A DNA stretch of 64,000 nucleotides from Daucus carota subsp. sativus. Taxonomy: Eukaryota; Streptophyta; Magnoliopsida; Apiales; Apiaceae. The first letter of the stretch is position 1; every line of letters begins with the position of its first letter. The stretch is taken from positions 40,334,390-40,398,389 of the forward strand of contig NC_030384.2 of assembly GCF_001625215.2 (NCBI RefSeq), given 5' to 3'. The notes under the pieces are model-generated. The model had not been told where the DNA came from and did not search any database. It worked only from the letters and a program-made list of their open reading frames with translations. Positions 1 through 64,000 of this stretch are shown here, in pieces. A program made the position numbers and the translations under genes.

Positions 1-855
1 CGTTTATGGTACGCAACTTATGACGTTCTTTTAGATAGACATTTTGGAAATATCATTTTAGAACAAATTAAATTTATTCCCGATTGTTATTAACCAGATA
101 AAAAAGTTATTAACCGGTGATTAATCCATTTTAAAAGCAATGAATGATACAAATGTTCATGATACTAAAATGTTATTTACTCCCGCTTGGCATGCCACTG
201 TGCCCCAAATTGTGTTCGGGCTCTTCCGTATGTGATTTTATGATCATACTAGAGGCCCATTTATTGATTTCAAGTCCTGATAATTATAAAATATTTTACT
301 TTTCTCACGTATATATTTGAACTTCTGATTATAATTTAAATTAATAATTTTAGAAAGTATTTATGAATAATAGTTTTAATTATATAATTTATTTTATAGA
401 AAAATTAGAATAATAAGTACTACTTATACAAATAATTTTTTTTGAATATTTTGTCAAAAGTTAGATTCGATTGCAAACTATACATGACATGCCCTGTTAT
501 GACTCGTAATTGTCACATTATTATTAGTGGCCTGCTTTCTATATTATTATATTTTCTTTGCGTTTGAAAGATTTCTTATACTTGGTTGGCCCAAAGGATA
601 TCATCGAGGTCCAGAAGATGTGTAGACCTTGTCCAGAAATTTGCAAGTTTAATAAATGACATTAATCCTGAATGATACATTATTTAGCTAATCTAGACTC
701 GTTCAGAGATTAAAAAGTGACCCCAATAGTACCGGAAACAGATTCGAAATTAAGTCGGCAAGAGTACGTGATACAGGCTAGACATTCTATCGAACGGTGT
801 AAAAATATTCTCCATCTAATGCCAGAAGTTAGTGTCAAACATATTCGAAAACAAG

Positions 856-1094
856 TACTCCCTCTGTTTGGATATATTAGTCTCTTGACTTTTTTGCACG
901 CACATTTAAGAGCTTTGACCGCACATCTAAAATTATTATTTTTAAAAATTTCTTTTTGTGAATAAAAGTATTAATGATATATTTTAATTCACAAAAAAAA
1001 ATTTTCAAAAATAATAATTTTAAATGTGCGGTCAATGCTCTTAAAAGTGTGTGCAAAAAAGTCAAACGACTATTATATCCAAACAGAGGGAGTA
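856..1094. mobile_element. Stowaway-like MITE (Tc1/mariner type)
   Basis: The ends are inverted repeats beginning CTCCCTCTGTTTGG and ending CCAAACAGAGGGAG, flanked by TA on both sides. The whole element is close to a perfect palindrome of about 110 bp per arm, which would fold into a long hairpin. A TA target duplication and CTCCCTC ends are the Stowaway signature. No coding capacity. Confidence 0.88.
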
Positions 1095-1507
1095 TACACA
1101 TAACTCATGAATTAGCTAGATTGTCTCGCATGATTAATTGCTATAATATTTTTACATATTCTAGTGGAAATTTGTATGCTTGATGCAGCTTTTAAATGAG
1201 AAATTTCAGTTGCTTTCAAAATAAAACCAACTATATATTTGATAGACAAATGATCAATATCTAAAGTTAGCGAGAGCATATTCGATGGATGGATACATCA
1301 ACGTAAATCAGTTTATAACTAAACTTTATTAAATTTGTAATACATTGAGTTCTGATAAAATTTACAATAATAGTTGGTAAAAAGAATGATTATATTATAT
1401 TTTTATTATAATAAATAATAGATTTTAGCGACGAATTTAAGAAGAATGCAGATGCTTCGAGTTACAGGTTAGCGAAACTTTTTGGATTTTATTTAGTAAT
1501 TTCAGTC

Positions 1508-1634
1508 CAGCAGGGGACTATTAGAAGCAGCAGAAAGAAGATGAGCCGACTTTGCTCACAGCAGGGGACTATTAGAAGCAGGGGATTTTATTAGAAGCAA
1601 GCAGAAAGAAGATGAGCCGACTTTGCTCACAGCA
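1508..1634. repeat. Short tandem duplication
   Basis: A unit starting CAGCAGGGGACTATTAGAAG and ending in GACTTTGCTCACAG occurs twice in a row. The second copy carries an extra internal AGCAGGGGATTTTATTAGA-like stretch. Function unknown. Confidence 0.75.
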
Positions 1635-1803
1635 TGACGGTCACCCCGTCTGGGACTTTTTTGAGGCCGTTTGCTGACTTTAAGAATGAGACTCTTCCAA
1701 ATGACAAAACAAAATTTTAATATAATTAAAATAACATGATATCATAAACAAAATTAGACTACTACAACTGAAAAATTGTTTTTTTTAAGTAATTAGACTT
1801 AAA

Positions 1804-2069
1804 TACTCCCTCCGTCCCTTTTTACATGTCCCTTTTGAAAAAAAAATTTGTCCCAAATTACTTGTCCACTTCTCTTTTCAAAGCAATTTTTTGTATGTTT
1901 TTTCAAAATGTAACAATTTCCAATGTTTGACTAGCATATATATATATACAACTCTATCTAATTCATTACATTTATTAGAGATATATATGAAAACAAGATA
2001 TCCACCTAACATTTTCTTAAGATGCGTTATTTTTTCAAAAGGGACAAGTAAAAAGGGACGGAGGGAGTA
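1804..2069. mobile_element. Stowaway-like MITE, CTCCCTCCGTCCC family
   Basis: Inverted ends CTCCCTCCGTCCCTTTTT and AAAAAGGGACGGAGGGAG sit between TA dinucleotides. A relative lies at 23415-23679 and a degenerate one at about 2893-3178. Non-coding. Confidence 0.88.
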
Positions 2070-2281
2070 TGTGTGTGGCCGTGTGGGATTTACTGTTTGT
2101 GCAGTCTACTAGTTTGTGAGGAGAGAGAAAGAATAAGAATAGACGTGCATGGCTGGGTCTTGGGAGTTGAGAATTGATTAGTGTTTAAATAAAATAATGG
2201 TAAAAATTAAAGAAATATTAATATTATATTATATTTATCATGAGTATACCAAAAGATAGAAAATAGTAGTAATAAATTAGG

Positions 2282-2343
2282 GGCCCTAAATTTTCATGAC
2301 CCTGTGCTGTTGCACTTGTTGCACTCCCTCAAAACCGGCCCTG
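2282..2343. mobile_element. Decayed end of an hAT-like element
   Basis: Read on the minus strand, this stretch begins CAGGGCCGGTTTTGAGGG, a terminal motif common in plant hAT non-autonomous elements. The opposite end and an 8-bp target duplication could not be identified, so the extent is uncertain. Confidence 0.4.
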
Positions 2344-2892
2344 ATGACGGCTATATTTTTCTTACTCAAAATCGAAAAGATGTCGATCACAAAATTATTT
2401 GCAGACCTCATGATGTTTATGTAGTGACACGAAGGGAAATTGAGAGCCACAAAAACTTTCAAGGTCATAATTAGTGTAGATTTGTCTCTCAACCAAACAT
2501 ATACTACTACATTGCTTAATAAATTGCAAGGCAGAAAGGCAGCAATTGCTTGGGCATGGAATCCTAGACCGAAAGCACCAACTTCTGTTTCATTGGATCC
2601 GGTCTCCCAAGTGCTCCTTATGTAATGTATGTGTTATCCATAATAACCCTATCCTTGATGAGCTAATAACTAGTGATGCCGGGAACAATATGATTTCTAT
2701 TTCTTTTCTAATTCTCCGTTTCTGTTTTAAAAACATGTTTTCCTTATTATATATTTTTCTCAAAATGATTCAAAAATATAATCAAAGATCTTATCTACTT
2801 TTTAAAAATAATTTTTTTAATATTTATAATGCAAAGGCATGTTACTCATGAAGTTTCGTGATTATAAATTATAAAATATATATGATACATGA

Positions 2893-3178
2893 TACTCCGT
2901 CCTCTTATACATGTTCTTTTTAAAAAATTATGTATATTAACACAAAAAAGTAGTATGATTTTCTTTCGTGTATCATTAATTAGTTCATTGAGAAGTGTGA
3001 ATAGAGTTAAGTTTCAAAAAAATTACAATAAATTTAGAGATTTAGTACATTGAAAAATGAGAATAAAGTTGAGTTTAAAAAAAAGTCAAAATAAATATAA
3101 AGACAACGGAAAGGAGGGAAATACAAGTAATTTGGGACAAATTTTTTTCTTTAAAACACATGTATATTGAGACGGAGA
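2893..3178. mobile_element. Degenerate Stowaway-like MITE
   Basis: The ends resemble the CTCCGTCC.../...GACGGAG termini of the element at 1804-2069, and the internal CATGT and TTTGGGACAA motifs also match. Many substitutions and an eroded right end suggest an old copy. Boundaries are approximate. Confidence 0.55.
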
Positions 3179-3600
3179 AAAAAATTTAGCACACGTACCA
3201 TTATATTGCAAGTCATTAAAATCAAATCATGTATTAAGGTCGTAACGAGTGATGAGTTCCATATAAGCATATTTATAATGCAGTTAAATGACCACTAATA
3301 TACATGGCTTACGATTGCATGCCTCGTATACATAGCACTAAGCTATAACACGATTTGTCTGGCAACATCTTTCAGTTATTAAGTAATTAAAAACCAAGAG
3401 ATCCTCATAGAACTCTTCTCTCTTTGTGAAGATTCTTGTGGCGTAAATAATTGGCAAGTGTTTGATAAAGGATAATGGAATTTGAACTATGTGTAATTTG
3501 AGTTGAGTGCAATTTTCTGACTGTGCATGGGTAATTATGGCAAGTGTTCTGCAGACTCTGAACATATACATTCTACATGCTTCTCCTAACTTGAGTTTCC

Positions 3601-3608
3601 TATAAATA
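3601..3608 (+). promoter_or_regulatory. TATA box of the WAT1-related gene
   Basis: TATAAATA lies 51-58 bp upstream of the start codon at 3659, so transcription would begin near 3632 and give a leader of roughly 25-30 bases. Confidence 0.7.
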
Positions 3609-3658
3609 GGGCTGTCAAATGTTTGCAATGCACTCAATCTAGAACTAGCTAGCTAAAA

Positions 3659-5414
3659 ATGGAAACTACAATGTCATTTAAAGTGTTGAGCCAAATGCTC
3701 TTGAATATAAGACCCTATTTAGCTATGATATCTTTGCAGTTTGGATATGCAGGAATGTATATAGTTACCATGGTTTCGTTTAAACAAGGCATGAGTCACT
3801 GGGTACTTGTGGTCTACCGTCATGTGGTCGCCACGCTAGCTATCGCTCCCTTCGCCTTTGTTCTTGAAAGGTTTTCTTCTCGTTTTTCCCCGAGCTTGAA
3901 TTTTAAAGACTAGCTTTCATGCTGTGGTTAACACCATTCATGTTTTTGGTTTTTTGGTTTTACAGGAAGATAAGGCCAAAGTTAACACTTTCAGTATTTT
4001 TGAAAGTAATGCTGCTCGGACTATTAGAGTAATGTTCTGAACCACTTCAACATTATTGGATAACATATATGAATAATCAGTACTGCAAGAGCAAATTAAG
4101 AAAATTTTACTGCATGTCTTGTGATTCTAATTTTTGCGTATGTTCAGGCCTGTGATTGATCAAAATTTATACTACGTCGGGATGAAATCCACCTCCGCGA
4201 CATTTGCAGCTGCCACGGTCAATGTCCTCCCAGCTCTTACCTTCATCATGGCAATTATTTTCAGGTATTTTTCCATTCTTTAGATTGTTACCTAAAGATC
4301 GACTAACAGAGAGCCAAGTTACAATTTAGTTGTATGTTGATATAATAACGACGTTTTTTAAATGATAATTAGGATGGAAAGAGTAAACTTGAGGCAGAAA
4401 CCTGGACTAGCCAAGGTGATAGGAACATCAATAACACTGTCAGGAGCCATGCTAATGACCTTGTACAAAGGCCCTGTTGTCGACATCTTAGGCGGTTACT
4501 CCCACAGATCCCAACATGAGAATTCAGGAGATGCATCCTCCGGTCAGCACTGGGTTGCAGGAACCATAATGCTACTTTCATGCACCATTGGTTGGTCTGC
4601 TTTCTTCATTGTTCAGGTGAGTGTTACTGTGACTAATAATTACTTGTTTATTGTTCAGGAACAATATCGTGCTAATTTATATATTATTTGGATTGATCAG
4701 TCGATGACATTAAAGGAGTACCCTGCGGAGTTATCATTGACAAGTTTGATATGTGTGATGGGGATGGTGGAAGGGGGGGTTGTGGCGCTTGTAATGGAAC
4801 GCGACATGTCTGCCTGGGCTATTGGTTTTGACTCGAGGCTTCTTGCTGCTGCTTATTCTGTAAGTTGATCAAATTCTTCACCCAACATATAATTTCATAT
4901 ACGCATATGTTACTTATCAATTTGAAATATGTGCCAGGGGGTCGTTTGTTCTGGAATCGCATACTATGTGCAAGGTTTCGTGAACAAAGTAAGAGGTCCA
5001 GTGTTCGTCACAGCTTTTAGTCCTCTAGCCATGATCATCACTGCCATTCTTGGGGCTATCATTTTATCAGAGCAAGTTCACCTCGGAAGGTAATTGAGCA
5101 CATATATTGGCAAATGTTATGTTGCAGTCCGACTGGCCTAAATGATTATGTATTCATAAGTACTACATGTAAATGAATTAATTATATGTTTGGTCTATTT
5201 CAGCTTGCTTGGAGCAGTTGTAGTGGTGATTGGCCTTTACTCGGTGGCATGGGGGAAAAGCAAAGATGAAAACATGACAAGTGGGGAAGGTAAAGCCCAA
5301 GAGTTGCCAGTGGTTCGCGAAGATAAATATAAATCGGCTCATGACAGTTTTGATGGAGCAACTGCTTTGGACACTAGTATTGCATTAAAGAGTGCTCTTT
5401 CAGGAGAGCCATAA
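3659..5414 (+). CDS. WAT1-related (nodulin MtN21/EamA-like) transporter
   Basis: Seven exons can be joined by GT-AG introns with matching phases: 3659-3870, 3966-4028, 4148-4264, 4373-4616, 4701-4859, 4938-5089 and 5204-5414. They give 385 residues, normal for the family. The product is a multi-pass membrane protein of the plant drug/metabolite transporter superfamily with two EamA repeats. Recognisable family stretches are the N-terminal PYLAMISLQFGYAGMYIV helix, the MKSTSATFAAATVNVLPALTF segment and the late PVFVTAFSPLAMIITAILGA helix, followed by a hydrophilic cytosolic tail. WAT1 itself exports auxin from the vacuole, but relatives move amino acids or are uncharacterised, so the substrate is not assigned. 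The start is the first ATG after the TATA box at 3601. Intron 4 (4617-4700) is 84 bases and open in frame, so its retention would insert 28 residues. Confidence 0.93.
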
Positions 5415-5875
5415 AAATGATCAGAATACTATGTATAGATCCATTTCCTTGCATCTTACTTTCTTTCCGGTCGGCTATTTGTACTCTGTTTATATGTGTG
5501 TATAGAGCTATTTGCCGATTTGCGTATATGACTTTTGTACTTGTGTTTCATCATCAATATGACCTATATAAGAAACGGATGATTACAAATTAATTTTTGC
5601 TTGTAAAGTTTAAGGTGGAAGGGGAGTAGAGTTGTTTCAATGTCTTTTAAGTGCAGATGAAACATGTTTCCTGTTTAGATACAGAGGTTTGAGGAACTTG
5701 TATCATTTGTCAAGATTTATGTCATAACAGCAGCAAAGTTCTTACATTGTACCAATTTTTAACTGAAGTATTAAGAACCATAAGTTGGACAAGAGGAATA
5801 TGGTAGCTGAACAGGCATATACATAATTACATGAATAGTGATCACTAGTGATTATCACCAATTTCTTCCAGTTTT
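5415..5875. other. Convergent 3' flanks of transporter and protease genes
   Basis: Holds the 3' untranslated regions of the WAT1-related gene (+) and the protease (-). From about 5588 the sequence is repeated at about 15190, marking the left end of the module A/module B tandem duplication. Confidence 0.6.
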
Positions 5876-6984
5876 TCAGGCAGTGGGATAGGAAGCCTGC
5901 ATTGCAATACCACATAGGCCTTCTTCAGCGGCTATGCCTCTTTGCATCCTTATATAACCTTCTTCACCCCAACTTGTGCCCCATGAGTTCTTCACAAGCC
6001 AATACTTGGTTCCATCCGCGGCAGTGCCATAGCCTACAGCAGTCACTCCATGATCTAACTCAGTTCCACACTGACCTGTAAACACACCACTAGAGTAGAA
6101 CTGGAAGTCGGAACCACTAGCATCAATAGCAACTGAGATTGGTTGATTTGCAACAGCTTTCAGCAGTGCACTCTCACTATTTGCAGGCACATCCTCGTGT
6201 CCAGTTATCGTGGCTGCATGATTTGCTTCTTTGTTGGCATTGCATGTCCCATCAGTTCCACTGTAAGGGTAGTTTGTTTCAGTTGAGAGGCCGTGGTTTT
6301 CTTGGATGAAATCAAACGCATTGTCCATAAGACCACCCTCACAGCCTTGATCCTCACCGCTAGTATCACAATCTACCAATTCTTGCTCGGATAGAGAGAT
6401 CAACTTGCCAGTTTTAAGCTGAGTAATTCCTTCCATAGCTGCCACAGCTGAAAACGCCCAACAGCACCCTGTATTTTAAGAAAGAAGTGTTAAAAGAATA
6501 CTCCAAAATAATAACAGAGTATAAATCATAACATACAAACTAAAGACTTACCACACTGGCCCTGGTCCTTGATAGGAGTAACTGCACCTTTTTTTCTCCA
6601 GTCCATGGTAGATGGCACTGCAGTAACATTTTCATATCGGAATACATTTGTAGACGTGGCGCAAACATGGCTCTTGAATCTGTTTCTTGACGCTGTAAAC
6701 TCTTCATTGGTAAGATCTGCAAATTCATTGGCCCCTAGTTTGTATGGCCTGTTATTTGCTTTATTCATTGTCTGGATGTATTTGAGGTTCTCTTCAAAGA
6801 TGGTAGAACGCCTATGTTTCTCATCAGCTGTTTTGTACACACGTCCATAACGTGTCATCCATTGCTCATGTGTCTCGGTCATTGATGCCTCATTCAAAGA
6901 ACGAGCTGCAGTCAGAGATGCCAAGAATCCGATGGTAAAGAGCAGAGCCAAGACTATGCACTGGTGCTTGACGGTTAAAGCCAT
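5876..6984 (-). CDS. SAG39-like papain-family cysteine protease, copy 1
   Basis: Two exons, 6984-6552 and 6468-5876, are joined across a phase-1 intron (donor GTAAG, acceptor AG) and encode 341 residues. This is a secreted or vacuolar C1A endopeptidase made as a preproenzyme. Residues 1-27 form a signal peptide. An I29 propeptide follows, with an ERFNIN-type helix around residues 45-75 and FADLTNEEF near residue 90. The mature enzyme starts near VPSTMDW (about residue 122). Catalytic residues are Cys147 in GCCWAF (with oxyanion Gln141), His284 in [11 protein letters not shown] and Asn305 in KNSWG. There is no KDEL tail or granulin domain. Relatives act in senescence, cell death and defence. 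All key residues are intact. It is divergently arranged with the F-box gene at 9087. Confidence 0.95.
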
Positions 6985-7059
6985 TAAATTTAACTATTGG
7001 GAAAGTTAGATGTTTTAGAAGTATTGCGAGTTTATGCATTCTAGCACTGGACTTGGGCA

Positions 7060-7067
7060 ATTTATAG
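7060..7067 (-). promoter_or_regulatory. TATA box of protease copy 1
   Basis: Minus-strand CTATAAAT lies 76-83 bp upstream of the ATG at 6984. The same element occurs at the matching place in copy 2 (17038-17045). Confidence 0.65.
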
Positions 7068-8129
7068 GCAAACAATAAAACCTCTACAGCTAGTTTCTGG
7101 GATATGTCAAACTTTTTTGCCGTGCCTGTAAAATGGGGGTGAATCAGACATTGTTGAATAAAACATCTGGAAACGTTGGTGTGGTTTACCCGTTGGTCTG
7201 ATTTCCTACAAAATCAACTTCAAACGCCAAGCAGCTAAACGTGTTCACAGGTGAGGTATTTGTCCATGTTGTATGTGAAATGTAATCTTATTCACATGTT
7301 ATAATCTTACATTAACGTATTAATAATTTTTTATTTAATAATAATAATTATTATATCATTATGAAAAGACTTTCGTATGGATTATGATTTTATAATTAAA
7401 GAGTTCAATGCTGAGTAGGATTTTATGATTATTTTTGTACAATTATAAATGAATTATTGTCTAAAATTTCAAGCCTACGAAGTTCATTTCCTAAAATTTT
7501 AGTTCAAATTATAAAAAAAAAATTATAAGTTTAAACTAATATAATTATATTTTGTGATGACGGTTAAAGTCGTTTCAAATTAAAAGTATAATTATAATTT
7601 GTGATGATGATTAAAATCGTTTTCGGATTAAAATGGAGTGAATTAGATTGACATGATATATTTAATTCAAATTTTAATATATTATTAATAATTTATAAAT
7701 CATTAATTATTTTCGATATATCGGAAGAAAATTACAAAACCACCTTTTCTGTTCTCAAAATTATAGGAAGGAAATTTCAAATTTTCGAATATATTAGGAG
7801 AAACATTCAAAATTACCATTTTCGGTTCTCAAATGATCGGAAGAAAGTTTCAAAATGTCAATATTAAAAAGTATTTATGATAGGAAGTTTCCAAATGAGA
7901 GAAGAGATTTATTGGATGTAAGTTTAAAATTAGAAAAAAAACAATATAACATATATTATGATGGAAAAACAGCAGAACATATATATATTTATTTAAATTA
8001 AGTAATTTAAATATCAAACTGCCTTTAAAAATTTAAAACATTATATTAAACTACAAATAATATTTGATAATTTATTTTAAATTTTAGAGGTGGGATATAG
8101 TGTATTTACATAAAATATTATGAATATAA

Positions 8130-8355
8130 AATTATGTGATAATTTTATATGATGATCAAAATATATGATATCTTAACATATATTTTATATATTATAAAAA
8201 GATATGTATTTATTTGTGAATTTATTATGAATATAAAATAATATAAAATATATGAATATAAAATTATGTGATAATTTTATATGATGATCAAAATTTGTAA
8301 TATATTAACATATATTTTATATATTATAAAAGGATATTTATTTATTTGTGAATTT
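8130..8355. repeat. Imperfect tandem repeat, ~125-bp unit
   Basis: A stretch containing AAAATTATGTGATAATTTTA, ATGATGATCAAAAT and TATTTATTTGTGAATTTATT occurs twice in direct orientation, once from about 8130 and once from about 8255. AT-rich, with no known function. Confidence 0.7.
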
Positions 8356-9005
8356 ATTTAAGAAAATATTATGACACCGTTGTAAAACAGAATTTATAAA
8401 CTAATTTTAATAAATAGGCTGTGATTAAATATTTTATGTTGTTGAAGAACTGTAAAGTGCACTACCCTTGTTTACTCAATTGCCAAAAAGTGTTTAGTAC
8501 TCCTCCGTCTAGTATGCAGGAGATGCTTTTATATGATTTACCTGATTAATGAAAGTCCTCATTTTTATTAAAGAAAAACTGTAAAGTGCACTAGAATTCG
8601 TAGAGTCCATCTACAACGCGCCTAATTCCATAAAATCAAGGACTTTCAAAACTAATAAATTTTTGAATATCACTGCGTTGTAATGGATTGTTTATAATTC
8701 ATAAATAGTTTCAAATTTTGAAATATTAATTAAAATCTAGATTGAATATTTAAATTTTTTATATATAATAAAATATAATTAAAATATAAAAAGTAATCTC
8801 CCCAATTTTAACAATTTTTTAAATATTAGAATATCCAAATTTTTGAAAATAACACAAATATATAATCTAAAATATAAATTTGGCCTTTGGGTGTGTAAAA
8901 ATTTTGGATAACCCGAATTAAAGAAGGAAGGAATAAGTTATCTCCCAGCTAGATTGGTGTTCTTAACAAATCAAATAACTAAATGGATTATGACTTCGTA
9001 CGTGT

Positions 9006-9013
9006 TATGAATA
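9006..9013 (+). promoter_or_regulatory. Degenerate TATA box of F-box copy 1
   Basis: TATGAATA lies 74-81 bp before the ATG, at the place where paralogue 2 has a canonical TATAAATA (17707-17714). Copy 3 has the same altered form at 60192-60199. Confidence 0.45.
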
Positions 9014-9086
9014 CCTTTATTGTCAACCAATCCACCTTTAAGAATACGAAAGAAAGAGATTTTGGACTGAGCGAGAGAGGCAAGGG

Positions 9087-10367
9087 ATGAAGGGCGTTAA
9101 AGTGTTTGAGTTGTTGACACTCTCAATTTCTGTGTCAATAATTCTTCTAAATAGTTATTACTCCTCAAAGCACAAGCAGAAGCACCTCGAAGAAAAAGAA
9201 GTGAGTGACCACTGGGCTGAACTTGACCGGAATCTATTGGGAGAAATAGCTAGCAGACTCTGCGTGATTGATCGGGCTCGTTTCGGTGCTGTTTGCACCC
9301 AATGGTTGGCCGCGGCTCATATCATTAAAACTAGATTCTCCTCATCATTACCATGGCATGGTTGTCAATATCCAGGCACCCCTGAATTCCGAATCTATGA
9401 CCCATTATCATATCCAAGCCATCTAGTTTCACGACACTTTATAGACTGGTCTGAATTAGGTATTCCATCTGATTCTGATGATGTATATTTGCATGGTGTC
9501 AAGCACAATTGGGTTTTTCTTTCTGTTAGCAAACCAAGATTGTTTTTCTGGAGGCGTAGTCACGTCTTTTTGTTCTCGCCCTTTACTAAAAGAATCATCA
9601 CCCTTCCTACTTTTGACCATCCTGATCGTCTCCGAGTCGTTTCCACGTTTTCCACCCGACCCGATTCACCAGATTGTGTCTTTTGTTGCGTAGACGCTAG
9701 CCAAGTTAACACAATTGTTGTTGCAACATATCGCAATGGTGATGCACAATGGACTTCTAGACGATTCAATAAGCCTCCTGCTTTTAGGCCTGGGAATCTC
9801 CTTTCTCACATCCTTGCTGGAATTCTCTACATTCCTTCTCCTTTTGGACAAGTAGCATCCTATAATATCCGTAATGGAGAATTCAAATTCGACCGTTTGC
9901 GTAGGGACGAGTTTGTGTTTGAGAATTCTTATAGAAGGACAGTCCAGTCGTTTGAGTTGAATGGGGAGTTGCTGATAATAGGTCTTAACCCCGATGTCAG
10001 AAAGGATGCTACTCTTCCAGGCCAGCAATTTGTAAGAAGGTATGATCGCTCGCGCAAGGTTTGGCTACCCGTGAGAACCTTATGGGGTTACGCTTTATTT
10101 TACACTGAAAAGTGTATCGACGTTGCAGTGGTCAATACAAAGAATAAGACATGTAACAGACTATTACCCAACAATGTGTACCGTTTTTTCAGTGGCGGGT
10201 GCCTTGTTTACTCTTTACTGGACGGTGAATTGGTTCAGACTAAGTGTGTAAATTCAAACTTTTTGGGCGATGGCGGGAACGATTTACCTGAATATAAGTA
10301 TAATTATTCTACTCCAGACACAGATTTAGCTTATTGGTTAGAAGCTCCTCGCATCCGCTCCTCCTAA
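9087..10367 (+). CDS. F-box protein with DUF295/KIB-like C-terminal domain, copy 1
   Basis: Intronless frame of 426 residues. A hydrophobic segment at residues 7-25 (FELLTLSISVSIILLNSYY) could anchor the protein in a membrane, which is unusual for F-box proteins. Residues about 42-80 form an F-box (LDRNLLGEIASRLCVIDRAR, then VCTQWL), the part that docks on SKP1 in SCF ubiquitin ligases. The remaining 340 residues resemble the DUF295/KIB beta-propeller type seen in proteins such as At1g57790: HGVKHNWVFLS, the FLFSPFTKRIITLP motif, and RNGDAQWTSRRF. The substrate is unknown. The ATG is supported by conservation of the N-terminus and leader among three paralogues. DNA identity to the copy at 60273 is about 99% and is concentrated in the first two thirds. 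Confidence 0.88.
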   Translation: MKGVKVFELLTLSISVSIILLNSYYSSKHKQKHLEEKEVSDHWAELDRNLLGEIASRLCVIDRARFGAVCTQWLAAAHIIKTRFSSSLPWHGCQYPGTPEFRIYDPLSYPSHLVSRHFIDWSELGIPSDSDDVYLHGVKHNWVFLSVSKPRLFFWRRSHVFLFSPFTKRIITLPTFDHPDRLRVVSTFSTRPDSPDCVFCCVDASQVNTIVVATYRNGDAQWTSRRFNKPPAFRPGNLLSHILAGILYIPSPFGQVASYNIRNGEFKFDRLRRDEFVFENSYRRTVQSFELNGELLIIGLNPDVRKDATLPGQQFVRRYDRSRKVWLPVRTLWGYALFYTEKCIDVAVVNTKNKTCNRLLPNNVYRFFSGGCLVYSLLDGELVQTKCVNSNFLGDGGNDLPEYKYNYSTPDTDLAYWLEAPRIRSS

Positions 10368-12025
10368 GACAATTAAGGTGAAATATACAGTAATCTTATT
10401 CATTATGCTGACTAGGTCTATATTAGGACAGCTCTGCTTAGCGGTAAATATAAAATTATATATATAACTAGTTAATAAAGCCGCGCTTCGCGGCGGCGTT
10501 ATAAATTCTCTATAAATTTTGATACGAATTAATATTATAATAGTATAAAAAATTATTTTGAGTCATCTTCCGGTTAAACATATCACTAATAAAAAAATTA
10601 TTATTAGTATAAAATTATTTTTAAGTTGTCATCCTGTCAAACACAATACTAATAATAAAATTAGTTCGAACCGCCCTCCCGTCAAAGACAATATTAATCC
10701 ATAATTTTTATTTTTATGATAAAATTAAATATTACAGTATAATTTAGATCAAAATTAGTTTGAGTCGCTCTCTTGTCAAACACAATACCAATAACAAAAC
10801 ATTATAATTTAGATATTAGTTTGAGTCGCCTTACTGCCAAACACATACTAATAAAAATTATTCTAATTATGATAAAATTAAAGATTATAATTGGACAAAA
10901 AGTATTTTGAACTGTGGTCCCGTTTTAACAAAAATATATACTATAACATAGATAAAAAATTATTTTAACCACTTTCTTGTCAAACATAATACTAATAGAA
11001 AATTTATTATTATTTAGATAAAAATTAGTTTGGGACGCCTCCCGTGCCCGTCAAACACAATACTAATCAACATTATCATAAAATCAATATATGATTCCTA
11101 TTTTATTTGTATTATTTTATATGTTAATTATTTTTATTTTTTGACTCCTATTTATTATTTTAAAATTATTATTCTTTTATGGTTCTAATATTTTTGGTAT
11201 TAGTTTTTAATGATTATTATCTTTACAATCTTTTATTTTCTATTCGAAATTTAAGAAAATTATAAGACTAAATCGGAAATATAAATTGTAAGTATTACCT
11301 TACAAATCTTAAATATAAATTGTATTTTATCTATGATTATTAGTTTAAATAAATATAATCATATTCCTTTTGGCATTCCTAGATAATAAAAAAATTGTAT
11401 TACCTCTAGAATCCGAAAAAAAAAGAATTATATTAACTTTTGAAATCCTTCAAGTTGATTTCTTTTAAACATAATCTTATTTCTTTTAGGATTACTAAAT
11501 AAGAAAAGAATTATGTCATCTTTAGAATTCAATAAGAAATATTAAATAAAAAAGAAAAGAATTGTATCATCTTTAGAATTCAATAAGAAAAGAATTGTAT
11601 CATCTTTAGAATTCTTGAATCTGATTTTTTGAATTACAACTATATTTTCTATCTGAAATTTAAGAAAATTCAGAAGACTGAATCGAGCAATTATAGGACG
11701 CTCGCATCCTCCTTTATATATCGCGCTTCGCGGCGGCGTGATAAATTTTGATATGAATTAGAATTATAATAGGATAAAAATTATTTTGAGTCATCTTCCC
11801 ATTAAACATATCACAAATAAAAAATATTATAATTGATATAAAAATTTGTTTAAGTGATCATCCTGTCAAACACAATACTAATAATAAAATTAGTTCGAAC
11901 CCCACTCCCGTCAAAGACAATATTAATCCATAATTATTATTTTTATGATAAATTAAATATTATAATTTAGATCAAAATTAGTTTGAGTCGCTCTCTTGTC
12001 AAACACAATACTTATAACAAAACAT

Positions 12026-12286
12026 TACTCCCTCCATCCCATTTTAAGCGTCCTGTTTTGACTTATAACGGTCAAATTGACCAAATTTGACCAAGCATAA
12101 AAAACAAATTCATTATTATTTTGAAAAACTAAAAATTACATTTTATAGTATATTGTATGTATTTTATAATGACATAATTTTTTTTACTTTTAAAAATTAT
12201 ATTATATGTGTAAATCTCAGTTAAAATTTGGTCAATTTAACCATTCAAAAGTTAAACAGGACACTTAAAATGGGATGGAGGAAGTA
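12026..12286. mobile_element. Stowaway-like MITE in Helitron unit 2
   Basis: Ends CTCCCTCCATCCCATTTTAA and TTAAAATGGGATGGAGGAAG are inverted repeats flanked by TA. Internal GGTCAAATTGACC motifs are shared with the elements at 13632 and 43418. Helitron unit 1 has the uninterrupted site (ACATTATAATTTAG near 10800), showing that this is an insertion. Confidence 0.88.
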
Positions 12287-13631
12287 TAATTTAGATATTA
12301 GTTTGAGTCGTTTTAGTGTCAAACACAATACTAATAAAAATTATTCTAATTATGACAAAATTAGAGATTATTTTAAATTGTGTAACAAAAAAATATATTA
12401 TAACATAGATAAAAAATTATTTTAGCGACTTTACCGTCAAACATAATACTAATAGAAAATTTATTATTATTTGGATAAAAATTAGTTTGGGCCGCCTCCC
12501 GTGCCCGTCAAACGATATACTAATCAAGAACCATTTACATTATCATAAAATCAATATATGATACCTATTTTTTATATATTATTTTATTTGTTAATTATTT
12601 TTATTTTTTGATTCCAATTTATTAGTTAAAAATTATTATTCTTTTATAAAAATTATTTTAGCGACTTTCCCGTCAAACATAATACTAATAAAAAATTTAT
12701 TATTATTTAGATAAAAATTAGTTTGGGCCGCCTCCCGTGCCCGTCAAACACAATACTAATCAAGACCCATTTACATTATCATAAAATTAATATATGATTC
12801 CTATTTTTTATATATTATTTTATTTGTTAATTTTTTTTATTTTTTGATGCCTATTTATTAGTTAAAAGTTATTATTCTTTTATGGTTCTAATTTTTGTTG
12901 CTATCAGTTTTTTTAATGATTATTATCTTTACAATCCTTTATTTTCTATTCGAAATTTAAGAAAATTATAAGAGTAAATCGATAATATAAATTGTACGTA
13001 TTACCTTACAAATCTTAAATATAAATTATATTTTATCTATGATTTTGTTAGTTTGAATAAATATATTCCTATTTCTATTAGGATTACTAAATAAGAAAAG
13101 AATTGTCTTATCTTTAGAATTCAATAAGAAATACTAAATAAGAAAAGAATTGTATCATCTTTAGAATTTGATAAGAAAAGAGTTGTATTACTTTTAGAAT
13201 TCTTAAACCTGAATTTTTGAATTATAACTATATTTTTTATCCGAAATTTAAGAAAAATCAGAAGACTAAATCGAACAATTCTAGAGACGCCCGCATCCTC
13301 TTTATATATATATATAGTGAAAAAAGCCGCGCTTCGCGGCGGCATGATAAATTTTGATATGAATTAGAATTATAATATGATAAAAATTATTTTGAGTCAT
13401 CTTCTCATTAAACATATCACAAATAAAAAATATTATAATTGATATAAAAATTTGTTTAAGTGATCATCCTGTCAAACACAATACTAATAATAAAATTAGT
13501 TCGAACCCCCCTCCCGTCAAAGACAATATTAATCCATAATTATTATTTTTATGATAAATTAAATATTATAATTTAGATCAAAATTAGTTTGAGCCGCTCT
13601 CTTGTCAAACACAATACTTATAACAAAACAT

Positions 13632-13893
13632 TACTCCCTCCATCCCATTTTAAGCGTCCTGTTTTGACTTATAACGGTCAAATTGACCAAATTTTGACCA
13701 AGCATAAAAAACAAATTCATTATTATTTTGAAAAACTAAAAATTACATTTTATAGTATATTGTATGTATTTTATAATGACATAATTTTTTTTACTTTTAA
13801 AAATTATATTATATGTGTAAATCTCAGTCAAAATTTGGTCAATTTGACCATTCAAAAGTTAAACAGGACACTTAAAATGGGATGGAAGAAGTA
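13632..13893. mobile_element. Stowaway-like MITE in Helitron unit 3
   Basis: Nearly identical to the copy at 12026-12286 and at the same position within its Helitron unit. It was therefore probably copied along with the unit rather than inserted separately. Confidence 0.88.
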
Positions 13894-14934
13894 CAATTTA
13901 GATATTAGTTTGAGTCGTTTTAGTGTCAAACACAATACTAATAAAAATTATTCTAATTATGACAAAATTAGAGATTATTTTGAATTGTGTAACAAAAAAA
14001 TATATTATAACATAGATAAAAAATTATTTTAGCGACTTTACCGTCAAACATAATACTAATAGAAAATTTATTATTATTTGGATAAAAATTAGTTTGGGCC
14101 GCCTCCCTCCCGTGGCCGTCAAACGATATACTAATCAAGAACCATTTACATTATCATAAAATCAATATATGATACCTATTTTTTATATATTATTTTATTT
14201 GTTAATTATTTTTATTTTTCGATTCCAATTTATTAGTTAAAAATTATTATTCTTTTATAAAAATTATTTTAGCGACTTTCCCGTCAAACATAATACTAAT
14301 AAAAAATTTATTATTATTTAGATAAAAATTAGTTTGGGCCGCCTCCCGTGCCCGTCAAACACAATACTAATCAAGACCCATTTACATTATCATAAAATTA
14401 ATATATGATTCCTATTTTTTATATATTATTTTATTTGTTAATTTTTTTTTATTTTTTGATGCCTATTTATTAGTTAAAAGTTATTATTCTTTTATGGTTC
14501 TAATTTTTGTTGCTATCAGTTTTTTTAATGATTATTATCTTTACAATCATTTATTTTCTATTCGAAATTTAAGAAAATTATAAGACTAAATCGATAATAA
14601 CAATTGTACGTATTACCTTACAAATCTTAAATATAAATTGTATTTTATCTATGATTTTGTTAGTTTGAATAAATATAATCCTATTTTTATTAGTTAGGAT
14701 TACTAAATAAGAAAATAATTGTCTCATCTTTAGAATTCAATAACAAATACTAAATAAGAAAAGAACTGTATCATCTTTGGAATTCGATAAGAAAAGAGTT
14801 GTATTATTTTTAGAATTCTTAAACCTGATTTTTTGAATTATAACTATATTTTCTTTCCGAAATTGAAGAAAAATTAGAAGACTGAATCGAACAATTCTAG
14901 AGACGCCCGCATCCTCCTTTATATATATATATGA

Positions 14935-15657
14935 TTATATTTTTTTTTAATAATTTGTGTGATATTTATGCATAATCTTTCTCATAGTATATATATGAGG
15001 ATTAGAGATCCGAATAAGAATGAAAAGGGAAGCGAGCAAAGAATTTCGGGGCCATAAGATTTTCAATTTCCCTTCATGAGTAAAGCAGTGTCGGACTAAG
15101 GTTGGATGAGATGCATCCCATATTAGTCACTAAATAATAATCTTTTAACTGAACTTTAGTTGAGCTTTTGAAGAACGAATATAAGTATAAATTACAGATT
15201 AATTTTTGCTTGTAAAGTTTAAGGTGGAAGGGAAGTAGAGGTATTTTACATAAAAATGATGGATTCATACCATTCATATATCAGAATGAACCTGTGCAGA
15301 ATCTGGTCTACCGCAATTTACAAAATTATAGACTACAATAAGATATTCAATGTCTTTTAAGTGCAGATGAAACATGCTTCCTGTTTAGATATAGAGGTTT
15401 GCGTTTTTATTATATGTTTAAGTTACTAGCTAATTAACTACTCAACTGGAAAATGGTATACAGTAGCATATTTGAGGAACTTGCATCTTTTGTCAAGATT
15501 TATGTAATAACATAGCAAAGTTCTTACATTGTACCAATTCTTAACTGAATTATTCACAACCATAAGTTGGACAAGAGGAATAGGGTAGCTGAACAGGCAT
15601 ATACATAATTACATGAGTAGTGATCACTAGTGATAATCACCAATTTCTTCCAGTTTT
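14935..15657. other. Spacer; left end of module B duplication
   Basis: No gene seen. From about 15190 to the protease stop codon the sequence repeats the 3' flank at about 5588-5875, with small insertions, so the tandem duplication breakpoint lies near 15180-15190. Confidence 0.55.
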
Positions 15658-16962
15658 TCAGGCAGTGGGATAGGAAGCCTGCATTGCAATACCACATAGG
15701 CCTTCCTCAGCAGCTATGCCTCTTTGCATCCTTATGTAACCTTCTTCACCCCAACTTGTGCCCCATGAGTTCTTCACTAGCCAATACTTGGTTCCATCAG
15801 AGGCTGTGCCATAGCCTACAGCAGTCACTCCATGATCTAACTCAGTTCCACACTGACCTGTAAACACACCACTAGAATAGAATTGGAAGTCGGAACCACT
15901 AGCATCAATAGCAACTGAGATTGGTTGATTTGCAACAGCTTTCAGCAGTGCACTCTCACTATTTGCAGGCACATCCTCGTGTCCAGTTATTGTCGCTGCA
16001 TGATTTGCTTCTTTGTTGGCATTGCATGCAGTGGCGGATCTGACTATGAAGTTAAGGGGGGTCAATTTTTTTGTAAAAAAAATTAAAAGGTGTCACAGAA
16101 AAATTAAGGGGGGTCAATTTCAATTTTACAACCTAAAAATATGTATAATATTAACAAACAAAAAAATTAAGGGGGGTCAACTGACCCCTCTTGCCCCTTC
16201 TAAGATCCGCCTCTGATTGCATGTCCCATCAGTTCCACTGTAAGGGTAGTTTGTTTCAGTTGAGAGGCCGTGGTTTTGTTGGATGAAATCAAACGCATTG
16301 TCCATAAGACCACCCTCACAGCCTTGATCCTCACCGCTAGTATCACAATCTACCAATTCTTGCTCGGATAGAGAGATCAACTTGCCAGTTTTAAGCTGAG
16401 TAATTCCTTCCATAGCTGCCACAGCTGAAAACGCCCAACAGCACCCTGAATTTTAAGAAAGAAGTGTTAAAAGAATACTCCAAAAATAATAACAGAGTAT
16501 AAGTCATGACATACAAACTAAAGACTTACCACACTGGCCCTGGTCCTTGATAGGAGTAACTGCACCTTTCTTTCTCCAGTCCATGGTAGATGGCACTGCA
16601 GTAACATTTTCATATCGGAATACATTTGTAGACGTGGCACAAACATGGCTCTTGAATCTGTTTCTTGACGCTGTAAACTCTTCATTGGTAAGATCTGCAA
16701 ATTCATTGACCCCTAGTTTGTATGGCCTGTTGTTTGCTCTGTTAATTGCCTGGATGTATTTGAGGTTCTCTTCAAAGATGGTAGAACGCCTATATTTCTC
16801 ATCAGCTGTTTTGTACACACGTCCATAGCGTGTCATCCATTGCTCATGTGTCTCGGTCATTGATGCCTCATTCAAAGAACGAGCTGCAGTCAGAGATGCC
16901 AAGACTCCGATGGTAAAGAGCAGAGCCAAGACTATGCACTGGTGCTTGACGGTAAAAGCCAT
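15658..16962 (-). pseudogene. SAG39-like cysteine protease, copy 2, interrupted by a MITE
   Basis: Same two-exon structure as copy 1: exon 1 is 16962-16530 and exon 2 is 16445-15658, with the donor and acceptor intact. Signal peptide, I29 propeptide with FADLTNEEF, Cys147 in GCCWAF, and the His and Asn segments are all present. Exon 2 is split after GTDGTCN by a 187-bp hAT-type MITE (16029-16215) plus an 8-bp target duplication. The added 195 bases are a multiple of three, but the inserted sequence holds stop codons, so normal translation would end after the active-site Cys half and lose His and Asn. The rest of the frame is undamaged, so the insertion looks recent. Removal of the element by splicing cannot be excluded from sequence alone. 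Confidence 0.88.
16029..16215. mobile_element. hAT-type MITE inside protease exon 2
   Basis: Ends CAGTGGCGGATC and GATCCGCCTCTG are inverted repeats. The element is flanked by the exact 8-bp duplication ATTGCATG (16021-16028 and 16216-16223), as expected for hAT insertion. Comparison with three intact paralogues defines the empty site exactly. Confidence 0.93.
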
Positions 16963-17037
16963 TAAATTTAACTATTGGGAAAGATAGATGTTTCAGAAGT
17001 GTTGCGAGTTTATGCATTCTAGCACTGGACTTGGGCA

Positions 17038-17045
17038 ATTTATAG
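17038..17045 (-). promoter_or_regulatory. TATA box of protease copy 2
   Basis: Minus-strand CTATAAAT, 76-83 bp upstream of the ATG at 16962, as in copy 1. Confidence 0.6.
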
Positions 17046-17410
17046 GCAAACAATAAAACCTCTGTAGCTAGTTTCTGGGATATGTCAAACTTGTTTTGCT
17101 TATCAGCGTGCCTGTAAAATGGGGGTGAATCAGACATTGTTGAATAAACATTTGGAAACGTTGTTGTGCTTTACCCGTTGCTTTGATTTCCTGCAAAATA
17201 AACTTTAAAGGCCAAACAGCTAACGTGTTCACATGTGAGGTATTTGTCCATATTGTATGTCAAATGTTAATAAAATATAAAAAGTAATATTCAAATATTT
17301 TAATAAATTTTTTAAATATTAATATATCCAGAACTTTTAAAAATAAAACAAATATATAATCCAGATTAAATTTTGAATATATTTATAATTTGGGTGTGTA
17401 AATTGTTGAA

Positions 17411-17616
17411 TAATATGTTTTTAAGTTAATCTCCAACTCTCTTGCATGTCAAGACTATTTATAGTTTCTTGTTTTTGGATGACTTCTGTCATCGAATCTG
17501 TAAAAATCTCCGAGATTATAGGTCTTTTGGTGGTAGTGTTCTCCTTTTGGTTCCAGTTGTATTAATGCCTTACTAGGTGTCCTATTTAATGAAGCTTGCT
17601 TATTAAAAAAAAAAAA
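17411..17616 (+). mobile_element. Probable 3' end of a truncated non-LTR retroposon
   Basis: A segment rich in short T runs ends in a run of 15 or so A at about 17602-17616. It interrupts the homology between the upstream regions of F-box copies 1 and 2. That is the look of a heavily 5'-truncated LINE tail. No target duplication was identified. Confidence 0.45.
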
Positions 17617-17706
17617 AAACTAGAGAAGGGGTTGGATAAGTTATCTCCTCAAGATTGGTGTTCTTAATAAATCAAATAACTAAATGGATTATGAATTCGT
17701 ACATAT

Positions 17707-17714
17707 TATAAATA
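17707..17714 (+). promoter_or_regulatory. TATA box of F-box copy 2
   Basis: Canonical TATAAATA, 74-81 bp upstream of the ATG at 17788. Confidence 0.65.
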
Positions 17715-17787
17715 CCTTTCTTGTCAAACAATCCACTTTTAAGAATAAAGGAAAGAAATTTTGGACTGAGCTAGAGAGAGGTAAGGG

Positions 17788-19101
17788 ATGAAGGGCGTTA
17801 AAGTGTTTGAGTTGTTGACACTCTCAATTTCTTTGTCAATAATTCTTCTGAATAGTTATTACTCCTCAAAGCACAAGCAGAAGCAACTCGAAGTAGAAGA
17901 AGAAAAAGAAGGGAAAGCGTCGCCGCCATGGGCCAAACTTGACCGCAATCTGTTGGGGGAAATAGCGAGCAGACTCTGCGTGATTGACCGGGCTCGTTTC
18001 GGTGCTGTTTGCACCCACTGGTTGGCTGCGGCTCATGCCATTCGAACTAAATTCTCCTCATCATTACCATGGCATGGTTGTATATATCCAGGCAGCTCTG
18101 AATTCCGAATCTATGACCCATTATCATCTCCCAGCTATCTAGTTTCACGACACCTTATTGACTGGTCTGAATCAGGTATTCCATCTTCTGATGATGATTC
18201 TGATGATGTATGTTTGCATGGTGTCAAGCACAATTGGCTTTTTCTTTCTGTTAGCAAACCAAGATTGTTTTTCTGGACGCGTAGAAACGTCTTTTTGTTC
18301 TCGCCCTTTACTAAAAGAGTCATCACCCTTCCTACTTTTAACCATCCTAATGGTCTTAGATTCGTTTCCACGTTTTCCACCCGACCCGATTCACCAGATT
18401 GTGTCTTTTGTTGCGTAGACGCTAGCCAAGTTGACGTAATTGATGTTGTAACATATCGCAATGGTGATGCACAATGGACTGCTAGACGATTCAATAAGCC
18501 TCCTGCTTTTAGGCCAGGGAATCTCCTTCCTCACATCCTTGTTGGAATTCTCTACATTCCTTCTCCTTTTGGACAAGTAGCATCCTATAATATCCGTAAT
18601 GGAGAATTCAAATTTGACCTTTTGCGTCGGGACGAGTTTGTTTTTGAGAATTCTTATAGAAGGGTAGTCCATTCGTTTGTGTTGAATGGAGAGTTGCTGA
18701 TAATAGCTTTTAACCCGGATGTCAGAAAGGATGCTACTCTTCCAGGCCAACAATTTGTAAGAAGGTATGATCGCTTGCGCAAGGTTTGGCTTCCCGTAAG
18801 AAACTTATGGGGTTACGCTTTATTTTACAACCAAAAGTTTATGGACGTTGCACTGGTCAATACAAAGGATAGGACATGTAACAGACTATTACCGAACAAG
18901 GTGTACCGTTTTTTCAGTGGCGGGTGCCTTGTTCACTCCTTAGAGGACGGTGAATTAGTTCAGATTAAGTGTGTAAATTCAAACTTTTTGGGGGATGGCG
19001 GGAACGATTTACCTGAATATAAGTATAATTATTCTACTCCAGATACAGATTTAGCTTATTGGTTAGAATCTCCTCGTATCCGCTCCTCCTCAGGTAATTA
19101 A
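17788..19101 (+). CDS. F-box protein with DUF295/KIB-like C-terminal domain, copy 2
   Basis: Intronless, 437 residues. Same architecture as the copies at 9087 and 60273: N-terminal hydrophobic segment (residues 7-25), acidic/basic linker, F-box (about residues 50-90, LDRNLLGEIASRLCVIDRAR) and the DUF295-like region with FLFSPFTKRVITLP. It differs by an insertion of about six residues (VEEEKEGKAS area) before the F-box, a longer Asp/Ser loop (SSDDDSDD) and a few extra C-terminal residues (SSSGN). It is the most divergent of the three, roughly 90% identical. It likely acts as an SCF substrate adaptor; the target is unknown. It has the only canonical TATA box of the trio. Confidence 0.87.
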   Translation: MKGVKVFELLTLSISLSIILLNSYYSSKHKQKQLEVEEEKEGKASPPWAKLDRNLLGEIASRLCVIDRARFGAVCTHWLAAAHAIRTKFSSSLPWHGCIYPGSSEFRIYDPLSSPSYLVSRHLIDWSESGIPSSDDDSDDVCLHGVKHNWLFLSVSKPRLFFWTRRNVFLFSPFTKRVITLPTFNHPNGLRFVSTFSTRPDSPDCVFCCVDASQVDVIDVVTYRNGDAQWTARRFNKPPAFRPGNLLPHILVGILYIPSPFGQVASYNIRNGEFKFDLLRRDEFVFENSYRRVVHSFVLNGELLIIAFNPDVRKDATLPGQQFVRRYDRLRKVWLPVRNLWGYALFYNQKFMDVALVNTKDRTCNRLLPNKVYRFFSGGCLVHSLEDGELVQIKCVNSNFLGDGGNDLPEYKYNYSTPDTDLAYWLESPRIRSSSGN

Positions 19102-19245
19102 AGTGAAATATACAATAATCTTATTCATTATGTTGAGTTTGTTTGAGATTGTCGATTTAGCTTATTAGTTAGAAACTCCTCGTATCCGCTCCTCCTCAGA
19201 CAATTAAGGTGATTGAAATATACAATAATCTTATTCATTATGTTG
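19043..19245 (+). repeat. Tandem duplication of the F-box 3' end
   Basis: The last coding codons (GATTTAGCTTATTGGTTAGA) through ATCTTATTCATTATGTTGA are repeated immediately downstream, so the 3' flank carries a second, non-coding copy of the C-terminal codons and stop region. Unit about 110 bp, with a few substitutions. Confidence 0.8.
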
Positions 19246-20048
19246 AATTATGTTAAATTCTGAGTAATTAATATATTTAAAATTAATAGAATTACCATAT
19301 TTGAACGAAATATAATTTTCAAACAAACTTTTATTAAAGATAAATTACTACCGAGTTACGTGTGTAAAGAGTCAAAACTAACTTGAAAATGAAATTTTTT
19401 TGATTAAAAGTTTGTTTATTGAAATTTTTTTTAAAAAAAATAATAATATTTTTAATTAGATTTCAGTAAATATATATTTCACATATATAATATAGACATT
19501 GATAAAAAAATTATCTTTTAATATATTTCAGTTATTTGGATTTCTCGATTGCTTCCGTAAATAATCAAAAAAATTAAATACCGTAATAAAACTAGTAATG
19601 CGGGCACACGAGTGAAAATAGAATTAACCTTTTTTTATATAAGCAAAAGAGTTATATTAGAATCTCGGAAAAGCTTACAAGTAGAGCTGTTCCGAACCGA
19701 GCTCTTAGCGAACAAGCTCGAGTTCGGCTTGATAAAAGCTCGGTTCGGCTCGGTTCGTTAAGAGCTCGAGCTCGAATAAATGTGTTCGTTAAGAAAACGA
19801 GCTCGAGCCGAGCTTTTAGTGTGTTTGACTCGAGCTCGGTTCGAACTCGTTCGGCTCGTTAAAACTCGAAAAAAAAGTAATATTTTTAGGATAATTTTGT
19901 AATATATACATGTTATTGAACGCCGAATTCAACATATAATATATCAAATCGATCAGGAGAATAATAACGGTAATATGGTACCGTCAAAACACAATAAAAA
20001 TTTTATTTAGCTTGCTATTTTAAGAGTCCAGTAGCGATTTGACCTTAT
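19246..20048. other. AT-rich spacer with a GAGCTCG-rich repeat
   Basis: No gene seen. About 19683-19880 is built of CGAGCTC/GGTTCGGCTCGG motifs like those in plant hAT-type non-autonomous elements. One end may be TAGAGCTGTTCC at 19683; the other end was not identified. Confidence 0.45.
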
Positions 20049-20356
20049 TTTCCACAATTTGTTCCCATGTACCTTCCATGTAAGCTAAAGGTGCTGAATT
20101 AAAAAAACTGGTCCAATACTTCAATGCAAATTCCATTTTATAAGATTAACAAAAATTAGAAACAAGTGAAACGGGAAGGGAGGAGTACTGCAAGTAATAG
20201 TATAGACAGAGAAACAAGAGGCGAGCCGTCCTCCGGTGGTGGGACAGTCCCTTCGTTTTTAGTATTCTTCAATGCAAAATGTTAGTCCCAATTCACTCGC
20301 ACATTGCCCAAAGAAGGAAATGCCTCTTGGACCCTCCTCCCAGATTGTGTCATTTG

Positions 20357-21045
20357 TAGGGATGGGCGCGGGGCACTTCGGGGTCGGGGAGTGATATTCC
20401 CTCCCCCGATCCCCGAATTCAATATCAATCCCCGACCCCGTCCCGAACCCCGAACGGGATCCTTTTCCCTCCCGATTCTCGATCCGAATGAGGAATGTGG
20501 ATCCCCGCGGCGATTCGGGGAATTTTAATTTTTAATTACAAAATAATAATTTTATAATGTATAATATACATTTTAATAAAACAAACAAACTACTAACTCA
20601 TAATATACTAATAAAATGATATTATCTCATATTTTTAACATCAAATCATATTAAAATTGATTTATAATATCAATAAACGACAATTTTAAAATTATTAAAT
20701 ATATTATAATTACAATATAATAATAATCAATCAATAAAATTGAAGATTTTTTTTAATCTTAATAATTTTATAAAAGGTGTCTACTTTTAGTAATATATTT
20801 AGTATAATATATATAAATATATTATTATTTACATATAAATGTAATATGTATATATATATATATACAACCGGGGTCGGGGATCGGGGCGGGGAGACACAAA
20901 TCCCCGACCCCGCCCCCATCCCCGAATTTTTAATGAATTTTTCCCCGTTCCTCGCCCCTACTCTGAAAAATTCTCCGAATCTTCGACTCGAACGGGACGA
21001 GGATCGGATCGGGGTCGAGCGGGGCGGGATGAATGCCCATCCCTA
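20357..21045. mobile_element. hAT-like non-autonomous element with G/C-rich ends
   Basis: Ends TAGGGATGGGC and GCCCATCCCTA are inverted repeats, flanked by an 8-bp duplication with one mismatch (GTCATTTG at 20349-20356, GGCATTTG at 21046-21053). The empty site is present in the duplicate near 49014. Both terminal zones are full of CGGGG/CCCCG motifs, and the 300-bp middle is nearly pure A/T. Confidence 0.85.
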
Positions 21046-21427
21046 GGCATTTGGATGATATCTTGGGCAATTTTACAGATATACTTAGTTTGACCTCATT
21101 ACAGTGTCCGGAGAAATATAACTTTTGCATATTCGGCAATACGTTAGTTTGTAGTACTTTGTAGTTGTTGGAAAATTATATTATTTATGTGTTCACAGTA
21201 TGCTCCAGATGGTTCTCCTGGGCAATATGTGGACTCTGATTCTTACTGCACCACACATGGAAGTTGAAATTAGTGTTAGGAATGTTGTTAAAACCAAACA
21301 AAACTGAAGGTGCTGATTGTTGTTCTTTGGAATATAAAGCACCACAGAGCTTAAATCATTGTGGGTAATTGGATAATAATCTGGTGAGAAGCTTAATGTT
21401 TGAAAATTAGTACGAAGTCTAAAATTA

Positions 21428-21660
21428 CGCCCTGCTCCCGAGTTTTAAAAATGGAGGAAAACAAGTGAAGAGGAAGTAAAGTTATCTAACTTTCACTCCT
21501 ACTCGTGCTCCCGAGTTTTTTAAAGAGAGTAAAGCGAGTGAAAGTAAGTGAAAATATAGCATAGTTTCACTCCAAAACTTTCACTCCAAAAGTGGGATGA
21601 AAATGAAAGCACACTTGCTTTCACTTGCTTTCTCCCCTAATTAAACTCGGGAGCAAGGCC
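21428..21660. mobile_element. Tourist-like MITE (PIF/Harbinger type)
   Basis: Ends CGCCCTGCTCCCGAGTTT and AAACTCGGGAGCAAGGCC are inverted, flanked by TTA on each side. The duplicate near 49417 reads straight through with a single TTA, giving an exact empty site. The interior contains further copies of the CTCCCGAGTTTT motif. Confidence 0.9.
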
Positions 21661-21699
21661 TTAGATTGCTGTAGGTTTTAATGTCAGGGACAACTTAGA

Positions 21700-23414
21700 A
21701 TTTGTGGTGGGGAGCGAGAGAAGCATCACTCATATAGATAGAATTTTTTACCAATATGTTAATCTAGGAGCATTAGGGAGTATTCACAATGCCTTGCCAA
21801 TTGTTCATTGGTGAAGATTCGAACACTTCTTGCTCCACCAAATTTCAGCCGATATGATGGATATTATTGGTGATTTTACTTTTTAGCATTGGGCCTTTAC
21901 TTATGTTGTGCTAATAAGAATTGGAATTTGGAAAATGGTGCCAGAATTTCCAAATGTCATCCTAACAATCTATCAAAAATTCACATACCTACTGTTTCTA
22001 TGTCTTAGAGCATCTCCAACCCTCCTAAGCCCTTAGCTAAAAGTCTAGATGGCTTTTCAAAATTAAATTTTATAGCCAATGTTCACAAAAAATGTAACTC
22101 CAACCACAACAACCCCTTGTGTATAATTATAGCTATCCTCCTATGGATGACTATATTTGTCGAACCACTACAGATCTGTAGTGAATTCCACGTCATCTCC
22201 CGCGATTTATATTCCTCATTCCCGCTGATTAAATATTATTTATTACCATATTAAAGTGATATATTCTATTTATAACAATCTAAATATTAATAACATATTA
22301 TTTTTAAATTATAGCCAACAAATATATCCAATACCATTGAAGCACAATGTCTTACAAGTTCAGCAAATTTTACATAATGTTTTAGAGCATCTCCAACCAT
22401 CTAAAGCCCTTGGCTAAAAGGTGAGTTGGCATACTTAAAATAAAAAAATTTAGCCAACAGCTCCAAAAACTCAACTCCAACCATGCTCAGCTGTTGTCTA
22501 TAAATTTAGTCAACCTCCTATGGATGGCTAAATTTGTCGAACCTCTGCAGGTCTGTAAGAAAATCTGTAGGAAGATTGTACATCATTTATTACCATATTG
22601 AACTGATATATTCTATTTTAACAATTTAAAATATTAATAACATACTATTTTTAAATTATAGCCAACCAATATAGCCAATACCATTGAAGCAAAATGTCTT
22701 ATAGGTTCAGCAAATTTTACATAATGTCTTACAGGTTCAATTTAGCCAACGATTATAGCCAACGCCGTTGGAGATTTTATAAGTCCAATTTAGCCAACGA
22801 TTATAGCCCACACGATTGAAGATGCTTTTAAGTCTTACTAACCTCTACGTAAACCAGTTCCAATAGCATGTTCACATGCCTCCTCCAAATGTATATTTTT
22901 CAGTATAAAGATATATCTCGCAACACAAAATGACTAATAAGCACTCAGTTGTAGATTTACCCATTCAATTAAATTTTCCATAATTAATATTCAGCCCAAG
23001 CCTGTCTTACAATCTGCTTCACTTCTCCGGAAGGAGACCTGGTTCCTCTCCAGCTTTACCCCCTCCCCCTACCTCACTCCCAATCTCTTACAAACCAACA
23101 CCTGAAAGTTCAATTGTAGTCTGGTTCTAGGTACTTGTCGGAATACTGAACTTGTCTTTATAACGTGTAGCAGAACGAAACAACTTGAGATATCTGAATA
23201 AGGAGAATTCATGGTAAAGCACAAACGTAAGTGATGAAAGCAAGAAGATGCTGTGGTGTGGTACATGTCACTACTTGAAGAGGAACATGTGTCTAAGGTA
23301 ACTGAAACAATCTAGTTTCACATTTAGGATGATTGAGATGAGTGGCCCATCAACTCTCAAGACATTAAGACAAAGTTACTGTACCTGTTGAACAATAGCA
23401 CATGTGAAATTTAC
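21700..23414. other. Spacer within the copy-1-specific 4.7-kb block
   Basis: No convincing gene. Contains the Tourist-type MITE pair listed at 22006-22830; the rest is unannotated AT-rich sequence. The absence of this whole block from copy 2 could be a deletion there or an insertion here. Confidence 0.5.
22006..22830. mobile_element. Pair of GAGCATCTCCAAC-type MITEs
   Basis: Two direct copies start TAGAGCATCTCCAACC at 22006 and 22383. Both contain ATTTAGCCAAC-like motifs, and the second ends with a reverse match near GAAGATGCTTTTA. This terminal motif is frequent in plant PIF/Harbinger MITEs. Whether the copies are tandem or nested is unclear. Confidence 0.6.
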
Positions 23415-23679
23415 TACTCCCTTCGTCCCCTTTTACTTGTTCCTTTTGAAAAAATAACGCATCTTAAGAAAATGTTAGTTAGATATCTTGTTTTCATACA
23501 TATCCCTAATAAATGTAATGAATTAGATAGAGTTGTGTATATATATATATGCTAGTCTAACATTGGAAGTTGTTACTTTTTGAAAAAACATACAAAAAAT
23601 TGCTTTGAAAAGAGAAGTGAACAAATAATTTGGGACAATTTTTTTTTCCAAAGTGGACATGTAAAAGGGGATGGAGGCC
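23415..23679. mobile_element. Stowaway-like MITE
   Basis: Inverted ends CTCCCTTCGTCCCCTTTTAC and GTAAAAGGGGATGGAG resemble the element at 1804-2069, including TAGATATCTTGTTTTCATA-like internal sequence in opposite orientation. The right terminus is slightly eroded. Confidence 0.8.
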
Positions 23680-24360
23680 CTCTGCCTCTCTTCTGGCATA
23701 TTTAACCCGAAAGTGAATATTGTGAATGATTTAGAATGAGCTTTGTGTAAGTTAATTAGGTCTAGAACTTGTCCTACTGACAGAACAATAATTGTTAGAG
23801 TGGGATGGCATCTAGCCTATACACCATTTTGTACTCCCTCAAAGTGTATACATCTCGAGTAATGCTCCTCAGCATCAAAAGTTGACTAGTGCTTTGTATT
23901 GGTGCTTCATGGGCTGATGCTGAAAGGTTGTGATGGGCAGCTTCTCTTAGTGTACACATTAATTACATTTGATTGGTAGTATTAAACACTATTAGGAAAC
24001 AAAAGATTGTATCATTCATTGCTTTAGTATCTTCCCAGCTAGTATCCACTATGATGCGCCTCACATGTACGGGTGTGCACGGCTCGGTTCGGTTTCTATC
24101 TAAAACCGTTACCGAACCGTGTATTTTGGTTCGGTTCGGTTTTTAGGTAAAATCCGTAACCGAACCGTTTCAAACGGTTTTTCTCGGTTCGGTTAACCGT
24201 TGGTCGGTTACGATTTTTTACGATTTTTATATGATTATAAACTAGTATACAAATTTAATATTATTATTAATTCTAGAAAAATATTTATATACTTATAATA
24301 TCAATTTCTCTTACTAAACTATATAATTAATATATTGTAGCACACACACATATATATATA

Positions 24361-24997
24361 GGCAAGTGCTCAAATACAAACTCCTTAGTGTACAAACGTA
24401 CAAACAATCACTAAATGACTTGAACACAATCACTAAATGATTGAACATAATCACTAAATCTACCAGGAGGGTCTGATGGAGAGATAAGGGGAGGGGAGCA
24501 CTTACGGGGCGGTATAGCCGAGTGGTGGTGCAGCGCGGCCGGCGGCAGCCGCGACGCCGGCGCAAGGGCAGTGCTAGAAACACGATTGAGGGATAGAGAC
24601 ACGATTGAGGGAGATGAGAAAAGCAGTGGTGAATGTGTGTGTTTGTGTGTGTATAGCACTAATCGGTGAGGGAACAACCAGAGAGAGAGAGAGCCGCTAG
24701 CAGTGGTGGTGGTGGTGGTGGTTGGTGGTGGTTGGTGGTGGTAGGTGGTGGGTGGTGGTGAGAGAGAGAGAGGCGCTGGGCAGTGGTGGTTGGTGGTGGA
24801 TGGTGGAGAGAGAGAGTGATGCTGGCAGTCGTGGTGGTGGTGGGTGGGGTGGTCGTGGTGGTCGTGATTGTGGTGGCGATGGTGATGGATGTATGTATGT
24901 ATTTGTTAAATTAAAATATGCTAATCACTAAATATTATTGTCATAATCACTGGTTTGTACGTTTGTACAGTAAGGAGTTTGTACTGGAGTAAGACCC
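24361..24997. mobile_element. Nested TIR element with GC-rich internal load
   Basis: About 45-bp imperfect inverted ends share TACAAACTCCTTA, TGTACAAACGTACAAAC and begin with G, as in Mutator-like elements. The target duplication is unclear in AT-rich flanks. The interior is markedly GC-rich (24505-24575) and holds (GGT)n and (GA)n runs, unlike the surrounding DNA. It might be captured host sequence, but no protein match is recognisable. Confidence 0.6.
24664..24876. repeat. GGT-rich and GA-rich simple repeats
   Basis: Imperfect GGTGGT/GGTTGGTGG runs broken by GAGAGAGAGAG tracts. Short open frames here are low-complexity artefacts. Confidence 0.8.
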
Positions 24998-25269
24998 TAT
25001 ATAATAATATATAATAAATTTTATCTTTTTATTAATATATTATATAAACGGTTCGGTTTTTCGGTTCGGTTTTAAGGGTAAAACCGTAACCGTTACCAAA
25101 CCGTTATGTCGGTTCGGTTACGGTTTTTTTCGGTTTTTGTCGGTCACGGTTTTTTTCGGTTTGGTTTTTCGGCTCGGTTTCGGTTTTTCGGTTTTTTTTT
25201 TCTCACCCCTACTCACATGTGACATAAACCTCGTAAAGTGTTGTTTTACGATTTGCATATTTATGATAG

Positions 25270-25944
25270 GTGCATCCGATGCTTTCTATGGAGAGCACTT
25301 CTTTTGCCATCAAGAGTATGTGCCCTTGTGGCTTAATATACTTCCCTGTTTGTCACTTGTGCAAGGGAAGTATGTCGCAATTTATTAAGATTTATAACTT
25401 GGTTGAACTTGCAATAAGTTATCGTAATGATCTTTGAACCGGTTATAATTCTCAAATGATTAATTAATTTTTTACAATCCAAAGAAGATAACCCTTGTTT
25501 TGTGTACTCCCATAAAAAGAGTTGGGCACACACTATTTCTAGATCCTTTTACTTAACAGAAAAAAGGGTGACAATGATTATTGTATGAGAAGTATTTGCT
25601 TGGACATATCTGACAACCGTCGCTAGGGAGTGGAATATGTGCATGATAGAGTAATTGTTTTTGACTTTCTTTAGATGGTGAAGGTTTAGCATAGCAGATA
25701 AATCATTGTATTCAAATTATTGTATAGTTTCATTCACAGGGGCACTTGGGTCTTCTCTGTTGCTGGTGCTTTGATTGCTATACCCGTTGGTATAAAACGG
25801 AAATCTTTGGCACCCCTAGTGTTCTTTGGCACCACAGGCACCATGGTGGATATAATGCTGGGGATCAGTGCCTGTGAAAGGGAGCATGCAGAACGGCAAC
25901 AGAAACTTCTGGAAGAACAGAATGCTGCAGCTACTGGTACTTAG
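25270..25944 (+). CDS. Small conserved-looking membrane protein, last two exons (partial)
   Basis: Two exons join in phase: 25270-25315 (acceptor AG, donor GTATGTG) and 25740-25944. The joined reading is ...ASDAFYGEHFFCHQE-GTWVFSVAGALIAIP..., ending in EREHAERQQKLLEEQN and a stop at 25942-25944. It has one or two hydrophobic helices (VFSVAGALIAIPVGI; LAPLVFFGTTGTMVDIML) and a charged C-terminal tail of the kind that forms a short helix. I do not recognise a named family. The first exon(s) were not found; the hAT element at 24069-25212 may sit in the preceding intron. The gene lies in the block missing from the second segmental copy. Confidence 0.5.
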
Positions 25945-25948
25945 GCAG

Positions 25949-26054
25949 ATGCTGTAACTGAGTCTTGACCCTCCAAATGCACTACTTGTTATCGAAACCT
26001 AATGCTGTAACTGAGTCTTGACCCTCCAAATGCACTACTTGTTATCGAAACCTA
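25949..26054. repeat. Perfect tandem repeat, 53-bp unit x2
   Basis: ATGCTGTAACTGAGTCTTGA... through CGAAACCTA is repeated without change immediately downstream, in the 3' flank of the small membrane-protein gene. The lack of differences suggests a very recent slip. Confidence 0.9.
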
Positions 26055-26385
26055 ATGTGCTCTTTCAACAACATATTTTATCAGTTCATATCATCTTCCG
26101 CTTTGCCTAATACATCAATAAATTACATCCAGGGTCCTCAAGTTTGGGGTGAATTTTATGATAATTGTTTTTGCAGATTATGTTCTTTCATGTTCTGGTC
26201 AAGCCTAAGGTTTTACAAATGTTCAAGTTGCAAGATAAACATTAACTTACATGCAGGCTACAAGAAAACATCTAGAGTAATCCCTTGCCGAGAATGATTA
26301 GAATAATTCAAAACAAAAATGATAAACTCAAGAGTTGTACCAGGCTTTACGATGTAAATTAAAATGATTTAAACAGAAGTATAAA

Positions 26386-29089
26386 CTCAAACGCTAGTAC
26401 TTTAGCTTCTCTGCAATCACATTTGCTCTTAAATTGCAAACAAAATTGTCTGATTACTAAATTAGAGCTAAAATAGCACAGCTCATGAGAATAGTGATCC
26501 TTAGGATACACTAACACCAAACTCCTGGGTTTAAAAAATGGGACAAGGAAGTTCTTACAATTCTTTTTGTTTCTCTTTTCTTTTATAATTTTGCTAAAAC
26601 TAAAAAACTTTAGAGCACAATACAAAAATCACAAAAAAAATTGTGTTTCTTCATTATGCAATTAGGTTTATATTTTTGTTAATTTTTTCAAATAATAATT
26701 GGAAACACAAGATACATCCATCATTAACAACAAAATTAGCGCAAGTTATCCGGAGAAGATTGAAGACATTATTAATGTAGCTGTTTTATAAAATTCAACT
26801 TGCTCTGTCCAAAAATAAATATAAAATTCAACTTGCATTGCGTTTTCTATTGCTCAGGAGCATTTAAAAGCACACAACTCTCACTAATTAAACTAGGAAT
26901 AATAAAAATTGCACTAAAATTAAACTTAAGAACTCAAATTAAAAACTCAGCTACACAGATTCCATGACTCAGCACTGCAAACCCAAACTCGAATCAGACA
27001 ATCGGAAAGAAAATTGGCTACTCAAACTCAGTTAGCTACTCTGACTCGATAAGAAAAACGGAACTCTGGTTTTATAACACACAAAGCTGCAACTAAAAAC
27101 TACTCAAGCCCAACAAACAGACCATGACTCGATTGTAAACACAGACACCACAAAATACATATGTAAATGAAAAGAACAACCTAGCGACTCAGGGCAAAGC
27201 ACAGCAGGACTCAAACTCGTTGGTGACTCGGTTTAGAACTCAAAACAACATATCAAAGAAATCAGCGAAACCCAGACTACAAAAGACACAATCCAAACTC
27301 AAACTTGACTCGGCAATTCAGAAATGAAATCGAAACACAGCAACTCGCAAGATAATTAAACGCAAGTAAGGGAAATGGTTTGATTCTAAAGACAGAGAAG
27401 CAAGGCAGTAAATAAAACGAATAAAACAGAGTATATTACAGTGAATAAAACGAAGGGGAGAGGTCTGGTGAAATAAGGCCTTTTACCTTTGTATTCGTTG
27501 GCCAAATCATATTCAGTTTCATAAATCACACAGCCCTTCTGCAAGTTTCAAAAATCACACAGCCCATCAGCAATAGCTCCCTCCGCTCACCACTGTACAC
27601 CCCAGACACACCAAAACACACACATCACAGACGCAACAAACACACACCCCACTCTGATAGTACCGCCAGCAGCCTAACAGCACACACACACCCAACAGCT
27701 GCCTATAAAACAGTAATCACGCCCCTCCCCTGCAATCAATCGAACTTAACTCCCCAACCCCACACAACCCCAGGATATGCTTGCGCACACACCAGCTGCT
27801 GATGCAGAACACACACCATACATACATCTCCGAATCAGCAGACCCACTACACCTATACAGCCCTCCATCAACCCTCTACAACAGCGCCTCTAGACACCCT
27901 ATACACACCTGTTCCTTGCACCACCAGCCTAACCCACAGCAGCCTCCCCCTGCTAAACTCACACCCCATGCTCTATTTTATACAAGCACACAACAATACA
28001 CATGTATACAGCCCTGATGCAACCCGCTGCAACACCGCCTTCTGATCACCTCTATACACACACACCACACACCCTCACCTCTCCGCTCAACTCGCGCCAT
28101 CAATCCCACATTAGGGGAAAATAAAATTCAACTTGCCTTGCGTTTTCTAGTGCTCAGGAGCACTTAAAAGCACACAACTCTAAATAATTAAACTAGGAAT
28201 AATAAGTCAAATTTCCATTAAAATTAAACTTAAGAACTCAAAATAAAAACTCAGCTACACAGATTCCACAGGGGAGGGGGTCTGGTGACTCGGAATCTTA
28301 ACAGCTCATGAAACTCAGCATACAAACAAGTCAGTAAAACAGGTGAGCTCAGTACACATTCTATAGGATTACTTGTTTTACCAAATACTAAACCAGAGTA
28401 TACAACTAAAGAAGTAGATAGAAGATCAACGTTACTGCAACTCTCAAATCCTCAACACTTAGTACACTTCAAAAATTGAAAGAAATATACAAATTTAGAT
28501 CACGTTAACAAATTCAGTATATATGTGGCAATATAATAAAGCATCACGCATCAGCTAATTTAGTAGGCATCAAACTTATACTCTCATTTACTTCAATATC
28601 ATCGTAAATCGTGTAAACATAGGTTTATACCAACAAAATCAACAGAACCGAAATATGAACAAACCTAATCGAATACAAAACACATATCCACACAACATAC
28701 GCCTAATCACAGGAACTTCAAAAGCTGTACGTAATACGAACAAATCCTGCAGATTGGTAAAAAAATCGATATGAACTTTCTTTTTCTCTTCACAACTTAG
28801 AAAAAGACGCAGCACGAAAAAAACACATACCTAATGACGGATTCAGAAGCTGTAGCGACGAGTGGAACAAAATCAACATAACAGAAATATGAACAAACAC
28901 ATATCTACACAACATAATCGAGTACGCAACACATATCTACACAACATACGCCTAATCAGAAGAACTTCAATCGCTGTAATACGAACAAATCCTGCAGAAC
29001 GGAAAAAAAAACGATATGAACTTTCTTCTACTCTTCACAACTTAGAAAAAGACGCAGCAGAACAATGCATCACATACCTAATCGCGGAT
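26386..29089. other. Duplicated non-coding tract with C/A-rich zone
   Basis: Homologous to 49455-52255. About 27580-28080 is a C/A-rich (plus strand) zone of ACACACACC-like sequence; its open frame is low complexity. No family was recognised. On the minus strand it could be intron or 3' sequence of the candidate transcription unit beginning near 29450. Confidence 0.45.
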
Positions 29090-29100
29090 TCAGATGGTGT
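28636..29100 (-). repeat. Two ~233-bp tandem units with splice-like motifs
   Basis: Each unit starts AAAATCAACA (plus strand) and ends near AGCGACGAG. Read on the minus strand, each contains a donor-like TAG|GTATGTG and, about 70-75 bp later, CTGCAG|GA preceded by a T-rich tract. The segmental copy 2 has three such units (51638-52320). Confidence 0.7.
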
Positions 29101-29386
29101 AGCGACGAGAGGATGCAGTGGGAGCCGGAAACTGAACGAAGAATACTCGGTTTCCCGATCTCGTTACCGGCGGCAATTCTCGTGGCGGCGGCGGCGGAAC
29201 CAGGAGATGGAGGCCATCAGCACGTCGAGCATCCGATCCGGAGAAAAAACGGTGGATAAAACCGTGGACGAGAACGTACATCAAGCTTCCGGCGGTCATC
29301 AAAGCAATCGATGCCAAATCAACACTTAAATTGTGCTCATGATTGTGATTGAGATTGAATTCTTTGTAATCCAGCTTATGAATCAT
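29090..29386 (-). CDS. Unrecognised 98-residue frame in a candidate minus-strand transcript
   Basis: Minus-strand ATG at 29386 opens a frame starting MIHKLDYKEFNLNHNHEHN, followed by LASIALMTAGSLMYVLVHGF (possible membrane helix), an Arg/Ser-rich patch and a proline run (VPPPPPRELPPV), stop at 29090. The leader upstream has a plant 5'-UTR look. The duplicate at 52256-52657 keeps the frame open, with different starts and a 17-residue internal duplication. No family recognised. The frame may instead end at the donor GTATGTG near 29077. Low confidence that it is a protein gene. Confidence 0.3.
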   Translation of the reverse strand: MIHKLDYKEFNLNHNHEHNLSVDLASIALMTAGSLMYVLVHGFIHRFFSGSDARRADGLHLLVPPPPPRELPPVTRSGNRVFFVQFPAPTASSRRYTI

Positions 29387-29770
29387 CTTCAGAAACTCGT
29401 GATACACAACGAAAATGGAACTAGGTTTAACATTAAGCCCTAATTGCCGAGTTTAAAGGCGCGCGGAAGAACGTTCTCGATGCTCGAATAAGTAAATTAC
29501 ATTTTAACCCTCGCATCATGTAAAATATATTTTCGTTTTTGTTTGTTAAATTCTTAAATTTACTTACTATTTATGTTTGTGTTTTCTTTAATTTTAAAAT
29601 GTGTCTATGTCCCATATAAATTATTATAGTTAAGTATTAAATTATTGTATAATTGATCGTATAAATAATTCTAATAAAAATTTGCTTATAAAGATGGATG
29701 TTAAGTCTACGGTGTCGGTGTGTTAATATTTTAAGTTATTAATTTTATTTGTATACTACATCTACGATCA

Positions 29771-30300
29771 TCACGGATGTTGGTTCGTCGAAGGATTTGA
29801 TAAGATTTAGTGCATACTAATGGGGCATCACAGATGTTGTTTCGTCGAAGGATTTGGTAAGATTTCACGCGGTTTCTAAATGATTTTGGCCTGGTAACCG
29901 TATTCTTATGGTAGGGGTTTTTAGAATTCGTGTCGTCATAGTCTACAATGGTATTACATGGGGGTGGGGGAATGCAAGAAAGAGACTCCGTTGGATTGGT
30001 GGCAGTTAGTGCATTGACGGTTGTTGCCAAACGTCCCAGTTTAATATCTCCATTTCAGATCATTGTCACCCATCATCGACAAACGGGAACTGTGTAGGTA
30101 AGTCCCATGTGAAGAAGGCCATGAACTAAGGTATATTAATATTATATCACACACTATATTATTTATTGTGCACTAAGCCGGGGGTCTTCACGGAAACAGC
30201 CTCTCTGCTTTAAGGGCAGGGGCAAGGCTGCGTACATCTTACCCTCCTCAGACGCTGTTCTAAGCGGGATATACCGAGTATGTTTGGTTTGGTTTGGTTT
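29771..30300 (+). mobile_element. Composite retroposon with an Au-SINE-like 3' end
   Basis: An 11-bp exact duplication ATCTACGATCA flanks the insert (29760-29770 and 30301-30311; about 15 bp if one mismatch is allowed). The segmental copy 2 shows the empty site near 53036. The last 130 bp match the plant Au-type SINE tail: CGGAAACAGCCTCTCTGC, GGCTGCGTACATCTTACCCT, and a 3' end of TTTGG repeats. The first 400 bp are not SINE-like and contain two copies of TTCGTCGAAGGATTTG. A chimeric SINE or a retroposed transcript fused to a SINE tail fits best. Confidence 0.7.
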
Positions 30301-31794
30301 ATCTACGATCACCACTTCTCACTCAATAAATCTTTGGGGATGCAACTCAAAAAATTAAAATTGTAAATAAAAAATAAGCAGCAGCGGCAAATCGAGCAAG
30401 TGCAAAAAAAAATAAATGAAATCATGTCGTAATGCTTTCATTTATTAAAGTCTACCTCTCCTATCATGTTATTTTAAGTCATATAATTTAAATTTCATAA
30501 ATGCCGAAATACTCTCTTTTGGTAGCTAATTTGGATGTTCGTGGTGTGTCTCTTTGAGATAGATGATCAACAGAATTTTGTGAAGGATACCAAATTATGG
30601 TAACGTAAAAATGTTTAAATAAGAAAATAATGAGAAGTTTAAAATGATAAATAGCTTTTCATAGAATCTAACACAAAATTATTGTAGTAATTTTATATCT
30701 CCAATTCTACGATTTTTTATATAGTGTTTTCGTAAAAATATATTGAAAAACTGACCATGCATCACATGTAATGAAAAGTATGCTCTTCATGATAATAGTA
30801 TCTTCATTAATAATTGATTGATTATTGATTTAATGTATATGATAAAATTAAGTTTAAATTCATTATAATTATTTCTCGGCCTCGCCTCATGACGAAACCT
30901 CGATTTCTTTATTATTATCTTTCAAAATTATATATTTAATAAATCACACTGTGTTAAAAGTATTTAAATACATTTAAGTGATATTAATATAAATTAAAAT
31001 AAATATATTATAAATTGTTTTAAATTAATGGAAGAACAATTTATATTTATGGACTGTTTTCGAAATATAAATTTAACAATATCTTTGTCGTGAAAGATAA
31101 ACTCTTGCAACATTCACCACCGTTCCATATTTGATGCGAGTCTTATAGATCCAAAATATCATGTAAATCCTTCCTACAAACATGATCGAAACCCATTACA
31201 TATCACACAAAAACATTAAAGCAAACATAAAAAATCCCAAAAAGATGGGCACAACTAATAAACCTGATGAAAGGTACTCAACAAGAATTTGCCCAAAAAA
31301 GGTTAGATCTTGATTTTATTTAAAAAAACTAATAAATAGGAGAGAAGATTGAAGAGCGAAGATGATTAGCCAGTAAAGAAGATGAAGGTTGAAGAGCATA
31401 GAGGTGGCGACTATAATCCTAATTTTGGGAGTCGACTCTCAAAAGTGCAAGCGGTTGTTTTTTTCACGATATCTAGTTTACTTCTTTTAGTGTGTATGTA
31501 TCATAAATTTGATGATAACTAATACAAATAATCAATTATATGAATCGTATGAATTGATTTCATAATGATGAACATCAAAAAAGGGATAAAAATGGTCGTC
31601 TACACGTGGGATGGCAATTGGCTCGGTCAAACCTGAATCCATCGGGTGTTGTTTGAGTTTGGTTCGGATTTCCACAAACTCTAGTGAGGGAATATTAATA
31701 TCTGTTTCAAGCCAAAAGGCTCCTGGTTTAGACGATGTCGAAATTGTTGGAATTTTGGTTAGAAATCAGATAAGGCAATGGATCAGCATTCTAA

Positions 31795-32185
31795 GAGCAT
31801 CTCTAGCAGTGAGCATCTCCAGCAGAGTCCTAACATGTTCTCTAAATATATAATAAAATATTCATTTTTTAAGGGATTACTACATTTTATTGAATGGGAA
31901 CTCCAACAACATTCCCTATTTCTATTCCCTATTATTATTATAATATTATATTTAACTTGTAAGTAGGAGAGAGAAAGGAGGGAAAGAGGGGGGAAATGAG
32001 AGAAGTGAATATTTTGTTGTTCAAAATAGTATGAGGAATGGTTCCACAATCCTTAAAAATGAGGAATGAAGTGGGCATCCTAACTTTTTAAGGGATGGCT
32101 AGGACTCTGCTGGAGTTGTGTTTTATGTCATATTCCTTATATTAATAGCTTAGGACACCATATAGGGAAGCTGCTGGAGATGCTC
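31795..32185. mobile_element. Tourist-like MITE, GAGCATCTC family
   Basis: Ends GAGCATCTCTAGCAG and CTGCTGGAGATGCTC are inverted repeats flanked by TAA (31792-31794 and 32186-32188). A second internal GAGCATCTCCAGCAGAGTCC near 31811 pairs with GGACTCTGCTGGAG near 32102, suggesting either an element in an element or a duplicated terminus. Confidence 0.75.
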
Positions 32186-32544
32186 TAAGTTGGTACTCTA
32201 AATATATAATAAACAATTCAAATTCTAAAAAATAGGGATCCTATATTGATTGACAACTCCAACAACAAATCCTATTTGTGTTCTCTATTATTATAATACT
32301 AAATTCAAATTCTTTTAACAAAAAGATAATAAGAAAAATGTGGGAAAGAGTGTCCAAAAATGAAAGTTGAATATTTACTAATTAAAAAAATGAGGAATGT
32401 GTTAGGGATTACCTATTTATGAGAAATCAAAAGTGGATCCTAAAGTCTAGGGAATGAGTAGGAACTCTGTTGGAGTGATTTTTTGTCCATATTCCTCAAA
32501 ATTTTAGCTTAAAACATCATATAGCTAATCTGCTGGAGATGCTC
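32186..32544. mobile_element. Adjacent related MITE sharing one terminus
   Basis: Starts with TCTAAATATATAATAAA as in the interior of the element at 31795 and ends CTGCTGGAGATGCTC before TAA at 32545. It lacks its own left terminus, so the two copies seem to be fused head to tail. Confidence 0.6.
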
Positions 32545-33419
32545 TAATCATGGAATTGTTGATGAAGCAAGGCCATGAAAAGCAACACTAGCTCAAAACA
32601 ATCGGAATGGAGGATTTTAATGATAAATTCTATCGGATAATTGAACAAGGGGTTGCAGTATCAAAATGAAATGACTATTCATCTTTGTTGATTTGAACCC
32701 ACAAATATCCCTGTTGCTAATCTCCCTTAAAAGCTTGACTTATAGTACTTATTTCGAACCCTCCACCTGAAAATATGTTTAATAATAATAATACAATAAC
32801 GTAGACTTTCATACAATAATTTGTACAAATTATAGTCCTTTCTTAATACAGGTATTAGTAATATTATATGTTATATGTTATACTAATACTACTTTAAATT
32901 AAGGGACATCACGTGTATATATAAAAACATTATTAATATATTAAAAACGAATTTCGGTCAACTTCAGGTTCGGGTTCACATCGGATAAAATAGTTTTCTG
33001 ATTTTTGAGTCGAATTCGAAACGGTATGATATAAACTCAAACCGAATCCAAAAATAATTCGGGTTTAAAAAGTAAAACCTGAACTAAAACCCGAATGCTA
33101 ACATCCTAAATATTCGGGTTCGTTTTGGTCACGTGGCGGGAAATATATCTACGTTGTTCCCCTTCATTCCTTCCCTAACGGCTAACCCTTGATAATACAA
33201 ATACAACGGTGGTGTATTTGTTTGCTTTAATTTCATATATCTGACGTGCTTATATTTTTATTTATATATGCCCCAACCCTCAAATTAAATATCGACAAAC
33301 CCTAATTCTCCTTCGATTCACAATTCAGCTTATTAAATGGACAATCCAGCCGACGTCACGGCCGGAGTCACTGATCTCCTAACGCCGCCGCCGTCATTGC
33401 GACTTCACCGGCGATTAGT

Positions 33420-34941
33420 TCAGTCCACATTGTTCCCGCACACATCTCACAACACTTCTCTGGATGATATATGCGACACTGGTTAGACCCCATTAAAACA
33501 GATAGACCCTTCTCTTGCAGCTGTCCAACACTTAAGAGATGATTCCTTAACTCGGGCACATAAAACACATCTGTTACCAGATGACTTATTCCGTCCAAAA
33601 ATAATCGCACACTGCCTTTGCCAACAACATTCATCTTTGTGTGATTTCCCAATCTAACAACTGTTTGGAAATCGTCTTGCAACTCACAGAAAAGAGATAA
33701 GTCACCACACATATGATTGCTACAACCCGAATCAATGTACCAGACATCATCCCGTTTTGCACCATCTGACTCAACAAAAGACATGAGCACCACCTCTTCT
33801 GACTCATTTGCTTCAACATAATTTGCTTGTTTCCCGGAGCTTGGACATTCATACTGGAAGTGTCCGAGTTGATGACATCTGTAGCATTCAATAGTTGCCT
33901 TATGGGAGCCTTGGCGACCCTTCCTCTACCTCGTCCTCGGAAAATAGCTCTCCCACGTCCGCGTCCACCATCATCATATGACACCTTAAGGGCATGTTCC
34001 TCTTCCCCATCCTTTCTGAACTTTTGTTCATGAACCAACAATGAACTTTGTAAAGCATCAACAGAGAGCTCATCAATATCTTTCGCTTCCTCTATGGAAC
34101 AAATAATCTTTTCGACTATCTTGACATCAGTGACATCTTCCCCGCAGTTCCTCATGTCATTTGCAACCACCATCACTCGACCAAAGTAATCAGCAATGGA
34201 TTCACCTTGCTTCATTGCCAGAACTTCAAAATTTCTTCTATGACGGTTGAGTTGGGCCCTCTAAACGCGAGCATTACCTTGACATTTCATCTTCATTGAA
34301 TCCCAGAGTTGTTTAGAGGTCTCCTTCTGAGTAATTGTCTTCAGAATTGACTTGTCAATGGATTGGAACAAGTAATTCTTAGCCTTCAAGTCTTTTAACT
34401 TCATCTCCACCAATGTCTTCTTTTGTTCAGCCGTCAAGACTTCCTTCTCACCAGGTTGTGAATAACCAGATTCCACGACCGTCCAATACTCCCTGGAGCG
34501 AAGCAGATTCTCCATGAGCATGCTCCAGTGATCATAATCGCCATCAAACTTAGGAATTGAAGGCTGAGCAAAGTTACCGTTGGCTTCTGACCCCATCTCT
34601 CTCACACACTCTTAATCGCTAAAGTCTCTCTCTGTCTCTCTCTTTCTCTCGCTATCTATATATGAAGCTCTGATACCAATATGTTAAATGCACACAACTA
34701 ATATATGAAAGTTAGAATGCAAAGAACAGATATGGAATGACTTCTTTATTGAAGGAATACTAGCTGCTAATATGTAGCAGTTACAGGATAAGAAAGCTGG
34801 AACAAACACCAAAACAAACTCCCACGTTCTGACTAGAAACGTGGTAACAAACAATGACTAGTTCAAATGACAAAGACTTCCTAAAGACCAAGACTTATTA
34901 GCCAACTAACTAAGACTTATTAATCAACTAAACTTATCACA
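33420..34941 (-). mobile_element. Ty1/copia retrotransposon fossil, incomplete
   Basis: A minus-strand copia-family element with one LTR (34682-34941), an initiator-methionine-type primer site next to it (about 34669-34681), a gag region (about 33800-34605) and the start of the pol region, whose protease-type motif WYIDSGCSNHMCG identifies the family. It is broken, in several places, and only one LTR is present, so its age cannot be read from LTR comparison. It lies within exon 1 of the ELG1-like gene. The left boundary (33420-33480) is uncertain because element and host sequence blend there. Confidence 0.85.
34682..34941 (-). repeat. LTR of the copia fossil
   Basis: A 260-bp unit reading TGTGATAAGTTTAG... 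and ending ...GTGCATTTAACA on the minus strand, with TG/CA ends and the primer-binding site immediately inside. It is a single copy in this window. Confidence 0.8.
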
Positions 34942-37900
34942 CTGCCACCGCCGACGAAAATTATGACCGAGACGACGATCGCGTTGACGACGAAGATGAG
35001 GAGTATTGTGGTAGTGGTCTCAAGAAGAAGACGAAGAAGAAGCCACGAAAGACGAAAGCGATTACGCCTGAATCGCGGGAGTCGAAGAAGGTGCGATTGT
35101 GATTTTTTTTTCGTAATTGTGTTGATTGACTTTTTATTGTTTGAAATTATATGAATTCCATGTTTATAGTCATATAATAATAATAATAATAATAATTTTA
35201 TTGGTTGCGTGTGTAGTTTTAACCTAAATTCTAGTAGAGTGTTCATATATCGAGGTTTTACTGTATTATATAATTGTTTATATGTTTATATTGTTATATA
35301 ATTGTAACGGTGATTGACTGTTTTCCTTTTTCAATTTGTTTTTATTGGTAATTTGATAAATGGTATATTTCAGCTGAAATGATTAATATGTAAATCAGGT
35401 TGTAGTAAGTAATAAGGAGGTTCCAAAGACGGGTGTAGCTGATGAAGAATCTCCGGTAACTAACAGTAAGTGAAATGATTTCAGTACTGGTTAAGTTTTG
35501 GCGGGACATCAGCACATTGAAGAGTTGTGATATGATGGTACAAAGATAGGTTAGGTTTGAGTGAGTAAGTGGCTGAGATTTATCGTTTTGTTTCTCTCTC
35601 TCTTTTTTTTCCCCCTGCAGAGTCTAATTTCTTTGTAAAAGTTTCTGAGAAACGACAACAAAAAATACAGCAAAAAGATCAATCATGTGTTGGTTCGGTG
35701 GAGAATGATAACAAATCCAGTTCACACGAGGATGATGCCAAATGCAGTTCGTCTCCAGACTCTGAAGCCAGTATGTTTATATTGCATTAATTACTGAGAA
35801 ATAGTTGCTTTAAATTCTCCAAGATAAGATAAAAGCATGAGTTATTGGAAATTAATTTTCTATGTTAGTCTCATGTTCATAGTATATACCTCATTGAATG
35901 TAGTACATCAACCAATAAATACATTTAGTTCTGATTGAGAAATAATGTAAATGGCCTAGTTCTGGTTCTAGATATTTTGAAGCGGACATCCGTCTCCTCT
36001 TAAGAATAAGAGGTCTAGGGTTCAAGTTTCAACCCCAGTGGGAGCAGGGTGCTTATCTATTTAAATACCTGTAATCGACCTTTAGTCTTTTACCAAGAAG
36101 AAGAAGAAAGTTTTTTAATGGAGGTAACAAGCTCTTAACGCCAAAGTATTTTTTATGTGCTTCTGCAAAGTATGTTTAGTGTTCCAAGTCTCCAAGATGG
36201 ATAGCATGTCGATCTGTGGCCATGTTGGACAAGGAAGAGAAGCGAATCATAGAAAATGCTAATGTTTTCATGTAACTTGTTTACCAAACATCATTGTGTT
36301 AGTTAAAGCGCAACCATGAAGGACCAACATAATCATATTATCTGCACATGCATGCTTTATCAGTGAAATAAAAAGATAAACACATCACTCAATAATGAAT
36401 CAATATGACATGTCAAGGATTATATCTTAGGAGGCTCCAGGCAGAAGCAAAGACATTGTAGCTATCTTAAACTAGGTGTTGACCATGAACCAAGTTCTTA
36501 TGCTACGTGCAGCTTTCATAACTCTTGACTTGAACCGTAGATAAGTAATGTTATATGTTTAGCTCTAGCTAGATTTGTTTCCGATACTCGAATTTTAAAT
36601 ACATAAAGTTCAAAAACCATATATTTTAGAATTGATAAAGGTTAAAGTTTTATGGTCAGACAAGATAGCAAGGTAGTGTTAGAGTTACAGAAATTTATTT
36701 GTCTTTCCTAAGTCATCTGTCTGTTCTGCAATTGATTTAAATGCATGATCCCAGATACTAAAATTCTCTGCCCTAGACCCTGCTATATGTGCGGGATACA
36801 CTTGGTATGTTTGGTTTGGGACTTGTGTTGCAATAGAATCATGTGCAAGTATGAATAAGATATAGGAGAATCAGATCTTAGTGACTGTGCATATGATGTC
36901 TTCTTAACTTAAATTGGCATTGCTACCGACTCTCAGCTTTATATGCATATATAACTTATCTTTGTTATATCAACACAATGCTTTTGCTGAGAATGGTCAT
37001 TTTGTAAAAGGTAACTACTTACATGTAGTTGCAGATGCATCATTCGTCTCATTATCATTGAGTGTACAATTATAGTGATGCTTTTAACTTGCTAAATCAT
37101 TTAGATGATGAAAAGAGTCCTCAGCGACGCAAGCGTCGTTGTACTGCTACATCAGAGAAGCATGGTACTAGTGCTACACGTAAGAAGCGCCATGCAAGTG
37201 CAACACCTGAAAAGCGTGGGAGGAATACTACACCAAAGCAAAAAGTGATAGCTAGTGGCTCAAATAGCGGAAAATATGGGCAGATAAAGAATCCCACAGA
37301 GAGTGAACATACATCACAATTAACTCCAAATTTGCATTTAGAGGCAAAACTGAAAGCTGAGGTTTGTCAATTACTTCTGTTCTTCCCCTTTCTGTAGTGT
37401 AGCTATGACTCTCAGTGGTTGAATACTTTGTTCATCTTCTGATAGTCTGTTTAATCTAAAAGGTCAATTTCATCTTCATATATAGTATTGAGATTATTGT
37501 AGTGATATTAGTGCCACAGTGGTTTTAGTTAGACCTGAATTTTGTCTAACTTTGACTGTTAGACCTATTCACGTGTTTGAACAAATCAAGGTATGTTGAG
37601 TCAAATTTTTGATTCATGAACTAGCACCATATAGTCCTATTCCTAATTTAATATATGTAAATGTATATGTCCATCTTTTCCGCATATGGAGCATATACTG
37701 AAATTAAATATTTCCCCTATACAGGACGATGATTTCTCCCCAGATTGGAGAAAGTGGGTTTTTCTTGAAAGTAACAGCTCCAATTGTGACTTTAAAAATG
37801 AACTGCCGATTTCTAATGAAAGACCAGTCAAGTCGTTGCGTTTTGACAACTTATTTACCATAATCTGGTCAGCAGAGTAATGGCTCTTCAGATTCCTGTC

Positions 37901-38387
37901 CTATTCAAGTTGATGAGGTGCTTTTGCATCATTCTCCTAATAAACAAGATAGTTTTCCTAATGCACCATACCCGGTATTGACTGATGAGCAAGTGCCATT
38001 TTGTGAAAAATCAGGGCAGAGAGAAGCGGTATGTATCTGATTGATTTAGCTTGCCGTACTCTTTTGTCCTGATTATTTACTTGAAGGAGGCTTACGATAC
38101 TTCTGGATTGCAGAATCATAATATGAGCAAAGTTAGTACGTGCGGAGTGGATGATGGTTGTAGACAAAACTCAACTTTAAAGTATGTTAATATTTCTTGG
38201 ACAAAAATGAGCACATTTACATAAATTTTCTGGAAGTGTAGGCCTTTAAATATATTCTGCTTTCAACATTCCAAGTGCCCTTGGTGACCGTGTTTGTTAG
38301 TATATCCCGTGGATGTTCTTCCAAACTTTAAAGTTGTAACATTCCCGGCAGTCTTGTCCTTGTGATGCATGGAAAACATAAATTTAT

Positions 38388-38566
38388 GAGTAGTGCTAGG
38401 TGCACATAATTGTGTACAGAGAATTTGTACATAATGATGTGGCATGTGATGTGGTGGATTTTAATTGGGGTGGTTGATATAAATGCAGGGGGTCATCCAA
38501 TTAAAATCTGCCACATATCATTATGTACATGTTTTTTTACACAATTATGTGCACCAAGCATTTTCC
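38388..38566. mobile_element. Mutator-like MITE in ELG1 intron 6
   Basis: About 50-bp inverted ends share GGTGCACATAATTGTGTA and GTACATAATGAT. Flanked by the exact 9-bp duplication TAAATTTAT (38379-38387 and 38567-38575), the Mutator length. 179 bp, non-coding. Confidence 0.88.
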
Positions 38567-38928
38567 TAAATTTATACTGCAGGTAATAAGTGGGGTTAAT
38601 ATCCGTTAAGAGAAGAGTACTATATACAGCATGCAGAAATATACCCTTGCCAACTGCATGACATATAAGCCCATAAAAGAGCAGTTTGCTAATATCTCCG
38701 GACTCTGAACATAATCAAGACTTAATTATTCCTGTAAATTAATGATTGGGATTATCATTGTTTAAGAAAAGAAGGCAGATTTATGCATTCTCTGAAATAA
38801 AATTATGCACGGGATATCTTTAAACAATGATTTTATTTCTATGCATTGTTCGTAAGCAGGATGATCTATGGCCATGATTTGGTCAATCAGCCTGAGAACA
38901 GCTTATGGAAAAATAAGTACCAGCCTAA

Positions 38929-39290
38929 GAGCAAGTCCAAGAGTGTCTTAGAGGATGCCCTATATAAATAATAAAATATAATGTCCTAGTAGTTTAGGAC
39001 ATCACTTTTATAAATTCACTCCAACAAAAAGCCTTATCCACAAGCCCTATTATTAAAATATTAATATTTTGAATGAAAAAATAGAGGGAAAAGTAGTGGG
39101 GAGAGAGAATGATAATATTTTATTATTAAAAGTGAAATGAGGCACAAGTAGGTGAGCCCTAAAAATAGGGCTGAAGTAAGTTGTCCTAGTGATTTAAGGC
39201 ATCACTAGGACACTGTTGGAGCAATGTTTTCAATCAAATGCCTCAAATTATGACTTAGGACATCATTTGAGGCAGCTGTTGGACTTGCTC
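38929..39290. mobile_element. Tourist-like MITE inside ELG1 exon 7
   Basis: Ends GAGCAAGTCCAAGAG and GTTGGACTTGCTC are inverted repeats flanked by TAA (38926-38928 and 39291-39293). Taking out the element and one TAA joins CAGCCTAA to ATTGGCCAATGAG, giving host reading YQPKLANE with a GTATAG donor following. The coding and phase match pins the insertion exactly. Confidence 0.92.
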
Positions 39291-39462
39291 TAAATTGGCC
39301 AATGAGGTATAGTACATGACTCTTTGTGGTGGTTTATTTATAAGTCCTATAATTACTTGACCACTTACTTTTTATCTTGTTGCAAAGGAGATGAATCGAA
39401 TTTGCTTGAGATTTTTTTTTTTTAATATTTCTTTGTACGAGGTATCTGTTTAATTCATCTCC

Positions 39463-40262
39463 AAAAATCCAAATTTGGGGCAGTTCTGCCCCAAACTACT
39501 ACAACCGTAGACTAAAAATTGATCCAAATTTGGATCAAATCCAAATTTGGGGCAAACTACTCCAACCGTAGACTAAAAATTGACACTGGTACAAAATTTA
39601 GATCACTACTATTCACTTATCCAAATCTTTTTAACATTAAAATATTATTATTTTTATTATTGGATGATTTTGTTAATGTTATTAAAGATAGATTAATTAA
39701 AATTAGAATATAATTAAAACAACGATTAATTATAAATTAAAATTTCAGAATACATAAAATTTCAACAAATCAATCGCTACAGAAAAATCAAAGATAAATA
39801 TTACTCATCTTGAACTTCAAAATACACTAATTGAGCTTTTGTGGGGAAAATATACTAATTCTCAAAAATTTATCAATCGCTACAGAAAAATCAAAGATAA
39901 ATATTGCTCATCTTGAACTTCGAAATGCACTAATTGAGCATTTGTGGGAAAAATATACTAATTTTGAGAATTAGTATTTCAATGTAATATTTTAATACTT
40001 TTGATTTCTTTTTATGTGTTGTTTTAACTTTTTCGAATTATTTTGTAATTTTCCCTTTGTCTAGTCTTCAATTGTATTATTATAATTAATGATGAAATTA
40101 GTTAATCCTTTTTTAAAATATTTAAAATCAAAGTATATGAATATCATAAATATGAATGAATTTGGATCTATATTTGGATCACGTGTTGTAATAGGATTTG
40201 GATCCGCCCTAAATTTGGATCATTTGGTGATCCAAATTTAGATATATGGTTGAAGTTGGCCT
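39463..40262. mobile_element. Probable MITE cluster with CCAAATTTGG motifs, ELG1 intron 7
   Basis: Left part has two direct copies of CAACCGTAGACTAAAAATTG and several CCAAATTTGGGGCA motifs; the right end has GGATCATTTGGTGATCCAAA and ATATATGGTTGAAGTTGGCC. A direct repeat (ATCAATCGCTACAGAAAAAT) lies in the middle at about 39769 and 39872. Termini are not resolved. Confidence 0.5.
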
Positions 40263-40711
40263 TATAAGCACAATAAATTATTTAAAATGTACAAGACAAA
40301 TTTATGTATCTCTCCAATCCAGAATATATATATATAATTTTCTTCTTATGTATTATTGGCATTTTTCAAGTTATTAGTTTTAGTATTGTTGAAATATATT
40401 TTTGTTTTTAATTTATGCATAGTATGTTAAAGTCCACTGTTTGTTCTCTGTCCTTATGTTTAGAGTTGTACAATCTTTGCAATAATTTGTCTCCAGATTT
40501 GCGGCAATGGCGAACGTGTGCATTTTTTGAACAACTGGTTACGTCTTTGGCATGAAAAAGGTTCTGGAACCAGCAAACTCTTGGTGATATATACAGAGCA
40601 CAAGATGCTGACTACTCTTATACAAGTGAATCAGATTTTGAGGATATAGAGGAAAAAAATCGTCTGAAAAATGTTCTCCTAATTACTGGACCAATCGGGG
40701 TATGTGGTGAC

Positions 40712-42214
40712 CAGGGACGAAGCCAGCAAACTTCTTTAAGGGGGGCCAAAAAAAATTTCTTCGGCGCATTAAAATTTTTCATCAGCACCGTAAAATATTC
40801 TTTATAAAATAAATACAAAAATACTAATAAAAAAAGGGTATTTATCAAATATACATCTTTTTAACATTTTAATTGCAATAATACAATCTTTACCTAAAAA
40901 TTGCAGATTTACTTTTTTTTAAAAAAAATAACATAACTATTTGCACTTATACGGCTCCCCTCACCCACCCAAAACCCTACGCGCCTCCTCTTGCTCCAGG
41001 CCTCTCTTCTCTGTCTCTCTCTTCCGCTTCCATCTCTCATCTCTTCGCTCTCTCTCTATTTCCTTCTCCTCGCTCTTTTATCCTTCTTTTTCTTTGTCTC
41101 ATTTTTTTCATTATCAGTTCCATCAAACTTCAATTGATAAGATAAATTGTTGATTAGGATATCAGATCTTGGGTAAATCAAATTGATTCCAAAAAATGAT
41201 AAATACATGAGAAAGATGGAGGATACGAATCAAGAGAAGTGAAGAAGGCCGGAGTGGAGGCTTCCAAAAGTGGCTGCTCGTGTTGATTTTAGGTGCTCAG
41301 GATAAGCTTTTGTTTCTTTTTATGCTTTATCTCTCTAGAAAGTTTTGGTTGGTGACGTTGTTTGTGGTTGCAATACTAGTTGATTTTGCTTTTGACCCCG
41401 CAGGGGCATTTGTTTTTTTGTCTTTGCAACTCATTGCAACTTATTATGCAATTTAATATAATTTTTACAGTTTTTTTTTTTAAAAGTTACATATGTAGTT
41501 GCAAGTATGGTTGCTCGTAGTTGCAGATTTGGTTGCATATGCAAAATCGTATTTTTGCAAAAAAAAAAAATTGAATAATAGTATTTTTGCAATTTGTTTT
41601 AAAAAATGACAGTATTTTTGCAAAATTTCTTTTTGACTTGGGTATTTATGAAAAAAGCCCAAAAAAAAATTATAGTAGAGCTTTGCGTTCTTTTAAATCA
41701 GAAAATCAAATTTATAATTGTGTCAACAAAAATATTTAGCTATTTCTCTTTAAATATATATAAGTATAAAATGGTCAGGAAACTCATCATAATAACTCTA
41801 AGTTATACAATTATCTTTAATTAGTAAGTAACACACATTAAATGAAATTGTATTTTGACAATATCTCAAAAACTAAATATTATGTTTATTATACTTACTC
41901 CTTTTCAAAAAAAATGTTTATTACACTTACAAAAAAAATATTATGTTTATTTAGAAGATGACAAGTTATAATTTATATAAGTAAAAATATTACCTGGATG
42001 ATAAAATTTAAATTGAAGATGAGTAGATCAATATTAATATTATATAATATATTGATAATGCACGAGGACTAACTATTCTACGAAAATGAAGAAGTATAGT
42101 GAGGTATAAGTTTCTTGGATAAGATCTCCACCAAAGATTTTTATTTTTAAAGAAGAATCATATTAACATTTATATTTATCACATATCACATTTTACGATT
42201 TTTTTTAAAATAGT

Positions 42215-42267
<53 letters not shown>

Positions 42268-42531
42268 TCCATATTTTTGTTTATTTTTATTTTCAAATCT
42301 GGTCTAATACAATAAATTAGAAAACTAAGAATTAAAACTTTATTTTACAATGCTAAATATTTCTTAGAAGTGTATAAATATTTTTTGAGGGGGGCCAAAT
42401 TTTTATATTTATATAAATATATAGATAAAATAATTTTTTTTTCAAAATTATATAATAAAAATTACAATACTATGGAAACCCTAGGAGGGCCATGGCCCCT
42501 TCTGACCCCTATGTAGCTTCGTCCCTGACCA
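40712..42531. mobile_element. hAT-type element, 1.8 kb, non-autonomous
   Basis: Flanked by an exact 8-bp duplication GTGGTGAC (40704-40711 and 42532-42539). Ends CAGGGACGAAGCC and GCTTCGTCCCTG are inverted. No transposase frame is evident. A C/T-rich stretch at 40951-41100 resembles a plant 5' leader (ACCCTACGCG, then CTCTCTCT runs), possibly captured host sequence. It sits in the intron that follows ELG1 exon 8, five bases after that exon's splice junction. Confidence 0.85.
42220..42268. repeat. (AT)n microsatellite
   Basis: About 20 AT dinucleotides followed by a short (AC)n run, inside the hAT-type element. Confidence 0.95.
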
Positions 42532-42932
42532 GTGGTGACTAACTTGGTTATATCTTATGTTTGCATGGGATTTTTTGGTTCCTACTTTACCATGTGACTG
42601 TTCTCCTCGTTTGCTTTGTAACACTGATTTGACAAATGGAAATTTAAAAAAACAAGTCATTGTCCATATTGTAATATATAATAACCGAAATTCTAGACAC
42701 ACGTCAAAATATTTGATATCTATATAATCAAGCATCCTTTTTAATTAAAATTATTATTTTTTTTATATTTTCTAACTGAAAAAAATAAATTTTCTAAAAA
42801 TAATATTGGACAACATGACAATTACTCTTTCTAACTAAAACACATTATCTTTTTCACATTCCTAACTAAAAACGGATTTTTCCAAACATAACACATGGAA
42901 CATACGTATAAAAAAGACAATATTATTATATA

Positions 42933-44099
42933 TCTATACTATATTATTAAAAGTAAAACATTAGTCGATACATGGGCAGAAATACGGTCTATCTATATAA
43001 CCAATTATTCTTTTTAATTAGTATAAATTATCTTCATTATATTTTCTAACTAAAATAACTCAATCTTCTAAAATAACATTAAACAACATAGTAATTACCT
43101 TTCTAAATAAAACAGATTATCTTTTTTAGATTTTCTAACTTAAAAAGACAGATCTTTAACAATTAACACGGGCGAGACATACATAAAACTATAATAATAT
43201 TATATATAATTATTAATAAATAACCGGTGAAATTATTCAATTAAAATACTTAACATTATTTCTAAATGCTCTAATAGTCTCACTTTAAAAGTAATATTAT
43301 AAATTTATACTATACTTATTTTTATATCACTAAAGCCGAAATATGAAAAGTTCAGTTGGTCGGTCGGTTGAGTTTGGCGAGCCGGTTAATATTCGACCAC
43401 GGGACCTCTTTAATTTATACTCCCTCCTTCCCATTTTAATTGTCCTGTTTTGACTTTCAATGGTCAAATTGACCAATTTTTGACCAAGCATGTAGAACAA
43501 AATTGTTATTATTTTAAAAAAGTGAAAATTACGTTTTATAATATATTGTATGTACTTTATAATGATATAAATTTTTTTAGTTTTTAAAATTATACTAAGG
43601 GTGTAAACCTCCGTCAAAGTTTGGTCAATTTGACCGTTCAAAAGTCAAACTGGACAATTAAAATGGGAAGGAGGGAGTAACATATTATAATATTTTTTTT
43701 TCCTATTAGACTAAAATATTATAAATTAGATCAGTATGATGGGTCGATATTTGGATTTATGTGTCTCTTTAACTTATAATATATTCTATACGATATTATT
43801 AATCAATAATAACGAAATATTGATTGGTTTATATAAATCTGGGTTTATAGTCTTCTTAAATGATAATATAAAAAAAATTTAACATCCTCATTAAAATATA
43901 TATGTTCGACGTAATTTTTAATTAGCTATTTGACAGATTTAACTACTAAGAATTTATTCAGCTGTTAAATAAAATTTTTATTTAATCATGTTATTCTATT
44001 ATAATTTTATTTTCAAAATAAAATTAGTTAAATTTAAAATATATACAATAAAATAACAAATATTATAACCGCCTGTGCGTTGCACGGGTTATAAGCTAG
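42933..44099 (+). mobile_element. Inner Helitron, non-autonomous, 1.17 kb
   Basis: Starts TCTATACTATATTATTAAAA after an A, the typical plant Helitron 5' end. It ends with a hairpin (GTGCGTTGCAC), a short spacer and CTAG followed by T at 44096-44100, the 3' consensus. No Rep/helicase coding. It carries the Stowaway MITE at 43418-43679. Confidence 0.88.
43418..43679. mobile_element. Stowaway-like MITE inside the inner Helitron
   Basis: Ends CTCCCTCCTTCCCATTTTAA and TTAAAATGGGAAGGAGGGAG are inverted, flanked by TA. Same family as the copies at 12026 and 13632 (GGTCAAATTGACC internal motif). Confidence 0.9.
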
Positions 44100-45005
44100 T
44101 CGAATTAGTTTTGGAAAGTTAATTAATTTTGTCAAACTGCAATATTAGTTTATCAAACAACTACAACAACTGTTAGATCTATAAAATTCCAACTAGAATT
44201 ATATATAATGTTTGCCTATTAAATGAATAAAATAATTGCGACTTAAAATTTTAAATTATCGTTCAAAATTAAAGACGCTATAAACGAACTTATATGTGTT
44301 GATCTTGAATATTATTTTCACAATTTAAAAATCATCAAACAACATAGTAATTTTGCTAAAATAAAACATACTGTTAGAGTTAAATTCCATCAAGTCCGCA
44401 TTTAAGCCGCAATAAGTACCAGTCATGATATTTTGGTTTAGTCACAAATGATATCTTTAATTATTCAAATTTTATATATAATTTACCATCTTTAAGTAGT
44501 TTTAAATATAATTATCAATTAATCATTAACATCTTTCAACATTAACAATCATTAATATCATTATTCTACTTATGAGTTATATTTTAGAACTTATATTGTT
44601 TAGTGATTTATAAAATAATTGTTTATCTTTTGATTGCAACGATTATATTACTGCAAATTGTCAGATGTTTACAAATATTGTAGACTAAAAAAATTAAATT
44701 TGAAACGAGTAGATTATTTTTAAATAATTTTGGACATCAATACTCTTATTTTGTGGACTCCATTGAACAGAAACCCGTATTGTTATAAAATAAATTTAAA
44801 AACAGGATCAAATTTGAATATATGGAAACTCTTACATTAAATAACAATAATTTAAATATCATTTAAAAACAATAATTTAAAATGTTATAATAAAAATATG
44901 ATAATGTAATTAAAAAAATACATTATTCTTCCAATAAATAACAAATTTAAAATTTTATTTGAACATGTGCTTGGCACGGGTTATCAACTGGTACTTATAT
45001 ATAAA

Positions 45006-47588
45006 ATAGCGTTGGTGGAATGTTCTATATAAAGTTTTAGCTAAGGTTTTAGCGAATAGACTGCATGGTATTCTTCCAGGAGTAATTTCTGAGGAGGCTT
45101 TTGTCCGGGGACGGATATAACAGATAATGTGTTGCTCGCTTTTGAGTTATTACATTTTATGAAGCGCAAATCCAACGCTCAGGATGGAGAGGTGGCTTTG
45201 AAGCTGGATATTAGCAAAGCTTATGACCGTGTTTGCTGGAACTACTTGCACGAAAGAATGACTGCTATGGGATTCTCCGAGAAGTGGATTCGTTGGGTGA
45301 CGTTATGTGTTAAGACAGTATCTTATTCTATATCATTTCAAGGAACGTTAATAGGGCCTATTATCCCAACTCGTGGTCTCCGCCAAGGAGATCCTCTCTC
45401 ACCCTATTTATTTCTTTTGTGTGTGGAGGGTTTGTCAATGTCGTTGAGAAAAGCAGCAGTGGATGGGTCGATGAATGGGTGTAGAATTTGTACTTCAGCC
45501 CCACAGGTAACACATCTTTTATTTGCTGATGACAGCTTCCTTTTTTTCAAAGCTTCTTTTCAGGAAGCTTCATTTGTTAAGCAGCTTTTAAATGATTACG
45601 AGATGTATTCGGGTCAAGCAGTGAATTATCAGAAGTCTGCTATTTTCTTCAGCTCGAATGTAAGGAGGGATAAACAAGAAGAAATTAAGCAGGTCTTGGG
45701 AGTCTTCAAGGATATAGGAGATAGTAAATATCTTGGATTGCCATCTTTAATTGGTCGATCGAAGAAAACTGTCTTCAGATATTTGAAGGACAATGCGATT
45801 CAGAAAATTAATGGGTGGAGTTCAAGATTGTTATCCCGTGCTGGTAAGTTAGTTATGCTGAAGAATGTAGTCCAGTCGATTCCAGCGTATACTATGTCGT
45901 GTTTTTTGCTCCCGAAGTCTTTATGTCAGGAAATTCAGAGAGTGATGAATGCTTTTTGGTGGCGGTCAAACTCGGCAAATAGTAAAGGGATCCACTGGTT
46001 AGCGTGGGAAAGAATGTGCACGTCAAAAAGAAGTGGAGGCCTGGGATTCAAAGAGTTACATGGCTTTAATTTAGCTCTCTTGGGAAAGCAATGCTGGAAC
46101 CTAGTGAATAGACCAGAGGCTTTGGTCTCCCGAGTTTTGAAAGCTAAGTACTACCCTCACTGTCATTTTTTGCAAGCAGGCAGGACTGGTGGCTCCAGTT
46201 TTACTTGGTCTGGCATTTGGGAGGCTAAAGAGGAGATGAAAAAGGGTCTAAGATGGGTATTAGGTGACGGCAAAACTATTAACATTGTATCTGACAGATG
46301 GCTAAGGTCGAAGGAGAACTTCTGCGTTGATAGAAACTATTTGAGCGAGCAGGCTCTGAATCTGAAAGTTCATGATTTTTTTCTAGAAGGAAGGAAGAGC
46401 TGGGATGTAGAGAAATTGAGACGCTACTTTAACAGCGATGATGTTGATGCTATTCTAAATATTCGTGTTCCACAAGGAAGTACTAGAGACAGGATTGCCT
46501 GGGTCCATGCTAGTAATGGAAAGTACTCGATGAAATATGAATATTATCATTGGTGTCAACAGCACCCTGAAGATGATGGAGTAACCCAATCAAAGGGGAG
46601 GAATAAATTGTGGCAGCTCAAAATCCCTCATAAGATTAAGGTCTTTTTATGGAGGCTCTGTCGTAATACATTACCTGTTAGATACAGGCTGCGTGCTAGA
46701 GGTGTCCCGGTCACTATTAGCTGTCCTATGTGTGTTGGAGATGTGGAACATCTCTGTCATCTGTTCTTCGATTGCAAGTTTGCTCAGGAATGCTGGAAGA
46801 TTGTTGGCCTCAATTTTGATATCCAAAATGTGGAGTATATGTCCGACTGGCTCCTGCAAAAGTGTGCTAATGAAGTAGATGATGTTATGAATAAGATTGC
46901 GAGTGTGGTCTGGGAGTCTGGTATGCCAGGAACAAAAGCATCTTTGAAAACAAGAACTTGACTCCTGCGTCAAGTCTGGCCTGGAGTAATAAGCAAATTG
47001 TAGACTGGCAGTTGGCAAATAATAAGATAGGTAATGGTCCCAGGGGAGGTGATGCGCGACAGGGGATGGACAGTAAGTGGCAACCTCCAGAAGTTAATTG
47101 TCATAAAATCAATGTAGATGCTGCAATGATTCAGGGGCAGAATTCATTTGCGACAGGAATGGTTCTTAGGAATCATTATGGTCAATTTTTAGCTGGCAAA
47201 ACTCTGAAGTTTGCAGGCTCAGTCTCGATGATGGAAGCGGAGATGACGGGTATCTTAGAAGCTTTGATCTAGACTCAAGAGGTGGTATCAGCCGGGAATG
47301 TAGTGATTGAAAGTGACTCGCTGATGAGTGTTCAAGCTATAAAACAAGGGCAAGAGAATCTTCTGGAGCTGGGAGATCTCATATTTCAATGTAGAACTCT
47401 CTTGCGAAACAATAGCAGGGTGTCACTTAGGTTTGTTAAAAAGCATGGTAACAGGGTAGCACACAAGTTTGCTAGAATCCCTTGTGAGCTCAATAGCTTT
47501 ATTGTATTTCAGTCTCCTCCAGATTACATGTTGGAGACAATCTTGTCGGAAAGTTTGTTGGCTTAATGGAAATTTTATTTTCAAAAAA
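45006..47588 (+). mobile_element. 5'-truncated L1-type LINE with RT, zf-RVT and RNase H regions
   Basis: The body starts inside the reverse transcriptase domain (NVLYKVLAKVLANRLHGILP, about 45030-45090). A long frame (45129-46961) follows with the palm motifs ALKLDISKAYDRV, GLRQGDPLSPYLF and the LLFADDSFLFF catalytic box. A zf-RVT region (LWQLKIPHKIKVFLWR; CPMC...HLFFDC) lies at about 46610-46800, and an RNase H region (INVDAAM...; IESDS) at about 47100-47560. The frame is shifted near 45118 and near 46915 (WYARNKSIF continues in another frame), with a stop at 47270-47272, so it is inactive. The tail is AAAAAAA at 47583-47589. Flanking copies of ACTGGTACTTATATA.../ACTAGTACTTATATA... (44987 and 47589) are its target duplication. 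Confidence 0.92.
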
Positions 47589-47605
47589 ACTAGTACTTAT
47601 ATAAA

Positions 47606-48718
47606 AGTAATTGTGTGTGGGGGGTTTCCATGCCTGACTCAGCTTTTGTGAAAAGCACGAATACACAAAGAAGCACCGTTGGAAAAAGGTGGTTTAGATT
47701 TTATCAAACATTTTTACACCCGCGGTTTGATAAAAAACTGCTGTTGTGGTTGACGACCATAATCCCAAACATGCACTTAGTTAAGTTACCTGGAAAGTAA
47801 TTATATAGTTCCCCCGTTGGGGCCGCCTGTACATGTGGCGGTTTGCACCGGGATGAATTCTCCACTTGGGCCGCCCACTATTAGTTTTTTTAAGTTAGTT
47901 AGTTTTGAAAAGTCTAAAAAAAATGGATAGTTTTAATAAATGAACATGTACGTTGATTACAAATGAAAGGGAGCCGCAAATTATGAGGGGTTGTCGATTC
48001 CTTTATTAATATTTAGACAGAGTGGACTGAACATGAGTCATGACTCATGTAGAATAAGAATCATGGAGAGTGTTTTATGAAAACATAACAAACATAGGCT
48101 TCGTAATTTAACTCAAGTAAAGTTGCTACCTTGGGATTTCATAATTGCAGATGAGATGAATACTTCCATGAAAGAGATATAATTCCTAACATACAAAAAG
48201 TAAATATGATTGTCATATTGGTTCCTATATTACAATGCTGAATGTGGATATCAGTGGACTTTCCTATATGAATGTCATCGGTGTTAGGACTATGACTCGG
48301 TGCCTCTATCTTTAAATAAGAGAGTTATATATGCAGTTTGCACCCCATCAAGCACATTATTGCTTGCATGGGCCTTTAAAAAGCAAAGAATAAGTAAAAA
48401 ACACAAGTACATTGTTGCTGACGAAGAAGATGATTAGCATGTTGCGTCCCATGCTTTCAACAAATTTTGAGTATCATCTTTATGTATCACTGGCTGCGCA
48501 TGCACTGCTTATGAAACGTTTTAGGACCCTGCAGATTATGTGCAGTTCGTGCTCTGCATCTGTAACATATGTATTACAGATGGTACTGATTCAAGCAGTG
48601 TGCATTATAATAAAGAATTAAGAGATGCAGATGGAATATTTTTTTTAGACAATGCAAATTAGAAGATGCTCAGATTGGTGATGTGTGTACTCTGATAGAA
48701 CATGTGCGACGGCGATGC
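47606..48718. other. Spacer between LINE and segmental copy 2
   Basis: No gene recognised. Open frames of 60-70 codons at 47615 and 48412 have no family features. It is part of the DNA in which further ELG1 exons might be expected; none with a GSGKS-type motif is visible. Confidence 0.5.
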
Positions 48719-49031
48719 CTATTTTCCACAATTTGCAGTCCAATGTACCTTCCATGTAAGCTAAAGGTGCTGAATTAAAAAACTGGTCCAATACTCCAAT
48801 GCAAATTCCATTTTATAAGATTAACAAAAATTAGAAACAAGTGAAACGGGAAGGGAGGAGTACTGCAAGTAATAGTATAGACAGAGAAGCAAGAGGCGAG
48901 CCGTCCTCCGGTGGTGGGACAGTCCCTCCGTTTTTAGTATTCTTCAATGCAAAATGTTAGTCCCAATTGCCCAAAGCAGGAAGTGCCTCTTGGACCCTCC
49001 TCCCAGATTGTGGCATTTGGATCCGCACTTC

Positions 49032-49066
49032 AAACTAAGTATATCTGTAAAATTGCCCAAGATATC
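49032..49066. other. 35-bp micro-inversion relative to segmental copy 1
   Basis: AAACTAAGTATATCTGTAAA through CCCAAGATATC is the exact reverse complement of 21057-21091, while the flanks (GCATTTGGAT left, GACCTCATTACAGTG right) are collinear in both copies. Confidence 0.92.
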
Positions 49067-51637
49067 ACAAAGATAGACCTCATTACAGTGTCTGGAGAAA
49101 TATAACTTTTGCATATTCGGCAATACGTTATACGTTAGTTTGTACTCTGTAGTTGTGGGATAATTATAATATTTATGTGTTCACAGTATGCTCCAGATGG
49201 TCCTCCTGGGCAATAAGTGGACTCTGATTCTTATGCACCACACATGGAAGTTGAAATTAGTGTTAGGTATATTGTTAAAACTAAACAAAACTGAAGGTGC
49301 TGATTGTTGTTCTTTGGAATATAAAGCACCACAGAGCTTAAATCATTGTGGGTAATTGGATAATAATCTGGTGAGAAGCTTAATGTTTGAAAATTAGTAC
49401 GAAGTCTAAAATTAGATTGCTGTAGGTTTTAATGTTAGGATCAACTCATACGCTTACTTTAGCTTCTCTGCAATCACATTTGCTCTTAAATTGCAAACAA
49501 AAATAGCACAGCTCATGAGAATAGTGATCCTTGGGATACACTAACACCAAACTCCTGGGTTTAAAAAATGGGACCAGAAGTTCTTACAATTCTTTTCGTT
49601 TCTCTTTTCTTTTATTCTTTTGCTTCAACTAAAAAACTTTAGAGCACATTACAAAAATCACAAAAAAAATTGTGTTTCTTCATTATGCAATTAGGTTTAT
49701 ATTTTTGTTAATTTTTTCAAATAATAATTGGAAACACAAGATACATCCATTATTAACAACAACAAAATTAGCGCAAGTTATTCGGAGAAGATTGAAGACA
49801 TTATTAATGTAGCTGTTTTATAAAATTCAATTTGCTCTGTCCAAAAATAAAAATTAAATTCAACTTGCATTGCGTTTTCTATTGCTCAGGAGCATTTAAA
49901 AGCACACAACTCTCACTACTGATTAAACTAGGAATAATAAGTCAAACTTGCACTAAAATTAAAATTAAGAACTCAAAATAAAAACTCAGCTACACAGATT
50001 CCATGACTCGGCACTGCAAACCCAAACTCGAATCAGACAATCGGAAAGAAAATCGGCTACTCAAACTCAGTTAGCTACTCTGACTCGAAAAGAAAAACGA
50101 AACTCGGTTTCATAACACACAAAGCTGCAACTAAAAACTACTCAAGCCCAACAAACAGACCATGACTCAGATTGTAAACACAGACACCACAAAAAACATA
50201 TGTAAATGAAAAGAACAACCTAGCGACTCAGGGCAAAGCACAGCAGGACTCAAACTCGTTGGTGACTCGGTTTAGAACTCAAAACAACATATCAAAGAAA
50301 TCAGCGAAACCCAGACTACAAAAGACACAATCCAAACTCAAACTTGACTCGGCAATTCAGAAACGAAATCGAAACACAACAACTCGCAAGATAATTAAAC
50401 GCAAACAAGGGAAATGGTTTGATTCTAAAGACAGAGAAGCAGGGCAGTAAATAAAACGAATAAAACAGAGTATTTTTCAGTGAATAAAACGAAGGGGGGC
50501 GGGTCTGGTGAAATAAGGCCTTTTACCTTTGTATTTGTTCGCCAAATCTTGTTCAGTTTCATAAATCACACAGCCCTTCTGCAATAGCTCCCTCCGCTCA
50601 CCACTGTACACCCCAGACACACCAAAACACACACATCACATACGCGACAAACACACACCCCAGCCTGATAGTACCGCCAGCAGCCTAACAGCACACACGC
50701 ACCCAAAAGCTGCCTATAAAACAGTAATCACACCCCTCCCCTGAAATCAATCGAACTTAACTCCGCAACCCCACACAACCCCTGGCTATGCTCGCCCACA
50801 CACCAGCTGCAGATGCAGAACACACACCCCTGCATATACATCTCCTAATCAGCAGACCCACTAAACCTATACAGCCCTCCATCAACCCTCTACAACAGCG
50901 CCTCTAGACACCCTATACACACCTGTTCCTCGCACCACCAGCCTAACCCACAGCAGCCTCCCCCTGCTAAACTCACACCCCCTGCTCTATTTTATACAAA
51001 CACACAATAATACACATTTATACAGCCCTGCTGCAACACCGCCTTCTGATCACCTCTATACACACACACCACACACCCTCACCTCTCCGCTCAACTCGCG
51101 CCATCAATCCCACATTAGGGGAAAATAAAATTCAACTTGCCTTGCGTTTTCTAGTGCTCAGGAGCACTTAAAAGCACACAACTCTGAATAATTAAACTAG
51201 GAGTAATAAGTCAAACTTGCACTAATATTAAATTTAAGAACTCAAAATAAAAACTCAGCTACACAGATTCCACAAGGGAGGGGGTCTGGTGACTCAGAAT
51301 CTTAACAGCTCATGAAACTCAGCATACAAACAAGTCAGTAAAACAGGTGAGCTCGGTACACATTCTATAGAATTACTTGTTTTACCAAATACTAAACCAG
51401 AGTATACAACTAAAGAAGTAGATAGAAGATCAACGTTACTGCAACTCTCAAATCCTCAACACTTAGTACACTTCAAAAATTGAAAGAAATATACAAATTT
51501 AGATCACGTTAACAAATTCAGTATATATGTGGCAGTATAATAAAGCATCACGCATCAGCTAATTTAGTAGGCATCAAACTTATATGCTCATTTACTTCAA
51601 TATCATCGTAAATCGTGTAAACATATGTTTATACCAA

Positions 51638-52320
51638 CAAAATCAACAGAACGGAAATATGAAGAAACCTAATCGAATACGCAACACATATCTACACAAC
51701 ATACACCTAATCACATGAACTTCAATAGCTGTAATACGAACAAATCCTGCAGAACGAAAAAAAAAATGATATCAACTTTCTTCTTCTCTTCACAACCTAG
51801 AAAAAGACGTAGCAGAACAGGAAAAACACATACCTAGCGGATTCAGAAGCTGGAGCGACGAGAGGAACAAAATCAACATAACAGAAATATGAAGAAACCT
51901 AATCGAATATGCAACACATATCTACACAACATACGCAATCACAGGAACTTCAATAGCTGTAATACGAACAAATCCTGCAGAACGAAAAAAAAACGATATC
52001 AACTTTCTTCTTCTCTTCACAACCTAGAAAAAGACGTAGCAGAACAGGAAAAACACATACCTAGCGGATTCAGAAGCTGGAGCAACGAGAGGAACAAAAT
52101 CAACATAACAGAAGAAATATGAAGAAACCTAATCGAATATGCAACACATATCTACGCAACATACGCAATCACAGGAACTTCAATAGCTGTAATACGAACA
52201 AATCCTACAGAACGAAAAAAAAAAACGATATAAACTTTTTTCTTATCTTCACAACTTAGAAAAAGACGCGAACAATACAGGAAAAACACATACAGAAGCT
52301 CTGGCGACGAATGGACGCAG
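51638..52320 (-). repeat. Three ~229-bp tandem units with splice-like motifs
   Basis: Units start AAAATCAACA at about 51638, 51868 and 52096. On the minus strand, units 1 and 2 contain CGCTAG|GTATGTG followed 75 bp later by a T-rich tract and CTGCAG|GA; unit 3 has lost bases next to its donor (CACATACAGAAG on the plus strand) and its acceptor reads CTGTAG. Copy 1 has only two units (28636-29100). Confidence 0.8.
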
Positions 52321-52657
52321 TGGGAGCCGGAAAACGAACTATGAACATTCGGTTCTCCGATCTCGTTACCGGCGGCGATCCTCGTGGCGGTGGCGGAACC
52401 AGGAGATGGAGGCCATCAGCACGTCGAGCATCCGAGCCGGAGACAAAACTGCGGTTTTGCATAAAACCGTGGACGAGAACGTCCGAGCCGGAGACAAAAC
52501 TGCGGTTTTGCATAAAACCGTGGACGAGAACGTAGAGCAAGCCTCCGGCAGTCATCAAAGCAATCGATGCCAAATCAACAGTCACATTGTGACTATGATT
52601 GTGATTGAGATTGAATTCTTTGTACTCCAGCTTGTGGATGATGTTCCAAAACCCCAT
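52256..52657 (-). CDS. Unrecognised 133-residue frame, paralogue of the frame at 29090
   Basis: Minus-strand frame from ATG 52657 (MGFWNIIHKLEYKEFN...), with DLASIALMTAGGLLYVLVHGF (possible helix), two exact copies of VLVHGFMQNRSFVSGSD encoded by a 51-bp tandem duplication, then SDARRADGLHLLVPPPPRG and a basic tail. The frame stays open across the duplication, and most differences from copy 1 in this stretch are substitutions. There is no known family. It may be the first coding exon of a minus-strand gene or part of a long non-coding transcript. Confidence 0.3.
   Translation of the reverse strand: MGFWNIIHKLEYKEFNLNHNHSHNVTVDLASIALMTAGGLLYVLVHGFMQNRSFVSGSDVLVHGFMQNRSFVSGSDARRADGLHLLVPPPPRGSPPVTRSENRMFIVRFPAPTASIRRQSFCMCFSCIVRVFF
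52431..52532. repeat. 51-bp tandem duplication, in frame
   Basis: TCCGAGCCGGAGACAAAACT through GTGGACGAGAACG is present twice without difference; 51 is a multiple of three, so the minus-strand frame is kept. Copy 1 of the segmental duplication has a single version. Confidence 0.92.
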
Positions 52658-53830
52658 GATACACAACGAAAATGGAACTAGGTTTCACATCAAGCCCTAA
52701 TTCCCGAGTTTAAAGGCGCGCGAAAGAACGTTCTCGATGCTCGAATAAGTAAATTACATTTTAACCCTCGGATTATGTAAATTATATTTTCGTATTTGTT
52801 TGTTAAATTCTTAAATTTACTTACTATTTATGTTTGTGTTTTCTTTAATTTTAAAATGTGTCTATGTCCCATATAAATTATTATAGTTAAGTATTGAAAT
52901 ATTGTATAATTGATCATATAAATAATTCTAATAATGATTTACTTATAAATATTAGTTATTTTTTATGGATGGATGTTAAGTCTACGGTGTTAGTGTGTAA
53001 ATATTTTACGTTATTTTTTTCGTTATTTGTAAACTATATCTATGATCGTCACTTTTTACTCAATAAATCTTTAGGAATGTAACTCACTCAAAAAATTAAA
53101 ATTGTAAATAAAAAATAAATAGCAGGTGCAAAAAAAATTAAAAAAACGAAATCATGTCATAATGCTTTCATTTATTAGAATCTACTTCTCCTGTCATGTT
53201 ATTTCAAATCATATACTTTAAATTTCATAAGTGCCGAAATACTATCTTTTGGTAGTTAATTTGGATGTTCATGGTGTGTCTCTTTGAGATAGATGATCAA
53301 CAGAATTTTGTGGAGGATGCCAAATTATGGTAACGTAAAAATGTTTAAATAAGAAAATAATGAGATGTTTAAAATGATAAATAGCTTTTCTTAAAATCTA
53401 ATACAAAATTATTGTAGTAAATTTATATCTTCAATTCTACGATTTATATATACAGTGTTTTCATAAAAATATATTGAAAAACCGACCATACATCACATGT
53501 AATGAAGAGTATGCTCTTGATCGATTATTGATTTGATATACATATAATAAAATTAAGTTTAAATTTATTATAGTTGTTTTCCGGTCTCGCCTCACGGCGA
53601 GACCTCGATTTCTTTATTATTATCTTTTAGAATTATATATTTAATAAATCACACCGTGTTGAAAGTATTTAAATACATTGAAGTGATATTATAATAAATT
53701 AAAATAATTATATTATAATTTGTTTTAAATTAATGGAAGAACAATTTATGTTTATGGACTGTTTTTGAAAAATAAATTTAAATAAACTCTTGCAATATCA
53801 TGTAAATTCTTCTTACAAACATGACCATCG

Positions 53831-54307
53831 TCCAGACCATCAGAAAGAATATTAAATTGGTTGAGGTTTTCTAGCTAAGTATCAAGCTGTCTATACAAAA
53901 TCTATTATCCATCAGGTATTTCTTACCATCTATATCCAGCTTCCCACTGCAGTTAGGAACATAAAATGAGTTGAGCTGTACCTGAATACCATAGAGCTTC
54001 CATCATAGACATATCAGGACAGCAAGCAAAGGCAGTTATATCTTCACTACATAAATATATAATTTAACATACTTGCAAGCTAAATGTGTCATATACACTC
54101 TAGATTCAGTTGTTAATGTATAATTTGAATGAACCGGCACGCTGAGTGTGTAGGTAAGAATACGAAATCACAACAAAGTGTTTGTAAATAATTCCAATTT
54201 ATTAATCAGTAACCCAAATTAAGCGGCATTCAGAAAAATTATAATGTTCTTAAAAGAAAGTCGAAATAAAGAGCTTGACAAAGATATTATCTTTAGTTTC
54301 CCTTACC
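53831..54307. other. Upstream region of protease copy 3
   Basis: No gene seen. About 54060-54380 resembles 57410-57745 upstream of protease copy 4 (AACTTGCAAGCTAA-type and AATTCCAATTTATTAATCA-like stretches), so the tandem gene duplication included at least 300 bp of promoter. Confidence 0.5.
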
Positions 54308-54315
54308 TATATAAT
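54308..54315 (+). promoter_or_regulatory. TATA box of protease copy 3
   Basis: TATATAAT lies 71-78 bp upstream of the ATG at 54386; the matching sequence precedes copy 4. Confidence 0.6.
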
Positions 54316-54385
54316 GAAGTGGTATGCTAAGTAACTGAATAAGCTCACCTAGAACTGAAAGAGCTAACTTTCTCACAAGCAAAAG

Positions 54386-55501
54386 ATGTCTTTCACAAGC
54401 AAGCACCAATTGGTTGTTATGGCTATGATCTTCACTGTCGGGGTCCTGGGATCTCTTGCTGCAGCTCGTTCTTTGAGTGAGGTCGAAGCCTCACCAATCA
54501 TGACTCATGACCAATGGATGTCACACTACAGCCGTGTGTACAAAGATGCTGATGAGAAAACCATGCGTTCCACCATCTTCAGTAAGAACCTGGAATACAT
54601 AGAGTCATTTAACAAGGCCAATACCAAGCCATACAAACTGGGGGTCAATGAATTTGCAGACCTTACAAATGAGGAGTTCACAACCACAAGGAACAGATAC
54701 AAAAGCCATGTATGTTCCACAGCCACAAATTTGTTCAGATATGCAAATGTTAGTGCATTGCCGTCTAGCATGGACTGGAGAAAGAAAGGTGCAGTTACAC
54801 CTGTCAAAGACCAAGGCCAATGTGGTAAGTTTTATGCTCAGAAAGATAAAATTTATACACGAATGAAATATTATATCTTCTAACATTAACAATTATTATT
54901 ATATACAGGGTGCTGCTGGGCTTTTTCGGCTGTGGCAGCCATGGAAGGAATTACCCAGCTTAAAACTGGCAAGTTGATCTCTCTATCAGAGCAAGAACTG
55001 GTTGACTGTGATACTAGCGGCGAAGATCAAGGCTGTGAGGGTGGTCTTATGGACAATGCCTTTGATTTCATCCAGCAAAACCACGGCCTCTCAACTGAAA
55101 CTAACTATCCTTACAGTGGAACTGATGGGACATGCAATGCCAACAAAGAAGCAAATCATGCAGCCACGATAACCGGGCACGAGGATGTGCCTGCAAATAG
55201 CGAGAGTGCGCTGCTAAAAGCTGTTGCAAATCAACCAATCTCCGTTGCTATTGATGCTAGTGGTTCGGACTTCCAGTTCTACTCAAGTGGTGTTTTTACT
55301 GGACAATGTGGAACTGAATTAGATCATGGAGTGACTGCTGTAGGCTATGGCACCGCTTCTGATGGAACCAAGTATTGGCTGGTGAAGAACTCATGGGGTA
55401 CAATCTGGGGCGAAGAAGGTTACATAAGGATGCAAAGAGGCATCAAGGCCAAAGAAGGCCTCTGCGGCATAGCAATGGAGGCTTCATACCCAACTGCTTA
55501 A
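54386..55501 (+). CDS. SAG39-like papain-family cysteine protease, copy 3
   Basis: Exons 54386-54824 and 54909-55501 joined by a phase-1 intron give 343 residues. Signal peptide ([18 protein letters not shown]), I29 propeptide with the ERFNIN-type helix and [11 protein letters not shown], mature enzyme from about [13 protein letters not shown]. Catalytic Cys149 (GCCWAF), His286 ([11 protein letters not shown]) and Asn307 (KNSWG) are intact. It is a C1A endopeptidase with a likely vacuolar or apoplastic location. Exon 1 is close to copy 4 and clearly different from copies 1 and 2 (about three quarters identical), while exon 2 is very similar in all four. It has an Ile (GTIWGEEG) where the others have Ser. 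The ATG is fixed by an in-frame TAA (54371-54373) just upstream. Same orientation as copy 4, opposite to copies 1 and 2. Confidence 0.95.
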
Positions 55502-57672
55502 AAGTCAAAAACAAGCAGAAACAATGGCTTATGTATATAAATATGAATCATGCAAGCACTGAAAATATATCCCGCCGTGCAAGAACTTGTATATTGTAAA
55601 CAGCTTGGTCATATTAATCTCTGAACTATGCTTATTTTAAATTTGAAGTTCTGACCTCTTCTCTTGTTACTTCTAGTTTCATATATTTTTTTTATTGCTT
55701 GTCTCGAGGCATTTTATCAAGAATTATTTTATTGAACATATGAGTTCTGTTTAAGGTCTTTCCGGTTGCCATGTTTGTGGTTCAAATTTGCCCCAAATAT
55801 TGTGCTAATTTTAAACAAGAGAAACCATTTAAAAAGATACTCTCTGGATTTGACACCATCTGGAATACCTATTTTCCTGAAAATTGCTTCTGCAAAATAT
55901 AAATAACTTGAGTTGGAGGAATTAAAATTTAGCCATCAGCCTACCATTTGCATTTAAAAACTCCTGTCTCAAGACACAGAATAAAGAAGAATGAGGCCTT
56001 CATCATATACTCAATAAGGTACTTTTGTTTATTGTTTATGTTATCATGTTGCTCACTAGATTGCAAGTAAAACTGTGCTTGCTATACTTCATTGTAGTGG
56101 TATACAATCCTCCTGATTGTCCTATTCTCCCATGATAAGGATATTGAATATCAATTTCTCATTAGCTGCTTGCAGCCATCTGTTTGTTAAAACAAAATTT
56201 AAAATAAATAGCGTTTACTTTCTCTACCTACTCCATTGACAGTTTTTGGTGAACTATTAGATGGACCGGTTCTCATTATGACATTAGAGCTCAACTTCGA
56301 CCGAGTTCTCAATTTAGACTCTCCGTCACTCCAATATTCTCACAATATAATATGGACACGAAGGCATTAATTGTCCCAAAGATGAGCGCTCGTGATCCAC
56401 TCTTCAACCCAAAAAATAGGATTTCGCATAAGATTTATTTAGGCCCTTCCTCTAAATCCTTAAAATTTTAGATGGATTAGTTCTCAACAGTTTTGGATCC
56501 GTGGAGTTGAATGGAACTGAAATCTAGACTTAAACAACATTTTGCAGCTGTTCTTACACGAGATTGTTCTCATCTTCCTGGGACATTCCAATTTTTAGCA
56601 TTTGGCAGGACTTTTAGCAGGAAACATAATTTCAGGGAATACTACCAATATAATGAAGCAGGTCAACTTTTATATGTTTAACAGCTGCATTGCATGCAAT
56701 ATGGGCAGAGAGAAACAGTAGAAAGCACAAATCTGGACTGGAAAAATCAAAAGAGACATTATTCAGAGAGGTTCTGTCTAATGTGCGAGGGAAGGTTAGT
56801 ACTTGCAATTTATATACCAGGAGAGCCCGGCAGGATCCAGCCATATATACTTTTTTATGTTGACTATTTAGATTGTTTCTGGCAGAATGTGTTCTTGCTT
56901 TGCTATTAATCTACTGCTTTTATTTTCTTGTAGACTGCTTGGGCTGTCAAGTCGTTCAGTAAGCATTCGTTGTATTCTTTTTGCCTGTTTTATGAAATTT
57001 CTACTTAATTAGCAAAAATAATAATTTCAAACAGGCATTAGCATGCCTGTATTTCCATTTTACGACTTCCTCTCCAGAGACAATACTACATTATACTCTG
57101 GGACATAAACAAGCTCTTCTTCGTGGTTGTGATCGTTACTGCTGCTCTGTTCTGTGCATGGATTGCCACTAATTTTACAATGCATGCAAGTGTACCTAAA
57201 ATTATTGTTCTTCTGTATATGCAATTCTTATTCGGACCACAGTTGTAAATGGAACATACTTAGAGAAATGCAAATGGAATTCATACTTTAGAGAAATGAA
57301 ATAATACAATTTCATCAAGGATCCAGAAGAAACCTTTGCCCATTGCCCAAAGCACTTGCACAGACATACATAATACATACTTGATTCTTGTTATGTCAAA
57401 GCAATTCAAAGTACTTGCAAGCTAATTGTGTTCACATACATTCTAGATCATATGTTAGTGTTATAATTTAAAAGAAGAGGCATGCGAATCATGCTGTCCA
57501 AAAGTGTGTAGGAATAACAACAAAATTACGACGTAGTTTGTCAATAATCATATTTGATAATCAACAACCCGATTTAAGTGGCACGCGGATATTATAATTA
57601 ATCTTCTTGAAAGAAAGTTGAAATGACTAGCTTGATAGAGATATCATCTTCAATTTATCTGACCTGTAATCC
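55502..57672. other. Spacer between protease copies 3 and 4
   Basis: 3' flank of copy 3 and 5' flank of copy 4. No gene, no clear transposon end. 55940-56000 (CATTTGCATTTAAAAACTCC, ACTCCTGTCTC) matches parts of the direct repeat around the third F-box gene (59590-59650 and 62480-62540), so it is probably a third remnant of that repeat. Confidence 0.5.
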
Positions 57673-57680
57673 TATATAAT
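57673..57680 (+). promoter_or_regulatory. TATA box of protease copy 4
   Basis: TATATAAT lies 71-78 bp upstream of the ATG at 57751. Confidence 0.6.
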
Positions 57681-57750
57681 GAAAGGTATGCGGAGTAACT
57701 GCATAAGCTTCCCCAGGAACAGAAAGAGCTACCTTTCTCACAAGCAAAAG

Positions 57751-58865
57751 ATGTCTTTCACAAGCAAGCACCAATTGGTTGTTATGGCTATGATCTTCAC
57801 TGTCGGGGTCTTGGCATCTCTTGTTGCAGCTCGTTCTTTGAGTGAGGTCGAGGCCTCGCCAATCATGACTCATGAGCAATGGATGTCACACTATGGCCGT
57901 GTGTACAAAGATGCTGAAGAGAAAACAATGCGTTCTACCATCTTCAGTAAGAACCTGGAATACATCGAGTCATTTAACAAGGCAAATACCAAGCCATACA
58001 AACTGGGGATCAATGAATTTGCAGACCTTACAAATGAGGAGTTCACGACCACAAGGAACAGATACAAAAGCCATGTATGTTCCACAGCCACAAATACGTT
58101 CAGATATGCAAATGTTAGTGCATTGCCGTCTACCATGGACTGGAGAAAGAAAGGTGCGGTTACACCTGTCAAGGACCAAGGCCAATGTGGTAAGTTTTAT
58201 GCTCGAAGGATAAAATTTATACACGAATGAAATATTATGTCTTCTAACATTCATAATTATTATCATATACAGGGTGCTGCTGGGCTTTTTCAGCTGTGGC
58301 AGCCATGGAAGGAATTACTCAGCTTAAAACTGGCAAGTTGATCTCTCTGTCAGAACAAGAATTGGTTGACTGTGATACTAGCGGCGAAGATCAAGGCTGT
58401 GAGGGTGGTCTTATGGACAATGCCTTTGATTTCATCCAGCAAAACCACGGCCTCTCAACTGAAACCAACTATCCTTACAGTGGAACTGATGGGACATGCA
58501 ATGCCAACAAAGAAGCAAATCATGCAGCTACGATAACTGGACACGAGGATGTGCCTGCAAATAGCGAGAGCGCACTGCTGAAAGCTGTTGCGAATCAACC
58601 AATCTCAGTTGCCATTGATGCTAGTGGTTCCGACTTCCAATTCTACTCTAGTGGTGTGTTTACAGGTCAGTGTGGAACTGAGTTAGATCATGGGGTGACT
58701 GCTGTAGGCTATGGCACAGCTGCTGATGGAACCAAGTATTGGCTGGTGAAGAACTCATGGGGTACAAGCTGGGGCGAAGAGGGTTACATAAGGATGGAAA
58801 GAGGCATTAAGGCCAAAGAAGGCCTCTGCGGCATAGCAATGGAGGCTTCATACCCAACTGCTTAA
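57751..58865 (+). CDS. SAG39-like papain-family cysteine protease, copy 4
   Basis: Exons 57751-58189 and 58273-58865, phase-1 intron, 343 residues. Architecture as in copy 3: signal peptide, I29 propeptide, catalytic Cys149, His286, Asn307. The frame is open for 24 codons upstream of the chosen ATG, but copy 3 has a stop in the equivalent leader and the family signal peptide begins at MSFTSKHQ, so the later ATG is preferred. Exon 1 and the intron are nearly the same as copy 3. Within exon 2, however, stretches such as GGTGTGTTTACAGGTCAGTG match the inverted copy 1, 52 kb away, and not copy 3 (GGTGTTTTTACTGGACAATG). This suggests gene conversion. All active-site residues are intact. Confidence 0.95.
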
Positions 58866-59092
58866 TAGTTTGATACAAGCAGAAACAATGTCTTTTTATG
58901 TATATATGTACTTTGTAATGTGTATGGACTGAATGTCTCTTACTATGCAAGAACTTGTATATTATAAACAACTTGGATATAATATCAGAACTATGCTCAT
59001 CCAACCTTTGTTTTTGTTAGTATTAATAGTTTCATAAATTTCAATGGTTGAATGATGTGTGTCAAGGTAGTTTCTCAAGATTTTAGTTATTA

Positions 59093-59735
59093 TACATATA
59101 TCGATCAGTTCTACTTAAAATAAAACATTGTCAGCTCATCTCTGTGCTGTAACTTGATAAATTTGGTTTCAAATGGCATTCACCTGTAAGAAGAAAACTT
59201 GTTGCACTATGAAGGAAAAGTGGAAAACTATTGCATGGAAATAACTTCAGTAAACAAATGGAAGGAGAAAACACAAAAAAGGAGCTTCTGTGAATTACAT
59301 AATCAAGCTGCCTTCACTTGCCTAAGAATATAAATCAGATTAGAGAATATGAGATTGAATCATTAGATGATGATCTTGTTTAGATTATGGCCTTGCAGAA
59401 TGTAGAAAACCTTGACTTGAATCCTATGTCAGACTGTATTAGGGTCTTGCCACCATGTTCTCCTGTTCAAAATTCCTCAGTATTGTAAAAGATACTCTCT
59501 GCAACAGAACGGAAGAAATATGGAATACTAATTGCCTAAAGATACTACTACAAAAAATATAACTTAGCCATCAGCCATTCAGCCTACCATTTGCATTAAA
59601 TAATACTCACTGAATACATTACAACACAAACTCCTGTCTCGAGATACAGAATAAAGAAATGCGAGAAGCGTAGAGAAAAAAGAGAAACTACTACTCTGGC
59701 CGCATCCATAATTAGGTCTATACTTATAACCAAAA
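59093..59735. repeat. Direct repeat left of F-box copy 3
   Basis: Shares long stretches with 61968-62640, for example GTCAGCTCATCTCTGTGCTG, AACTTCAGTAAACAAATGGA and ACTACTACTCTGGCCGCATC, in the same order and orientation. The two copies bracket the F-box gene, and the match stops at CAAAATGAAATCT, where F-box-linked sequence begins. Confidence 0.85.
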
Positions 59736-60191
59736 TGAAATCTACAACGCGCCTAATTCCATAAAATCTCTTGAATCTTGATCAGACTTAGGAAAATGTA
59801 AAATTCATGATAAAGTCGTGTCAGATTCAAGGATTTTCAAAACTAATAAATTTTTGAATATCACTGCGTTGTAATGGATTGTTTATAATCCATAAATAGT
59901 TTCAAATTTTAAAATATTAATTAAAATCTAGATTGAATACTTAAACTTTTTATATATAATAAAATATAATTAAAATATAAAAAGTAATCTCCCCAATTTT
60001 AACTATTTTTTAAATATTAGAATATCCAAACTTTTGAAAATAACACAAATATATAATCTAAAATATAAATTTGGCCTTGTGTAAAAATTTTGAATAACTG
60101 GAATTAAAAAAGGAAGGAATAAGTTATCTCCCAGCTAGATTGGTGTTCTTAACAAATCAAATAACTAAATGGATTATGACTTCGTACGTGT

Positions 60192-60199
60192 TATGAATA
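60192..60199 (+). promoter_or_regulatory. Degenerate TATA box of F-box copy 3
   Basis: TATGAATA, 74-81 bp upstream of the ATG, same altered form as copy 1. Confidence 0.45.
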
Positions 60200-60272
60200 C
60201 CTTTCTTGTCAACCAATCCACCTTTAAGAATACGAAAGAAAGAGATTTTGGACTGAGCGAGAGAGGCAAGGG

Positions 60273-61553
60273 ATGAAGGGCGTTAAAGTGTTTGAGTTGT
60301 TGACACTCTCAATTTCTGTGTCAATAATTCTTCTAAATAGTTATTACTCCTCAAAGCACAAGCAGAAGCACCTCGAAGAAAAAGAAGTGAGTGACCACTG
60401 GGCTGAACTTGACCGGAATCTATTGGGAGAAATAGCTAGCAGACTCTGCGTGATTGATCGGGCTCGTTTCGGTGCTGTTTGCACCCAATGGTTGGCCGCG
60501 GCTCATATCATTAAAACTAGATTCTCCTCATCATTACCATGGCATGGTTGTCAATATCCAGGCACCCCTGAATTCCGAATCTATGACCCATTATCATATC
60601 CAAGCCATCTAGTTTCACGACACTTTATAGACTGGTCTGAATTAGGTATTCCATCTGATTCTGATGATGTATATTTGCATGGTGTCAAGCACAATTGGGT
60701 TTTTCTTTCTGTTAGCAAACCAAGATTGTTTTTCTGGAGGCGTAGTCACGTCTTTTTGTTCTCGCCCTTTACTAAAAGAATCATCACCCTTCCTACTTTT
60801 GACCATCCTGATCGTCTCCGAGTCGTTTCCACGTTTTCCACCCGACCCGATTCACCAGATTGTGTCTTTTGTTGCGTAGACGCTAGCCAAGTTAACACAA
60901 TTGTTGTTGCAACATATCGCAATGGTGATGCACAATGGACTTCTAGACGATTCAATAAGCCTCCTGCTTTTAGGCCTGGGAATCTCCTTTCTCACATCCT
61001 TGCTGGAATTCTCTACATTCCTTCTCCTTTTGGACAAGTAGCATCCTATAATATCCGTAATGGAGAATTCAAATTCGACCGTTTGCGTAGGGACGAGTTT
61101 GTTTTTGAGAATTCTTATAGAAGGATAGTCCAGTCGTTTGAGTTGAATGGGGAGTTGCTGATAATAGGTCTTAACCCCGATGTCAGAAAGGATGCTACTC
61201 TTCCGGGCCAACAATTTGTAAGAAGGTATGATCGGTCGCGCAAGGTTTGGCTACCCGTGAGAACCTTATGGGGTTACGCTTTATTTTACACCGAAAAGTG
61301 TATCGACGTTGCAGTGGTCAATACAAAGGATAAGACATGTAACAGACTATTACCCAACAATGTGTACCGTTTTTTCAGTGGCGGGTGCCTTGTTTACTCT
61401 TTACTGGACGGTGAATTGGTTCAAACTAAGTGTGTAAATTCAAACTTTTTGGGCGATGGCGGGAACAATTTACCTGAATATAAGTACAATTATTCTACTC
61501 CAGACACAGATTTAGCTTATTGGTTAGAAGCTCCTCGCATCCGCTCCTCCTAA
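60273..61553 (+). CDS. F-box protein with DUF295/KIB-like C-terminal domain, copy 3
   Basis: Intronless, 426 residues, differing from copy 1 at three residues by eye (Ile for Thr in SYRR-VQ, Asp for Asn in NTK-KT, Asn for Asp in GGN-LPEY). Same N-terminal hydrophobic segment, F-box (about residues 42-80) and DUF295-like region. Predicted SCF adaptor of unknown target. The first 830 coding bases and 67 bases of leader are identical to copy 1, whereas the last 450 bases carry about nine differences, several of which agree with copy 2. It is flanked by the direct repeats at 59093 and 61968, so the gene appears to have been placed into, or duplicated with, that repeat. Confidence 0.88.
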   Translation: MKGVKVFELLTLSISVSIILLNSYYSSKHKQKHLEEKEVSDHWAELDRNLLGEIASRLCVIDRARFGAVCTQWLAAAHIIKTRFSSSLPWHGCQYPGTPEFRIYDPLSYPSHLVSRHFIDWSELGIPSDSDDVYLHGVKHNWVFLSVSKPRLFFWRRSHVFLFSPFTKRIITLPTFDHPDRLRVVSTFSTRPDSPDCVFCCVDASQVNTIVVATYRNGDAQWTSRRFNKPPAFRPGNLLSHILAGILYIPSPFGQVASYNIRNGEFKFDRLRRDEFVFENSYRRIVQSFELNGELLIIGLNPDVRKDATLPGQQFVRRYDRSRKVWLPVRTLWGYALFYTEKCIDVAVVNTKDKTCNRLLPNNVYRFFSGGCLVYSLLDGELVQTKCVNSNFLGDGGNNLPEYKYNYSTPDTDLAYWLEAPRIRSS

Positions 61554-61967
61554 AGACAATTAAGGTGAAATAAGAGTTCGGGTAGTCATGATTGTTTTAG
61601 TATTTAAGTTTTTTATATTGTGTTAGTATTTAAGTTTTTTATTTGACCATGACTGTGTTACTTTTAAAATTGCATAGAGGTTCTGATGCTACTGGGATAT
61701 ACAATTTCGGCTATTAACAATGATTTTGCAGGGTCTAGTAGAATTTTGGATGTGTTTCAGTTTTGAGATAAAGAATTAGAATTATGGGATGAGTTTGATT
61801 TAATTGATTTTAATTATTAGGGATGGAATTTGGAAGAGTGTAAATTATGAGAACCATTGCGCAAGCTGGTTTTAGATTCTGATACGTGGGATTGGAACAC
61901 TTGAACTAAAATAAGACCCTGTCAGCTCAAATTCACAAGGTAGTTTCAAGGTAGTTTCTCAAGATTT

Positions 61968-62640
61968 TAGTTATTATACATACATCGATCAGTTCTACCT
62001 TAACTAAAATAAGAGTTTGTCAGCTCATCTCTGTGCTGTAACTTTATAAATTTGGTTTCAAATGACAGTCGCCTCTAAGAAAACTTGTTGCACTGTGAAG
62101 GGAAAGATGGAAAATTTTTGCATGGAAATAACTTCAGTAAACAAATGGAAGGAGAAAGCACCAAAAAGGAGCAGCTTTAAATCACATAATCAAGCTGCCT
62201 TCACTTGCCTAAAAATATAAATCAGAGAAGAGAATATGAGATTAGAATCATTAGACTGTAATCTTGTTTAGATTATGGCCTTGCAGAATCTACCTTGACT
62301 TGAATCCTTTGTCAGACTCTATTAAGGTCTTTCCACCATGTCCTGTGGTTCTAGTTTCCTCAGTATTGTAAAAGATACTCTCAACAACAGAACTGAAGAG
62401 ATATGGAATACTGATTGCCTAAAGATACTACAATGGAAAAATATATAACTCTAGCTGGTGCAATAAAATTAGCCATCAGCCGACCATTTGCATTAAATAA
62501 TACTCATTGAATACATTAAAACACAAACTCCTGTCTCGAGATACAGAATAAAGAAATGCAAGAAGCATACAGAAAAAAGAGAAACTACTACTCTGGCCGC
62601 ATCCATAATCAGGTCTATACTTACAACCAAAATGAAATCT
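61968..62640. repeat. Direct repeat right of F-box copy 3
   Basis: Partner of 59093-59735. It continues at its right end into the 3' flank of the LysM gene (AATGAAATCTTCCCATCTAC), indicating that this copy is in the original context and the left copy is the duplicate. Confidence 0.85.
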
Positions 62641-62670
62641 TCCCATCTACATGATAATTAGTCACCAATA

Positions 62671-64000
62671 TTACAATGAGAAGGATGACATTCCCTTTAA
62701 AAGCAAAGCCACAACGAGTGCGACCGGAAATCTAGTAAAGGAATTCACTAGAGAGGATGCACCCGAGTTACTATTACCTGAGAAGCTTCCTGTTGGGCCA
62801 TTTGCAGGAGGGTATCCAAGGACTGCCCCGGTCGACGGCACCACAGTGTTCGGAATGGTTGCTCCAGGGCCGCCAGATTCAATAGGTGAAGGTGCTGGAG
62901 CAAATAATGAATTTGGGCCAACTACAGTCGGTGGAGCTATAAGTGGTGGAAAGAGTTGTGGTCCTGTATCATATTTAGCAACAAGTACAGACAACTTAAG
63001 TACAGACAGCTCAAGAGTTGTCTTCGGTAGTCATATGTGTGTGTGTGTTTAGTTCTATAGAATCACAGGTGAAAATATATAGATGGGATCATAATGTTTC
63101 TTAACCAGAAAGTTCCCAAATAAGTATCTGCAGTCTATAAAGTTGAAAATTAATATGCTCAACACCGCAATATTAGAATGGAAACATCATAAACTATATG
63201 TTACATGTTCTTTACCATATAATTAGTGATTCAAGATAGAGAAAAACAGGAATGACCACATCAAAGATTAAGAAACTGATTTCTCAAAAAAAATCCCCTT
63301 TAGCAAACAAAATTTGAGAGAACAAATTGACCCAAGGCTAGCTTTTGTACATAAATGCCACATTATATACCAAAAATGTAAAGAGAGCAGTTTCATATCT
63401 CTTACCTGGGCATCGAGGTTGGAGAGATGAAGATAATCTGCAGAGAAGACAAGAAAGTATTAAGGGAACTGCTATATTTCGGAACACGGAAATTAACCTA
63501 GAAGAAAATTGGAAATAATAAAATGTTAGATAAAGTCATACGTAGTGATAATAGTTCCATTGACAAATCCCCCATAATTACAGGAGGTAACATTGCAGCC
63601 AGCACTACTTTGTTGCATTGTAACATTTCCGAGCATGAGATTGCTATTTTTGCATTGCATGCTAGAACAGGAAACCGCCAACGATGCTGGCGTGCAATAT
63701 AAACTGCATCAAAACCATATTCAAGTCCATCAACACAAGTCCAACGATAATTTATAGAAGATTTAAATCTAATAGAAAAAATAAAGTCAAATGCAAGAAA
63801 ACTAACATACTTCCGACTCCCGGGAACGCAACTGCATTGCACACAATGACTTGAAGTAATTGCATAACTTCCATTTGGCACCATCAAGCCATAATCCGAG
63901 GCATACTTTGGAAAATTAGATGGACAAGCTGAAAACATTACCATTGCATACTATAAGAAATTATCAAAAATAAATGGTGTTCACTACATAATACATATAC
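62671..64000 (-). CDS. LysM-domain GPI-anchored receptor-like protein (LYM1/LYM3 type), 3' exons, partial
   Basis: Four 3' exons are visible on the minus strand: 63928-63811, 63703-63542, 63437-63406 and 62963-62671, with GT-AG junctions in matching phases. The 5' exons lie beyond the right edge. The joined reading starts ACPSNFPKYASDYGLMVPNG, continues with HCVQCSC, NLYCTPASLAVSCSSMQCKN, GCNVTSCNYGGFVNGTIITT and LSSSLQPRCPG, then a Pro/Ser-rich linker and a hydrophobic C-terminus (FPVALVVALLLKG) preceded by small residues (GNSNSGASS), typical of GPI addition. Cys-rich segments and several N-glycosylation sites (NGS, NVT, NGT) match the family. LYM1/LYM3 bind peptidoglycan (CEBiP-type relatives bind chitin) at the outer face of the plasma membrane in immune signalling. 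The LysM repeats proper are mostly in the unseen exons. Confidence 0.92.

Follow-up and report, generated by a model that had tools for sequence, protein, structure and literature searches.

In rice, ectopic gene conversion occurs both within and between chromosomes with a mean tract of 130 nt, and pairs in the same and in the reverse direction are converted at similar rates, according to a rice survey (PMC2277409). The survey also reports that conversion is infrequent for pairs separated by more than about 35 kb, and that the Ka/Ks of converted families is similar to that of other families (PMC2277409). For angiosperm gene families, a mixed model of birth-and-death and conversion has been described (PMC3924838). 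At the level of titles and abstracts, we found nothing plainly on conversion among plant papain-like proteases, nor for carrot protease families.

The window (the whole 64,000-nt stretch of carrot DNA that was analysed) contains four papain-type cysteine protease genes of two exons each, c1 and c2 on the minus strand and c3 and c4 on the plus strand, and the exon coordinates bear out the original prediction as to the number and orientation of the copies. Exons 1 and 2 lie at 6552..6984 and 5876..6468 in c1, at 16530..16962 and 15658..16445 in c2, at 54386..54824 and 54909..55501 in c3 (whole gene, 54386-55501), and at 57751..58189 and 58273..58865 in c4 (whole gene, 57751-58865). Exon 1 of c1 covers the signal peptide, the propeptide and the start of the mature enzyme, and its exon 2 the mature protease (with 6466 at alignment column 1 and 5879 at column 588; Peptidase_C1 match, C4:40340271-40340861). 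A domain search found the I29 propeptide domain (E = 3.1e-20) and the start of Peptidase_C1 in exon 1 of c4 and Peptidase_C1 in its exon 2 (E = 2.1e-74), as is typical of C1A proteases, with nothing unusual in the proteins; the loci of c1 to c3 are all among the genome matches to Peptidase_C1, and the nearest solved chain to c4 exon 2 is 1s4v, a cysteine endopeptidase (E = 6.4e-97). The aligned protease sequences contain a 16-residue stretch and an NSWG stretch, which have catalytic roles in papain-type proteases, and the ERFNIN pattern can be made out in the same alignment. By their domains, the four copies are papain family C1A cysteine proteases, any proteolytic activity being a prediction. 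Exon 2 of c2 is split by an inserted element of 187 nt (16029..16215, minus strand), which has imperfect terminal inverted repeats (CAGAGGCGGATC / CAGTGGCGGATC) and an 8-bp duplication (CATGCAAT) and is present in at least 40 genome copies, the one in c2 included. The first in-frame stop of this exon comes after 88 codons, upstream of an 11-residue stretch and the NSWG stretch, and c2 is probably a dead gene.

Contig C7 carries the further family members C7a and C7b, and contig C3 carries C3a. C4b was the outgroup in trees and simulations and stood outside the triplet counts; C1a and C1b entered the alignments and the site table only, C1c also the distance table, and L012 and L016-L021 served for exon location only, L012 also for one flank comparison. 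Duplication, a broken copy and putative occasional conversion are found here as in the mixed model, although its source stresses polyploidy duplicates, whereas the present copies look like local and dispersed duplicates (PMC3924838).

Between c1 or c2 and c3 or c4 (four cross pairs), exon 1 is 77.5-79.6% identical, in keeping with the three quarters originally predicted, and c3 and c4 are, as had also been noticed, nearly identical in exon 1 (95.4%) and the intron (93.9%, with the intron junction one base off). Exon 2 had been placed in the mid-90s percent for all copies, but only c1/c2 (98.0%) and c3/c4 (94.9%) reach such values, the cross pairs having 90.6-92.2%; nor are the synonymous sites of exon 2 identical as claimed, 39.5-49.5 of about 130 differing in the cross pairs. 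Cross-pair dN was 0.165-0.176 in exon 1 and 0.012-0.017 in exon 2; omega was 0.255 in exon 1 and 0.045 in exon 2. The low omega of exon 2 suffices to explain its protein similarity, and the contrast between the exons is mostly due to selection on the mature enzyme. Even with the synonymous divergence of exon 1 and without exchange, the cross pairs would be expected to be 88.2-89.9% identical in exon 2, against the 90.6-92.2% observed. As point estimates, synonymous distances are indeed lower in exon 2 (dS 0.39-0.53) than in exon 1 (0.58-0.75), but the difference in whole-exon synonymous divergence was not significant in any of the four cross pairs (Fisher; P = 0.067-0.335). These point estimates are what would be expected if silent sites of exon 2 were constrained by splicing or RNA signals, but between C7a and C7b dS rises from 0.28 in exon 1 to 0.69 in exon 2, and both exons give a large dS to C4b; the C7a-C7b distances thus speak against such a constraint, which we consider extremely improbable.

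The original prediction also stated that exon 2 of c4 has runs in agreement with c1 rather than c3, and this was confirmed beyond chance for one part of the exon. Among sites separating c3 from c1, the ratio of c3-like to c1-like states in c4 was 12:3 in columns 1-198, 1:12 in columns 264-408 and 21:2 in columns 447-588. The tract with 12 of 13 sites c1-like lies at 58538..58682 on the plus strand (columns 264-408), with outer limits at 58473-58720. For the triplet c4|c3,c1, silent counts did not differ significantly between exon 1 and exon 2 (29:7 versus 26:15, P = 0.13); only the clustering inside exon 2 was significant (permutation, P = 5e-5, and 1e-4 on rerun), and such clustering (P <= 0.0005) was matched in none of 500 single-tree codon simulations, which assume a single omega and a single rate for all sites within an exon. 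A Sawyer run test on the four copies likewise favoured c1-c4 (seven silent sites, global P = 0.0075). The distances in post hoc segments, cut with the data already seen, follow the same pattern: c3-c4 dS was 0.36 in columns 181-480, compared with 0.13 for exon 1 and 0.09 for the 3' end, and c1-c4 dS was 0.21, 0.63 and 1.59, respectively.

We also compared tree topologies by the AU test, again with post hoc segment limits. The trees placing c4 with c1 in the first set also shifted C3a or C7b, and the test was redone moving c4 alone. In columns 264-408, the placement of c4 with the lineage of c1, c2 and C7a was preferred (P = 0.699) and the tree separating type A (c1, c2, C7a and C7b) from type B (c3, c4 and C3a) was rejected (P = 0.031), while the latter was not rejected at the 5% level in columns 181-480 (P = 0.055) or 199-447 (P = 0.051). 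The same move of c4 was rejected in columns 1-198 (P = 0.013), in columns 448-588 (P = 1e-7) and in exon 1.

These results can be set against a version without any exchange, in which exon 2 owes its likeness only to strong purifying selection on the mature enzyme, and the run shared by c4 and c1 is a coincidence or the product of recurrent substitution at fast-evolving silent sites. This version agrees with the low omega of exon 2 and with the whole-exon synonymous proportions, as well as with the acceptance of the A-versus-B tree on all of exon 2 and with the Sawyer run test over seven genes, in which no pair reached significance (the lowest global P being 0.13); but the clustering in c4 was absent from the simulations, the number of significant exon-2 triplets (see below) was reached in one simulation of 120, and the A-versus-B tree was rejected in the tract, so that we regard an absence of exchange as unlikely.

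At the other extreme, the original prediction held that exon 2 as a whole had been homogenised by exchange between the inverted copies c1 and c4, about 50 kb apart. In its favour, no pair scored better than c1-c4 in the four-copy Sawyer test. However, the A-versus-B tree stands for exon 2 taken whole (AU; P = 0.518 in a set of five trees, P = 0.997 in a set of three) and was accepted on its 3' end too; moving c4 alone was rejected on all of exon 2, both to the c1/c2/C7a lineage (P = 0.003) and to c1 (P = 9e-5), and in columns 448-588 for either position (P = 1e-7 and below). In the last 57 nt or so, sites again mostly divide c1 and c2 from c3 and c4. The AU results for the complete exon and for its 3' part thus rule out a swap of the entire exon, and an exchange of that extent between c1 and c4 is very unlikely. 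The grouping of c1 with c2 and of c3 with c4 holds for the exon as a whole but gives way in columns 264-408, and the change of tree, expected at the exon-2 boundary, falls inside the exon.

Nor is c1 singled out as the partner. Over the 145 nt of the tract, c4 has 5 differences from c1, 5 from c2 and 6 from C7a, and in the AU test both c1 alone (P = 0.446) and the c1/c2/C7a lineage were accepted; the three are indistinguishable as a single donor. Of the exchange originally proposed, a short stretch in c4 is supported, with the inverted c1-c4 geometry as one candidate among others, the three partners fitting about equally well; the partner may also have been another copy or an ancestor. The exchange had also been thought to keep the catalytic domain common. 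Across the tract, the amino acids are identical in c1, c2, C7a, c3, c4 and C3a; because those of c1, c3 and c4 already agree there, exchange is unneeded for keeping the enzymes alike, and low omega suffices.

Polarising with C3a, C7b and the outgroup C4b showed c4 differing from C3a, and c1, c2 and C7a differing from C7b, at the sites they have in common, a result compatible with transfer in either direction. At some tract sites, however, c3 may be the odd copy, its middle having been replaced from an unsampled paralogue or having kept an older state, while c4 retains the state common to c1 and C3a. Thus c3 alone of the seven genes differs at columns 264, 390 and 408; C3a carries the state of c4 and c1, different from c3, at columns 357, 375, 393 and 396; c3 matches C7b and C4b at 375 and 393, and C4b at 390 and 408; and the middle of c3 (210 nt) is 92% identical to C3a and 93% to c1, but only 90% to c4. 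On the other hand, at columns 267, 300 and 306 c3 agrees with C3a and c4 has the c1/c2/C7a state (which C4b also carries at 267 and 300), at column 384 c4 has the c1/c2/C7a state found in no other gene of the site table, and a search with the middle of c3 gave no closer donor than c1 and C3a among the 13 matches listed. At column 339, c4 sides with C3a and C7b and differs from c1 and c3. Because of the c3-only differences and the states that c4 shares with C3a or C4b, part of the run may reflect departure of c3 or retention of old states rather than receipt by c4, but as an account of the whole run an odd c3 is rather improbable. A local exchange of c4 with the c1/c2/C7a lineage over 145-248 nt is well supported.

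A wider mosaic was suggested by the type A genes. In columns of about 199-532 (5935..6268 of c1, minus strand), c1, c2 and C7a are closer to c4 and C3a than to C7b. Silent sites of c1 agreed with C7b and c4 in the ratio 24:7 in exon 1 but 25:35 in exon 2, a significant shift (Fisher; P = 0.0017). Triplets with fewer than eight informative sites, or fewer than four of either kind, were skipped, leaving 206 of 210 for both exons and 166 of 210 for exon 2; nine and four silent triplets, respectively, fell under the Bonferroni line. The 12 significant triplets observed over both exons were reached in 4 of 120 simulations, and the eight in exon 2 in one. Since 4 of 120 simulations reach 12 triplets and 10 of 120 gave significance to the triplet c1|C7b,c4, this wider mosaic, which makes c1, c2 and C7a resemble type B genes more closely than they do C7b, is less secure; it is probably older than the c4 tract.

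Taken together, we consider it quite likely that selection is the main cause of the pattern, combined with a short exchange between paralogues in the middle of exon 2 by gene conversion. Types A and B would be the two older types, and as they diverged exon 1 (signal peptide and propeptide) was weakly constrained and exon 2 strongly; short stretches of mid-exon 2 would then have been exchanged between paralogues, as seen in the tract of about 145-248 nt that c4 has in common with the c1/c2/C7a lineage and, less securely, in the wider stretch making c1, c2 and C7a more like type B genes than like C7b. The mechanism would be non-reciprocal conversion, that is, break repair from a paralogue template. 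The c4 tract fits the short tracts of rice, although c1 and c4 are now about 51 kb apart and beyond about 35 kb conversion is infrequent in rice pairs (PMC2277409). By analogy, the exchange in c4 resembles an ordinary kind of event, already known as gene conversion in plant families, and would give plant biologists one more short case, in a local protease cluster. A contrast in exon identity like the present one is easily misread, being mostly due to selection, with the small exchanged part visible only through silent sites and extra paralogues, and whole-CDS trees or duplication dates for such clusters mix histories.

More tentatively, the middle of exon 2 could be a recurrent conversion hotspot family-wide, across chromosomes and orientations, with promoters, signal peptides and propeptides isolated, and the 64-kb region an active exchange neighbourhood in which KIB1-4-type neighbours also exchange. 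Two open frames of this type, at 9042-10367 and 60228-61553, are 51 kb apart, and a run of 897 nt that the two genes share (9020..9916, plus strand) is without a difference and flanked by diverged sequence, although the compared 1749 nt contain 22 substitutions (indel columns excluded; coding limits taken as 9099-10364, so as to begin 12 bases into the frame, counted from its first ATG). Only 4 of 1,000,000 random placements were as extreme, and the run appears to be a separate, exchange-like tract.

The window (C4:40334390-40398389, from a genome of 441 Mb on 11 contigs) contains four papain-type protease genes with two exons each, c1 and c2 on the minus strand and c3 and c4 on the plus strand. 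In c4, Pfam places an I29 domain in exon 1 and a Peptidase_C1 domain in exon 2. The nearest relatives found outside the window were C7a (C7:23767405), C7b (C7:35558233) and C3a (C3:320508), followed by C4b (C4:48363767, used as the outgroup) and three genes on C1. Exon 1 divided the genes into type A (c1, c2, C7a and C7b) and type B (c3, c4 and C3a). C7a (within C7:23764500-23771000) is a dispersed c1-type copy together with its flanks, 93% identical over 1.7 kb around c1, so the family has also spread between chromosomes. Exon 2 of c2 carries a 187-nt inserted element (16029-16215, minus strand), which we take to be hAT-like: its terminal inverted repeats are 12 bases long and imperfect, and the target duplication measures 8 bp. 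The element brings in a stop codon 88 codons into the exon, and at least 40 genomic copies at 92-100% identity were found, including that in c2.

We conclude that the contrast between the exons reflects ordinary selection together with a short, protein-silent tract of probable conversion. Identity between the pairs (c1/c2 versus c3/c4) was 77.5-79.6% in exon 1 and 90.6-92.2% in exon 2. The greater likeness of exon 2 in the original prediction was thus confirmed, but not the mid-90s identity for all copies. Within pairs, exon 2 was 98.0% (c1/c2) and 94.9% (c3/c4) identical; in c3/c4, exon 2 is not the more alike (exon 1, 95.4%). The dN between pairs differed about ten-fold (0.165-0.176 in exon 1, 0.012-0.017 in exon 2), and a codon model gave omega of 0.255 and 0.045, respectively. 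The dS between pairs was 0.58-0.75 in exon 1 and 0.39-0.53 in exon 2; the synonymous proportions of the two exons did not differ significantly in four Fisher tests (P = 0.097, 0.067, 0.335 and 0.155). With exon-1 synonymous divergence, the predicted exon-2 identity was 88.2-89.9%, so that exchange would account for about 1.5-2.6 of the 11.9-13.5 points of the exon contrast.

The candidate tract in c4 lies at 58538-58682 (plus strand; outer limits 58473-58720), that is, columns 264-408 of the 588-column exon-2 alignment. At sites separating c3 from c1, c4 was c3-like at 12/15 in columns 1-198, 1/13 in columns 264-408 and 21/23 in columns 447-588. In a triplet test on silent codons, asking whether c4 sides with c3 or c1, P was 5e-5 within exon 2 (1e-4 in a rerun) and 1e-4 over both exons; codon simulations on a single A-versus-B tree reached P = 0.0005 in 0/500 and 0.01 in 5/500 cases. 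Sawyer's run test with the four copies supported c1-c4 (global P = 0.0075), and with all seven genes gave no significant pair (best P = 0.13). The c3-like to c1-like silent sites of c4 (29:7 in exon 1, 26:15 in exon 2) did not differ significantly between exons (P = 0.13), and therefore the exchange signal resides in the clustering of sites. For segments whose limits were picked after data inspection, the AU test preferred c4 alone shifted to the c1/c2/C7a lineage in columns 264-408 (0.699 versus 0.031 for the A-versus-B tree) and 199-447 (0.807 versus 0.051). This placement was rejected on exon 1, on all exon 2 (0.003) and in two more segments delimited in this way, columns 1-198 (0.013) and 448-588 (1e-7).

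At columns 264, 390 and 408 c3 is the sole deviant among the seven genes, and the change may alternatively have occurred on the c3 side, not in c4. The outgroup C4b carries the c4 base at columns 267 and 300; at these columns and at 306, the c3 base is that of C3a and the c4 base that of c1/c2/C7a. The c1/c2/C7a state at column 384 is otherwise found in c4 alone, and at columns 357, 375, 393 and 396 C3a sides with c1 and c4. Over the 145 sites, c4 differs from c1 at 5, c2 at 5, C7a at 6, C3a at 9, c3 at 16 and C7b at 21. In a genome search with the middle of c3, the nearest among the matches listed were c1 (93%) and C3a (92%), with c4 at 90%. From this site sharing, the difference counts and the search, the predicted partner of c4 in the tract is the c1/c2/C7a lineage, within which the inverted c1, about 50 kb from c4, would be one candidate. 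The amino acids of the tract are the same in c1, c2, C7a, c3, c4 and C3a (C7b differs at one), so the exchange would have no effect on the protein in that stretch and, contrary to the original prediction, would not be the cause of the shared catalytic domain.

A wider and less secure mosaic is proposed for exon 2, where c1, c2 and C7a are not nearer to C7b than to the type B genes, as they are in exon 1. The silent sites of c1 sided with C7b or c4 at 24:7 in exon 1 and 25:35 in exon 2 (P = 0.0017), and dS in columns 181-480 was 0.75 for c1-C7b and 0.21 for c1-c4 (0.40 and 1.59 at the 3' end). With a threshold of 1/301, exon 2 yielded eight significant triplets, a number reached in 1/120 simulations, and both exons together yielded 12, reached in 4/120. 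The exon-2 results for c1 and C7a, each between C7b and C3a, and for c1 between C7b and c4 were each matched in 0/500 simulations; the last, over both exons, was significant in 10/120. When five trees were compared by the AU test, the A-versus-B grouping was accepted for exon 1 (0.989), the first 180 exon-2 columns (0.424), the 3' end (0.893) and whole exon 2 (0.518), which argues against the predicted regrouping across the entire exon. In columns 181-480 the test gave the A-versus-B tree 0.055 and favoured c4 beside c1/c2/C7a (0.941).

The pattern is of the same kind as gene conversion in rice, for which one survey reports 377 conversions in 626 families, with a mean tract of 130 nt and 39% within chromosomes, infrequent past about 35 kb and at similar rates in same- and reverse-direction pairs (PMC2277409).

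Large direct repeats lie between the c1 and c2 units (10456-14932; one 1.9-kb pair is 95% identical), and 20046-31076 and 48720-53781 form a collinear direct segmental duplication (main pieces about 83-94% identical), ending just before c3. Two KIB1-4-type genes on the same strand (open frames 9042-10367, with Pfam Beta-prop_KIB1-4, and 60228-61553) are 99.2% identical (dS 0.025), and a third (17785-19101) has dS of 0.116-0.120 to both. The pair, in direct orientation and 51 kb apart (8637-10385 and 59827-61572), shares a perfect 897-nt run (9020-9916) with diverged flanks. None of the 22 substitutions in 1749 nt falls within the run, as in 4 of 1,000,000 uniform random placements (about 3e-5 for the coding part alone), a model that takes no account of uneven constraint. 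The run supports a putative sequence exchange or very recent partial overwrite in the cluster.
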